A DNA stretch of 64,000 nt from Antedon bifida (lineage: Eukaryota; Echinodermata; Crinoidea; Comatulida; Antedonidae). The notes under the pieces are model-generated. The model was not told where the DNA came from, did no database searches, and was given only the letters and a program-made list of their open reading frames with translations. The position numbers and the translations under genes are program-made. Shown here one piece after another: positions 1 through 64,000 of the stretch (position 1 is the stretch's first letter; each line of letters begins with the position of its first letter). The stretch covers positions 10,509,395-10,573,394 of the forward strand of contig OY727100.1 in the NCBI GenBank assembly GCA_963402885.1. The letters are read 5' to 3'.

Positions 1-1004
1 AGCGATGGCGGCGCTATAACATTTTATCTCCGTATTTTCACTCCCAACAAGAGAGGGTGCATTCTGGCTACTATTGTTTTTATTACTTGAAATAGAGAAA
101 GAGCACAACAGTCGGAAATACATACGAAAATCATTCGCTCTAAACTTAAATCAAATCAACATTTATTTATTTTTATCAATGACAGCGACCCTTGGCAGCC
201 GATACAGTTTTCTAAAAGTTAGTCAATTGGGTCGTACCTATCCCGAAAATTTTAGTTTTGCTCGTCCAATTTCTAGGCCATCTTTATGAAGATCGATATC
301 ATTATTTTAGCGTCCGTAGTACAGCGGAAAACGCACTAGCGTAGCCTTTCCGAATGTTCATTGTTCCGGCCTAGCGCGCTCGCGTTGTCAAAAAAGAATG
401 TTTCTGTTGCAGAAATGAGATAAGACGAAATTTTTCATCTTAAGGCAGGGTGTTGTTCGTCTTAGATTTAAGACAAAATTAAGCAAATGTTATATATTGA
501 TAAATCTGACTTAGGCAAAATCAAGGATTTAAGGCAAAGTTAAGACGATTTTTTTGCTAAGCAAGTTTGATAAATCCGGCCCCTGTTACTTAATGTTATT
601 AAAGATAATATTAAATGATATAGTAAGTGAATATGTTTGCCAACAATCATTGCCTAAAATTACTTTCAAACAATAGGCCTAAATAAAACGTTTAATCTGT
701 ACTAGAATAGTATTTTATTATTTTTATTTTTTTACAGAAAAATGAATCATCTGTATTTGGAATATAAGTTGAGATCAAACGAACTTAAAATTTTTCTTAG
801 GGGCTAGGCCTACCACCAAACTATTTACATTAATTTTAACCTAGGCCTATTTTACATGGTAATATTGAAGTTGAGAGTAAACTTTTGTTTCAGTTTTCAG
901 TTTTATGCAATGTGTCATTTATTGTTTATTTTAAGATTTCATCGTAGTGAAAATTACGATTTATTGCGGTATGCAATATCTGTGGCAAGATAGTATACGA
1001 AAAA
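1..1004. other. left flank, no gene recognised
   Basis: No exon or conserved protein could be supported here. A short open frame at 74-289 has no family resemblance and no splice context. The stretch 400-583 is rich in AAGAC/TTAAGGC words and ends in GATAAATCCGGCCCC, which looks like the end of a dispersed repeat, but I cannot see its other end. Confidence 0.4.
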
Positions 1005-2613
1005 AAGACTAGTCCAGACAGTCATATTTCCACTCTAATAAGATGCTGTAGGCATTTCGTGTTAAAAGCGAAAAAATATGTGTTTTAGGGTAATTTTGGG
1101 GTGCTGAATTCAAATCTGCTGTTTACCTCAATTTTTAGATCTTCACCCTTAAAATGTGAAAAATGGCTTATAACTTGACTTTTAAGTGACGTAGCAAGTT
1201 AAAAATGGTGTCTATACCCATGTTTGTGATACTGAGGATTCCAAATATATTGTTATTAAAGTTGTAAATATTCTATTTCAGCCGCCATGTTGAAATCCAA
1301 GATGGCCGCCATTTTAAACGTATTTTGGCTTATAACTTGACTTTTAAGTGACGTAGCAAGTTAAAAATGGTGTCTATACCTATGTTTGTGATAGTGAAGA
1401 TTCCAAATATATTGTTATTAAAGTTGTAAATATTCTATTTCAGCCGCCATGTTGAAATTCAAGATGGCCACCATTTTAAACTTTTTTTGGCTTATAACTT
1501 GACTTTTAAGTGAATATTTATGACCAAGGGTTACCGAGATATGACCCTCAGGTGAAAACAAGGTCAAAGGTCAAAAGTTGTATTTCTGGCCATTTTGTAT
1601 GAAAATGTTTTATTATAGTACATAGGAAAGTGCATATTCTGAACAATATAAGACCAAAATCAAACCTATATGACCACTGGTTGTCAAGATATAGAGCGAA
1701 TACAAAAACAGTCTAAATTATTGTGAAAATCGTCATGCAATAATGTCAAAGGTCAAAAGTGATATTTCCTGCCAAATTTCAAAAATATGTTTCATTAAAG
1801 CTTATATAAATATGGATATTTTGAACAATTTATGACAAAAATAAAATCTTTATGACCAGTGGTTACCGAGATATGACCCTTATGTAAAAACAAGGTCAAA
1901 GGTCAAAAAGTGGCATTTCCGGCCATTTTGAACGAAAACTTTTCATTATAGTACATAGAAATGTGCATATTCTGAACAAATTAAGACCAAAATCAAACCT
2001 ATATGACCACTGGTTGTCAATATATAGAACGAATACAAAAATAGTCAAAATTATTGTCAAAATCGTCGTGCAATAATGTCAAAGGTCAAAAGTGATATTT
2101 CCTGCCAAATTTCAAAAATATGTTTCATTAAAGCTAATATAAATATGGATATTCTGAACAATTTATGACAAAAATAAAATCTTTATGAACAGGGGTTACC
2201 GAGATATGACCCTTATGTAAAAACAAGATCAAAGGTCAAAAGTGGCATTTCCGGCCATTTTGAACGAAAACATTTCATTATAGTACATAGAAATGTGCAT
2301 ATTCTGAACAATTTAAGACCAAAATCAGACCTCTATGATCACTCTTTGTCAAGTACCGTCTATATTTAGGATTTTGATAAATCCAAGATGGCCACCAAAA
2401 TGGCCTCCAAAAAACCCCATGGGACAATATTTCGTCTTGGGAACATCAAAAAATGTTAATTATATATATTCAGGATTACAAAAATGTACATTAAAAAAAT
2501 ACATCATGGGGGTGCACGGTAACCCCTCCTTCCTACCCTACTACATGTATTTTTGCTTTTAACACGAAATGCCTACAGCATTTCATTTTTCTCAAATCTG
2601 GACGTCTAGTATT
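1005..2613. mobile_element. TIR element filled with internal tandem repeats
   Basis: A perfect 27-bp inverted repeat bounds this stretch: ATGCTGTAGGCATTTCGTGT... at 1043-1069 is matched by its reverse complement at 2555-2581. The match weakens outward but an ACTAG-TCCAGA block recurs at both outer ends (about 1009 and 2612). Inside are two tandem families: a 162-bp unit (starts near 1165, 1327, 1489) containing TTCAGCCGCCATGTTGAA, and a unit of about 333 bp (landmarks 1529, 1861, 2194) rich in GGTCAAAGGTCAAAAG. No transposase frame is visible, so it is a non-autonomous DNA element or fold-back element. Confidence 0.75.
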
Positions 2614-2819
2614 AAAAAAGTTTACTTACTGGAGAGGGCGCTACATTAAAAACAATTTTAAAAAAACACATGACTCTGCAGAGTTTTATATTTATTTTTT
2701 AAGTAAGGCTATGCTTAGTAGTCTCTGTGCCTTATAAAGAAGTAAGTAAAGACTACGTAATATATTATTATATAATATTATAAAATTCTGCTAATGTGTA
2801 TAAGTAGTGTTTTTTTGGT

Positions 2820-2960
2820 ATAGGTCTCTCTACTAGGCCTACTACATGTAGGCCTACCGCCTAAAAGTAGAAGGCCTAGGCCTAGCCTGCTACTACTACT
2901 AGCCTCCTACATACAGTAGACCTGGGCCTGGCCTCTAGCTAGCTAGGCCTACTAGGGCCT
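2820..2960. repeat. AGGCCTA-rich low-complexity cluster
   Basis: Dense run of TAGGCCTA/GCCTAGGCC palindromes mixed with CTACTACTA triplets, lying about 0.8 kb upstream of the GSS start codon. Similar clusters lie near the 5' ends of the other genes in the window. Function unknown. Confidence 0.6.
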
Positions 2961-2961
2961 A

Positions 2962-3578
2962 GTACTACTACTAGCGGGGAACAGACGATCGGGACCACGA
3001 CCAGATTCTTCTTTCCTCAATCAACATATTTTATAATAGGCCTACCCTAAAACACGTACGTAGGTACTCTGGTACTGGTAGGGAAGGCCTATCTATCCAC
3101 TCGATTGTAGGCATAATATAAAAAGAACGTCTCATTAGTCGTTGGTAATAAATACTCTATTAAGTATTACTAACTATAAACTATTTTAACTATTTCTGAT
3201 ATTTTTTACAATGATTTTCAAAGAGCACACATTCACAAACTTCTTGCAACCACCTGTAAAATAAATTGAAAACAAACATTATACATTAGGCCTAAAAAAA
3301 CATTCATATACATAACAAGTATTGACCAGAACCAATTACAACAGCAAAAGCGTATCATCAGCCCAGAAAGATGAAAAACAATAAAAAAAAATTAAAATAA
3401 ACTAAATACCGGATGTTGATTTTTATCGGAACCAAAATAAAACGTGATCTTTTACCATATTGAACAGAAGACTATCAGGGCCCAGCAAATGAGAAGATCG
3501 GGTCCAAAATAGTTCCTAACACAGGAGACGATCAGGCCCACATTTTCCGGGCCCGATCGTCTAATAGTAGAGAGGGCT
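2962..3578. mobile_element. possible MITE with AGACGATCGGG ends
   Basis: CTACTA...AGACGATCGGG at the left end (about 2962-2996) is mirrored by CCCGATCGTCTAATAGTAG at 3552-3578, giving imperfect terminal inverted repeats about 0.6 kb apart. Further partial copies (AGAAGATCGGGTCC, GGAGACGATCAGGCCC) lie just inside the right end. No coding frame is visible. It probably lies in the 5' region or first intron of GSS. Confidence 0.45.
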
Positions 3579-3721
3579 AGTCTAGCTAACTAGACCGGGC
3601 CAGATTAGTATGACCCTTTACCAAACATTAAATACAAATCAATTACTGTTTTATTAATCCTTTTGGAAATTTAATATAGCAAAATTATTTTGATTTTTTT
3701 ATACTTCATTCTGTAATAGAA

Positions 3722-6700
3722 ATGGAATTGGATCCTCCTGTTAAACTTCCTGTATCTGATTGTCTGCTGTCAGATGCTATCAACCAATCAAAAGACTGTG
3801 CTGTCTCACATGGTTTCGTTTTTCGGACCTTTGAGAATCCAACTTCTTCAGATACCGTGATGTGTGGGCCACATGCTCTTCTGCCAGCACCGATACCAAG
3901 GAAATATTTTCACCAACTTGCAGACGTGCAAATATACATTAATGAGCTGTTGTATCTTATTTCAAAAGACTATGATTTTATACGAGAAACATTGAAATCG
4001 TAAGAATCACAAAACAATATTTCTTTCTTGTTGAGCAGGACATGACACAAATGTTCACGAGTTTGTGAACCAGCTAGGTGATCCATACAGTAGAACCCTT
4101 CCTTTGGGTCACCCTGATTCATACTGAATGTATGCAGTTGTGTTTTTTATTCAACCGGACCGGATTTTCATGTGATCTTGTCATGAATTCTGGATAGATG
4201 GAAAATATGCTTACACTAAAAAAAAATTAATACTGTAATACAAATTCTGCTCTAAGTTGAATGTGATGATATAAAGTAAAATAGAGTCTTAAAAAACCCA
4301 AAGTTATTCGTTTCAATAAAAAGGTTTGGGTTAACTATAATAGTCTCAAAATACAGTAGATATAAATGAATGGATCTTTTTTTTTATTGGAAATTGTTTT
4401 AGAGCAGCAGTATCTGACGATTTCACTGGCAGGCTGTTGAAGATATTGGAAACAATATTAGAAGAAGGTATTGCTGATGTAAGTACACATGTTAAATGAT
4501 AATTTTAGATATTGAGGCTGCTTTCGCCATCTGGTAAGTTTGACAAGTTCCAAGCCTAGTCTACAGTAGCATGTTCTTGCAAACTTTAGCAAACAACAAG
4601 TTTGGCAATGAAAACATTGCCAAAGTTTGCTAGTGTAGATTATATAACACCTAAATAGATTCCAGTCATTTGATTGGACAATTGTGAGTCGTGATAAAAA
4701 GTAAGTGCTCTATCAATCAACCATATAGTGCGTCCCCATAACGACTGCATAACAACAATGTTTGCGCATGCTCCAGTGGCTTTGCGCATGCTCCCAACTG
4801 CTTTGCAGCGAGAGCGCTGTGAACAGGTTGAAGACCGGGAACTAAATGACAAATCTTTAAGCTGTAGAAAAGTAATTTGCAAAAGGTAAGTGCTTTACAG
4901 CTTCTTGCTAAGGTTTGTGCCAATCTCATCAAATGACAGTGTGTAGTTATGTGATCATGTAGGTAATCAAAGTGGCAACCTCCAGGAACTAGAGTTTTAA
5001 ACTTAATTGTGTAGACAAGACATTTCTCCAAAATGTAGCAAACTCTGAGTTTTTAAACATGAGTTTGGTGAAGTTTGCTATTGTAGGCTTTAGAAGACTA
5101 AAGTATAATACTAATTTTAATTCTGCAGTTAAGATAGATGTTGATGATGGTATCAAAAGTGATGCTGATAATATAACAATGATTTAGAATATAATTATAA
5201 GAATGTATTGAAATTGTAACATACTACTGTACAGTCAAAATGATAATTATGCAGATGACAATTCAAATGCCAGGGACCTAAATAAGTGTGTTTTTATTCT
5301 AGGCCGGAGTATTAGCACTTCTAAGATCAGATTACCTGTTGGATGGATCAACAGATGAGATGCTGCCAAAGATGGTTGAGATAAACACTATAGCAAGTAG
5401 CTTGGGGGCTGTCACAACAAATTTAACTCTAGTACATAGGTAAATAAAAGTAGCTTGGGGTTATCACAACAAATTTAACTCATTAGTTCATAGGTAAATG
5501 AGGGTGTCACGACAAATTTAACTCTAGTTCATAGGTAAATAACAGTAGCTATGGGGTCTCACATCTACATAAATTGATTCATTACATGTTTGCATACACG
5601 AACTGTGAGAAATACCGGCAGAAAGCATAGCTAGTTACACCTTATTTGATTACTATCATTGATTACTTTAATACTAGGGCAATACACATGCATGCAATAA
5701 CATCTCGGGACATCTCAGAACAAAAAAAAACATACCTCTCATCGGTGTGTTTTTTTTTTTTTTTCTACAAAATTATCTCCATACTTTGCAAACCTTTTAA
5801 TAGCATCACCATGGCTATTGGAACCTCCACTATGACTTGAATGATGATACGTCAAAGCTAATTCCTGCTGCTTAAGTGTCAAAGGTCGTTCAGTCTATAA
5901 AACCATAAGTAATCACTATCACAAAATGCTTTTTTATTTATAGATACACTACCCAACTTCTCGGTGGACGATGTGATGTAGAAAAGTCACTTCCGACAAA
6001 CAATCACATAGAAAAGTACTCAAAAGCATTTGTAAAAGCATGGGAAGTTTACAACACACCCAAGTATGTGCATTATTATTTTCAATTTTATGTTCAAACA
6101 GGCTTCCTAAGTTTTCACTCAGTAAATATAGTGAGTGTGTATCCAGGTATTCCATATGTAATAAGGCATCAGATTCACTGCTGGCGCAGTCTGAGAAGTC
6201 AAATTTCTGTAGCAAGGTTCAAATGTGACTTGGGAGTATTTTTACAGGCACTATCCAGTGCTTTAATTAAAGGGTCTTTCACACCTACTCTGGGTCTGAA
6301 TCCAGTTCAGGCTTGAGTCAAATTGCACATACAGCATTAGCATTTTCATGACTCATCAAGCAGCTACGTCCATATCAAGTAGGAGGATTGGCGCGAGCTG
6401 CATGTGTGTCATGAAATCAAAACATTTTGACGCGATTGTATTTGCCGCGCGTTGGAGCTGTAACTGGAGCAGGTGTGAAGAGGTGTCTGTGAGTGTGACA
6501 TCAAATCTTCCTTTCCACCTGTATAATCTTCTATTTCGATTTACAGTAAATTATTAAAAATAACAATTTGTTTTGGTTCCTAATGCTGTATATTTCATCT
6601 AAATGCAGGGCAGCTATCGTCTTTGTTGTCTCGACTACGGAAAGAAATGTATTTGACCAAAGACTTTTAGAGTTTGAAGTTAAGAAAATCAATTGGGACA

Positions 6701-9700
6701 TTCCAGTAAAGCGAATTACCCTATTGGACATTGGTTCAAAAGGAAAACTGTCAGGTGATAGGCGCTTAATAGTGTAAGTACTGTATAGTATGAAAGGTAG
6801 ATTCTTCCACAGTTATAAATATGACAAATCCTTGTAAACATTTACAAATTTAAAAAATGGTAAATCATGCAAAAGATAATTGATTGACCTAGACAATATC
6901 AAAATATGGGGCAAAATTGAATACGGATAAGTGAAGATGCGCTCTATTAAATGTGATGAGCTATGACGAAAGAGACAAAAATTCTCTATTTTATATTCGA
7001 GTGGCCATACGATGACGTCACAATGACCGGTTAATCATATTAATGCATGATTTAGCTTTAAATTTTTTCATTTTTTCCTAAAATTAGTGATGGTACTGAA
7101 GTTGCCATTGTTTACTACAGAGATGGATATGTTCCATCACACTTTAAGTCTGAGACGGTATGTATTAAATTTATATTTAAATCATTATAGGATATGCAAT
7201 AGGCATATCTTTTTTTTTATAATTTGCTGCATCTACGCTTGGCATATCTCCAATCCAGACACTACTGTACGGCCTAATTGAGGGTGTGTAAATGTTTGAT
7301 TTAACTAGTTATGACATTGCTCCTTCATAAATCAAGTTGTATTGCTGTTGTATTGGTCAGTTATCTGGTTCTTATAATATTAGGCCAGGTTTTTTGCTGT
7401 TTTGTTTGTAATCTTTAATTACCACCATCTTTTCTCACTATTATCTAGAGGGAGTCTAATCTTCACATAGTTTGTAGATGTTGTGTATGGATTGCATTTA
7501 CAAATAGATTCTGCATTTAATTGATGTATTTTGTTTGAGTTTAAAATATATAGAATATTTAATTCATGCAGGAGTGGAATGCTGTACTGTTGGCTGCAAG
7601 GTCTCGTGCAATATGCTGTCCAAACGTTTCGTTACACTTAGCTGGAACTAAGAAAGTCCAACAAGCGATAGCTAAGCCAGGGATGGTTGAAAGGTTCATA
7701 TCAAATCCAGATAAAGTGAAGGCAATCAGGGCAACATTCACTGGCCAATACTCTCTTGATATTGTAAGTACTGTACCGTAATATACCTCATAATTACGTC
7801 TATGGATAACCACTTACAGAGGGAAAATATTAAATGTCATGGGGAAATTTCCCGAATGAACGAAATCCAAAACGGTACTGGGTTTGGTCTACTAGCGTTC
7901 CTGCTTCTCATCCATTCATAGAAGCACTGATGAAGAAATTCTATCCGTGGTGACTAATAAAGTGTGGTCCCGAGACATGACTATATAATAAAAAGTGTAT
8001 ATAGATACAGTATAAGGAAGGAAACGTGGCATGCTATAGGTTCTTGCCCTTTGACATGATCACCTAAGATTTATAAATATAAACTTACGATATAAACTTA
8101 GTATTGTATATTCAGGAATAGCCGCTCCATAATCTTTTTGCTTTTCTTCCTTATATCTATATACACTTTTTATAATGTTAAATTATTATTTTTATACTAA
8201 CACATATAATTGTCTTTTTTATTTAATCTATATACAAGATCATTACATCCAACTATTTACCAAACTATTTACACTAATATAATCAAACATTGTATACTCT
8301 ATCTCCAACGAAACATTTCAATCTTCTGTCAACTAAAGCCGAAGTATATAAGTCATGTCCACATGAATAATAGTGCTATAAAGATAGTATTTTAAATGTC
8401 AAATTTTTTTAGGGTGCTGAAGGTGACAAGGCCATCGCAATGGCAATCGCCTCACCAGAAAAATTTGTGATGAAGCCCAACAAGGAAGGAGGGGGTAAGA
8501 CACTAAAATGAACTGTAATTTTACTCTTATTTTAAATATAGTAGTTTTTGCCATTGACGCATCTAAATGATGCAAGTTCAACTACAGCTTTACTAAATTG
8601 TATTGGTGTTATTTAGGAAATAATATCTATGGAGTTGACATTCGCACCAAACTCCTGGAAATTCAAAACACATCAGAAAGAAATGCGTATATCCTGATGG
8701 ATCGAATATTCCCGGTCACTGTCCCAGGCTACAAAGTAGTGTCGTCGACAGAGCTGCCGAAACTACAGAATATGGTCTCAGAGTTTGGCATGTTTGGAGC
8801 TCTGGTTAGGTAAGCAAATTATTAAACTCAGATTTGTTCTTTCTTTATATACAGTATTTAATAAATATACAATACATAATAATTGATAATATTGGGAACT
8901 CTTCTTTTCACATTTGTTAAGGCAACTAGGGATTGTATGGAATATTTTAACAGCATAAATAACCATAATCAGTAATATTTGCGTTCAGTTTTGGTTTTAC
9001 AGTGATGTGTTATAAAAGTCATCACCGATGGAGAGATACAGTTTGGTGTAAAGTTGCTTTCACATCATGCCCAAATGATAAAGTAAAATGAAAAGTATTG
9101 TGGGAAAACAGGTTCAGTCGTTCACACCAATCGTATGATTTGAATCCGTACCTGGTTCGGGCTCTGAATTCGGAGCGATGGATTAAGAAGCCATTTGTTT
9201 CTTGAAATCGTACATTTTTTACCTTTTGACCAATCAACAGTAAACATGAATGACCCTGCTTGACACCAGATAACTGAATTCATACTTGATGTGAAAGCAC
9301 GCTCAGCGCTGATTATTTTTATAATATTTATACTGAACTATCTTTGGAATGCTGTTGATATTTTCGAATTCATTTGTTTTTCTGATTGCTAAGTTGTTCT
9401 TGAGGTTGCTAAAATTGTGTGTTGATTAATAGAAACCTGGTGATACTAAGAAATGCCGCAATTCGTGTGGCCGCGCGTTTAAGACAGTGCCAGCGCATTT
9501 AAGACCGTGCACTGCAAATAACAGCCAAGTTATCGGCACAGGTTCTGATGGTAGAATAAGTCTTCTTTGATAAGGGACTTAAAACTGGATGTCCAGAGTG
9601 TACACATCTGGCTCATGAACCCTGTGCAACTTTCAGAAAGAGTATAGAGTTCTCCATATATATGGTCCTTCATTTTATCCCCTGTCATTTATCACTGCAT

Positions 9701-10132
9701 TGGGCTAACAATCCTCCCAGTGTAATACATTTTTCAGGGATGGGATGAAACAAATTTAAAATGAATGCTGGTTCTGATGGCATAGAACTCTTTATCTCTG
9801 TCTACACAAACACACACACACACACACACACTAGTTTGACAGATGAAGTGTGATGTGCCCAAATATGGGAGTGATATGACATCATCATGTCCTAAAGCAA
9901 ATGAATAATGTAAAATTTATGTATTTTACATTTAATACAGCGAATACTACTTCACAATCCTGTAATGGTTAACCCATGTTTGTATCTATTTCACTTTTCT
10001 TTTTCTAGTGACAAAAATGATGTTGTCCTGAACGAGTATTCAGGACATTTAGTACGAACCAAAGTCAATGGAGTTGATGAGGGCGGTGTCGCTGCGGGGG
10101 CCTCGGCTCTTGATACACCTTTCTTGATATGA
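3722..10132 (+). CDS. GSS: glutathione synthetase (eukaryotic GSS), proximal-terminal-exon isoform
   Basis: Joins gamma-glutamylcysteine and glycine with ATP to make glutathione; a cytosolic homodimer in known animals. Exons: 3722-3999, 4403-4478, 5303-5439, 5944-6063, 6609-6773, 7088-7157, 7572-7763, 8413-8494, 8617-8809, 10009-10132. All junctions are GT-AG and in phase, giving 478 residues against 474 in human. Family signatures read directly: VEINTIASS (metal/ATP-binding E144 and N146), [33 protein letters not shown], the glycine-rich [10 protein letters not shown] loop (E371), RTK (454-456) and GGVAAG (463-468). The ATG follows an acceptor-like CTGTAATAG, so a non-coding 5' exon probably lies upstream. 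D458 of the human enzyme is Glu462 here. AATAAA at 10694 could end this isoform. An alternative last exon lies at 13205-13328. Confidence 0.96.
4550..5091. mobile_element. probable MITE in GSS intron 2
   Basis: AAGCCTAGTCTACAGTAGCA at the left is mirrored by TAGCAAACTT/AAAGCCTACAATAGCAAACT on the complementary strand at the right end. A secondary inverted block (TTTGCTAGTGTAGATT near 4626-4642) pairs with the left end. Minus-strand open frames at 4640-5031 lie inside it and resemble no protein. Confidence 0.45.
5440..5550 (+). repeat. tandem copies of the 3' end of GSS exon 3 with its splice donor
   Basis: The last bases of exon 3 plus its donor (CATAGGTAAAT at 5435-5445) are repeated twice immediately downstream, with further CATAGGTAAAT donors at about 5494 and 5535. 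The copies keep the words TCACAACAAATTTAACT and AGTAGCT. Using a downstream donor would put a TAA right after the Arg codon, so only the first donor gives a full protein. Confidence 0.8.
6272..6485. mobile_element. MITE with TCTTTCACACCT ends (copy 1)
   Basis: GGGTCTTTCACACCTACTC at the left pairs with GAGCAGGTGTGAAGAG at the right in opposite orientation, about 215 bp apart, in GSS intron 4. A second member of the family lies at 36252-36409. Confidence 0.55.
9440..9640 (+). repeat. SINE-like repeat, degraded
   Basis: Contains TTTAAGACAGTG followed by a block (GGTTCTGATGGTAGAATAAG ... ACTTAAAA ... GTGTACAC.TCTGGCTCATG) that recurs in diverged form at 13850-13990 and partly at 43140-43180. 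The TTAAGACAGTG word also occurs in the tRNA-like head at 62278, which suggests one tRNA-derived family. Lies in GSS intron 9. Confidence 0.45.
9780..9900 (+). mobile_element. degraded CTCTGTCTACA MITE with a CA microsatellite
   Basis: CTCTGTCTACAcaaacaca... leads into about 12 CA dinucleotides (9808-9832) and then the MITE body words AGTGTGATGTGCCCAAATAT and TGACATCATCATGTCC. The right terminal repeat is missing. In GSS intron 9, close to the last exon. Confidence 0.6.
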
Positions 10133-11644
10133 ATATAGTTTTGTAACATTTAATAGTTAGAGGGATAATTAATACATGCCTTGAGTAATTATAACAAAGT
10201 TGACTAATATTCCATTTATTTGTACTAAGACATTGTTTTTAGCTTTGGTCAGACTCGCAGGCAAATATATTTGATTGTAGGTAATTAACATTACTGAGAG
10301 TGGGAATGGAATTTTTTATTAAGATTTTGTTGGTAATATCTTAATTATTCGAGCAGAAATTTCATGAAAATGTTCAAAGATTGTTGACCTCCTAAACCTT
10401 TTATTGATTTTTAAAATAAACTATGTACTATTTTATTATTTTATTTTTTTGTTAGAAATATATATTATTTTAATAAGTGAATACAGTAATATATACCAAT
10501 ATTGGAAATGCAGGTACCTGTGTATTTATAGAGGTTGTTTTTGATTACTGATCATCATTATTTTAAATGCCGAAATACCTTTTTTTATACAAAAATTATT
10601 TTTAATAGTAAAATAATTTAGTTAAATGTCTTTCCAAGCTTTTTGAAAGTTGTTGTTCATGAAATACTTTTTGGTAAATTGTTGAGGTTAGAAAATAAAT
10701 ACAGCCAACTGTTTTCTAGGTTCTAGGTGATGATTCACGTAATATTGGAAACAATGAATGGTGGGCTAACATGAAGAAAAGTAACTACAGACTTGTGGCA
10801 AGTCTAAGTCAACACTAAAAATATTCTAATTTAATTACAGATCCAGGTTTATTATACCGGATGGGTTTACATACATTAGGCACCATTTATATGTAATTTA
10901 CAAAAACAGATTTTTTAAAATAAATAATAGATATATAGATAAGAAGATACAAACAAATTTAATGTAAAAAGAATTATTTATGAAGGTTGATAACATAGTT
11001 GTGCTGAACACGTTCCTCTGTACTGTCAGTGTACCTTGATTTCTCCAGTATCTTGGGAAAATTCTGTAATACAGCATCACATGTGTTTCACATGTATCGC
11101 CTAAAATCATACACCATAATTCCTAACCCTGAACCTAACTTTACAGTACAAATATTGTCGAATTTGGAGATACAGCACTGAGAATCAGGTCTCGTCATAA
11201 TTTAAATGAAAGGGTCACTGCCATAGAATAAATAAAAAATAATATTCATCTGGACAGAGTTTTCGGTTTGTGTGTTTGATTTCCTGTGTTACGAGTGTAC
11301 AGTGGATGCTACCGCCATGCCACCAAGTCAAGTCAAGTGTTGGATCAATGGTTAGTTAGTATGGGTTTGGTCATACTGTGCATACTAGGGCCTGTAGGGT
11401 TTTTTGATATAAAATGTTATCAAGTACATGCTAACATTTATTATTATTAATATTTATTTTTTATTCCAAAAAGACTGCCTTTTGTGATGATTTGTGCATG
11501 GCATTGAACGCGTATTATTTTAACTTGTTTTTGAAAAGAAAAATATATATAAGTTACCCATAGAGCATGATAAAAGCATGTACTTTATATCATTCTGTAT
11601 CATACAACTCTACCAGGTGATACCAGGTATGACCCGTTAGTATT

Positions 11645-11788
11645 AAGCTCTGTCTACACTATCAAACTGAAAAAAAGGTGTGATGTGCCTTAATGTGGTG
11701 GTGGTGGTGGTGGTGACATCATCATATCCATATTATGGGCATATCACATTTTTTTGTCGCATAAAGTTTGATAATGTAGACAGAGCTT
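11645..11788. mobile_element. CTCTGTCTACA MITE, full copy
   Basis: Starts AAGCTCTGTCTACACTATCA and ends with the inverted TTGATAATGTAGACAGAGCTT. The body contains GTGTGATGTGCC and TGACATCATCATATCC. It is flanked by TTA/TA on both sides, as expected for a TA-targeting DNA transposon derivative. A GGT microsatellite has expanded inside it. Confidence 0.85.
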
Positions 11789-12430
11789 TAGAATGTTTAG
11801 TATGTACTTTATGCTTTTGTCATGTCACATGTTGCATCATCAAGTTTGTATGCATGAAATATATTTCATAACCATTACTCAATGCTATTATCAGCATTCA
11901 TCAAGGGATATTGCTTTTCAGTGCTAAGAACCTGTTTCTACTGGCAAGAAAAACTGGTTCAAAATGGCCTTGGCAGCTGAAATGGCAAAACTGAAACAAA
12001 TTTCTAATTTCATTTGCAACGAAACAAAAAAGCTGCAACCAAATAACAATCTTAATGACATCGTTCAGGGGAGGATGCAGAGGGTAGGGTCCAGGGTGCA
12101 CTCATTGACATGTGCTCATCCCACCCCGACTAATATTATTATTTTTTTATGTTAGCACTCTGTTTTAAAATATTCTGTATTCACTCCTGTAGTGTCAAAG
12201 CATGAGAAAATCAGCAAAAGCCTGCCCATAGGTTTTAGATTTGTTATAGTTCATTTGCTTTCTAGAAAGTTTCAATAGTGTATGCAAGAGACTTAATTCT
12301 GTAATTGACTGTGTGTTGCATTCTATTTAAAAAATCAAGTAATTTGACCACAACACAATGATTGGTCAACTCACTTGAATTGCGCCTACATCATTGCATT
12401 GCATCAAAGTGGAGAATCAAGCTTACTCTT

Positions 12431-12579
12431 AAGCTCTGTCTACACTATCAAACTAGTTTGACAAAAGAAGTGTGATGTGCCCAAATAGGGTAGTGATATG
12501 TCCAAATATGGTAGTGATATAACATCATCATGTCCATATATGGGCACATCAAATTTGTTTGATAGTGTAGACAGAGCTT
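12431..12579. mobile_element. CTCTGTCTACA MITE, full copy
   Basis: Same ends as the copy at 11645: AAGCTCTGTCTACACTATCA at the left and GATAGTGTAGACAGAGCTTT at the right, with body words AGTGTGATGTGCCC and CATCATCATGTCCATATATG. The upstream 12345-12428 segment resembles the body of a second MITE family seen complete at 41783-41940. Confidence 0.88.
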
Positions 12580-12600
12580 TACTGACTTCATTGTATGTTT

Positions 12601-12841
12601 GTATTGTTTTTTGTAGTGTATGCATGGGACATATTTGAACAAATATTTCTCTATGTATGTAGTGCTATAGTTTACGTTCCATTCCATGTTATAATATTTA
12701 CAGATAACAGCAGATTGTCTTAGTTGTTTTGTGTAGTGTATGCATGGGACATATTTGAACAAATATTTCTCTATTTATGTAATAGTGATATAGTTTATGT
12801 TCCATTCCATGTTATGATATTTACAGATAACAACAGATTGT
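12601..12841 (+). repeat. 120-bp direct duplication
   Basis: Two adjacent copies start with TTTTGTAGTGTATGCATGGG and end with ACAGATTGTCTTAG, about 120 bp apart, with few differences. A third fragment follows at 12842. Confidence 0.75.
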
Positions 12842-13204
12842 CTTAGTGTCTTGTGTAATGGAACATCTTTTATAAATGTTTCTCATCAATTTATTTAATG
12901 TTGTTGCGTTGAATGTTTATCATTTTAATTTCTCATTATTATTAATGCAAATTATCAAGTAGTACAACAATTACATGGATCGATGTTGAATTTAATAACC
13001 AAAAATTGGAGCGAAAAAAAAAAATTGGTATATGTGAAATCATTTTTTTTTCTGTACTGATTTTTATTAATCTTCATTTTCATGTTTTTTTTTGTGAGGC
13101 TGTTCTATTGTATATATATATTTAATTCATCACCCTTGCTGGTTAACTTATATAAATGTTATAATCTAACATTTTTTTACTCTAAATTATTATTTTTTTT
13201 CTAG

Positions 13205-13328
13205 TGACAAAAAAAATGCTGTAATGAACAAGTTCGCAGGACATTTAGTAAGAACAAAACCAAATGGTGTAGATGAGGGCGGTGTAGGTATCGGAGCCTC
13301 AGTTATAGACACACCTTACTTAGTGTGA
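13205..13328 (+). CDS. GSS: alternative terminal exon of glutathione synthetase
   Basis: A second GSS last exon, exactly the same length (124 nt) and phase as 10009-10132, preceded by a polypyrimidine tract and TTTTTTCTAG, opening with the same AGT-GAC junction and closing with its own stop. Joined to exon 9 it gives another 478-residue protein. The two C-terminal 41-residue segments differ at 14 positions. GHLVRTK (450-456) and NGVDEGGV (458-465) are identical. The distal exon has VMNK where the proximal has VLNE, and GGVGIG where the proximal has GGVAAG. The VMNK and final PYLV are closer to the human sequence, whereas the AA to GI change is not. An intact frame and both splice landmarks argue against a pseudoexon. 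Mutually exclusive alternative last exons are the natural reading; a dead tandem copy is the alternative. Confidence 0.85.
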
Positions 13329-13849
13329 CTTTTTAACACACTCAGACACTATGCTTTCCACGATTTGTTTTTCTATATATGTCTTTTTTGGGCAGGATGG
13401 TTTGTTATTGTACTTGTCAACATTTTTTCCTTTTAAATCTTTTTTTTTATTTCGTTTATCCAGTTATCTTTTGATCTTCCTGGTGGTCTTTTTACTTTCC
13501 TTCATTGTTGTGTTTAATTCAGAGTTTTGGATTGCTGTAATTCTTATTTTTGGCAAATATAATTTTTAGACATATATAAATATAAATTTCATTGATGTGC
13601 TAGTGCCTAACTCAACTTTCCGCAAACTTTGAGCCACGAAATAAAAAGGTTTGCAGAACGCTGGTCTAACTAACACTAATTGTTTTTAATAGAGTAGTTT
13701 CCATTCTATTAGTACAGATTTAAAATTAGAACAAAAAAGTATAAATAATATATTGTAATTTTGCTGTAATTTTTAAAAGTATACATTCCTACTAAAATAT
13801 TTTTATATTTACATATATAACCATATAGTGAGTGAATGGTTGAGCAGTT

Positions 13850-13990
13850 TAAGACAGTGGAACCGTAATTACTCGCTCCATTGTTCTGGTGGTAGTCTTT
13901 TCGGATAAGGACTATAAATCGTAGGGCCAGTGTACACTAGCTCATGTGCACTTTAAACACACACAGCCTGACTGGGAGAACAGTCTTTGA
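13850..13990 (+). repeat. SINE-like repeat
   Basis: GGTTGAGCAGTTTAAGACAGTG resembles a degraded tRNA-type A-box region (compare AGCGGTTAAGACAGTG at 62293). It is followed by CTCCATTGTTCTGGTGGTAG and GGATAAGGACTATAAA, shared with 9540-9600 and 43145-43180. A related tail (CTGGGAGAAGAGGTCAC) recurs at 14300. Confidence 0.5.
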
Positions 13991-14844
13991 CTGAAGAGGT
14001 CACCTAGTATAATGAAATAATAACAGCATAGTACTATTTACATTTTGATATTTTTATATACTGTATAGTATCATGCAGTTGAAATAATAATAAATAAATA
14101 CAATTTGTTTAATTTTTAACAAAAAATGTATATATTTATATTTAATTAATTAAACAAGTGTAGTGAGGTACATGGTACATGGTAACTACTTTAATAAAAA
14201 TTTTAAAAAGATATCAAATGATTATATTATAATGTATATTTGTGCCCAAAAGACTATCTTGTTGAGTAGAACACAGCTACTGATCATAACTACTGGGTCC
14301 TCTGGGAGAAGAGGTCACTCAGTATAAAGAAAAAATAAATAAAAAATATGAAACCTATAATCAGTGTTCCCTTAGTTACAAAATCTGACGTGATAATGCA
14401 TAATATCCTGTACTACAGGCAAAATGTTATATTTATTATGAGATATTCAAATGCTATTTTTCTAAAAATGAATATTCTGGAACATTTTTATATAATTCGG
14501 CTTGTAAATGATAGGTTCCGACAGACACATTCACTGACCAAAGAAGGATAAGCTTACAAAAACTGTCTATTGCAACAGTCGGATCTTTTATTGACATCAA
14601 TTATTACAGAAAGGAACAAATACTGTGTATAAATACTGTATGTGTGTTACATTCATATAAAACACAGGACAATAAAAGATTAAAAGTAGTCCAGAATTTC
14701 ATTCTTTCGAGTCTCCTTCTTTTCAATCATTTAGAACTAGTGTTACAATTCTATTTAAAAGTCCTGGACAAGTGTTTAAGTGGTACTACTGCACTACTAT
14801 ATTTTACAATCACATGAGCTACATTATTTGGTTTATCTTAACTT

Positions 14845-14934
14845 GCTCATGATCCCCTCATGATCTAATCATGCTCATGATCCCCTCGTGATCTAATCAT
14901 GCTCATGATCCCCTCATGATCTAATCATGCTCAA
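14845..14934 (+). repeat. 28-bp tandem repeat, TCATGATC-rich
   Basis: Three near-identical units begin at 14845, 14873 and 14901 (GCTCATGATCCCCTCATGAT...), with a decayed fourth. Looser direct and inverted copies of CTCATGATCTGCTCATGAGC and TATTGATCAGTA continue to about 15490. Confidence 0.8.
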
Positions 14935-15669
14935 GCACATGTCTTCACAAAACTTGAAACCTTACACACATCTTCCATTAACTACTGTATATACAGTATT
15001 GATCAGTAGGCCTATTAGGATTTAATCATGATCTGCTCATGAGCAGAAGAACATGTCTTCACTAATTGATTACAGTAAATATTGATCAATATTAACATAT
15101 GCTCATGATCTTCTCATGAGAAATAACATAATGCCTTCACTAAGCTGAAACCTTACAGTTAATCTTCCAATCCCAATAACTACTATACATATTGATCAGT
15201 AGGCTTATTCGGATTTACTCATGATCTGCTCATGAGCAAGAACATTCATTCAACTGAAACCTTGCAAAAATCCCAGTAAATTACAGTAAATATTGATCAG
15301 TATTAAGATTTACTCATGATCAAGTCAGTATCATGAGCAGATCACAAGGAAATCATAATTGTGATCAATATTCACTCTGGATCCTGAGATTGGAAGTTAT
15401 GTGTAAGGTTTCAGTTTAGTAAAGGAATATGTTATGAGCAGATCATTAGCAAATCCTGATCAATAATTACTGTAGTTTACTGGGATGCCTACTGTTTTGA
15501 ACAGGCCTTCACTCACTGAAACAATACATTATTTTACTACAGTAATATCAATTGTTTTCATAAATACATTAGAACCCTTTAGGGGACATCTATTAAGGAA
15601 CCACTTTCCCGAAAACGATAATTACGTTTTAATATACGTTTTAATATTACAGTAAACCTTTATTAAGGA

Positions 15670-16390
15670 ACATTTTGTTGGATTCTAAAGGTATCCTTAT
15701 TAAAGGGACATGTTGTTAGGTTCTGAAGGTATCCCTATTAAGGGACATGTTGGGTTCTGAAGGTATCCCTATTAAGGGACATGTTGGGTTCTGAAGGTAT
15801 CCCTATTAAGGGACATGTTGGGTTTTGAAGGTATCCCTATTAAGGGACATGTTGGGTTCTGAAGGTATCCCTATTAAGGGACATGTTGGGTTCTGAAGGT
15901 ATCCCTATTAAGGGACAAGTTGGGTTTTGAAGGTATCCCTATTAAGGGACATGTTGGGTTCTGAAGGTATCCCTATTAAGGGACAAGTTGGGTTCTGAAG
16001 GTATCCCTATTAAGGGACATGTTGGGTTCTGAAGGTATCCCTATTAAGGGACATGTTGGGTTCTGAAGGTATCCCTATTAAGGGACATGTTGGGTTCTGA
16101 AGGTATCCCTATTAAGGGACATGTTGTTGGGTTCTGAAGGTATCCCTATTAAGGGACATGTTGGGTTCTGAAGGAATCCCTATTAAGGGACATGTTGGGT
16201 TCTGAAGGTATCCCTATTAAGGGACATGTTGGGTTCTGAAGGTATCCCTATTAAGGGACATGTTAGGTTCTGAAGGTATCCCTATTAAGGGACATGTTGT
16301 TAGGTTCTGAAGGTATCCCTATTAAGGGATATGTTGGGTTCTGAAGGTATCCCTATAAGGGGAAATGTTGTTGGGTCAACAAGGTATCCC
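15670..16390 (+). repeat. 34-bp minisatellite, about 21 units
   Basis: Head-to-tail units of 34 bp (GGTTCTGAAGGTATCCCTAT then TAAGGGACATGTTG), interrupted in a few places by a 3-bp GTT insertion that makes 37-bp units. Related single-copy sequence occurs at 15583-15670 and, in a different arrangement, at 45420-45560 (TATTAAGGGGACACCTTTGG), so the array looks amplified from part of a dispersed repeat. Confidence 0.92.
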
Positions 16391-16509
16391 GACTGTACAA
16401 TATGATTACAATAGTTTTCCTGTGCCCTATTTTAATAATGCTCAAAAGGATAGCCACACATTAGGACAAGTACTTGACATGCTTCACAATAGCATGTGTA
16501 CACATTCTA

Positions 16510-16698
16510 AAGCTCTGTCTACATTATCAAACTTTATGTGACAAAAAATGTGATGTGCCCATATATGGACATGATGACATATCAATACCATATTTGGGTA
16601 TATCACTACCATATTTGGGTATATCACTACCATATTTGGGTATATCACTACCACATAGCACATCACACTACAGTAGTTTGAAAGTGTAGACAGAGCTT
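16510..16698. mobile_element. CTCTGTCTACA MITE with internal expansion
   Basis: Starts AAGCTCTGTCTACATTATCA and ends AAGTGTAGACAGAGCTT. The internal ATATTTGGGTATATCACTACC block is repeated three to four times, lengthening this copy to about 190 bp. Confidence 0.85.
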
Positions 16699-18088
16699 AA
16701 TACATACTCCATAATGTTTACAGCTGCAATGATACAAACAATTTTAATCTATTCAATTTACAAATGTCTATTATCTAAGTGTAGTGATTACATTTTACAT
16801 TCATTTAAATATTTAAAATAAATTATAAAATTGTCCAGGAAAAATATAGTAGTTATTAGTACTCCATATTTGGTATAATAAATTTATAAACTAGGCATTT
16901 TTGAAAAACATTGTTTATAGCTCCGTACTATTTTACACATATTTTGGAAAATATGTTTTGGTTTTGGTGAATTTTCATTCAATCCTAGCCGACAAAATGT
17001 AACATATGTGACAGAGTATCTCCTGTTATAATCTCATAATCTAAGCTCAGAAAACTGATCCGACAGATAGTCTGCAGTCAATTCTGTTCATCTAGGCCAG
17101 CATTGTTCTGAAAGTTAAAACTGGGCCTAGATCCCTGGCCATGAAACAAACATGATTATGGCATCTCCCAGTAATTATCACCAACTGATGTTTGCCAAAT
17201 TTGTGGCTGGCCCTGAGAGATTACACTAGTCCAGTACAGTATTCAAACAAAGGCACTGTGTCTTACAATACAATACAAATACTAAATATAAAACAATTTC
17301 AGTTTGGTACATTTTTTATACTAATAATAATCACTCAATAATTGCTAGTATTACAACCAATGGCATCAAGAGGGAGGGGACGGCATGATTGACACACCCG
17401 GGAGGGACAGGGTGCATGATTGACACACCCAAGAGGGACAGAGAGCTTTACCCATGCAATTCTACATTGCATCATTATGTACTTAGTACAGCACTTTTTG
17501 GTTTGGTGGACATGAATATTGCTATCCTTAATTCACTATGTGATCTGAATTTGTAAAAGCTACTAATTTTAAAGAACACATACCTTATAATATTCTATAA
17601 TGTTAAATAAATAAAATCCACATACGACGTGTGTGTGTGTCTGGCGTAGAAACAGAATATAACATCATTTCTGCTAGTTGAAAGAAACTTATACAATGGC
17701 CAAATTTCCAGGATGAATGAATTAATACAAAAATTACATGTTTACTTACATTCAACATGATGTCATAATACACTATAGTGGAGACTTCATTAATAAAAGC
17801 AAAGCTTTAAAGGCCACTTTTTCACCATTTTTGGGGAGACATATATACTGTAGGGCTACTTAAACGTTTCAGCTACACCTCACTTAATAATAATGGCTCT
17901 ATTATCCTCCTCTGTAGAACAAATGTTGTGACCACAATGTATTTCAAATAATTATTTTGTTTGCACAAAATCACCAACCAACTACCTGTAGGTCCTACTA
18001 AGATGGACCTGGGAATTTCCTATGATTATTGTGAAAATGCTTGGGAATTTCTCAATGCTTGGGAATTTCCCAATAAAAGAGCTTTGTG

Positions 18089-21000
18089 TTAAACAAGCCT
18101 GATCTTCTTGCTAGCGTTTTCAACGTGTTGATTTTCAGCTGAGCTTCCTAATGGTGACACTGATTGCAGCAGCTTGGACTCAGATGCACGTCCAAATAAG
18201 GAGAGTAGGAGGGCAACCCCATAACCTGTGGCACGCTCACCCTAAAAGATGAAATGAAATTATAATACACATTATTTTATTATTCTTCAAATCAACTGAC
18301 AGATATAAAACCACTGCTAATGAGTTGACGGGGGAACCCATGTTTTCAGTCTCATATGAGACTTGGGTTCTGATGATCAGAATTTGAAACTGAAAGGATT
18401 TGAACCAATGACTCTGTAATTACTAGTAAGCATGCATGTGAACCACTAGGCCACAGTGCAACTGCAAGTCGTTAAAAAGTGTATCTATCAATGTTTGTCC
18501 TCAAGATTTAATGCATTACTTCAGTGGACCAACTAAATGGAGAATTATCTACTGTAGAAGTTAGCCGAACAACTGGTTTAGCTGGTCTATAACTTTATCA
18601 TAAAGCAGGCCAACCAACCAAAAAAAGCTACAGTAACTAAATGGACCATAGTAAACAAGGCCTAAACGTTCTTCAGTGCTCAATTCTCACCCTAGCTAGA
18701 CACCCTCAAACAAACTGAACCTGCTTCTGCTTCAAACAGAAATGTCCATATACAGTGCCAGCTTACCTAGACAGCTATATGAAACCATAAACTTACCGTG
18801 TAACAGGGGGATGCAATGTCTAAATGAATCCATGAGCCTGGGTAGTCAAATCCAATATGGGCGCCAATGAACAGACCAGCACATGAGCTTTGTGCATTGC
18901 CACGATCCTAAGAGATACAAATTAAAACAATTATTATTCCAATTATTTTCGTACACTTATATACTGTATTGTAATATTAACAAATATATACATAGCTGAT
19001 ACAGTAATTGTATTGAAAACTTACAGCTACAGAGTTCTTCATATCAGCAACAGCGCTTCCAAATTCACTAAAATGCAGCTCGGGACAATAAACCAGAGGA
19101 AACACAAGATCGCCACTATTTTTACCTATTAAAAACAAAAGCATTGAAATATGACATTAATATCAGGACATGACATCATAAAAATGTGTTCATATCGGGA
19201 CACCAGCCTTCATTTATACATAGCCTGACCTAAGCCCATAATTACAAAGATCATAGTCATGATACGTTCACAATGGAATGTCAACATGAACATGCACTTT
19301 ATACAAGAGGTTCGTATACCTATCAGTCGACTACAACCCATGTGGACGCAAACTTTGTGCATGTTCACTCTAATCAAACAGTCCATATTGTACTTGTACC
19401 TACCTGCTTTGACAGCTGCATCTTCCCACTGCTCAGTGTTGCAAAGGACAGCGGAATGATATTTTCCAGTGGAAATTCCCTGTGCTCCAGTCAGTGTTGC
19501 CATATCAAGGACTATGTCGGACTTCAAATCTTTTACTGCATAGGCGACCTACAATTGAATTGTATTTTTAAATATAACTAACTGCAATTTTTCTTAGAAA
19601 TACTATATATGTTTTAAAGGGATGTGGGAGCATGTAAAAGACTTTTGACAGATCTAAAACGGCAATTATTTTTGCATACCAAAAGTTCTGCAAACCAGTA
19701 GTAAAGTTACCATTAAATACAATATTGGTTGTTGCAGTAATGAATAGACAACAGGCGTGAGGCTAGCTATGTACTGTAAAACAAACATATTGGTCCAGAA
19801 AATGTGTACAAACATAGTATGTTTAGGTCAAGAAAAGGTCAAAGGTTGCAAACACAACAAAACTTACACCATCTCCTAGAACAAGTCTTCCTTCAGCATC
19901 TGTGTTGTTAATCTCAACAGACCTAGCAAAGAAAAATATAACGAATATCAATTCTAAATTTAATACTAAAGCTAGAAAAATGGTACCCTTAGGGTAAATT
20001 ACATTAGGCCATTGTATTTTGAGACAGTATTACTGTAAAGAAGCCATGTTTCGCGAGTTGTTGCGTCGTATCAACTACGCAACCTCCTCTGTTGTGTACC
20101 GCAATGGCTGGATCTACAAATACCATGCCAGGCTGCCAAATTAAAACAGTGTTTAGTCTTGATTGATGGTGTTTTAATTAATTACACATATCCCTGGAAC
20201 AATGCATTTCGTAATTCACGGTTAGCTAGTTAGTTAGTAAGTAAAACGTGTATCAATGCTCAGTACAGTCGAGCTTGATTCCGCAAAGACTGTGTGGAGC
20301 ACAAGTAATTGCTTGTAAATATACAATAATATAGATAGAAAATGTGATTGCAAGCCATAAATAAATTATTAAATTGTAAAATGCCCATACCTTCCAGAAT
20401 ATAGTATATGAACATCGTCTGGCCGTGTGGCTAAAGGTCCTACTGCATTTTCTGCTAGACAGAAAACTGCATTCAAATTTTCTTTAAAACCCTAAAAAGG
20501 TTAAAAATAGTTACTACAATATATGTACATGTTTCAAATAAACAATTGGTAATTTGGGGATTGTGGCGTCTGACCCTACCCCACTGTTAGGATACTAAAC
20601 TATGTTTAATGCTTAATGACATAAAATGAATCATAAGAATGATATGGGGTCTAAGCACACCCTCAAATTTGCCAAAATGTTAAAGCACTAAAATCCAAAC
20701 ATACAGAGGCCAAAGCATTACATAGGCCTGGGATAAAGGTCACTTCCCCACCCAAACCAATTACACATTATACTTACTAGTTTAACAGCAGCTGCGAATG
20801 CGCCAAGGATTGCTGCAGCGCCCCCACAATCTCTCTTCATTCCAGGCATTGCTGTCTGTAATATAAGATGATTATATGATTAAAGCATATTATAGTCAAT
20901 ATATCCATAAATCTATGTTTTACAGTTACAAATTGAATACATTATTGAATGAAGTTAAACCCTAATACTTGTTTTAGATTTAATGATAGCAACTAAGCAC

Positions 21001-24000
21001 ATGTTTTCTCTCTAATCTATTAAGAACACACAGTAACTTATGTCATAGATCTATTCTGCTGGCAGATGCATTAGGCTAATGAGAAAAGTTATGAACTAGC
21101 AGATGAAAGTAGAAAGCTAATAATAAGTAAATTATCAATTTAACAAGTAGTGGAGCTGTAGCTTGGTGTTTAAATAGTGGAGCTGTAGCTTGGTGATTAA
21201 GTAGTGGAGCTGTAGCTTGGTGGTTAAGTAGTGGAGCTGTAGCTTGGTGGTTAAATAGTGGAGCTGTAGCTTGGTGTTTAAATAGTGGAGCTGTAGCTTG
21301 GTGTTTAAATAGTGGAGCTGTAGCTTGGTGTTTAAATAGTGGAGCTGTAGCTTGGTGGTTAAATAGTGGAGCTGTAGCTTGGTGGTTAAGTAGTGGAGCT
21401 GTAGCTTGGTGGTTAAGTAGTGGAGCTGTAGCTTGGTGGTTAAATAGTGGAGCTGTAGCTTGGTGGTTAAATAGTGGAGCTGTAGCTTGGTGGTTAAATA
21501 GTGGAGCTGTAGCTTGGTGGTTAAATAGTGGAGCTGTAGCTTGGTGGTTAAATAGTGGAGCTGTAGCTTGGTGGTTAAATAGTGGAGCTGTAGCTTGGTG
21601 GTTAAGTAGTGGAGCTGTAGCTTGGTGGTTAAGTAGTGGAGCTGTAGCTTGGTGGTTAAATAGTGGAGCTGTAGCTTGGTGGTTAAATAGTGGAGCTGTA
21701 GCTTGGTGGTTAAGTAGTGGAGCTGTAGCTTGGTGGTTAAGTAGTGGAGCTGTAGCTTGGTGGTTAAATAGTGGAGCTGTAGCTTGGTGTTTAAATAGTG
21801 GAGCTGTAGCTTGGTGGTTAAATAGTGGAGCTGTAGCTTGGTGGTTAAATAGTGGACTTGTAGCTTGCTGGTTAAGTAGTGGAGCTGTAGCTTGGTGGTT
21901 AAGTAGTGGAGCTGTAGCTTGGTGGTTAAGTAGTGGAGCTGTAGCTTGGTGGTTAAGTAGTGGAGCTGTAGCTTGGTGGTTAAATAGTGGAGCTGTAGCT
22001 TGGTGTTTAAATAGTGGAGCTGTAGCTTGGTGGTTAAGTAGTGGAGCTGTAGCTTGGTGGTTAAGTAGTGGAGCTGTAGCTTGGTGTTTAAATAGTGGAG
22101 CTGTAGCTTGGTGTTTAAATAGTGGACTTGTAGCTTGGTGGTTAAATAGCGGAGCTGTAGCTTGGTGGTTAAATAGTGGAGCTGTAGCTTGGTGGTTAAG
22201 TAGTGGAGCTGTAGCTTCGTGGTTAAGTAGTGGAGCTGTAGCTTGGTGGTTAAGTAGTGGAGCTGTAGCTTGGTGGTTAAATAGTGGAGCTGTAGCTTGG
22301 TGGTTAAGTAGTGGAGCTGTAGCTTGGTGGTTAAGTAGTGGAGCTGTAGCTTGGTGGTTAAGTAGTGGAGCTGTAGCTTGGTGGTTAAATAGTGGAGCTG
22401 TAGCTTGGTGGTTAAGTAGTGGAGCTGTAGCTTGGTGGTTAAGTAGTGGAGCTGTAGCTTGGTGGTTAAGTAGTGGAGCTGTAGCTTGGTGGTTAAGTAG
22501 TGGAGCTGTAGCTTGGTGGTTAAATAGTGGAGCTGTAGCTTGGTGGTTAAATAGTGGAGCTGTAGCTTGGTGGTTAAATAGTGGAGCTGTAGCTTGGTGT
22601 TTAAATAGTGGAGCTGTAGCTTGGTGTTTAAATAGTGGAGCTGTAGCTTGGTGGTTAAATAGTGGAGCTGTAGCTTGGTGGTTAAATAGTGGAGCTGTAG
22701 CTTGGTGGTTAAATAGTGGAGCTGTAGCTTGGTGTTTAAATAGTGGAGCTGTAGCTTGGTGGTTAAGTAGTGGAGCTGTAGCTTGGTGTTTAAATAGTGG
22801 AGCTGTAGCTTGGTGGTTAAGTAGTGGAGCTGTAGCTTGGTGTTTAAATAGTGGAGCTGTAGCTTGGTGGTTAAATAGTGGAGCTGTAGCTTGGTGGTTA
22901 AGTAGTGGAGCTGTAGCTTGGTGGTTAAATAGTGGAGCAGTGGAGCTGTAGCTTGGTGGTTAAATAGTGGAGCTGTAGCTTGGTGGTTAAATAGTGGAGC
23001 TGTAGCTTGGTGGTTAAATAGTGGAGCTGTAGCTTGGTGGTTAAATAGTGGAGCTGTAGCTTGGTGGTTAAATAGTGGAGCTGTAGCTTGGTGGTTAAGT
23101 AGTGGAGCTGTAGCTTGGTGGTTAAATAGTGGAGCTGTAGCTTGGTGGTTAAATAGTGGAGCTGTAGCTTGGTTTTTAAATAGTGGAGCTGTAGCTTGGT
23201 GGTTAAGTAGTGGAGCTGTAGCTTGGTGGTTAAGTAGTGGAGCTGTAGCTTGGTGGTTAAATAGTGGAGCTGTAGCTTGGTGGTTAAGTAGTGGAGCTGT
23301 AGCTTGGTGGTTAAGTAGTGGAGCTGTAGCTTGGTGGTTAAGTAGTGGAGCTGTAGCTTGGTGGTTAAGTAGTGGAGCTGTAGCTTGGTGTTTAAATAGT
23401 GGAGCTGTAGCTTGGTGGTTAAGTAGTGGAGCTGTAGCTTGGTGGTTAAGTAGTGGAGCTGTAGCTTGGTGGTTAAGTAGTGGAGCTGTAGCTTGGTGGT
23501 TAAATAGTGGAGCTGTAGCTTGGTGTTTAAATAGTGGAGCTGTAGCTTGGTGGTTAAGTAGTGGAGCTGTAGCTTGGTGGTTAAATAGTGGAGCTGTAGC
23601 TTGGTGGTTAAGTAGTGGAGCTGTAGCTTGGTGGTTAAATAGTGGAGCTGTAGCTTGGTGGTTAAATAGTGGAGCTTTAGCTTGGTGGTTAAATAGTGGA
23701 GCTGTAGCTTGGTGTTTAAATAGTGGAGCTGTAGCTTGGTGATTAAATAGTGGAGCTGTAGCTTGGTGATTAAATAGTGGAGCTGTAGCTTGGTGGTTAA
23801 GTAGTGGAGCTGTAGCTTGGTGATTAAATAGTGGAGCTGTAGCTTGGTGGTTAAATAGTGGAGCTGTAGCTTGGTGGTTAAGTAGTGGAGCTGTAGCTTG
23901 GTGGTTAAGTAGTGGAGCTGTAGCTTGGTGGTTAAGTAGTGGAGCTCAGGCCCGTAACCAGGGGGGGATCGGGGGGATCGTACGATCCCCCCCGCTGAAC

Positions 24001-27000
24001 AGCGAGTTCCGCTTGGCCTCCCACTTTTTTTTTGCTGGGCATACTAACACAACACGACGATTGTTCACTACAGGCCTAGTCAAACATTAATAAATTTAAT
24101 TAATATATATATATATATTTTAACTAAAATATAAAAACCTAACACTAAAATTTACAAGATAAGTTCTATTTGATAACTGCTGAACATCGTGGTTCTGGAG
24201 CTAGCGAGCTGTACACAGAGCATAGTTGTTTGCTTGACATAACAGGGTATTCCCCTACACAGGTCTCCGCGTGCGTGTGACGTGCCCAGCCAGCTGCTTG
24301 ATAGAGAAAGCATGCAGCTCACACGCAAGTGCAAGATGCAACGGTTGAGTGAATTCAGAGATCATCTTAATTCCATGGTTTTTTACCTAAACACCACATG
24401 ATGGTGAATATGCCTGTTAAAGTCTCAATGATACGATCCCTAATGTACCATGTTGTTGCTAGGAGGCTTGAAAGGAGGAGGGATCTAGCCTAATTTCGGT
24501 CGGCAAGAGAATGCCGTCCTCTGACAATATAAGGTCGGCAATTGAAATTTGTGGGCTGGTAATTACACCAACTTATAGTTCATAAACAAAAGAGAATAGC
24601 CGGAAATGCGATTTGCGGCCATAGGCCTATAGAGAAAAAAAAATCGAGGGTATGGTTCCAGTGGCGGATCTAGCGGGGGCGTATGGGGCGTAAAGTACAG
24701 GCAAGTTGTTAGCTTGCATTTGGTACCCTAGGTAAGTATCAGCTGCATGTTCCACATGTCGTAATTTGCGAGCTTTAGAGTGTTTGGTAAATGACATTAT
24801 GAGATGTTTGTAAATCGTTTTAAACGACTTGCAATGCGCTAGAACGTCAAAATTTCCAGGGGCCGTCGGCCCCTGGACCCCCACCGGGGGCCCTTGGCGG
24901 CCCCCTGGCCCCCAGCCTATGTTTGCTCGCTTCGCTCGCAAAGCTACGCCACCCCTATTTCAATATCCTGGATCCGCCCCTGGGTTCCACTAAAGAACTT
25001 AACGATCCACCCCGCCGTCAAACCTGGTTACGGCCCTGGGAGCTGTAGCTTGGTGGTTAAATAGTGGAGCTGTACACTTGATGGTTATATAGCGGAGCTG
25101 TAGCTTGGTGGTTAATGTGCTTGCCTTCCAGTCAGAAGGTCCAGGGTTCAATCCTGACCTAGTGTCAGGTTGTAACTCACGATTCTTTCAACTCCACTCC
25201 CTATAGCCTCAAATAAGTTTATAAGCATGATAAACTATAAAATAGTTATCTATAATAATATTCATCCTGTAATCATCCTGGAGTTTGTGCTCGCTGTTGG
25301 ATGAGTATGAAAAAAACACCAATTTTCCTCACCTTTCCTTTGATAGATAGTCCACCTGTGTCATACACGATACCCTTGCCCACCCAGCTTACAGTCTGTG
25401 TGGCAGATGGCGATTTGTGCTGGAGCACAACCATTGCAGGAGGGTGGTCAGCTGCTTTGCCCACTCCATAGATACCTCCAAACCCACGACGATCCAGTTC
25501 TTCACCTCTGACAATGATTGGTTCAATCCCTAAATCACTCCCAACTATTTTAATTTCCTAAAAAAATAATAATAATAAACTGTTATTATAATAATTTCAA
25601 AACTACTTCAAATGGTGAGTGAGAAAATGGTGAATAAATTAGTAATGAAAGAAGAATTAAGCATCCCATAATCGGCGGCAGAAATAATCAGACACCCTTC
25701 ATCTGGTGGCTTATGTGCCCACCCCACCTCGACCTCAATTCTGGACTGATCCACTCCTAGTAATGATATAACTTGCCTCAATAAACGCATCTGTATGCAT
25801 TTCATTACATGGCGTATCCACTATACGACCTGTCAACCTGATACCTTTAGCTGCTTGTTCTAGACAATTCATCTCATCCTCAGTCAGGCTTTGGTCGCTA
25901 TCTTCGCCAACTAAAATAAACTCAACAGTCACTGTGCGTTTTCGTAATTTATTTGCACCGGTCTTGCGTGAGTAGAGTGGAAATGCACGTGCTACAGCGC
26001 AACCAGAAGCAAACACAGACTTCCGCTCACATGCAATCTTTAAAAAATAATGATGGATGATTACATTATCAAAAAGGTACTGAAATGAAGTATGAAACTG
26101 CTAAACAATTATCTAATGTAAAATTTTCTTTATTTGATTATGTGCTTTTAGTTAGAATTAAGAAGCATAAGCCTAGTGAACTTTGCCAATTAATAAAACA
26201 AGGAATTTCACGCACGGTCAATGATGGTCATAAAATACTAATTTTCCTGATAGCATTATCTTTTTGATCATTATTTGCATTATTATGTTATTGTTAATGT
26301 TAGTGTTATTATTGTAAAGGTAGTACAACGTTTATTTCAGGCTCTGCCTTTGTCCTCCATCTTAATTTGTATTTTTTGTTTGTTATGATGGAAATAAAGA
26401 TTGATTGAAAGATTGATTGATTATTAATTATTTTGGAGTTTATAAGAATTTTGAAAGTATCAAGATGTTAACGTACAACTATACATTCATTTCCAACATT
26501 GGTCAAATAGGCTTTTACAAGTTTTGGAATAGCATGAGCTCTCGACGGTGTATTATGCCTACTGGCTTTTAACGGCAGACAAGCAATAGTGGCATTGTTG
26601 AACCAAATAGATATGTGATCTGTCGGTGATGGCTGTAGAGATGATACTGCAACTTTGAAAGTCTGAAAAATAAAATCATTAATCAATTTATAAGCAAATT
26701 AATCAATCAGCTCAGTGCTCAAGAAAATTCATGATAGCCTGGCCCTACTCTAGCCGGATGGAAGGGCTTAGACTAGGCCTATAAAAATGTTTTTTTATGT
26801 ACTGTTGTGTAGGCTAGGCCTACAGTAAATTTACAGTAGGCCTACTATAGGCTAGCCTAGCTTAATAATAATGGCAATTGCCTAGCCTATTAAATGACAA
26901 TAAATAATGGTTCTGACTCTGACTTTTACTACAATATTTCTAGGCCTAGAAAATAAGTAGGCCTAGCCTAGCAGGTTAGCGATCTAGGCTCCTCAGCCGC

Positions 27001-27163
27001 AGCAATTTGTTACCTCCTCGTCGACACGAGTGCCGAATTTGGTTTTAACTTTGTCAAATGGAAGTGAAGTTAAATGCCCAAGTTGTCCAATAACAACAAC
27101 CGGTCGATCATTTGGATCCGAAATACTATTATTTGTACTATATTGCAAAGTAACATTCGACAT
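18089..27163 (-). CDS. NPEPL1: NPEPL1, probable leucyl aminopeptidase-like (peptidase M17)
   Basis: Removes N-terminal residues from peptides using two metal ions (family knowledge). Exons in transcript order, plus coordinates: 27014-27163, 26477-26662, 25777-26037, 25333-25557, 20778-20855, 20391-20491, 19868-19922, 19404-19548, 19025-19125, 18797-18907, 18089-18241; 521 residues (human 523). The M17 metal and catalytic residues are all present with the spacing of bovine LAP: K260, D265 and K272 in GKGIVYDTGGLSIK, D283 in KRDCGG, and D342, E344, R346 in NNTDAEGR. Family-specific stretches include RIVDTPCNEMHTD, GFGGIYGVGKAA and the basic tail KKIRLV. The third intron starts with GC (GCAAGT) instead of GT. 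The start is the first ATG in a frame beginning MSNVTLQYS, as in human MANVGLQFQ. Intron 4 (20856-25332) holds the 27-bp satellite. Confidence 0.95.
18300..18460 (-). repeat. tRNA-derived SINE
   Basis: On the minus strand, GTGGCCTAGTGGTTCACATG matches a tRNA D-arm/A box, and GGTTCAAATCC about 45 bases later matches a B box. The body ends in a CCCATGTTTTCAG hairpin with its complement CTCATATGAG. It sits in the last NPEPL1 intron. Confidence 0.65.
21148..23946 (+). repeat. 27-bp satellite array, about 104 units, from a SINE head
   Basis: Unit AGTGGAGCTGTAGCTTGGTG followed by GTTAAAT, repeated head to tail for 2.8 kb with very little decay. Variants are mainly TTAAAT versus TTAAGT and GGTGG versus GGTGT/GGTGA. 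One irregular junction lies near 22934. The unit contains TAGCTTGGTGG, a near match to the polymerase III A box. The full tRNA-like sequence this motif belongs to lies just past the array at 25081-25206. Located in NPEPL1 intron 4. Confidence 0.95.
23947..25038. mobile_element. TIR DNA element inserted in the satellite, itself carrying another
   Basis: CAGGCCCGTAACCAGG at the left is mirrored by CCTGGTTACGGCCCTG at the right. The satellite resumes at once (GGAGCTGTAGCTTGG), and GGAGCT flanks both sides as a likely 6-bp target duplication. No transposase frame is seen. A TA microsatellite lies at 24103-24118. A second element is nested at 24659-24982. Confidence 0.85.
24659..24982. mobile_element. 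nested hAT-like MITE
   Basis: CAGTGGCGGATCTAGC at the left and GGATCCGCCCCTG at the right are imperfect inverted repeats of the type common on hAT-family elements. GGTTC flanks both ends. The interior is GC-rich compared with the window (GGCCGTCGGCCCCTGG, CGCTTCGCTCGC). Confidence 0.75.
25039..25210 (+). repeat. tRNA-derived SINE at the end of the satellite
   Basis: After two decayed satellite units, the A-box region TAGCTTGGTGGTTAATGTG continues into CTTGCCTTCCAGTCAGAAGG (anticodon-arm-like) and the B box GGGTTCAATCC, then a body ending CCACTCCCTATAG. A diverged copy with the same order and the same CCACTCCCTATAG end lies at 34944-35065. This is the likely source of the 27-bp array. Confidence 0.8.
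26745..26995. repeat. AGGCCTA-rich cluster in NPEPL1 intron 1
   Basis: Repeated TAGGCCTA, GCCTAGCC and related words just inside the first intron, about 20 bp from the exon 1 donor. Confidence 0.6.
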
Positions 27164-27541
27164 AATTTAAGTTTTTAAGGTATAAAGAAGAGAGAAAGAA
27201 CAGAAAGAGGCATCCACTTCTTTTTTGCAACAAAAAACGATGGGCGGCGGATGACGGATGTGAGAGACGACCCTGGATCAAAGGTCATAAACTTGACCTT
27301 ATTGTTGAGAATCGTCCATTTGACTCCTAAAGTTATTTATAATAAATATTCACATTAGTTCAATATTATCGAATAATATTTGTATAGCTATTGTTTTTAA
27401 GAATTGTCATTGATTTTAAGTATTAATATATGCAGTTACAGTTATAAAAATAATTTGACATAAAGTATGGTAAACCCTATAATCAAAATGGTATACGCCA
27501 TACAGTAAACAAATAATAAAAACAGGCACACGACACCGTCT
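27164..27541. promoter_or_regulatory. NPEPL1 upstream region (half of a former bidirectional promoter)
   Basis: The 370 bp directly upstream of the NPEPL1 start codon, with no coding sequence. It ends at GACACCGTCT, the left copy of a 10-bp direct repeat flanking the large TIR element. Removing the element would leave the NPEPL1 and GAN start codons about 534 bp apart, head to head. No TATA box or specific factor site is claimed. Confidence 0.5.
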
Positions 27542-30500
27542 GTAACGCCAAATGAAGTGACATTGCCAAATGAGGTGCGCGTGGTCTGTATCGCACAAGG
27601 CTAGGTCACTTAATTTGGCAGCACGTTTCTGGCGAGCTAATCGTGTTATTAAATATTGATATTATTTATTTCCAAATAAACACAAACTGAAAATTATTAA
27701 CTTTTCTTTTTTTAACTATTTCTAACCTAATAATCTCTATTCATTGTATGAAATTAAACCATTATAACTGAAACATACGACGAAAATTTACGATTTTAGT
27801 GTAAAAAACGAAAGGTACTGCCATCGAAAAATATAGAAAACTCGACATTCATGATGGGAAGCCTACCGACCCCTTTCTAAGCAGCTGGAAAAGAAGACTA
27901 CTCGTTTTAGCGCCAAAGGGAAGTGTCTGAAGTCACGTCTGCATGTTATGCGGACATGGTCTGGGACAATTTGCCTTTAGCGCTAAAACGTTGATTGTTT
28001 GAGTTATGGGACGCCATTTCTGCATTATTTCCTAGTAATATTTTGATTTGACGTTCCTTTCGTCGGTACATTATTCCCGTTACTATTTTGTTCGTTTTTA
28101 TGAATTTCTATGTTTATGTTTTCAAATTAAAATGATTATTCGTTGAATATGAATGTATCCCGTTATTCTATTGATTATATTGTATATATTTTGTTGTTTA
28201 ACATTGCTTAACTATACAGTTTCCTAACCTTTTAGTTTCATTTTTAATCAATTCCGTTTTTTTAAAATGTATAATGTTATTTATGTTTTTTATTTATAAG
28301 TTCTTTAAGAATATGAGTTACATGATCACATTTATTTCACTTATTATACCTACAGTATAACACTATATTTACTTTGATGTCTGAAACATTAAAACATAAA
28401 TTCGGAATAATGGCGAACCTAAGTCGCAAATTGTTAGTTAGATATTTGTTATAATTTCATCATCTCATTTGTTACACGTGTGTGTGTGTGACCTATAATA
28501 AATAAATAAGGGATGGCAGGCTACAGGTAGGCCTACTTCGAGGGGAAATTCATCAGATTGTTTCATCAAAACAATAACTCATAAGGTCGGAAACATTTAG
28601 AACATAAATAGATAATGAAACCAAATTTTGAGATATTGCGTTGTTCTCTTTTGTTATCAATCTTTTCATGTCACGTACCGTAATAGAAGGTAACAGTTGA
28701 ACATGCATATCACAATAAATAAATAATGGTAATTAACTAATTAATTCACCAATCCTAATGGCATTTTTATCAAGTTTTAACAATCTTTGATGTCGGAAAC
28801 ATTCCCAATAATAGAGACTAATTTTGCAATATGTTAGAGATATTTTATTCAGCTGGTACTTTTTACCTTGATATCGGGAACTTAACATTTGAACATAAAT
28901 TCGCAATAATGGATCATATAATTGTGCAATGAAGTCGTGTCATCTTGTTCATATGATGTGGGAAAAAACTTTGGATGAGATATGGGGTGAGCGAAATTCT
29001 AAGCAAGCTAAATACATGATACTTATTTTGAGGTTGGAAAAAAGCACGTGAATTCGCAAATAATTGAACCTAATTTTGCAATGAAGTCGTCATCTCATTT
29101 GTTCATATCGATGTGAGAAAATGTTTGGACGGGAATGTGGTGAGCGAAATTCTAAGCAAGCTAAATACATGAGTTATTTTAAGGTTGGGAACACAACGTG
29201 AATTCGCAAACAATTGAACGTAATTTTGCAATAAAGTCGTTTGTTCAGATCATATTACAATGTGGGAAAAAAGTTTGAGCGAAATTCTAAGCAAGTATTA
29301 CTTCGAAGTCGGGGGAACAACCTTAAATTCGCAATAATGCAATGGAACCTAATTTTGCAATGAAGTCGGTCACCTTGTTTGATACGATGTTGGAAACACG
29401 TTTGGAGGGGTGGACGAAATTCTAGGAAGCTAAATACAGTTAGTTATAACACTAATTATTTTGAGGTCGGGAATATTAGAATTTTTACTTAAATGGAACC
29501 TAATTTTGCAATGGAGATTGCATGCGTTATTTTCATCTCGGTTGTTCGTTCCATCAATTATACGTCGTACATAATGTGGAACATGCATGCACTGTTATAC
29601 TTTGTGGGGTGATGAGAGTGGGATGCTACTGTAATCAAGTTAATATATTATTTATTGACATACAGTAATTTAATTAGCTATATCGATGGAATAGTAGATT
29701 AGGCCTATATTTACACATTTGCAGCCTTCACTATTTATATTTAAAAGCAATATGCTATATAACATTGAATCACGGTGAAACATATAACAATAAAGAAACA
29801 AGTATAGAAAAATGGTTAGCTTTAAGAAATACTATTATGCTAATATAATTTCTAATTTGCTACGATTATCAGAAAAGGAATTCACTGTGATACGAGTTAC
29901 AGGTGGTACTGATCTGATTTTATTTCGTTTCATCTTGTATATAAATTACATTGTATAATCCGGGTTGTAAAATGAAAACAAACAAATGAAAATCTCACAA
30001 ATTCTTTATGTGTAAAATATTTTAAAACGAGATATAGATGATAATGATGATCATTGTCAAGTGTATAGAAAAATATGAACATTAATGAAATAGGAGGTAA
30101 AATACGGAATTGATAAATGTAAAAATGTTACTGATGAATTGTAACGACATTGGGAATTAACAAATGTGTTAAATAATATGTTTGCGACAAAAAAGAGAGA
30201 AAAAAAGCTATCGATGGAATGGTGGGTACAAAATCCATGATAATTTAGCTACTTAGCTGAAATAAATTCGACGGGAACCTGATTTCACAAGAGGACCTCT
30301 TATATGAGTTTGTGAGGACTCCGTTTATAGAGGACATCTTAATATCTGTTCTAAAAACTCCTTAATATCAGTTCCAGAATTAACCTTAATATCAGTTCTT
30401 TTCTAATGAAGAATCTGGGCAATTTACAATCAAGCAACAACACCACATAATTCTACGTGAATTCTACTGTACGTGAACTAGCCTTAATACCGCCTGATTA

Positions 30501-31015
30501 CGGTATATAGGCCTACAGTATTAGCTTCAGAATAAATGACGACGCATTCTACAGATATTTAAAAAAATGAAAATATTAAATTGGCTTCGTCGAAATGTTG
30601 TACCTTGATAGACAGACCCCCAAGCACAGGTAAATCCTCAGATTCTGCTTGATCACAGACAATCTGCACTGCAGCACAACTAAAAAGCAGTAAAAAGATT
30701 TTGGCACACACGGCGTATCATATAATTTGCGGACCATGACCGAAGCACTTCCGCTTCGATCTATTCGACGAAAATCAAAAAAGGATAACTATTTTCTGCT
30801 TTATATTTAATTTAATGTAATGGTGATCTAATAACAGGCGTAACAACACATAATACATATTGTAGTTTAATACTGGCTTAAATATGATTGTTTTATATAA
30901 ACTGTATTTTAAAAAATGACAATAGAACTTCATTTTGCAATAGTACCTAATTTGGCGCCTTTAGACGCCAAATTAAGTGCGGTACCTCATTTGGCAGCGG
31001 TACCTCATTTGGCGT
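27542..31015. mobile_element. 3.47 kb TIR element with 10-bp target duplication
   Basis: Left end AACGCCAAATGAAGTG...TTGCCAAATGAGGTG and right end CACCTCATTTGGCGT type sequence (CGGTACCTCATTTGGC twice) are inverted repeats. GACACCGTCT flanks both sides exactly (27532-27541 and 31016-31025). The middle (about 28380-29530) has degenerate repeats of roughly 130-150 bp with AATTTTGCAATGAAGTCG and GCGAAATTCTAAGCAAGCTA. No transposase frame is visible. A 10-bp duplication is compatible with Mutator-like or fold-back elements; the class is inference. Confidence 0.85.
30604..30679 (-). other. exon-like segment inside the TIR element
   Basis: On the minus strand a 76-nt stretch is bounded by CTTTTTAG upstream and GTACAA downstream and is open in one phase, reading CAAVQIVCDQAESEDLPVLG then GLSIK. 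It is more GC-rich than its surroundings. I do not recognise the protein. It could be an exon of a spliced transposase, a host exon captured by the element, or chance. Confidence 0.35.
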
Positions 31016-31181
31016 GACACCGTCTTCTTGCCTCATAAGCAGCAGCAATGCAGCGTCCTTCTTGTTTTGAAAATACTGGTCTAGCCTAGCCTAGGTTTAG
31101 TTCAACGACTCCAAGAAGTAAAAAACTACGATTTAGGATGCTAATGCTTTGGCTAGGATAATAATAATCGAGTTATCAATA

Positions 31182-34100
31182 ATGTCAAAACTACTTAAAA
31201 CCCCAAAATACGCAGAACAGCTCCTGCACAGCTTGCAAGAACTTCGAAAAGATGTTAAACACTGTGACCTTATTTTGGTCGTAGATGGAAAAGAGTTCAG
31301 TGTTCAGCAGAATGTGCTTTGCGCAGTATCGCCATATTTTAGGTAAGCTGCAGCTAGCCTGGCTGTGAGTTCCTTTTTTTAACAAAACACTACACTGATA
31401 ATAATATTAGGATTATTACAGTATGGTAATATTGAAACAATATTTATGAAATTTCTTGACACTGTATTTGTTTTCAAAATTAAAATAATTAATAATAATG
31501 TAATTCTACTTTTTACACCTATGATCCACTCTGTGCTATGTGCACACATGCTACATTCACATGCTCTTTGTATAAATATGCTAATTTGCATATATAGGCC
31601 TATCTATGCCACATGAACACGCTACTTTGCATATGTCACATGAACATGCTTGCTATATTTTGCATATGACCATGCTATTTTGCAGTGCAAGTGACATGCC
31701 CATGCTATTTGGCACCACTTTCCACCATACTACATGCCTGTGCCACAATATGCTACTAACCACATGCCACAATGCTACATACATACATGTGCCATCACTC
31801 TCCTTTTAAAAAGAGCATTTAACTTGCATTGCACCATGCTAATAAATTACAGTTTCTCGGAGAGTAAAATGTAAATTGTTCAGTTTTGATTATTAAAAAA
31901 GGGGAGACATAAACAAACAACAAAATACCCAGGTTTTAATCAGAATATTGCAAAAGTAATTTATTTTTGTATTTTATTTTAAAAGTTATAGAATTCTTAT
32001 GTACAGTAACTTAAGAGTCTCGGGTATTTCACGCCATAGTTCAACCCCTTTACTGACTAAGCTAAATGATTTTTGAGCGGTTCTTTTAAATTGTGTGTAG
32101 AATTGGTGTTTTTGTCGAGTATATTTATCGTGGACATCATTCTGAGCATAAAAAATAAAATTATTTTGAAAAATCGCTTGGAGTAAATTATGAAAAGCTT
32201 TATGCATTAGAGAAACTGTATAGTTTTATTAAATTATAAAGATCAAGAGTTTTAACAACATTAAAAATTGGTTTACTTGGACTGGTATGGGACTTTCATA
32301 ACAAGTCTTTTTTGTAATATGTATAAACAATTTAAACTAGTTTTAAAGGTATTACCACAGACTTCACAACAATATGTAAAATAAGGCAAAACTAATGATA
32401 AATAATAATTATAATATAATAAATAAAGCTGATGTATTTAGTAAATGTTTTACTTAATAAAGAATTCTAATACTTTTAGAAATTTTGGAATGAATATATT
32501 CAATATGATACTTCCAATTTAATTAATCAATAATTAATAACTCTTAAAAACTTTATTATATTTACCCGTTCAATTTCAACACCACTAATAACTAAATATG
32601 TTGGTTGATGATTGTTTTTGTGACTAAAAATAATATACTTTGTCTTACTCTGGTTCAACATCAAATTTATTTACCTTAAACCAGGTATCAATTTTTTTTA
32701 GCTCATCATTATTATAATATTACAGATAAATTGCAGATTCTTACCAGAAAGAAGTATATTTTTATCATCAGCATATTAAAAGCATGTATTTCATTAGGGA
32801 AGAAGCATTACAAATGTCATTTATATAAAAGGAATAAAGTGGGCCCCAAAATTGATCCCTGGGGGATGCAACATAAAATGTATCACCATGTATTATTACA
32901 TGGTTTTCTGTTAGAGAGATAATTTTGGATCCATTTATTGGCAATTCCATGTATACAATACTAGGCTTCAAATTTGTTTTAAGGATATTTTGGTCAATGG
33001 TATCAAACGCCTTTTTTAAGTCAATAAAAATTTAGACATGTTCATATCCTTTAATGCATGGCTAGTGGACATATTTATTCAAATTGTCCTGAATATAAAA
33101 TATCAAATTTGTCTATAAATTTCAACAGACGAGTGTTAAATAGTTTCTTACATTTTAGAAAATTGGGGCAACAAGGAGATCGGTCGATAAACTACTTTTA
33201 TCCCCAGCTTTGTAGATTGGAACAATTTTTGCAACCTTAAAGGTATCTGGGAAAATGCCAGTCTCAAGCGACCGATTACAAATATGTGCTATTATGCTCA
33301 TGCCCCAGCTGGCTACTACTTTGTGCCTTAATGAATAATTCTGCACACTCTCTGGCGTCTTAGAACTAACGTGAGACTTGAAAATAGTTTAGTAATTGTG
33401 ATAGCTAAATTAGGATTAATTGGGCTGTCCTGAATCTATTCTGATTATTTCTTGTACTGTGTAATTATATAGATTAGAAATAAAATGCAAACACAGATGG
33501 TTTTATTACCATAAGTTGTATATATTTATTTAATTGATACGAGCAATCAGGCAGGAAATGGTTTGCAATTAATTGTTTCAGATTTGATAATTCAATATTC
33601 TATTACTCCATAGGTCTTTATTTAACTATGAAGGTAGATCAAGTCTTGAAAGCAGAAATGGCAAAGCTATCAAAAACATTGACATTAATGATGTAAACGC
33701 CAAAACGTTTGACCAGATTATAAAATATGTATACTGTGGTGAAATTGAGTTAAACGATGGTAACATTCAAGATGTCCTGCAGGCTTCGGATGTCCTACTC
33801 ATGGCTGACTTGAAGAACCTTTGCTGTGAATTTCTTGGTAAAGATTTCTCTTTAGGTGGCATTTTCATTTAGAATAAAACTGTCACTGTACACTGTGATC
33901 CAAGTGAAAACGACTTGCAGTGTATTAGTGCTTGTATTTAATTTTGTTTGTGTTTCTTTTTTGTTTCGTTTTGGTATTTAAAATAATATTTTTATAAGGC
34001 GATATCTGTTATATTATAACATAACATTTCCATTATTATAACAACCAATAGATTCTTCTGTAGAATGTCACTTATGTGAATAAAGTTAGTTAGTTAAGTT

Positions 34101-37100
34101 ATTCATGTTACCTTGCGAAGAATAAAGGCAAATAATTATTAATTAATGATTCTAAATTAATGACTAATAAAATATTCACTTTCATCAATAATTCTACACA
34201 TTACAGTAATAATATTAATATACGATATATTAGGTAATAATTTGTCTTTTTTTAGGCGAATCAGCAGCGTGCGCGTACCAGGTTACTACCATGAGTATCA
34301 CAAACATTCTTTCGGTGCGTCTATAGAGGGAAAATAACAAAATGTGGGTGCTATGTAAGGATAGTTCAGATGAATTATTTTTGCAAGCGAATTTCGTGCC
34401 GCGGCGTGTAAAATGTTGTCTCGTGATGATGTGGGATAATCCTTTGAGTTCGAGTCCAACTTTTATTTATTTTACGACAGAAGCGAATTCTCACTCGAAA
34501 ATTACAGTCAATATCAAACTCCTCAAAAATGTTTTAATGATAGGAACATGATAATCATGCAAAAATTACTCGGTCAATATCATCATACTCGAGGACATAA
34601 TATACAAATTACAATCCTCCGAGCGGTAGTCATGTGATGAAGATTTCAACCAATCGCGTTTACATAATTACATAGGCTATATAATATAATGCTATACATC
34701 ACATGGAAATATTGTATTTATTTATATTTTATAGAGGACTGCATTTGCTCGTCCAATTGCCTTGGAATCCGCACGTTTACAGAGCTTTACTCTTGTCCTC
34801 GTGTTCATCGTCTCGCAACTGATTGGCTAGAAACTAACTTTGAATCGGTTGTTAAAGAGGAGGAATTCATGCAGTTACCGTTGGCGAAAATTGAAGAAAT
34901 TGCCAATATGGATACATTAAGTGTAAGTATAGTCGTCATAGGTGTGAGCAGTTAGCTTGGTGGTTGTTAACACTTCAAGACTTCCAATCCCAAGTTCCAG
35001 TGTTCAATTCTGACTTTGTGCCACAGTTGTATCTAGTGATTATTTCTATTCCACTCCCTATAGAAGAAAGCAAATTTAGAAGATTTTCTTTCTTAGTTTC
35101 GGTACTTATATCATATAATTTATACTGTAGTATTATATAAAAGTGGATAAACAGTCAACTCTCCCAATACCGGACACTGTTAGGCTGGCCAAATATGTCT
35201 AGTTTTCAGGAAAGTCTGGTATTTTAAATGTGTTTGTAAAGTAATGGTAAAAAGACATTTAGGACCTTTTGGATCTCAAGAAAAGTTCGGTTTTGGGAGA
35301 GTTTACGGTTTTCAGAGAGTCTGGCATCCTCCTCCTTCTTGGTTGAATCCTGTATTGATACTTCTTTCTTTCAGGTATCACAAAATAGATGTGATTTTGT
35401 TCTCCTGTGTGCATTAATACAGTGGATACAGTATGATGAGAAGTACCGACACGTCCACCTAGACAAGATTCTACGATTGATTCGATGGTGTAACATACCC
35501 TTGAACATGTATGATGAGATTTTAAAGAACCCGCTAATCAGTGCGGATGAAGACGCTACAGAACTTGTGCGCAAATACTTTGCGAATCCTCCTACGAGCA
35601 ATATGAGAGGTTACAAGAATGTGATTATGATTGCTGGAAGTGTTTCTAAAGGGTGAGTGACATTTACAATTATAACACACCTGATTGTATTCTTGCAATT
35701 TGATTGGTTAATTACTCATCATGTGTCATTTGGAATTTGCTCTACCTAACGAAAAAGTGATATCTAGCGGTGATAATTAACATGTTCTAATGCATGTTCA
35801 ACATTTTGAGAATTGTTGCTATGCGACGTTGACTGATCGCATTTGGAAATCAACTTGTTGCGCGCACCATCTCTAAATGTTGAAAAATTGCCTTTTTCAA
35901 TGGCCTATAGCCTAAATAGCCTATTTTGTCCCTCAGGGAAAATAAAGAGTCGCCAAGTTCCTATTTGATAGTGCCAGCACCAGTGCAATATTGGATCCCA
36001 ATGGCACCGATGCTGATGCCCAGAGTGGATCATGCCATTGTTGCAACAGGTAAATCATGATGTTAACGTTTGAGAGAAAAATTAATTTTCAATCTATTGC
36101 CTATTTATAAAATCGTGGGATTGAGTGGATAAATTGCCTAGTCGGCATGCCAAAACAGTTTTTGTAAACCACCGACTGTATTTATGTATTCTATTCTTTT
36201 AATGTAACAGTTACAATACAGTAAACCCACTGAATGAATTGTCTCTTTAAAGGGTCCTTCACACCTACAGCATTAGCAACTATTTTGTTTTCACAATGGA
36301 CCACGAGGCTACATACATATTGATTTGGTGTGTGGCATGTAAGGGAAATGACACATTAAGTTGCGATTTGATATGCTTGAAACAAAACCAAAGCAGGTGT
36401 GAAAGACCGATAATGGGGGTTGGCGTGTCCTTATAATAAGGATATCCTGACAAAAGGTGTTCTATAGAAATTCATATTGTTTGTATGGGTGTTGAATTTT
36501 ACATTGAATTTACCTTGAAGATTAGGACTACTAAGAACTAAACTCATTTGTCACTTTGACGTCATAGCTAATAAATTATTGAAATAAATACACCCTTAAA
36601 AGTAAATTTCATACACACATTTAAAACAAAATGTTGTTTTGTGCTGCAGGGGGACTAGTTTATGTAACTGGTGGCAGCAGGACTTATACTTATGGTCACA
36701 ACCGCCGTAGAATCGTCTTAAACACGGGAGAAAAGTATAATCCTTGTGTGAATCAATGGACTGCAATATCACCGATGTTGACGCCACGCGAAAACCACAA
36801 TCTTGTTGCAATTTACAATGATATTTATGCGATCGGTGGAAATAACTCAAACGAGCAAGAACTAATGTCCATGGAAGTTTACAATATATTAACGGATACT
36901 TGGAAATATTCTGTATCTATGCCGATTCCGCGTATGTTTCCATGCTGTATTGTTATGCAAAAGAAAATATTTGTAATAGGCGGTTGTTCGCAAGGTCATG
37001 TGTACGAGTCTGTGGAATGTTACGATCCGATGTTAAAGCAGTGGAAGGCATCTGCTCCCATGAAGGAACGTCGAGCATATGCATCTGGAGTGGCTATCGG

Positions 37101-37871
37101 GGATTCAATATTTGTGTTTGGTGGAAAACGTAATTTAATGTGTCCGAGTGCTGAGAATCGGATGAAGTTCTGCGGGTCAGAGGTTTATATAGGAAGCAAA
37201 GGACTTTGGATTAGCCTAACTCCGAATAACTTATGTAGTATGCAAAATCTATCAAGTGAGTATACCATTTTGTGTCATTTATAGAATTAAATCCATAGAC
37301 ATGGTTTTAATACAATGTATGGTAAGTACTGTAATTAATCCTATAATGTAAAATATGGAGGTTTGCAAATGAAAGCCAAAATTAGTTTAACATATTACAT
37401 CCACCAGAATTAGGCAATACAAAAAAATATGAATCAAATATAATAATAAATCAATATATCACAAACAAAAAGAAAGGAAGGAAACTAAGTTATCGTATTC
37501 CATATCCATGAAGTAGTGTAAATTTGTGTTAAAACTCCGAATTTAACATTTTAAGCATGAAAGACTTAAGTTAACATATTTTGCATTGTGGTAAATGTTT
37601 GAGTAGGGTATTTATTTTCTTTAACTTCTGAAATGTTAATTTGTTTTCAGATGTGTGTGCTGTATTTCATATTGAAGATCAAATACTTGCCATGGGAGAT
37701 CTTTACATGCAGTGGGAGAACCAGTGTTTGAGAGGGGTAGACCAAGGAGGCCTTGGCCAATGGTATGAGATTGTTCTTCATCATCCACCATTCCGACAGC
37801 GAAACATGAAGGCCTGCGTAATGAGGATGCCGACATCGGTGTATATGAAGTTAAAGGTATCAGGCTCTTAA
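31182..37871 (+). CDS. GAN: gigaxonin, BTB-BACK-Kelch adaptor of a Cullin-3 ubiquitin ligase
   Basis: In vertebrates gigaxonin brings intermediate filament proteins to Cul3 ligase for degradation. Exons: 31182-31342, 33614-33837, 34735-34922, 35375-35652, 35937-36049, 36650-37255, 37651-37871; all GT-AG and in phase, 596 residues (human 597). BTB domain about 20-125 (CDLILVVDGKEFSVQQNVL, IQDVLQASDVLLMADLKNLC). BACK about 128-235 (CICSSNCLGIRTFTELYSC, DFVLLCALIQWI). Kelch repeats about 275-570 with diagnostic gigaxonin words LISMECYDI-like ELMSMEVYNI, YESVECYDP and MKERRAYASG. Collinearity over the full length, including LKNLCCEFLEDCI against LKTLCCEFLEGCI, favours GAN over other KLHL paralogs. 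The ATG is the first in frame, 157 bp after the TIR element's right direct repeat. AATAAA at 38221 is a candidate poly(A) signal. Confidence 0.92.
31540..31830 (+). repeat. CATGCTATTTGCATATG-type degenerate repeat
   Basis: Low-complexity stretch in GAN intron 1 made of variations on ACATGCTA and TTTGCATATG. An open frame across it (31606-31809) is a by-product of the repeat. Confidence 0.6.
31986..33400 (-). mobile_element. decayed non-LTR retrotransposon (LINE) fragment
   Basis: Reading the minus strand from 33346 downward gives reverse-transcriptase pieces in broken frames: ICNRSLETGIFPDTFKVAKI then VPIYKAGDKS, later FWGPLYSFYINDICNASSLM (the GPLLFxLYINDI core), and finally a C-terminal tail with FSLVSKGVELWREIPETLK. 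Frameshifts and stops separate them, so it is dead. It lies antisense in GAN intron 1. The clade (Jockey/CR1-like) is a guess. Confidence 0.82.
34944..35065 (+). repeat. tRNA-derived SINE, second copy of the satellite-source family
   Basis: AGCTTGGTGGTTGTTAACAC, then GTTCCAGTGTTCAATTCTGA and CCACTCCCTATAG occur in the same order as at 25091-25206. In GAN intron 3. The following 35150-35340 contains CTCTCCCAATACCGGACACT and an inverted GGGAGAGTTTACGG, ends of another short repeat. Confidence 0.7.
36252..36409. mobile_element. MITE with TCTTTCACACCT ends (copy 2)
   Basis: GGGTCCTTCACACCTACAGC at the left is mirrored by GCAGGTGTGAAAGACC at the right, about 160 bp apart, in GAN intron 5. Confidence 0.7.
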
Positions 37872-39703
37872 AAGTAGAGAAAGAGGAAGGAAGGCTTAGG
37901 CCATTGGTGTGAGAATGATTTTACTGAATCAAATATTCCATAACCTGTAGCATATTTATGAGGTTAGAGTTCGGAGGTCACTTTTATTATGATCCTTATA
38001 AATCCTGCCAATACACTTCTTATTTGATTGTAATATAATGTATGTATATGAAGACAAAAACAGTATACAGTAATGCAATTATTTTAGATGTAATATAACA
38101 TATGTACAATACACATAGTGTTTAAAAAATAATGTTAAGGATTTAAAAAAAAACAAATATATGTACATTACATAATAGGGTTTTTAAAAACAAAAGTGAA
38201 CAGTAACATAAGGTTTGAAAAATAAAATGTCGGTAGGTTTAAGTTTTATTAGCTAGAAAATTATACTCTTTTAATTTTCAGTAAAACAATTAAGAATTTC
38301 ACCATAAAATGTTGAAAATTAAATTGAAAGCATGCTTTCCACTAGGCAAAACTTCCTCATACAAAGATAGATCACATTACTGTTTTAGTATTGTTTACTA
38401 CAAGAATTGTTGCAATTTTCATTTTGATTGCGCATTTGCCGAGTTGTTTGATTTGCTTGAGTGCTCATGATCAGTGTTTGGTATCTTTGACATGCAGGTG
38501 TGCCAACACTATGGGGTACAACAGCGTTCCGCAAACTTTTTATTTCGCGACCTAAAACCATGTTTCCAGGACTAAGAAGCGGCCCAACAGGACCAACGTA
38601 ACAACACCTCAGCCCCACCATGCTTGTTTCCAGGATTAAGAAGCGGCCCAACAGGACCAACGCAACAACACCTCAGCCCCACTGAGGTATGAACATTTAA
38701 GAACTATGGACCTCTAGGTCCCCAGAAATAGCATTGTAATTTTGTTTTTGGAGGGTAAAAATTGCACGGATGATCCACCGGAAAAATCCAGCGCAGCCGG
38801 CCTGGGGATTTCCCATTATAACGCACACGACACATCGCGATAAAAACTTTAGCCGCACATATCAATTGCGTTAGGTATGTTTACGAACATTTTCCCCAAG
38901 TCATCCTGCGGAACGTGGGTGTACAAGACATTCAACAATTTGTTGTTAAAAGCTTGCACTTTACAAAATAAAAAACAAACAACCGATTTAAAAATTCACA
39001 TTACAATTCACATTTAATAAAATAGCCAAGTGATTAATGATATTGTATGTCTTCAAAATGATTGAAAATAATTTAAATAAATAGCATTACATATAATAGT
39101 ATTATATTGTAGTACATATTTGAATGTATTTGAAAACATTAAACAAATTGCTTTTTATGCGCCTATATGTTTTTAAGCACAAAATGAGCATCACACTGTT
39201 ATGCTTACGTGTATGGAGTTAAAACCACAAACTATATACAACCTTAGTAATGTTTAAAACATAGCACTTTTATGTCTGATATTGTTCAACCTTTGTTAAC
39301 ATTGCAAAGTTAATTATAATATTATTTTAAATGAAGAAGCGATGTTAAAAGCCAATTCCAAAATGGATAATTGTAGATATGTATTGTCTACTCATTGTTA
39401 ATGGACAAGATTGGCTTGTAAATTATTTAAGTTACGCTTAATTGACTTTGAACACACAAGAGTCATGTAATAAATACCACTTACCATTGGATATCATTAC
39501 TTATTACAGACGTAAGAGAGTAGTTAAAACATGTGGGCTGGTCCCAAACATGATTTTTATTTAGAGGAATATCTGTTTTTTTTCTCCTCACCTGTAACCA
39601 GGAAGAAAGTATTACCAAGGAAGTGGTATTTGGTCAGTAAAATGCATTCCTGGTCAGTAAAATTCATCCCTGGTCAGTAAAATGCATCCCTGGTCAGAAA
39701 AAT
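37872..39703. other. intergenic region between convergent GAN and BRD7/9
   Basis: No gene recognised. It holds the GAN poly(A) candidate at 38221, an hAT-like remnant with CAGCGTTCCGCAAACTTTTT at 38521 and CCTGCGGAACGTGG at 38907, a tandem duplication of about 62 bp (38562-38686) with AAGAAGCGGCCCAACAGGAC, AT-rich DNA, and the 20-bp repeat at 39632-39716. TTTATT at 39556 is a poly(A) signal candidate for the minus-strand gene. Confidence 0.6.
38521..38920. mobile_element. hAT-like remnant with internal duplication
   Basis: CAGCGTTCCGCAAACTTTTT is typical of hAT-type termini and its partner GCGGAACG lies about 400 bp away in inverted orientation. Two tandem copies of a 62-bp block lie inside. 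Flanking bases are similar but not an exact duplication. Confidence 0.5.
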
Positions 39704-39716
39704 TCATCCCTGGTCA
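39632..39716 (-). repeat. 20-bp tandem repeat overlapping the BRD7/9 stop codon
   Basis: GGTCAGTAAAATGCATCCCT units start at 39632, 39652, 39672, 39692 and 39712. Read on the minus strand, the last unit supplies the final codons DQG and the TGA stop of the bromodomain gene, and the rest lie in its 3' UTR. Confidence 0.85.
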
Positions 39717-42700
39717 GGATGCTGGCCTTGCTCATTATCTTTTTCATTTGATGTTGATGGTTGACTATCTAAGAAATCCATTAACTCTGTGTCAATGTCG
39801 GCTGCAGGATCCAGATTTTTTGTGGCATCTTCTGGAGAAGGTACAGACAATTCTACACCCATTGCTTTTCTGACGGCTGGAGTTGAGGCTACATCACCAG
39901 GTGTTGCCTATAAATAAACAGGAATGTGATGTTAATATGTATACAGTATAAGGTTTCTTCCACATTTATTTGCATACCAAAATTACAAAATAATTGGAAA
40001 ACTGAAAAAACAATCATGATAGAGTAACAATAACATCTGTTTGGACAATGTATGTATAACTTTTAGTAATGTTCAAATGATTTTTAGAATTTGAATTTAG
40101 CTGTAGTAACTGCAGAAATAGCTTCTAAGAGCCACTATGAATACTGTAGTTATTCTTACATTAGAGGTTAGCTGTAGTAACTGTTGTGTGATTTCCTCTG
40201 CTATGTTACTCTCTTCCTGTGAAGGTCCCTCAATGAATTGTAAATGGGCAGGGGGCTTGCGGCTTAGTCTCTCAGTTTGTTTCTTCTCCAGATTATCGAT
40301 TAGATTTGCAGTAGATTCCAACTTACTGTTAAGATCAGTTTTCTTCGCCTTTCCTTGCCATGATTTTTCTATGTGTAAAATAATTAATAATGGACATAAT
40401 TTTATATATAAATGTGTATTTCTTAACCAAAATTGAAATATTTACATAAGGACTATACAGAAAGTATATAAATACATTTTATAATTGTTTCACTAGGAGA
40501 AATTATAAAGTTTGGTTTGGTGACCTGTCTGAACTTATGATTGCACCTACGTTTTTGTGTCGAGTCCAAGTGTGAACCAAGCTCTAATGAGCTTTCAATT
40601 TGCAACAACCGACGACCTAGGTCAAGTTAGGTCATTAACATTTTTTTACACATGTAGGGATTCAATGCTTACTTGACCCAGTTTAGTGGTTTCTAGGTCC
40701 AGTCTACAACATATCAATACATAGCTCATTGAAATCTCCTTATTGTATGTGCAACACGACCTTTGACCTCATTTCCATGTCACTTTCCTACCTATATTAG
40801 TGAGTACATGCTATTTATGGTAATTAGTTAATAATAAATAATTTTTAATTGGAATAAATTGAATTCCATTAAATTGGTATTTTAAATTTCAGCAATATGT
40901 AGCCATGACAGTAAAAATAGTGGAACTATTATACATTACTGTACAGTTTAAAAATTACGACAATCAATTCTTGTAGTTAAATGTACTCTGTATCTGTGAG
41001 ACTGCATCTACCCTCTTCAGATCACCAGCCCGGCATCATGCCTGTAGACTGTGAGATTGATGATAAATCACCATATAGAGGCAGTCAATTTAAACCTGTG
41101 TTGACCATCAAGTTTGCGGTCTAAAGGTATGATGCCATCCTGGTGATCTGGAGATTGTTAGTTCAAGTCTTATCTAGCATGCAAAAATAGTCCTGACACG
41201 TACTGAAATATAATGTAAACTTTTTCATCCAAAAAACAATTATTATTATTATTGATATTGTGTATTATAATTATAACTTTAACAATGTATTATATTATAA
41301 TTACTATGAATCTTCTAATGTATTATTTATATAAATCAAGATGTTATGGGCAATGAATATTTATTTATTAAACAATGTTAATATTAATTGTGCCACTTTA
41401 TTTACTACAAACCATTATTACATTCAAGCAGAACATTCCATTTAATTTTCAAGGGGTATTTTGCTAATGACAAAGAGTTACTGGAGTTATGTGTTATGTT
41501 GAATATTCCATTTACTTTGAAAGGGGTATTTTGACAAAGGATAGCTGCTTAATGCGAGAAATTAATTTGCTTGATATTTTGCTAGTGCAGGAATATATGT
41601 ACATTATAATTTGTCTTGTAATACTAGCCAATGTCATTCTAATAATATTTCTTGTTTCTCCTGAAGTAATGCATATCTCGCCAGACAGCTAGATCTTCTA
41701 GATGAGCATGGACATTTTTTTTATTTCATTTATAAATGTTTTAATTTTTATGGTAATTTACTTATTATTTTCTTTGGTAATTAAAGCTTGGTTCCCACGC
41801 AATGCCATCCCATAAACGCAAGTATTTTGACCAATGACAACAGGATGGATCATCCAAACTGCCGATTGTGATTGGTCAACTAACTTGCATTCTACATACG
41901 TCATTGCATTGCAATTGCCTCCAAGTATGAACAAAGCTTTATTTAAAAAATATTCAAGCATAACCATCACCACCCTACATCCGCTTATAAACTATTGTTG
42001 CACAGCAGTTAGACATATGACAATATTTCAATACCTATATATTTTAATTGCATTACAAGAAACATAAAAATAACCTCCTCCAACAAAATACATAATTATT
42101 ATACAATAAATTCTATTTCTATCATGAGTAAACAATTTAAGAAAATCCAAAACATATTTCATTTGTTAGGTCTTCAGACTTACCAAAGTCCGAGAGGAAA
42201 GACATGTCAATTCCAATGTTGGACAGACTCTTTAAATCTTCAAAATCGATTTCCACATCTTCAGCTTTTTTGGCTTCCTCTTGTGAAATGTCTTTGGTGC
42301 CATCATCTTTCAAGCCTCCTTCATCTTTCTTGTCACTTTTTGCTGCTTCTTTATCAGCTATCTTGTCATCTTGTTTCTTTGATGTTGTTTCCTTTGTGTC
42401 ATCAGTAGTTGTTGTATTGCTGGTTTGGTCTTTGATTTCATCATCAGGTTTTCGTTTCTAAAATTGTATGGTAAAAAATAGTACAGTAACACTCATTTTT
42501 TAAAGTAATTTAATGGTTTTGGTGTCACTGGGGGGTGCCGAAGTTCATCCCCTCCAAATAATTTTGAGATGGGATGTTCACTTGATAATGTTTTAAAAAT
42601 GTAATAAAAGTAAAAATGCCCTTCCAATTTGTCAAAAATGTCTGATTTTACACCACCACTGCTTTTTTTTTGCTTCACTCAAATGTAGTTGTCAATACAA

Positions 42701-45700
42701 GAAGGGCAAAAAAAATGAAAATTTGGATTTCACTTGTGAAATATTATGATACAATATATACATCTTAATGTTATGTTAAACAACAATAAAACTCCGTATT
42801 TTGGAAGAAGTAGATGATGTTTTAAGTAAGGTATGGTTTGCACTACACTATGTGATTCCTAAAAAGGAAAAATGGTTTATTAAGCATCACCAGACAAGTA
42901 TTTGTTTAGTGTCTGTTTTCTTAAAACTCATGTTACTTACATCATACAGTTGTTTCATTGTTTTTGAATGTTCTCCATTTGTCAATGTATCCAGAAGATT
43001 GTCAACAAACTTAGTCACATAACTTCCAGCATCCTTAACGAAGTCTTGAATGCTAAGAGTTAATAAAAATACATTTAGCGAGTCAATGGCCAAGGAGTTG
43101 GGGGCGCTGTAATTTATCATCGCTTATTGACTTGCTCGATGTTTCTGGTGGTAGAATATACTGCTAGAATAAGGACTGTAAAAGGTAGGTCAAGAATTTC
43201 CAAGACATTTTGTGATTAGTAGATTTAACACTAATGTAAATTAATATTATAGTTCTACAACTCACGGTCGTGTGTTGGATGGATGAATTAGTGCCTAAAT
43301 ATGGCTGCAGGGTCATGACATGAATTTTAATGTATATTGAAAAGTGTACTACCTAGTACACAGTGGATATAGACTTATTTTTAAAATCTATTATTTTATT
43401 CATTGCTAATCTAAAACTATTGTATCATATTTTTATTGTTTTATATATGTGACAAGCAAGACTTTGAGCCAGAGTATTTGACGGAATAAAATAATTGAAT
43501 TGAATATATTGCTGAAATATAAAGTAGTATACCTTTTGGAGTATTGAATGCCTGTCTCGTCTGCATATGTTGAATACAACAAATCAGATTCTTCTTTACT
43601 AATGTTTGAAAAACTTGAATCATAAGATGGAGCGTATGAGCTGAATGGACCGTAGGTTAAGTATGTCACTGAAAAAAAAACCACATTGTATATTAATTAT
43701 TAAATAACAGAATTCTTCTACATAAAAATGATCTCTGATTAGTGATGTATTTGAAAGAGTCTTTGTTTATTTTACATCATTTGTCCTAATTGATGAATTT
43801 CAGATTGGCTCTCTATATTGACTCATGCAGCCACAGTACAGCATCTACCATAAACATCCTAAGGATGCAATTAGTATGGTACAGATAACCTCGAACCCAT
43901 GCCTAGTCCGATATTACCATTACACCATCACTCTCCAGTATATACAGAACCCGCCACGATTTCTAGACGGTCTCCCATCCAGAACGCAACCGGGCCCAAC
44001 GTTGCTTAACTTCGGTGATCTGACGAGAACCGGTGTTTCAATGCAGTATGGCCGTATAAAAATTGTCAGTTAAAAGGTAAATGAAACTAAATTAGTGTAA
44101 TATTATTTGTGAAGAAATAAGCATACATACCAGGGTTAATTTTATTATGTTTATCTTCCTTGAATCCAGGTAATGATCCTGAGCCATTTGTTAACTTTCC
44201 TACCACATTGCCCAGGTTTGCGACCCTCAGATCTGTGTTGGCAACTGTGCTTGGGTTAAGTATACCAAGCGTGGTTGTTCCATGTTCGTCCTTGCGCAGG
44301 AATCCAATCTAAAATGAGAAAATAAAGGGCTAAAATGTAACAACCGAATATACATGCAGATATATTTTAAATATTTATGCATATGATGTAAGTGTTTTTG
44401 TTAGATACCACCTCAGGATTAGAACTGAACTGGCAGGCCATAAAAAAAAAAATACTAAAACATATACTATTGGACCTTTATTTTATAGGAAAGTATTTCC
44501 TTAATAGGGTTGTCCCATGATGGGTGCTACTTTATAAGATGAATAAATTGATTCATTCTCACTCCTGATGACGATAAAAGTATATTGATCGAAACGTCGA
44601 GAAACTCAACTGTTCTTTTTCAGAGGTAATATACGTCGTGTACCACAAACTTTATATCAACAAATTGATTCTTGTTTTTACCTTGCCATTAGGATTTCTT
44701 ACAGTCAGTCTGTCTTTAGCTTCTTTCGCAGCTGCAAGAGCTTCTTTTACAACCTCGTGAGGTTCAAGGTTTTCGGTGAATCCTTTTCCATTTGGATCAT
44801 AGTGACTGAAAAGTAAAATGATTCATAACCATTCTACATTAATTCAATACAGAAGCAGTGAATCCAGTAATTGAATATAATTCTACTCTAGAGAAGTAGA
44901 TGTGTTATAAAACAAACAATGAATGTTTCATGTTTGTTAAATCAAATAATTTCATGAGTTTGATAACCTGATTCAACTGGGATCTGCGACATTGAATAGA
45001 ACAACTTATATTCTCAACAAAATATTCTCCCCCATTCAACTCATAAACAGTATACTATTTCCTAACAATTTGATTTTTGCAATGTTCCTTGTGTTTTTCT
45101 ATCATAAAGCTTTTTGTTTTTCTCTACATTTTCCATCATTATTATTGTTTCTCTTCTATTATTTCTTAAAATATTAACTCACCCTAGAGGTACTACAACC
45201 TCCTTCTTGTCCTTTGCCTTTGATTTTCCTTCAGGTGACTGCACTTCTATTAGATCTCCACTGTCGGATGACTGTGTTTCAGTGTGCTTAGGTTTGGGCT
45301 TTGATCGTCTTGGTTTTGTCTCAATTTCTTCAAAATAGTTGTATGTACGCTTTAGATGAGCAATTCTTTCCTGTGCAGTTACAAAAGATAAAACATAGAT
45401 ATGTCAAATAACTTACACCCTATTAAGGGGACACCTTTGGGACCCAACAAAATGTTTACATAAAGTGATATATTTTATCTTTCATTTTGTGGGAAAATGT
45501 CACTTTAATGGGGTTTTCCCTGAATAGGACTGTCCCAAAAGAGGGTATCAACTGTAATTAACTGTTGTACAATGCACTGGATTTTACAGTACAAGTCTCC
45601 TTTAATTTGAAGGAGTCAAAGGTCATCTTAGAGAGTGGCATACACAATACACATCACAGTTACTTCTGTATGTGCAATTGAGTTAAATATTCAATTCATT

Positions 45701-48700
45701 GATTTAGATAAAAATATTACATTAACTAGAAATTGCAAATGAGTGCTGCAAGAAGATCTATGGCCAATACTGTCTAGCATAACGTAGCGTTGATGATGCT
45801 GCTTGACGTTCTAAAGACAAAACCGAATGTCTATATTAGAACACTTCTCATTAGATAACAAAAGATCTCCCACAGACTATGCAATGTACTTGAATCGTCA
45901 CCTGAAATAACTGATTTCACCCGCAGAGAGCGAAAGCCGTAAACTTAGCTTAGGTCGTCTTAAGCTCTGTCTACACTATCAAACTAGTTTGACAAAAAAA
46001 GTGTGATGTGCCCAAATAAAGTGATATGACGTCATCATGTCCATATATAGGCATAAGGTATGATAGTGTAGACATGGCTTTAGGCTTACACTTTGTAGAC
46101 AGACAATGAACTTTTGGATCTGAAAAGCAATGAAGCATGACAGGAGGTCAAATAGCTGCTACGAAGCAAAAATAATTTCAGAGTAAGCAGTTACCTTATT
46201 CATGATTTTCATACCAACATTGAGAAGTCGTTTAGCTGCTTTGTAATAAATTGTTTCTGGTCGATTGTACGTCATCGCATTTTCACACATCAGAACAAAA
46301 TCCGCCTTTTAAATAAACAAACAATAAAAATAATTACACCTACGTTATCTACTGTCATGCATATAGTGTAGGTGTAGGAGGAGGAAGGGCAAGTATTTTA
46401 AATGATTAGGAACCACTCTCAACTGAAATACTGCAATCAACGTCACTGAAAGTTCTTGTAAATACAATAATTGAAGAAAAAAAAATGGTTGATCTACAGC
46501 ATTGAAAATGTGGGAAGCAAATTACAGAGGATACAGAGGAGAAAATAACTTCAATCCTAACAATGGTAAAAACAAGTTCATACTATATATAGAGTAGATT
46601 ATAATTGAGGACTAGTGCTACTCTACCACTATCAATCACTATCTAATCGAAATTTGAACAATACCATAAAACCCCAGTAGTCTAATGGTTAAGACATTAA
46701 GCAGGACGTGTCTAGTTGGAATGTCAGTTGGGGAAGCTTTTTCACATTCTCAGAGATTTCCTCATCTTTATCATTTCAAACTAAATAATTAATAATCAGT
46801 TTAGAATTTCTGCCTGTTAATAGTAGTATTAATACAGTATTTGATAATAATTTTCTATGAAGTAGTTTTGCGTCGGGGAGATAAGTAAGCTCGATTCTCA
46901 ATGTACGGATCATTCAGGTCAATTAAGTTAGAGTACAGTAGGTAAAACATCGGACATGCAGCGGTATTATTAAATTACCTTGTACTCATTGATGCTATTG
47001 TAACTACCATGTTCTATTTTCACTTTCATTGTACTGAAGTCCATTGGATATGCGATGATACTTGAATATCCTGGTGCTATGACATCATTAACTGGCCAAG
47101 TGAAGAACTCATTCTGATCTTTCCTAAAGAACAACAAATTAAAATACAGTAAGATGTAAAGTAAGTATAAATCTGTGAAAACACCTGGTGTTTCCAGTGT
47201 ATGGACACATTTGAAAACACCTCCGTACATTATTTTCTGTAATTTACACTAATGTTCTTACACATGTTTTACACTCTGGTGTTTTCGAGGTGTATTTGGA
47301 AAGACATTAATTTAACTGCATTAGAGAACATACAGTCCTTAGATTTCCAACAGGAGGCAAGTCATAATTAGTCAGTTCAAAATACTTACACATGCATTTG
47401 TTTAGTATTTAAGCTAGCTTGTGATTCTTACGGTGATTAGGACCAATCACAATGTGATTGATGAATTATTGAATACAAACCTTTGCAATGCTTTCTGCAA
47501 ATTATCAAGAATTTTCTGTAATGGGGACACAGACGGATCTTGGTCCTCCTTCCCACGGCAATTCCTTGATGGAGCTTTCCTCTTTTCAACAAACTTCAAC
47601 AGGAAGGCACGGCGTGCTGGGGTGGAGTTCCAATCAATACTCTCGTCTTCTTCCTTCACAGGTTGTTCTTCTTCCTCCTCTTCTGTAACTTCTGGAGGTA
47701 TTGGTTCAACTCCTTCCATTTCTTCTTCCACATTTGATGCTGCCGATGTCACTTGATCTTCTGAAAGTTCTTTTGCTTCTACATCAGTGTGATCTTCTTT
47801 AACTAAATCTTCTCTTTTCCTCTGATCAAAGTATAAATATTCAAATGGTTTATAAAGGCTTTATCACTATCAGATAATTCATTTGGCTGCATAAAATAGG
47901 CCTAGTAGTATAACATTTTAAAATATACAATACCTTCTTTTCATCTGCACTTTCTAATTCTTTTTCTTCCTTTTGTCTTCGTCTTCTTTTTTTCTTGATG
48001 TGTGGCTCTCGTGGCGAGTCTTCAGGGTTCTCGTTTAGCTGTGGAGAGGGCGATTCAAAGGAAACATCTTCCTTCTTTCTCGTAATACCTCTGCTTACCT
48101 TTAATACTAATTTTGGCAGTGGTTCTTTAGCTTCTGTGCCTAAAAAAATTAAAAGTCCTGATGATTTAGTCAGTGATATGTTGAGCAGCAGAATGATTTA
48201 GTTTTAGCATGGTTTTAGCCTATACTAGTATTATGTCCATCATGCTGTAATTAGAATTTAAAGTACTGTTGTATAATAGCCTATATATATGATGAATATG
48301 ATATGATGAAGGGCTAGTGTTGCCCGAAAGCTCTGCTAACTTTTCTGGCTGTTTTTACTTTATCGTTTTGATTTAGCTTTTCGCTTCTTTTTTTTGTATC
48401 TCCATTGAGATCCAGCCACTGATACCCACAGCATTGACATATTTTCAGTAATTTGCCTTTGTTTTGGATTGATATTAAATCATTAAATATGAATTTAATA
48501 TAGATGGGCCTAACTAAACTAGGCTTATTATTACTTATAATTAATTATTTTTCTGGCTTTTATTAAATATTGACAATAATAATAAAATTCAGCAGAAAAA
48601 CTGTAAACCTAGGGCCTAATAATAGGCCAGACTGATCATATGGATTTACCATCATAGGCCTAGGCTAGCCTATTATATAATCCCGGACAGCATCCATTAG

Positions 48701-48870
48701 TCAGGCAGAGACGCTTTGCTTTCATTGATTGGCCGACTGCCAGATGGACAAACTATAAATAAGAAAAGAGGCCTAGCCTTGGCCTACTTTTTTTTAATCT
48801 TTTATTAAAATGTTTTACCTTCTTCAACAACTTTCTTTTCAACCCTATGTCTTTTATGTTTCTTGCCCAT
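39704..48870 (-). CDS. BRD7/9: BRD7/BRD9-family bromodomain protein
   Basis: Chromatin reader of SWI/SNF complexes (BRD7 in PBAF, BRD9 in ncBAF). Exons in transcript order, plus coordinates: 48819-48870, 47934-48139, 47481-47821, 46979-47123, 46195-46305, 45183-45370, 44682-44805, 44131-44308, 43533-43668, 42941-43052, 42184-42457, 40160-40368, 39704-39907; in phase, 759 residues. N-terminus MGKKHKRHR and PLPKLVLKV match the family; lysine-rich nuclear stretch about 60-90. Bromodomain about 195-300 with GYSSIIAYPMDFSTMK and the acetyl-lysine Asn262 in TYNRPETIYYKAAK. Then the family-specific DUF3512 region (GTTTLGILNP, LPGFKEDKHNK, YLTYGPFSSYAPSYDSSFSN) and the C-terminal TPGDVASTPAVRKAMG. 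It is longer than human BRD7 (651) because of an acidic/lysine-rich insert (exon 11). BRD7 versus BRD9 cannot be settled; it may be the single ancestor-like copy. Confidence 0.93.
41013..41200 (+). repeat. tRNA-like inverted repeat
   Basis: CAGATCACCAGCCCGGCATC near 41021 is mirrored by GATGCCATCCTGGTGATCTG near 41130, so the RNA would fold into a long hairpin. The right arm also reads as tRNA-like: GCGGTCTAAAGGTATGATG followed by TTAGTTCAAGTC (A- and B-box-like). In the large BRD7/9 intron. Confidence 0.5.
41783..41940. mobile_element. MITE with AAAGCTTGGTTC ends
   Basis: AAAGCTTGGTTCCCAC at the left pairs with GTATGAACAAAGCTTT at the right. Internally ATTGGTCAACTAACTTGC is mirrored by GCAAGTATTTTGACCAAT. 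Related pieces are at 12345-12428 and 58300-58460. Confidence 0.75.
43800..44058 (-). repeat. chimeric 5S rRNA / tRNA-derived SINE
   Basis: On the minus strand from about 44058: TACGGCCATACTGCATTGAA, then ACACCGGTTCTCGTCAGATC, ACCGAAGTTAAGCAACGTTG, GGCCCGGTT and TGGATGGGAGACCG. This is the 5S rRNA order with its internal A and C boxes. Similarity fades near the 5S 3' end (about 43945). It runs on into GATGGTGTAATGGTAATATC and GGGTTCGAGG, tRNA-like A and B boxes. A 5S head joined to a tRNA-like unit is the architecture of AmnSINE/DeuSINE-type elements. It lies in the intron at 43669-44130, in the same sense as the host gene. Confidence 0.82.
44530..44690 (+). repeat. hammerhead-like motif in a retroelement remnant
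   Basis: CTGATGA at 44565-44571 is followed by CGAT...ATCG (4-bp stem) and GAAAC at 44591-44595, the conserved core order of a hammerhead ribozyme. Downstream words AACTGTTCTTTTTCAGA and CTTTATATCAACAAATTGAT recur at 55505-55570, showing a dispersed family. Penelope-like elements are known to carry such motifs; assignment to them is inference. Confidence 0.5.
45962..46080. mobile_element. CTCTGTCTACA MITE, full copy
   Basis: AAGCTCTGTCTACACTATCA at the left and GATAGTGTAGACATGGCTT at the right, with GTGTGATGTGCCC and CATCATGTCCATATAT inside. In a BRD7/9 intron. Confidence 0.87.
46674..46760 (+). repeat. possible tRNA-like fragment
   Basis: TAGTCTAATGGTTAAGACAT resembles a tRNA A-box region, but no convincing B box follows. 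In a BRD7/9 intron. Confidence 0.3.
48240..48470 (+). repeat. second hammerhead-like retroelement motif
   Basis: ATGATGA at 48303-48309, then a perfect 4-bp stem GGGC (48311-48314) / GCCC (48322-48325), then GAAA at 48326-48329. This is the hammerhead core except for A instead of C at the first position. It is followed by GCTCTGCTAACTTTTCTGGC and CTCCATTGAGATCCAGCCAC, the style of a dispersed retroelement end. In BRD7/9 intron 1. Confidence 0.45.
48480..48790. repeat. AGGCCTA-rich cluster in BRD7/9 intron 1
   Basis: Many TAGGCCTA and AGCCTAG words just inside the first intron, next to the 52-bp first coding exon. Confidence 0.55.
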
Positions 48871-49945
48871 GTTTCTCCAACTCAACAACTGAACAAAATG
48901 AAAATGAACGGTTTATTTTCTGTTTGTTTTGGGACATCAACAAAGGGATCCAAGCACCGAGGACGCAGCCATTTGCTTTCTGTTTTAATATAATTTTAAA
49001 AACATATTTCTAATCTAACGTAATAAATAATTATTGATATCTATCATGAATAAATAAAAAATATATAAAACATGTATGATATTTATTATATAGTATATGC
49101 CATAGCTAAAACATATTAAGTAAATAATAATGTATTATGTAAAAAAATATTATTTTCAATAAATATCCATCCCATCATGCTCACTAATAATAGCGGAAAC
49201 TTCGAATGTTTCGGAGTTTTGTGGTAATATAAATTAGACTTTTTAGCAGTAGTTTAACATTCAAAGATTACTATTAAAAGCTAAATGAATACCCATGCTC
49301 TGTTATTATTAGATTGTAACCTGGTAGGCATATAACATTAAAATTATCTAGGCTAGGCCTAGAGTATAAAATGCTGGCTGTTGATCTGGTGGTGGGGCTA
49401 GGCCTACTCCTCTAGCTAAAAGAGGGCAGCCTTGGTTCGGCCTAACTAGCTAGAGGGCCTAAGTTAAGTATAGGCCTAGTAGTTGGCATATATAAAGACT
49501 AGGCCTAGATAATAAAGTAAAAGTTGCTGAGTCCGCGATGATGATATTAATTATTATGCCAAGCCTAGACTAACAGTAACAGACGATTTTTGTGCAACTG
49601 CGGTATCCATGTGCATGATGCCGATGCGATGATGGTGTCCTAAAAATGCTATGTTTAATTTTCGTTTTTTTACGGTCGACTGGTCACAACTGTTTGTAGC
49701 CGTAGCACGAAAATCGTCTATTTATTGGCACGGTATCGTACATGTATGTAAATTTATTGTTTTCTACTACTGTAATTGTATGTGACTGTAAATTCTGTGA
49801 TATTAGGCCTAATATTTAAAATATTTTAATTTATATTGGTACAGTTGACTGTTAATATTTGGTAAAAACTGTATATATAGGCCTATTAATTATTGATGAT
49901 TAAGAGAACGTGATTATGTTATCTTTTGCAGTTTCTACCTTAAAA
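48871..49945. promoter_or_regulatory. divergent promoter region between BRD7/9 and TRIP13
   Basis: About 1.07 kb separates the two start codons, which point away from each other. No coding sequence is seen. It includes AT-rich DNA next to BRD7/9, an AGGCCTA cluster at 49340-49515, and TTTTGCAG at 49923-49930, which looks like the acceptor for the exon holding the TRIP13 start codon, so a non-coding TRIP13 exon probably lies here. Confidence 0.6.
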
Positions 49946-52900
49946 ATGTATAAAATAAATGATTTAGAGGATTCTTTACCAAACACACCTGTTCAGAATA
50001 TACATGTTGAAGTATGCCAAAGTCCCTGTAGGTAAGAATCCATGCCTTCAGAGAGGGTGTGAAATATCAACTACTGTATGTTTGTTAAAAAGTTTGCTGT
50101 GGTTACCTCAGAGTTCTCAAGTACTGCAGAAATGTCCATATTTCTATGAAAATTTGGCCTAATTATGTACGGAAGTGAAAATAAATACTACGGAAATACA
50201 TACTCAACTCCTATGCTTTTCTAATAAGGTCATCATATATAAAAAATATATACATTTTCAAGCATATAAATATCGGTATTATTGTAGCACGTCAGTACAT
50301 TTCAGATTTGCAAACATTTTACAATATTTTTTATCATATGTGATAATACCCTGTTTGTCATTCCATTCCACTGACAATAATGTATTTTCGGCAAATGTTT
50401 TTTATTAGTGTACTTACTGTATTACGTGGTACGCAACTTCTGGGTGTAGTTTAACTTTGTTAAGCGCCCCTGAACGCTATATAAGTCTGATTGATTGTAA
50501 TGACCACACTTCTCTCATAGAATATACTATAAAAACAAAAATAGATCTATAGAATTTGTTTGCGCTAGGTTTGTACAGTTTAGCAATACCTACATTTTAT
50601 AAGTAATGTTTGGTACTAACACAATAAATTATACACCTTCAGATACCTTCTATAAATTTCCTTTTTTATGTTTATCAGCACAGCAAAAAAGTCACAAATA
50701 CAACAACGGACAGAAAGTTTACTACGCAATCAGCGCATGATCTACGGTGAGTTGAAACTTACAGAATTTGATGATGCATTCCTTGCTGAACACGTCAAGT
50801 CAATTGCTGTGTGTGATGTGGAATTTGAAGCTGGAATAAAACAGGTATGCTTTACTTTTAACTTACTAGTTTTGTACATATTCAGATAATAATATGGCGA
50901 TCTTAGCACTTAATACACAAAGCCTCTAAGCATTTCAAATTATTACCCTGGTTATGTTTTGGATCAAACACGTCTGGAAACATACTTGCATAATGTTGCA
51001 GCCAGTAATCGGTAATCTATACCAAGTACCCATTTGTACACCTGGGTGGAAAGAGACAAACATAAATAAAGTATCTTGCCTAAGCAATGCGACGAGCTTT
51101 GGATTTTGAACTCACGATCAATAGTCCAACACACTGCGCCACACACCCTTAGATTGGTTGATATAACTTTGCTGATTGGCCGACAAGTGCGGGGCAACCT
51201 ATAGCCATAAAGACCCTCCTCTGCCATTATACTTTTGGTGTTAGAACCAGTACATCAATCGGAAGGGTTAGGGGAATACCCAAGTTCAGTGGCTCATCAC
51301 ATCAGGGCCCCTTATTAATTCTACTGTTAATCATTTTGTTACAGAAACCAAAGAAATTATGTCCCACAGAGGATTAAATGAATGTGTAGTAAAAGTATTA
51401 TACAGTATATAAATCTGTTGATACAGAAGTAGTATGTCATAAAATAAATTATAAAAAAATTGTAGAGCATTTTGTACTACAGTATACATTGATTCATTTA
51501 GTTAAGCATTTATAGAAATAAAGTGTTTTTAAACGAGCTTACAGGACAAATTCAACATACCAATGCTATGTTATAAAAAAATAAATAAATATTTAATAAT
51601 AACTGTAAATGTTCTATTTTCTATTTGTGTTTTCTTATTGATTGTAGGCAATTAATATGTGCCATGTGAAGTTATTTATTCATGTTTACAAGTTGGGCAT
51701 GGATGGACCAGGGCAAGAAGAACTTGACGATGAGGAATTAGCAGCAGCAAATCATTGGATGTTGCCATCAGGTATTATTGTCATGAATAAGTCTAAAAAC
51801 CAATGCTTTAAGCAGGGGAACATTAATACATAGCCGTTTTGGGTTTTCGGCTGTCTAGCTACATTGTTCTGGTTTAGAGCAAGTCTTCTGAGATCAAAAA
51901 CTATAAACTTTAGGTTCACAACTGTGCACCTTGAACAACCTATTAGTGTGTTACCCAGGTGTACTACAGTAGTTCCACAGTTGACACGTGTCCTGTGTGT
52001 TGACACCAGACCTGTCCCCGCACATGTGCACAATGAATTGACATGGCCTAATTGGGTCATCAGTTATCGCAAATCGAAGGATTCATACTATGTAACTAAG
52101 TATTTTTTATTTCCGGGTGGATAAAAGTGTAATTTGTTTTTTTATTTTCAGTTGATTTTGATGGTATGTGGGAAAACTTGATTTTTGATGACTGTATAAA
52201 ATCACAGCTGCTTCAGTACGCTCACACAACACTACTTTTCTCCGACAAAAACGTAGATAATAACATTATCTCGTGGAATCGAGTGGTTCTTCTTCATGGT
52301 AAGTGGGTTCAAAATTCAGGGACACTACTGTGCCAAATACCAAATTTATTCCGTTTTACTCTGGTTTTAAAGGCCCTCTAACCCAAACTATGTTTTACCT
52401 GGCACCTGAATACCATAGTAGTTCATCTAGTCTTAATCTATACTGTACATGGCTAACTTAAATTTGTTTGCTGGTTTTAGAGACTTGACTGTTTATTGTT
52501 GTATAGTGGATGTATTTGCATTTCTCTAATGTTCCTTTGTATTTACTGTATGTATTTTATATATAATAGTATTTTATTAAAACGAGCAAAAGTACAAAGA
52601 AAATAAAACATTACAGCCAATAGCTGGATTGTGAATTATATTTACAAGTCAAGTTCCCGCACTCTTCTTTAACTTTAAGTTGTTATATGTCTTGTACCTA
52701 GGACCACCTGGAACTGGCAAGACATCATTATGTAAAGCACTTGCACAGAAACTCTGTATTAGGTTATCTGAAAGGTAGGTACACTAAACATGCAGACATC
52801 ATTATGTAAAGCACTTGCACAGAAACTCTGTATTAGGTTATCTGAAAGGTAGGTACACTAAACATGCAGACATCATTATGTAAAGCACTTGCACAGAAAC

Positions 52901-55900
52901 TCTGTGTTAGGTTATCTGAAAGTTATGTACACTGAACATGCAGACATTTTACTTTATAAAAGAGTGCTTGATACATTGTAGAGCAGCATAGAAATAAAGA
53001 GATGTATTAACTACTACAGCGTTCCAACTCACTAAGCAACAGCAAAGTGATGCTATTATGGCAGAGAATCTCCAAAGTTGCTCTTTTACCTGAGTAAATA
53101 TTAATAAACATTATTATTTATATAGCATAAAATAATGTGAAGAACCACACAAATCGGAACACTTATAAAAAATAAACATTTTTATAAATCAGTTCCATTA
53201 TCATTATCGTTTTTATTTCTCATCAATTAAATAATAATTACTTTTTACAACTTACAGATATGTTTATGGTCAACTGATAGAGATAAATAGTCATAGCTTG
53301 TTTTCTAAGTGGTTTTCTGAGGTAAAGAATATAGTGCTTATGTTTGGGTGACAATCCAATATTCTTTAAAACATTAACTTGTTTCGTTACAAGTGTTAAA
53401 CTTAAGTCATGATCAATTTGTAACCTACTCTTGAATGGTAAAAGCTGATAAACACTATTTTGAATGAAATAGTGAAACTAAGGAAAAGAAGTATTTTAAA
53501 ATCGTGTTATGTACACTTAATTTTGAATGCAGTCTTGAATCGTAAATGGCTGATAAACACTATTTTGAATGAAATAGTGAAACTAAGGAAAAGAAGTATT
53601 TTAAATCGTGTTATGTACACTTAATTTTTAATGTAGTTTTGAATGGTAAAAGCTGATAAACACTATTTTGAATGAAATAGTGAAGCTAAGAAATGAAGTA
53701 TTTTAAACCGTGTTACGTACACTTAATTTTAATGCAGTCTTGAATCGTAAACGGCTAATAAACACTAATTCAAATTGAATCATGAAGCTATTGCTTGTGC
53801 ATACAGTAACCTCTCCCAATTACAAACAATCTCTTTTACAAAAAGAAAGAAAAAACAATACCAGTTATGTAGGGATGTTGTGTTACTGGAACTAGCTCCA
53901 TGGCTTCCATGACAAGGAGTAATTTTTGTTTTTTAACTCTTAATTTTTTCCAGAGTGGTAAACTTGTTATGAAGATGTTTCAGAAAATTCAGGAATTAAT
54001 AGACGACCCAAATGCTTTGGTGTGTGTACTTATAGATGAGGTGAGTACAAGTTAATATATATGCATTAAAACTCATAGGGTAAACAGCCACCACTAACTA
54101 ATTCAAACAGTTTCAAGTAGTTTACTAGTAATTTGCTTAGCTTTCACCATTTGAGATGCTAGTCATCTACTTCGGTTTAATTATTAAATAATTTTATCTG
54201 GACACGACACAGGTTTGTTTGTAAAATGTTTTTATTTCAATGAACAAATAATATTGTTTATATCCCTGAATTTAACACACTGGTTAAGAGGAAAAACAGT
54301 AGCAAAAATGAGGTCACTTAATTGCTACTGTATTTTCTACAGGTAGAGAGTCTTACAGCCGCAAGGAAGAGCTCCCTCAATGGTACTGAACCATCAGACG
54401 CAATACGAGTAGTTAATGCACTGCTTACACAGATCGATCAAATTAAAAAGTAAGCTGAATAAAACATTAAGATGTTGAGTATATTTATTATTGTCTGGAC
54501 TGGAATAGTTGGTATGTACGCAATAATAATTGCCGAAACATAGCATGTTAGCGTTACTGTTTATTGAGCCGATTATCGGTACTGTAGTATAAGTTTTCTA
54601 GTATCATAGGCGAAATCTTTAATTCAGTATCACATGTGACGCCTATATCTTAGGCCATAATAATAATATGTCATTCTTATATAGCGCTTAATGCACAAAG
54701 CCTCTAAGCACTTCGCATTCTTATCCCGGTCATTTTTGGATCAAACATGTTTGGCAATAAGCCATAAAGTTTTAGCCAGTAATCAGGCAGTTGTGTTTTG
54801 GCCTATACCAGGTACCCATTTGTAAACCTTGGTGGAAAGAGGCAAACGTAAGTAAAGATACATACAATGAGCATTGGATTCGAACTCTGGATTTCACGAT
54901 CAGTAGTCAACCAGCACACTGCGCCACACACTCTCAATTTTAATATAACCTTATGCCACATTTTATACATATGATACTGTATCACATAATTTACATATTT
55001 ATAACACATGTGGAGATACCACATTGTACTTTATTTTGTTAATGTGTTTTTTATTCTAGATTTCCTAATGTTTTAATTTTAACGACGTCTAACGTGACAG
55101 GCGCCATTGATCTTGCTTTTGTAGACCGAGCAGACATCAAGCAGTATATTGGTGTTCCATCACCCGCTGCTATCTATAAAATATATTTATCATGTATAAA
55201 TGAACTTATGAAGGTATGCGACACAACCGACACAAATTTACTGTAGTTTTTAGTTGTTTTTTTTTTTCAATGTAAATGAGGCAATCATGGCAGTATTCAA
55301 AAAGTTTGTTAACATAGTTGATAAAAAGGTTAAGAGTGAAGTAAAATGTAATTACTGCAGTAACTGCAATCAAATTATTTTGCCATATGGTTTAAGCACG
55401 GAATAAAAGTTATATACTGTTTACAAGCTTACCAAAACTTTTAGGTTCATCTACATATAACTTGGTTGTTATTGTCATGTTATTGGCATTTAAGAATAAA
55501 GGAAGAACAGTTCTTTTCAGAACTAAATTAATGTTGTATACTGTAAACTCTATATCAACATATTGATTTCACCCAGCAAATCTTCAAACAACAATAATCC
55601 AATATTTCTGCTTATGGCATTAATATATACATATTTATTTATAAGCATTATTATTGGTTTCCACCCTCCCCATATCATTTGTTGTTGTAGACTGGAATCA
55701 TTTACCCTACACAAAGCTTACTGGATCTGCAAAGTCTAAGGTCAATAAACTTTGAAAAGACGGATGCAACCCATTTTAGCCTTCGTTTAAAAGAAATAGC
55801 AGAGTGAGTATTACTCTCTTTCAGACCCTCAGAATGTCATCTTAGTTTACAGTAAAATATCACTCCCATGTTGCTGCAGTGAAGTTCTGGTACAGGTTTA

Positions 55901-56647
55901 ATGTTGATTCTGTGAAGATGGCAATACTATACAGTTTAAGCAAATTTACGAAGACTACTAACTGTGTGTTGGACTGATGATATTTTTAATGTTTGTTTGA
56001 TATTGTTAAGTTATTACAGCAGTAGCTGTGTGTCACAGAGCTAATTTAATTGGTCAAATCTTTGACCTACTCTGACACTGAACATTTTTCCCCAATCCTG
56101 TGGTGGGTCTCGAATCCACGAATTCCAGATTACTAGTCTGGTGTTCATATATACTTCTAGACCAACAAGCTTCAGTGGATGGCTATAGTTTGATCAAAGT
56201 CCACTTGAAAGCAGCAGGTACTGAACCAACATGCGTTTTTTGTTGGAAGATTTATTTGTTGAATTTAAATGGTTAAGAAAGATTATTAATTAACAGTAAC
56301 ATTTTTTTCTTCCAGTGATAGCTATGGACTAAGCGGTAGAACACTACGTAAAATGCCATTTCTAGCACATGCGTTGTTTATTCAGGTAAATTAGTTTTTG
56401 TATTTTGAAATGTATTTTTAAGTATAGTATTTTTACATTCCTTTTTACCAGTAAGTGATTGTGTTAATTGCTAATAATTAATGTGTCCCAGTGTATCTAA
56501 TAAACCCGGTGTATCTTTTATAATTGGTTACTCTGTGTTTCTTTTTTCTTTTAGAGACCATCAGTATCTTTAGAACAATTTCTTAACAGCTTGTCCAAAG
56601 CCGTGCAAAAACAACTAGATGACCGTGACAACCTGAAAAATGAGTGA
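49946..56647 (+). CDS. TRIP13: TRIP13 / PCH2 AAA+ ATPase
   Basis: Remodels HORMA-domain proteins (MAD2, HORMADs) with p31comet in the spindle checkpoint and meiosis. Coding exons: 49946-50031, 50679-50844, 51648-51771, 52152-52298, 52702-52774, 53258-53321, 53954-54040, 54343-54449, 55060-55213, 55691-55803, 56316-56385, 56555-56647; all GT-AG and in phase, 427 residues (human 432). Walker [10 protein letters not shown] with K181, Walker [11 protein letters not shown] with E249, sensor 1 [11 protein letters not shown] (N296), and [17 protein letters not shown] with the sensor-2 Arg382. The N-terminal region (about 1-125) is the shorter substrate-engaging domain. The ATG is the first in its exon, which follows an acceptor. 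AATAAA at 57815 probably ends the message, giving a 3' UTR of about 1.2 kb. Confidence 0.96.
50905..51165 (-). repeat. tRNA-derived SINE
   Basis: On the minus strand GTGTGTGGCGCAGTGTGTTG is an A-box region, followed by a degraded B box near TGAGTTCAAAATCC. The tail includes CACAAAGCCTCTAAGC and CCCATTTGTACACC, shared with the copy at 54655-54935. In TRIP13 intron 2. Confidence 0.75.
52721..52945 (+). repeat. 74-bp triplication of TRIP13 exon 5 end with its donor
   Basis: The last 54 bases of exon 5 (from GACATCATTATGTAAAGCAC) and the start of its intron occur three times, beginning at 52721, 52795 and 52869. Copies 1 and 2 keep the donor GAAAGGTAGGT. In copy 3 it has become GAAAGTTATGT. Seventy-four is not a multiple of three, so splicing from the second donor would shift the frame just after the Walker A motif. 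Confidence 0.92.
53430..53785 (+). repeat. tandem repeat of about 103 bp, in TRIP13 intron 6
   Basis: Landmark TTGAATGGTAAAAGCTGATA (or TTGAATCGTAAATGGCTGAT) recurs near 53431, 53533, 53638 and 53740, each followed by AACACTATTTTGAATGAAAT in the first three units. Confidence 0.85.
54655..54940 (-). repeat. tRNA-derived SINE
   Basis: On the minus strand: GTGTGTGGCGCAGTGTGCTG (A box), then GAGTTCGAATCC (B box), then CCCATTTGTAAACC-type body words and a tail with TAAGCGCTATATAAG. Best-preserved copy of the family also at 50905. In TRIP13 intron 8. Confidence 0.82.
55500..55590 (+). repeat. fragment of the hammerhead-bearing repeat family
   Basis: GAACAGTTCTTTTCAGAACT and CTCTATATCAACATATTGAT match the region downstream of the hammerhead-like core at 44600-44665. 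The core itself is absent here. In TRIP13 intron 9. Confidence 0.6.
56090..56175 (-). repeat. tRNA-like sequence (SINE head or tRNA pseudogene)
   Basis: On the minus strand GTTGGTCTAGAAGTATATAT is A-box-like, CCAGA CTAGTAA TCTGG forms a perfect 5-bp anticodon-type stem with a 7-base loop, and GTGGATTCGAGACCCAC is a T-arm with a B box. The acceptor stem does not pair well, so I do not call a functional tRNA. In TRIP13 intron 10. Confidence 0.6.
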
Positions 56648-57840
56648 CAGTGTCTTCAGATAAATTGCAAGTAGAAATATAGTCACTTCTATTTATATTT
56701 ACAACTATAACAATGCAGGGACAAGTTGTGAAGATAGTCAGAATTTACAAATATTGACATATTGTTATACGGAAAATACCACAATAGATTGAAAAAATGT
56801 TTGCAATGTCAAGAATTATATTATAGCTACTCAGACTGGGTTATGTGTATAACACAGACTGAGCTACTTATAACCCAGGCTGGGTTACTTATAACCCAGA
56901 CTGGGCTGAGTGTAACCCAGGCTGAGCTACTTATAATCCGGACTGGGTTACTTATAACTCAGACTAGGTTATGTGTATAACACAGGGTGAGCTACTTATA
57001 ATCCTAACTGGGTTACTTATAACTCAGACTAGGTTATGTGTATAACACAGGCTGAGCTACTTATAACCCAGACTGGGTTACTTATAACTCAGACTAGGTT
57101 TGTGTATAACACAGGCTGAGCTACTTATAACCCTGACTGGGTTACTTATAACTCAGACTAGGTTATGTGTATAACACAGGCTGAGCTACTTATAACCCTG
57201 ACTGGGTTACTTATAACTCAGACTGGGTATTTTACGTGTTAGGTGAGTGTTTTCACTCCCACACCTAAAAATATGTCTGGACTGTACTACTTATAACCCA
57301 GGCTATTTACAGCTCACCATCCCATGCTGGGCTACTGATAGCCCAAAAGGCAGACTGCGTTTAAAATCTCACATCAGGTATCCAGTCTGAGCTACTTAAA
57401 ACTCAGACTGAATGTATAATCTAATTGCTTATAATCTGGACTGGGCATATAACCCAGACTGGGCTTTTATACCTAAGTTAGTATGCCTTTTATGTGTTGA
57501 TGTAGTGCATGCTTCATCCACAGACTCCATAGATTACAATTCAATCATCCTCATGATGTATCTTCAACTACCGATGAAATCTATCCATTAATATTTCAAT
57601 GAAATGTATCACATTGCTTTTATATAACTGGTAAATGGAACAATTTGTTTGTAAAGAATAGCTTAAACCGTTTTTTATACATCCAAAATATTGTAAAAAT
57701 TAAAAAAACAGTTTCTATAACATTGTAATACAGACTTGCTGGGAAAATGTATTACAGTATTATTGTACATATTTTATATGTATACAGACATTTAATACAA
57801 TTTATTGATGTGTAAATAAAATTGAAATGAATATAATAGG
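56648..57840 (+). other. probable TRIP13 3' UTR
   Basis: From the stop codon to just after AATAAA at 57815-57820. About half of it is the minisatellite at 56828-57235 and its decayed outskirts to 57480. No other coding sequence; the frame at 56762-56980 is repeat-derived. Confidence 0.55.
56828..57235 (+). repeat. minisatellite of about 64-bp units built from 16-bp subrepeats
   Basis: Units carry AGACTAGGTTATGTGTATAA, CACAGGCTGAGCTACTTATA and CCCAGACTGGGTTACTTATA. Landmarks at 56839, 56968, 57032, 57098 and 57161 show a period of about 64. Decayed CAGACTGGG/ACTTATAACCC words continue to about 57480. Confidence 0.9.
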
Positions 57841-58931
57841 TTATGTTCATTTCTTGTTTTCTAAAGTCTAATACTAAATTTCTGTGATTTTGTTTTGTCT
57901 TACCACTGATGTATTCACCATCTGTCATAGGTCTTGAATGCTATTATAACAGGTTAGGGAGAGGTGACAATGGATAATATATTGAAAAACAAAATATAAA
58001 GAGTTATCTGCATAAAGGCCCATTTACACTAGGACGATAATGATCGCCAATAAATAGAAAAATATGCATTTTTTAAGAAGAAATCTAAATGGCTAGGATT
58101 TTCACACACCCAATCAAATGACATATGTAAGAACAATAACAATACAATCGATTTTATTGTTCTTATTGATCATGACATCATTTGATTGGATTTTGAAAAC
58201 TAATATTATTATATATCAAAGACTGCATAAATGGTTATCCTATGGTTCGAGAATGAAAAAATAAGTTATGTGTTTTGACGATGATTTGTATTATAAAAAC
58301 TAAAGCTTGTTTCCCACTAGGAACACGATGCAAGGACGTAGACGCAATGTATCAATGCAAAGTGCCGTAACAGCATAACATTGCGTATTACAAGTGGACG
58401 TATAATCAACACTGTTTTCTGTTTTATGTTCCCCTCTAGTAAAGCTTGGTTCCCACTATTAACAGGTGTGGAAAGAGGTTAAAAGATTAATTTTTTCTTG
58501 TTTCCTTCTCAATGGTTTTTTATACAAAGATCTTATCTTGATACAATTCCAACTATGCATGCCCTTCGTATTGGAAAACATCTAAGCACATTTTTCTTCT
58601 TTCTCGTTTGGCGTTGACTCTTAATTGTTTATTGGCATTTTAATCTTGTTTTTTTTTTAATTGTGAAAAAGTCCAAAGAATTATGATCATACCACACCCC
58701 TGCTAATCACGGTATAAAATAACAAACTAACAATTAACATTTTATGAATTTATGAAACATTGGCCCACATTTTTTTAATAATCTTTATTTTTCGTATAAA
58801 ACTGAATATCAACTTGTATAAAATAGTCTCAGGTCTAATTCACATTAAAATTATATTGAAATTGACGCTGAAATTTGTCCATGGAATGTAATTGAGTATG
58901 CACTGAGACACCATGGCGTCCTTTTGTATCA
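57841..58931. other. intergenic region downstream of TRIP13 and of the TIR gene
   Basis: Convergent 3' ends. A diverged AAAGCTTGGTTCCCAC-family repeat lies at 58300-58460 (AAAGCTTGTTTCCCACTAGG at one side, AAAGCTTGGTTCCCACTATT at the other). CCCATTTACACTAGGACGAT at 58020 looks like another repeat end. Otherwise AT-rich with no gene. Confidence 0.5.
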
Positions 58932-60137
58932 TCAGCAGAGATCTGGATTATCGTCGTTGATGTAAAATAGTGAAGTACATTGTACTGTGAAAATAAAAAG
59001 GACAAGATTTTTGTCAACTGTAGATTTGGTGAATAGGATGATATACTATATAATGAAATGAATAGTTTACAAACCTGGATTTGACAGATTCTCTTCTTCG
59101 ATAGTTTGTACCATCTGGCCATCTGGAATTAGAAGGAGCATAGTTGCTTAATATTTAATTCTAATTATGTTCTGTTTTATATTTGTGTTTTATAACAGAC
59201 TACATACTTATTATGCACAATTCTTAAAAGTTGACAAAACTCTTTCAAACTGTATGCATTATGAAACGTCGCCATATTTTTTAAAAATAAAGTAGGCCTA
59301 CACACTCTCGTACATCTATTAGAGGCAAGCAGGCAATCTGGCCGGAGGACACAATACTGCAGGAGGCAGTTACCAGCAATAATAATGTTTGCTGTGCATG
59401 CTGGTGAGGATTTTGACACTTAAATGTGGTATGATTGTAGCTATATTATTCGGTGAATCGAATCTCAATCTATAAGCTTCTTTTTAAATTTTGTTGGAGG
59501 TTTTTTGCTAATTGCCATGTTTTGTAGTAGTAGGTCTGCAATCTTAATGATCTTCGCCTCTGGCGGTTTTTAAAGGCTTACTAAGTAAATATAATTTGAA
59601 TGGGAAAGACATACCATATGTTGCATCTAAGGCTTCGAGCAATTTATTGATCAGAGTTGAATCCTCGGCATCGCCTGCATTGAATATTTCAACACACTCT
59701 GGTATTTTAACTCTTGCATTTTTCTTAACTGGTATCAACATATCCTCCTCAATCTCCATATCTTTTATCATTTTGTCAACAGCTTGATATACAGCTATTA
59801 TAGCTTTCCGATTTTTTGGATTTTCCGAAAAGCAAACAATAATTTTGCGACAAACTTTCATCGCTTTTAGCAAACTCTTATTATGTGGTTCACCTAACCG
59901 CCAATTTCGTTGGGTCACGCATTTTACCCCTGGTCTCTCTCGTTGTAAGTCATCTGCTAATTCAACTTCCCAATCCTCATCATCACTAACAATACAGAAA
60001 TCAAACCGGTATCTAGGTTCTTTATATAAAAAAAAATATAATAATACAATACTATAAACAATAATAATATGCTTAATAATAATAATTACATTTTATTATT
60101 GTAATAATTAATATTTACCTGCCATGCTGTGCTCCAT
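58932..60137 (-). CDS. TIR-domain protein, small
   Basis: Coding exons in transcript order, plus coordinates: 60119-60137 (from the ATG), 59615-60019, 59075-59122, 58932-58984; in phase, 174 residues. The TIR fold spans about residues 11-140: box-1-like RYRFDFCIVSDDEDW, box-2-like RNWRLGEPHNKSLLKAM (G-x-P loop), then KVCRKIIVCFSEN and the late LIPVKKNARVKIPECVEI. TIR domains act in Toll-type signalling by pairing with other TIRs, or as NAD-cleaving enzymes. The full exon 60119-60160 is open upstream of the ATG in the same phase (AFVRDLF), so earlier exons may exist and the protein could be longer. No leucine-rich repeat, death domain or membrane segment is visible in the window. The C-terminal two exons are less certain than the main exon. 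Confidence 0.75.
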
Positions 60138-60319
60138 AAATAGATCTCGCACAAAAGCTCCTTAAAAAATATACAAAGATGTTAAAGCCTTTTCTTCGGT
60201 GAATACTATTTGAAGTGTATTCTTATAATTTAATCTACTGTGGGGATTAATCCAATCCTGTACTAATTATACTATTATTATATAATTGTTATCAGTTCTT
60301 TGTTCTAACTGTTTTTTTC

Positions 60320-61020
60320 TTCGTGTCCATCATGGTTTTATAGTGTTTGAGACCACACTCTTTCAGTTGCGAGATTGAAGTGCCATACTGATCTTTTTTG
60401 TATTATGCTAATACCTAATAAAGCGGTGTAAACTGAGATAAGGTGTGTCTCTCGTTTTTATTGAAATCTACACTTTCTACGGTACTTGAGTATGCAGCCC
60501 CTTTGTGGCATGCGGGTCTTACGCAGGGACAGGTGAATCAGGTAGAAAAGATTCAGAAGCGTGACTGCAAGATTGTGTTGGGCAAAGAGTATACAACATA
60601 CTCGGATTCTCTTGCCATTTTAAATCTTGAACCACTCCACACTAGAAGATGGCACTCTTGCAAGGTTTTTACCTCTAAAGCACAATCCTCTGGTCAATTC
60701 TCCACCTGGTTCCCTGCCCCTCAGTATAGATCCTGCATGACCCTTAGACATAATCGTAAAGTGGAAAATTATAGTTATAAAACAAAACGTTTCCAGACTA
60801 GTCCAGTTCCTTTTATGGTTGAAACTTTAACTTTTTTTTTGCTTGTATTATTTGAGGTAACTGCAGTCTAACTTATTCGTATTTATATATTGTTGATAGT
60901 GTTTTCTATAGTTTATATATGTTGTATTGTGTAATACATATGCAATTCAGCCATGTGCTGCCATGTATGTACTTTTATATGTGAATTTTTTGATTAAATA
61001 TACCGAGATATTATTATTAT
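60320..61020 (+). mobile_element. 3' end of a non-LTR retrotransposon
   Basis: The frame at 60460-60870 reads STVLEYAAPLWHAGLTQGQV then NQVEKIQKRDCKIVLGKEYT and LAILNLEPLHTRRW, the thumb/C-terminal region of CR1/L2/Jockey-like ORF2. Broken upstream sequence (LKCHTDLFCIML) fits the residues just before. The frame ends in a TATTATTATT tail at about 61010. The 5' part is missing: a truncated dead copy. Confidence 0.85.
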
Positions 61021-61056
61021 TCCGATTTTTGCATGAGAAATTTGTAACAGAGAGTG

Positions 61057-61908
61057 ATGCCCGCCCTCATAAGGGCGGATGTATACATACTAAATAAGAC
61101 TTGATTTATTAGGTGATCATTTAGAATAAAATGATCACCTATTGTTATTGTACAAAATCTTTATTGTTATTATTATTATTCTTCTTTCTGTACACTTTTT
61201 GTGTAACAATTATCTCAAAAAGTTCAATAGCAATGATCACAAACATTTTACAATGTCTTTCAAATAGTTTAACTTAACCATAATTAGATATTATACACGT
61301 CACATTAAATAGAATTATTATAATATATTTTGCAATTGTAAAACATTTTATAATACATATTTAATAACAAACTAGTGTAAATTCACTTCTACAGAAAATT
61401 ATTTACTACCATGCTAAATTAGTTCACAAAAAAGCCTAACAGCAACACCAAAAATCAATGAAGCGTTACTCAGCATGGCCTATTCTTTAGCATTGCCGCG
61501 TACTAATCTACGCCCGGTAAATTAAGTATTGTTTTTATGATATAAATTAGTATAAAATACATGTTATTATTAGGATACAATGTTAAATTTCATTAAAATG
61601 TATTTGTTTTACCAGAAACAAGTTAAATATAGAAATATTATTAAACTATTTTTCGTGAAAACGCGTAAACACCAAAACGCCCGGTAGCGCTATCGTAGCG
61701 CCCGGTTGATGAAGCGAACTGTTTATTCGGCAGTTTTTACTACATAAATTGCATGAAACGAACAATTAAATATCCAAACAGCTTTTAACATGATGTTGGC
61801 ATGTAGTTGATAACATTTGTTATCAAGTACTACCGGTGGTCCAGCCTTAGATTTGTGTAACCGTCACAGAAAGTTGTGTATACATCCTCACTTATGGCGG
61901 CGCCCTAC
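61057..61908. mobile_element. 0.85 kb TIR element with hairpin end
   Basis: TGCCCGCCCTCATAAGGGCG then GATGTATACATA at the left is mirrored by TGTATACATCCTCACTTATG then GCGGCGCCC at the right. The left end also folds on itself (CCGCCCT-CATA-AGGGCGG), and 61111-61140 is a perfect palindrome around ATGATC (AGGTGATCATTT...AAATGATCACCT). The interior has ACGCCCGGTAGCGCTATCG. No coding frame. Confidence 0.65.
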
Positions 61909-62277
61909 GACATGGACAATATTACTGTTACATGGAAAATCGCGGATTACTCATTCTTGTGATATATATTCTTTGCTACAGTAGATAGGCTTTATAGGCG
62001 TTTCTCGATCGATACTTGATTGTGATTTCACCAGCATCAAATAAAAATAAAAATGTGTATTTGTTTTATAAAAACTTACCAACAAATAATTAGCTATCGG
62101 TCCAGTCGTGCTAACCCTATCGTGTTACAAAAAAATGTGATCGGGAATTTCCAATTGTTATAAAAATAGGTAGGCCTCCTACGCCCACTTTCCGATTGTA
62201 TTCAAATGATACAACAATAACATAATGAATAATGACGTTATTATTCATCAAAAATGTATTTATTTAAGCGGTTATGA

Positions 62278-62400
62278 GCGGTGAGTAGCCAAGCGGTTAA
62301 GACAGTGGACCCGTAATACCTTTCCATATTAAAATTGAACATCGGCAAGGGTTCAAGCTCACTCGCGCTCCATTGTATTCGTAAGATTGCGAAACCTCTC
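62278..62400 (+). repeat. tRNA-like SINE head or tRNA pseudogene
   Basis: GTGAGTAGCCAAGCGGTTAA then GACAGTGGACCCGTAAT looks like the 5' half of a class II (Leu/Ser-type) tRNA, and GGGTTCAAGCTCACTCGC supplies a B box and a 3' arm that pairs with GCGGTGAG. The middle is too long and unpaired for a working tRNA. Related to the TTAAGACAGTG repeats at 9440 and 13850. Confidence 0.6.
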
Positions 62401-63577
62401 TATTAAGTCTAAAGATTTGTGAAATATAATATCTCTTGATTATTCAATACAGTATATATTATTTCTAAACGCACTATTTAGACATACAGTAGGCCTATTA
62501 TGATTTCTGAATCAGTGGTGAAAATATATTGGAACAAGTTTCTGGATTACTGTACGCTGATGAGAGGTGCATGTCAAAATAATCGCAACTTGCTTAGATA
62601 ACGATCATTGCTACTACTTATGGCTATGAGATGGAACCGGTTTGTGTAATAGATGCTTTATACTTTACAGCTGGTGAAAGGTAAATCTCCATCTTGCCTG
62701 GGGCAATTGGTCATTTTAATTAAAGGCAGCTAAGCCTATATTAAAATACAAGAATAATACACCTACCATGGATTTTAAACAGTACAAAACAGAACAACGT
62801 ATTTTATTTTTAACAACCCTACTTGATATAATTACTGATAAAGATGTATACATATTTAAAGATACGCACGCATTACGTAAGATTTGTTTATTCATCCACA
62901 TCAATTTGACACCCCGTCAAGCTTTAGTGCTTTTCAGTTCCGAAAGCTCTTTGACCCCAAAACATTGGCCAAGAAGACGTTCTGGGCAATTTTGCTATAT
63001 GGCACTGGAGACGATTGTACAACACTGCCATAGTCCGTAAGAAGTATTTTGTCAACCAATGAGAAGCGTTCTATTATAGACATTCGGTTTGTGTCTTAGG
63101 GGATATTGCGTCATCAAAACTACGTTATGTATGCTCAACTCTCACTTGTACTTTGCAATTTCTAGTAGCCTATATTATTGACTATTCTTGTAATATCTTA
63201 TAATGTCGTTTAATTATCTTTTCACAGATAATTATTATTCTGAAAGGGGGAGGGTGAATCAACCATCTCTGTTGCGCGTGCATACAGTGTTGTTAAAACG
63301 TACTCCAATCGAATTCGAACCATACTATGTCTGCATATCACAACATTTATATTATTAGGCACTATAGGTCCGGACAAAAATTTCATTTGAACCAGTATTT
63401 TGTTATGAAAATTGGAAATGTTTCTTTAAAAAAAAAAATGTTCTCGCGTACGAAAAAAAAATCACAGGTTAGCTTTTTTTTTTCATAGTTAAAAAAATGC
63501 GATAGTCGTACGTACATATTGAGTTATTCACAGTAGGTAGGTGTGTTTTATGTTTGTATTCGTTGTATGGCGAATGA

Positions 63578-63802
63578 GGGAAGCAACTCCCAAGTGAATG
63601 TTTTCGTGAGTGCGAGTTTCCCGCTAAACCGAGATTGTGCGAATTTGAGTTCACGATATCTTGGTGGTATACGTTAGCATCGGCTTGTATGGAATGTCCA
63701 GATGTCCGAGAAGACTGTAGTGTATATCGCTGTTATACGGTAGACGGTTCACGTAGACCCATTTTAACGGTTAATGAAATGTCACCAGGGCCAAGCGTTC
63801 AG
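63578..63802 (+). CDS. laccase-like multicopper oxidase, N-terminal exon (partial)
   Basis: Open frame ending at the donor CAG|GTAAGA at 63803. It reads CFRECEFPAKPRLCEFEFTI then SWWYTLASACMECP, DVREDCSVYRCYTVDGSRRP and ILTVNEMSPGPSVQ. This matches the N-terminus of animal laccase-like multicopper oxidases: the cysteine-rich C..C..P.LCE.TF stretch, W.YT...ACY.CP..V.DC, and the start of cupredoxin domain 1 (G.ITVNR.LPGPSIQV). The copper-binding His motifs would be in later exons beyond the window. These oxidases use O2 to oxidise phenols or metals and are usually secreted. The 5' limit is uncertain: a stop lies at 63575 and an upstream signal-peptide exon is expected. Confidence 0.82.
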
Positions 63803-63879
63803 GTAAGACCATTTAAGTAATTTCGTATCATATTTTATTCTTACATATTGTACTGTAAGTCCTGAATTTACCTTTCTTT

Positions 63880-64000
63880 AAGCTTTGTCTACACTATCAA
63901 ACTAGACAGAGAAAAACAGTGTGATGTGCCCAAATATGGTAGTGATATGACATCATCATGTCCATATATGGCACATCACATTTAGATGTCTCAGAATTTG
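63880..64000. mobile_element. CTCTGTCTACA MITE, cut by the window edge
   Basis: Begins AAGCTTTGTCTACACTATCA and continues with AGTGTGATGTGCCCAAATAT and CATCATCATGTCCATATATG. The right terminal repeat is beyond 64000. In the first visible intron of the oxidase gene. Confidence 0.8.

What the first reader, a model, noticed from the sequence alone, without database searches (positions are those of the whole stretch)
10009..13328. Glutathione synthetase has two intact alternative last exons that differ in the acceptor-amino-acid loop
Seen: exons 10009-10132 and 13205-13328 have the same length, phase, splice landmarks and stop position, and encode C-termini differing at 14 of 41 residues. The catalytic RTK (454-456) is kept in both, but the loop GGV-AA-G becomes GGV-GI-G, and NE becomes NK at 446-447. 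Known: in legume homoglutathione synthetase, replacing the two alanines of this loop by Leu-Pro is the determinant of beta-alanine use instead of glycine. Inference: the distal isoform may accept another amino acid, or bind glycine differently, so one gene could make two thiol tripeptides by alternative splicing.
Basis: partly seen in the sequence, partly recalled or inferred. Interest (0 to 1): 0.88.

Follow-up and report, generated by a model that had tools for sequence, protein, structure and literature searches.

The report
Glutathione synthetase with two alternative endings
An animal gene for the enzyme that finishes glutathione carries two intact, interchangeable last exons, and the second alters the enzyme's grip on the final amino acid, so one gene might make two versions of the enzyme, though it is not yet shown that the second is used.

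Summary
The window has a eukaryotic-type glutathione synthetase gene of ten coding exons (3722-10132) and a second, homologous last exon at 13205-13328. Each ending gives an open 478-residue protein; 14 of 41 residues and 31 of 124 bases differ. The distal copy looks maintained: dN/dS 0.27, 12 of 14 replacements conservative (51% expected, P = 0.008), 9 of 9 residues invariant in four solved enzymes kept, splice acceptor intact. Two family profiles score the distal ending as normal except in the acceptor loop: restoring AA removes 6.0 of a 6.8-bit deficit, and GI costs nearly as much as homoglutathione synthetase's LP. Gly-Ile is absent from 44 readable loops of 46 bacterial relatives and from a description of 23 eukaryotic enzymes.

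A second acceptor remains open: LP alone gave fission yeast enzyme weak serine use, not beta-alanine, and two tested nematode enzymes from clades with altered loops prefer glycine. Most likely this is an alternative-last-exon pair giving two active enzymes with different acceptor-site kinetics. Transcription, conservation in relatives and substrate use could not be tested.

The parts
3722..8809 (+). Shared coding exons 1-9 of glutathione synthetase (3722-3999, 4403-4478, 5303-5439, 5944-6063, 6609-6773, 7088-7157, 7572-7763, 8413-8494, 8617-8809), residues 1-437 plus two bases of codon 438; the ATG at 3722 is my choice of start
   Evidence: GT/AG at every junction and an open spliced frame; 42% identity to human GSS over the aligned stretch; TIGR01986 equivalog 445.6 bits (with the proximal ending) against a cut-off of 329.8
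8810..10008 (+). Intron to the proximal last exon (1,199 nt); acceptor tract 15 of 16 pyrimidines at -20 to -5
10009..10132 (+). Proximal last exon, acceptor loop GGV-AA-G, ends FLI-stop
10415..10420 (+). First AATAAA after the proximal stop (candidate poly(A) signal)
   Evidence: consensus match only
10133..13204 (+). 3' UTR of the proximal ending plus the rest of the interval skipped when the distal exon is used; holds two foldback elements (11645-11788, 12431-12579) and a 123-nt tandem duplication (12604-12857)
13205..13328 (+). Distal last exon, acceptor loop GGV-GI-G, ends YLV-stop; acceptor tract 12 of 16 pyrimidines
13640..13645 (+). First AATAAA after the distal stop (candidate poly(A) signal)
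   Evidence: consensus match only

Best explanation
This is a tandem-duplicated alternative last exon pair in a single glutathione synthetase gene. A transcript spliced from 8809 to 10009 ends in the canonical AA-loop enzyme. A transcript that skips that exon and its poly(A) site, and splices 8809 to 13205, ends in the GI-loop enzyme. One transcript cannot express both endings, because the proximal exon carries its own stop. Both proteins keep the ATP-grasp domains, the acceptor-carboxylate arginine (R454) and RTK. They differ most tellingly where the flexible A-loop closes over the acceptor amino acid: Gly at 466 should free the backbone whose amide holds the acceptor carboxylate, and Ile at 467 adds bulk. 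I expect the distal isoform to be an active ligase with a different Km or selectivity for the acceptor, most likely still using glycine, used in particular tissues or conditions. Shown: the anatomy, the signature of past selection and the loop change. Inferred: transcription, activity and altered acceptor kinetics.
For: Same length, phase, stop and splice landmarks. dN/dS 0.27 between the exons. 12 of 14 replacements have BLOSUM62 at or above 0, against 130 of 256 (51%) possible nonsynonymous single-base changes, binomial P = 0.008. Nine last-exon residues are invariant in four solved outgroup enzymes taken alone, and both endings keep 9 of 9; with 15-16 neutral substitutions on one lineage, an open frame plus those nine residues survive in 2-3% of simulations. 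Each exon keeps residues of distant enzymes that the other lacks. TIGR01986: the distal deficit is 6.8 bits, 6.0 of it from GI alone; Pfam on the last 141 residues agrees (distal 155.7, with AA restored 160.0, proximal 159.2). Human amides 461-462 bind the glycyl carboxylate. Tandem duplicated last exons are a recognised class: 77 of 236 human events are C-terminal (PMC9741552).
Against: No transcript, relative's genome or assay could be examined. Of 13 last-exon residues invariant in the three glycine-using outgroups (human, potato, yeast) the proximal ending breaks none and the distal three: A466G, A467I and L472I, which fits relaxed constraint as well as new function. Identity to yeast is lower for the distal ending (13 of 39 against 18 of 39), though about equal for human, potato and soybean. 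If the distal exon died only recently, its frame would still be open; with 8-12 neutral substitutions the simulated survival is 6-16%. Nematode enzymes from clades with altered loop residues prefer glycine. The loop binds the acceptor through main-chain amides, so side-chain changes could matter little.
Confidence: 0.62

Rival explanations
1. The distal isoform has a different preferred acceptor (for example serine, beta-alanine, alanine or another small amino acid) and makes a second gamma-Glu-Cys-X thiol tripeptide in the same animal.
For: The GI loop departs from the family profile almost as much as LP does: proximal ending with GI 144.9 bits, with LP 143.9, unchanged 150.9. At the second loop position, homoglutathione synthetase (Pro) is the only other enzyme whose residue I saw outside Ala, Ser, Gly and Thr (the nematode loop residues themselves were not visible to me). 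Changing this pair alone created serine use in S. pombe enzyme. Val453, in the place of the second of the two further residues exchanged there, is as in hGSHS, but in both isoforms and in 37 of the 45 bacterial relatives in which the pair before RTK could be read. Exon choice governing a biosynthetic enzyme's substrate has a precedent in helminth COQ-2 (PMC7434440).
Against: LP alone did not give beta-alanine use. Tested nematode Clade 1 and 2 enzymes prefer glycine, and the Clade 3 enzymes tested, with highly variable loops, accepted none of the offered acceptors. Gly-Ile matches no loop of known altered specificity that I met. No echinoderm report of such a tripeptide appears among the 15 of 1,322 papers listed, which is a weak test.
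Confidence: 0.2
2. The distal exon is a relic or rarely used exon: an old duplicate that was functional for most of its life but is now not spliced in, or makes a poor enzyme without a role.
For: The distal ending breaks 3 of 13 residues invariant in the three glycine-using outgroups, the proximal none. The proximal acceptor has the better pyrimidine tract (15 against 12 of 16) and lies first, so it should win by default.
Against: Open frame, nine invariant residues kept, conservative replacements, dN/dS 0.27 and an intact acceptor.
Confidence: 0.25
3. The distal chain is a regulatory partner: glutathione synthetase is a dimer, and a slow or acceptor-altered subunit could tune activity or cooperativity of mixed dimers rather than make a new product.
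For: The enzyme is dimeric in trypanosome, human and yeast (PMC2845819) and the purified nematode proteins are homodimers (PMC5919673). Both isoforms share exons 1-9, and the trypanosome interface elements described (strands 1-2, helices 2, 7 and 10) lie outside the last exon, so mixed dimers should form.
Against: No direct evidence for mixed dimers or for a regulatory role.
Confidence: 0.12

Closest known systems
Eukaryotic glutathione synthetase (GSS; PF03917, PF03199, TIGR01986)
   Same: Both isoforms are full-length members; 42% identity to human over the aligned stretch.
   Different: One gene with two last exons; the distal acceptor loop is GI, not seen in the set examined.
Legume homoglutathione synthetase (PDB 3KAJ, 3KAK, 3KAL)
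   Same: Departure at the same two loop residues (Leu-Pro there, Gly-Ile here).
   Different: A separate gene rather than an exon (PMC3473041); different residues; the Met-Val pair before RTK is Leu-Val here in both isoforms; no product known.
S. pombe GSH2 AT/LP mutant (PMC3473041)
   Same: Change at the same loop pair, with the rest of the enzyme left as a normal synthetase.
   Different: Laboratory mutant with Leu-Pro; gained serine use.
Plant-parasitic nematode GS-like enzymes (PMC5919673)
   Same: Natural animal enzymes with altered residues at these two loop positions.
   Different: Arose by gene expansion; the tested Clade 1 and 2 enzymes prefer glycine, the tested Clade 3 ones used no acceptor offered.
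Tandem duplicated exon substitutions, notably helminth COQ-2 exons 6a/6e (PMC7434440) and the human catalogue (PMC9741552)
   Same: Homologous or equal-length exons swapped by splicing; in COQ-2 the swap changes residues near a substrate site.
   Different: COQ-2 exons are internal; [quoted passage not shown]

Membership tests
Eukaryotic glutathione synthetase | Passes the curated equivalog cut-off over full length | tested here: met
   TIGR01986 445.6 (proximal) and 438.8 (distal) bits against 329.8
Eukaryotic glutathione synthetase | Glycine-rich loop EGGGNN and acceptor-carboxylate arginine in R[TS]K | tested here: met
   EGGGNN 371-376 and R454/K456 invariant in the alignment
Eukaryotic glutathione synthetase | A-loop GG[V/I]-X-small-G with Ala, Ser, Gly or Thr at the second variable position (my wording) | tested here: inconclusive
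   Proximal AA meets it; distal GI has Ile there, seen in 0 of 44 readable bacterial loops (46 loci; L010 and L036 not readable). Homoglutathione synthetase breaks the rule too (Pro), so it does not define the wider family
Eukaryotic glutathione synthetase | Joins gamma-Glu-Cys and glycine | not testable with these tools
   No assay
Homoglutathione synthetase | Leu-Pro in the A-loop with Met-Val before RTK | tested here: not met
   Gly-Ile and Leu-Val
Homoglutathione synthetase | Prefers beta-alanine | not testable with these tools
   No assay
Tandem duplicated (mutually exclusive) alternative last exons | Homologous neighbouring exons of the same phase with intact splice acceptors and stops | tested here: met
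Tandem duplicated (mutually exclusive) alternative last exons | Both exons under purifying selection | tested here: inconclusive
   Pairwise evidence points that way (dN/dS 0.27, conservative replacements, 9 of 9 invariant residues), but it was not tested between species and recent loss is not excluded
Tandem duplicated (mutually exclusive) alternative last exons | Both endings found in mature mRNA | not testable with these tools
   No transcript data; no genome held for the window

The most novel reading that the evidence does not exclude
An animal uses alternative last exons of its one glutathione synthetase gene to switch the terminal amino acid, so that it makes glutathione and a second gamma-Glu-Cys-X thiol tripeptide from the same locus: the plant trick of homoglutathione done by splicing instead of gene duplication.
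Probability: 0.17. Interest if true: 0.9.

Novelty: new variant of a known kind. Interest (0 to 1): 0.6.

Why it matters
The natural tripeptides with another last residue that I met in the papers are from plants, and in legumes and rice a synthetase gene of its own makes them (PMC3473041, PMC6508825, passages). A gene that swaps the acceptor loop by exon choice would give a controlled comparison in which everything but 14 residues is constant, and would make the question of which residues set acceptor choice directly testable. If the distal isoform merely tunes glycine affinity, it is still an unusual way to regulate glutathione output.

Tried and rejected
Second gene rather than second exon: tblastn of the whole proteins finds the ten exons plus the distal exon, and otherwise only hits with E-values of 0.2 or more; rejected for the window, not for sequence beyond it. 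Allelic or assembly duplicate: rejected, since the exons differ by 25% and the flanks show no similarity. Pure chance: rejected by shuffles. NE to NK as a functional change: rejected, since K447 is the human state and E447 the yeast state.

A point mended on re-reading: the nine invariant residues used in the simulations came from an alignment that included the distal protein, which is circular; one search shows that the same nine are invariant in the four outgroups alone.

Searches that led nowhere: the window's own genome is not held; two viral-contig scans found no relative. Literature listings showed nothing on alternative splicing of this gene or on echinoderm thiol tripeptides: 20 of 181 papers listed; 20 of 4,594; 15 of 1,322; 15 of 6,783; only listings were seen and the library holds open licences only, so absence is not established.

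Full report
What is there. The plus strand from 3722 carries a glutathione synthetase gene whose nine shared coding exons join with GT/AG at every junction. Either last exon, 10009-10132 or 13205-13328, completes a 478-residue open frame. Both proteins pass the NCBI equivalog model for eukaryotic glutathione synthase: 445.6 and 438.8 bits, cut-off 329.8. Both match Pfam GSH_synth_ATP at 353.8 and 350.3 bits. The best-scoring solved relative is human GSS (372 bits; 42% identity in the alignment).

Is the second last exon more than chance? Yes. The proximal 41-residue peptide finds the distal exon at 62.8 bits, against a maximum of 23.1 bits for 200 shuffled peptides. The repeat finder lists the pair independently as a 148-nt direct repeat, 75% identical, which covers the exon and 24 nt of acceptor tract. 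Identity beyond it is 33% and 26%, that is, none. No further credible fragment of the gene occurs in the window.

Is the distal exon alive? Three signs say it was under selection for much of its history. dN/dS between the exons is 0.27 (14.2 synonymous differences on 29.5 sites, 16.8 nonsynonymous on 93.5). Of 14 replacements 12 are conservative, against 51% of possible nonsynonymous single-base changes, P = 0.008. Nine last-exon residues are invariant in human, potato, soybean and yeast enzymes, and the distal ending keeps 9 of 9; under neutral change with 15-16 substitutions these residues plus an open frame survive in 2-3% of simulations started from either exon. The limits: with only 8-12 neutral substitutions the figure is 6-16%, so recent death is not excluded. 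Of 13 residues invariant in the three glycine-using outgroups, the distal ending breaks three (466, 467, 472) and the proximal none. Pairwise dN/dS cannot tell which exon carried the constraint, although each exon retains residues of distant relatives that the other lacks. Identity of the distal against the proximal ending is 19 against 17 of 39 to human, 19 against 20 of 41 to potato, 17 against 16 of 40 to soybean, but 13 against 18 of 39 to yeast. dS of about 0.8, from few sites, suggests an old duplication.

What differs. Restoring AA in the distal protein raises its score from 438.8 to 444.8, against 445.6 for the proximal one: 6.0 of the 6.8-bit deficit sits in two residues. On the C-terminal 141 residues, reverting G466 alone gains 3.2 bits and reverting I467 alone 2.7; putting GI or LP into the proximal ending costs 6.0 and 7.0 bits. 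Pfam gives the same picture: 159.2 proximal, 155.7 distal, 160.0 distal with AA, 154.9 proximal with GI, 154.0 proximal with LP. So outside the loop the distal ending is about as good a synthetase ending as the proximal one, and in the loop it is nearly as far from the norm as homoglutathione synthetase.

How unusual is GI? One scan of the bacterial and archaeal genome collection gave 46 relatives. The loop was readable in 44; L036 is cut by the contig end, and the reading frame I took for L010 does not show the loop. The second position is Ala 35, Gly 5, Ser 3, Thr 1; the first is Cys 20, Ser 13, Val 7, Ile 4. Many of these loci are close relatives of each other, so they are not independent. 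A published comparison of 23 eukaryotic enzymes gives the first position as Ala, or rarely Ser, Ile, His or Met, and the second as usually Ala, otherwise Ser or Gly (PMC2845819, passages). S. pombe has Ala-Thr and Medicago homoglutathione synthetase Leu-Pro (PMC3473041, parts 1-3 of 4). Gly-Ile was seen nowhere in this material; the nematode loop residues are in a figure that I could not see.

What the loop does. In human and trypanosome enzymes the A-loop lies at the glycyl end of glutathione; main-chain amides of human Val461 and Ala462, and the Arg450 side chain, bind the glycyl carboxylate. The pair 466-467 aligns with human Ala462-Ala463, and R454 with Arg450. In S. pombe enzyme AT to LP kept glycine at 30% of Vmax and added serine with Vmax/Km 0.78 against 6.83 for glycine; beta-alanine needed the further pair before RTK. 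That pair is Leu-Val in both isoforms here and Met-Val in soybean homoglutathione synthetase; Leu-Val is also the common pair in the bacterial relatives, 37 of 45 readable. Of the nematode enzymes, tested members of Clades 1 and 2, where these residues differ from Ala-Ala, prefer glycine, and tested Clade 3 members used none of the acceptors offered (PMC5919673, passages). Hence altered acceptor kinetics is the safer forecast, and a new acceptor a real but minority possibility.

How it would be regulated (inference). The proximal acceptor has the stronger pyrimidine tract (15 of 16) and comes first; the distal one has 12 of 16, still above the gene's eight other acceptors, which have 8-11. AATAAA hexamers follow both stops, first at 10415 and 13640. 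Default use of the proximal exon, with the distal exon used when proximal splicing or polyadenylation is suppressed, fits this anatomy.

Place among known things. [quoted passage not shown] COQ-2 of helminths is a precedent for exon choice governing a biosynthetic substrate (PMC7434440, abstract and section 5). I saw no report of such a pair for glutathione synthetase in the listings, which show only the top 15-20 papers each of an open-licence library. Verdict: new variant of a known kind, worth an RNA-seq check and one enzyme assay.

Limits. No genome of the species is held, the collections searched are of prokaryotic genomes and viral contigs, and no transcripts were available.

Noticed in passing
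5407-5579: The 3' end of exon 3 with its splice donor (...CATAG|GTAAAT) is repeated in the following intron, giving decoy donors; read by eye, going on past the true donor meets a stop at once, so they are probably not productive.
   Followed up: partly
5303-5439 and 8413-8494: Both isoforms carry Ala149 where the four solved enzymes aligned have Ser (human Ser149), and NKEGGGNN where those four have QREGGGNN, so the shared body is slightly unusual too.
   Followed up: partly
11645-11788, 12431-12579, 16510-16698: Three foldback elements of 144-189 nt with terminal inverted AAGCTCTGTCTACACTATCAAACT (8 matches in the window with up to 3 mismatches, mean 0 expected); two lie between the alternative exons. 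Possibly a MITE family.
   Followed up: partly
21148-23946: A 27-nt minisatellite of about 103 copies (96% matches) leaves long open frames on both strands, up to 936 codons; it lies between pieces of what looks like a minus-strand M17 aminopeptidase gene, so it is probably intronic.
   Followed up: partly
15676-16370: A 34-nt tandem repeat, about 20 copies, downstream of the gene.
   Followed up: no
25738-26100 (-), 35240-37281 (+), 59547-60092 (-): Neighbouring genes by Pfam: M17 aminopeptidase N-terminal domain (27.5 bits, cut-off 27), BACK and Kelch, TIR domain (28.1 bits, cut-off 28). By eye only: further aminopeptidase pieces at 19213-19548 and 25276-25557 (-), a BTB-like exon at 33591-33869 (+), a bromodomain-like exon near 46973-47248 (-) and reverse-transcriptase-like remnants near 32771-33388 (-).
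   Followed up: partly
L017, L022, L023, L046: Bacterial synthetase relatives (two labelled UBP9, one unnamed bacterium, one Burkholderiales MAG) carry EGLVIGG in place of EGGVxxG, a second unusual acceptor loop.
   Followed up: no
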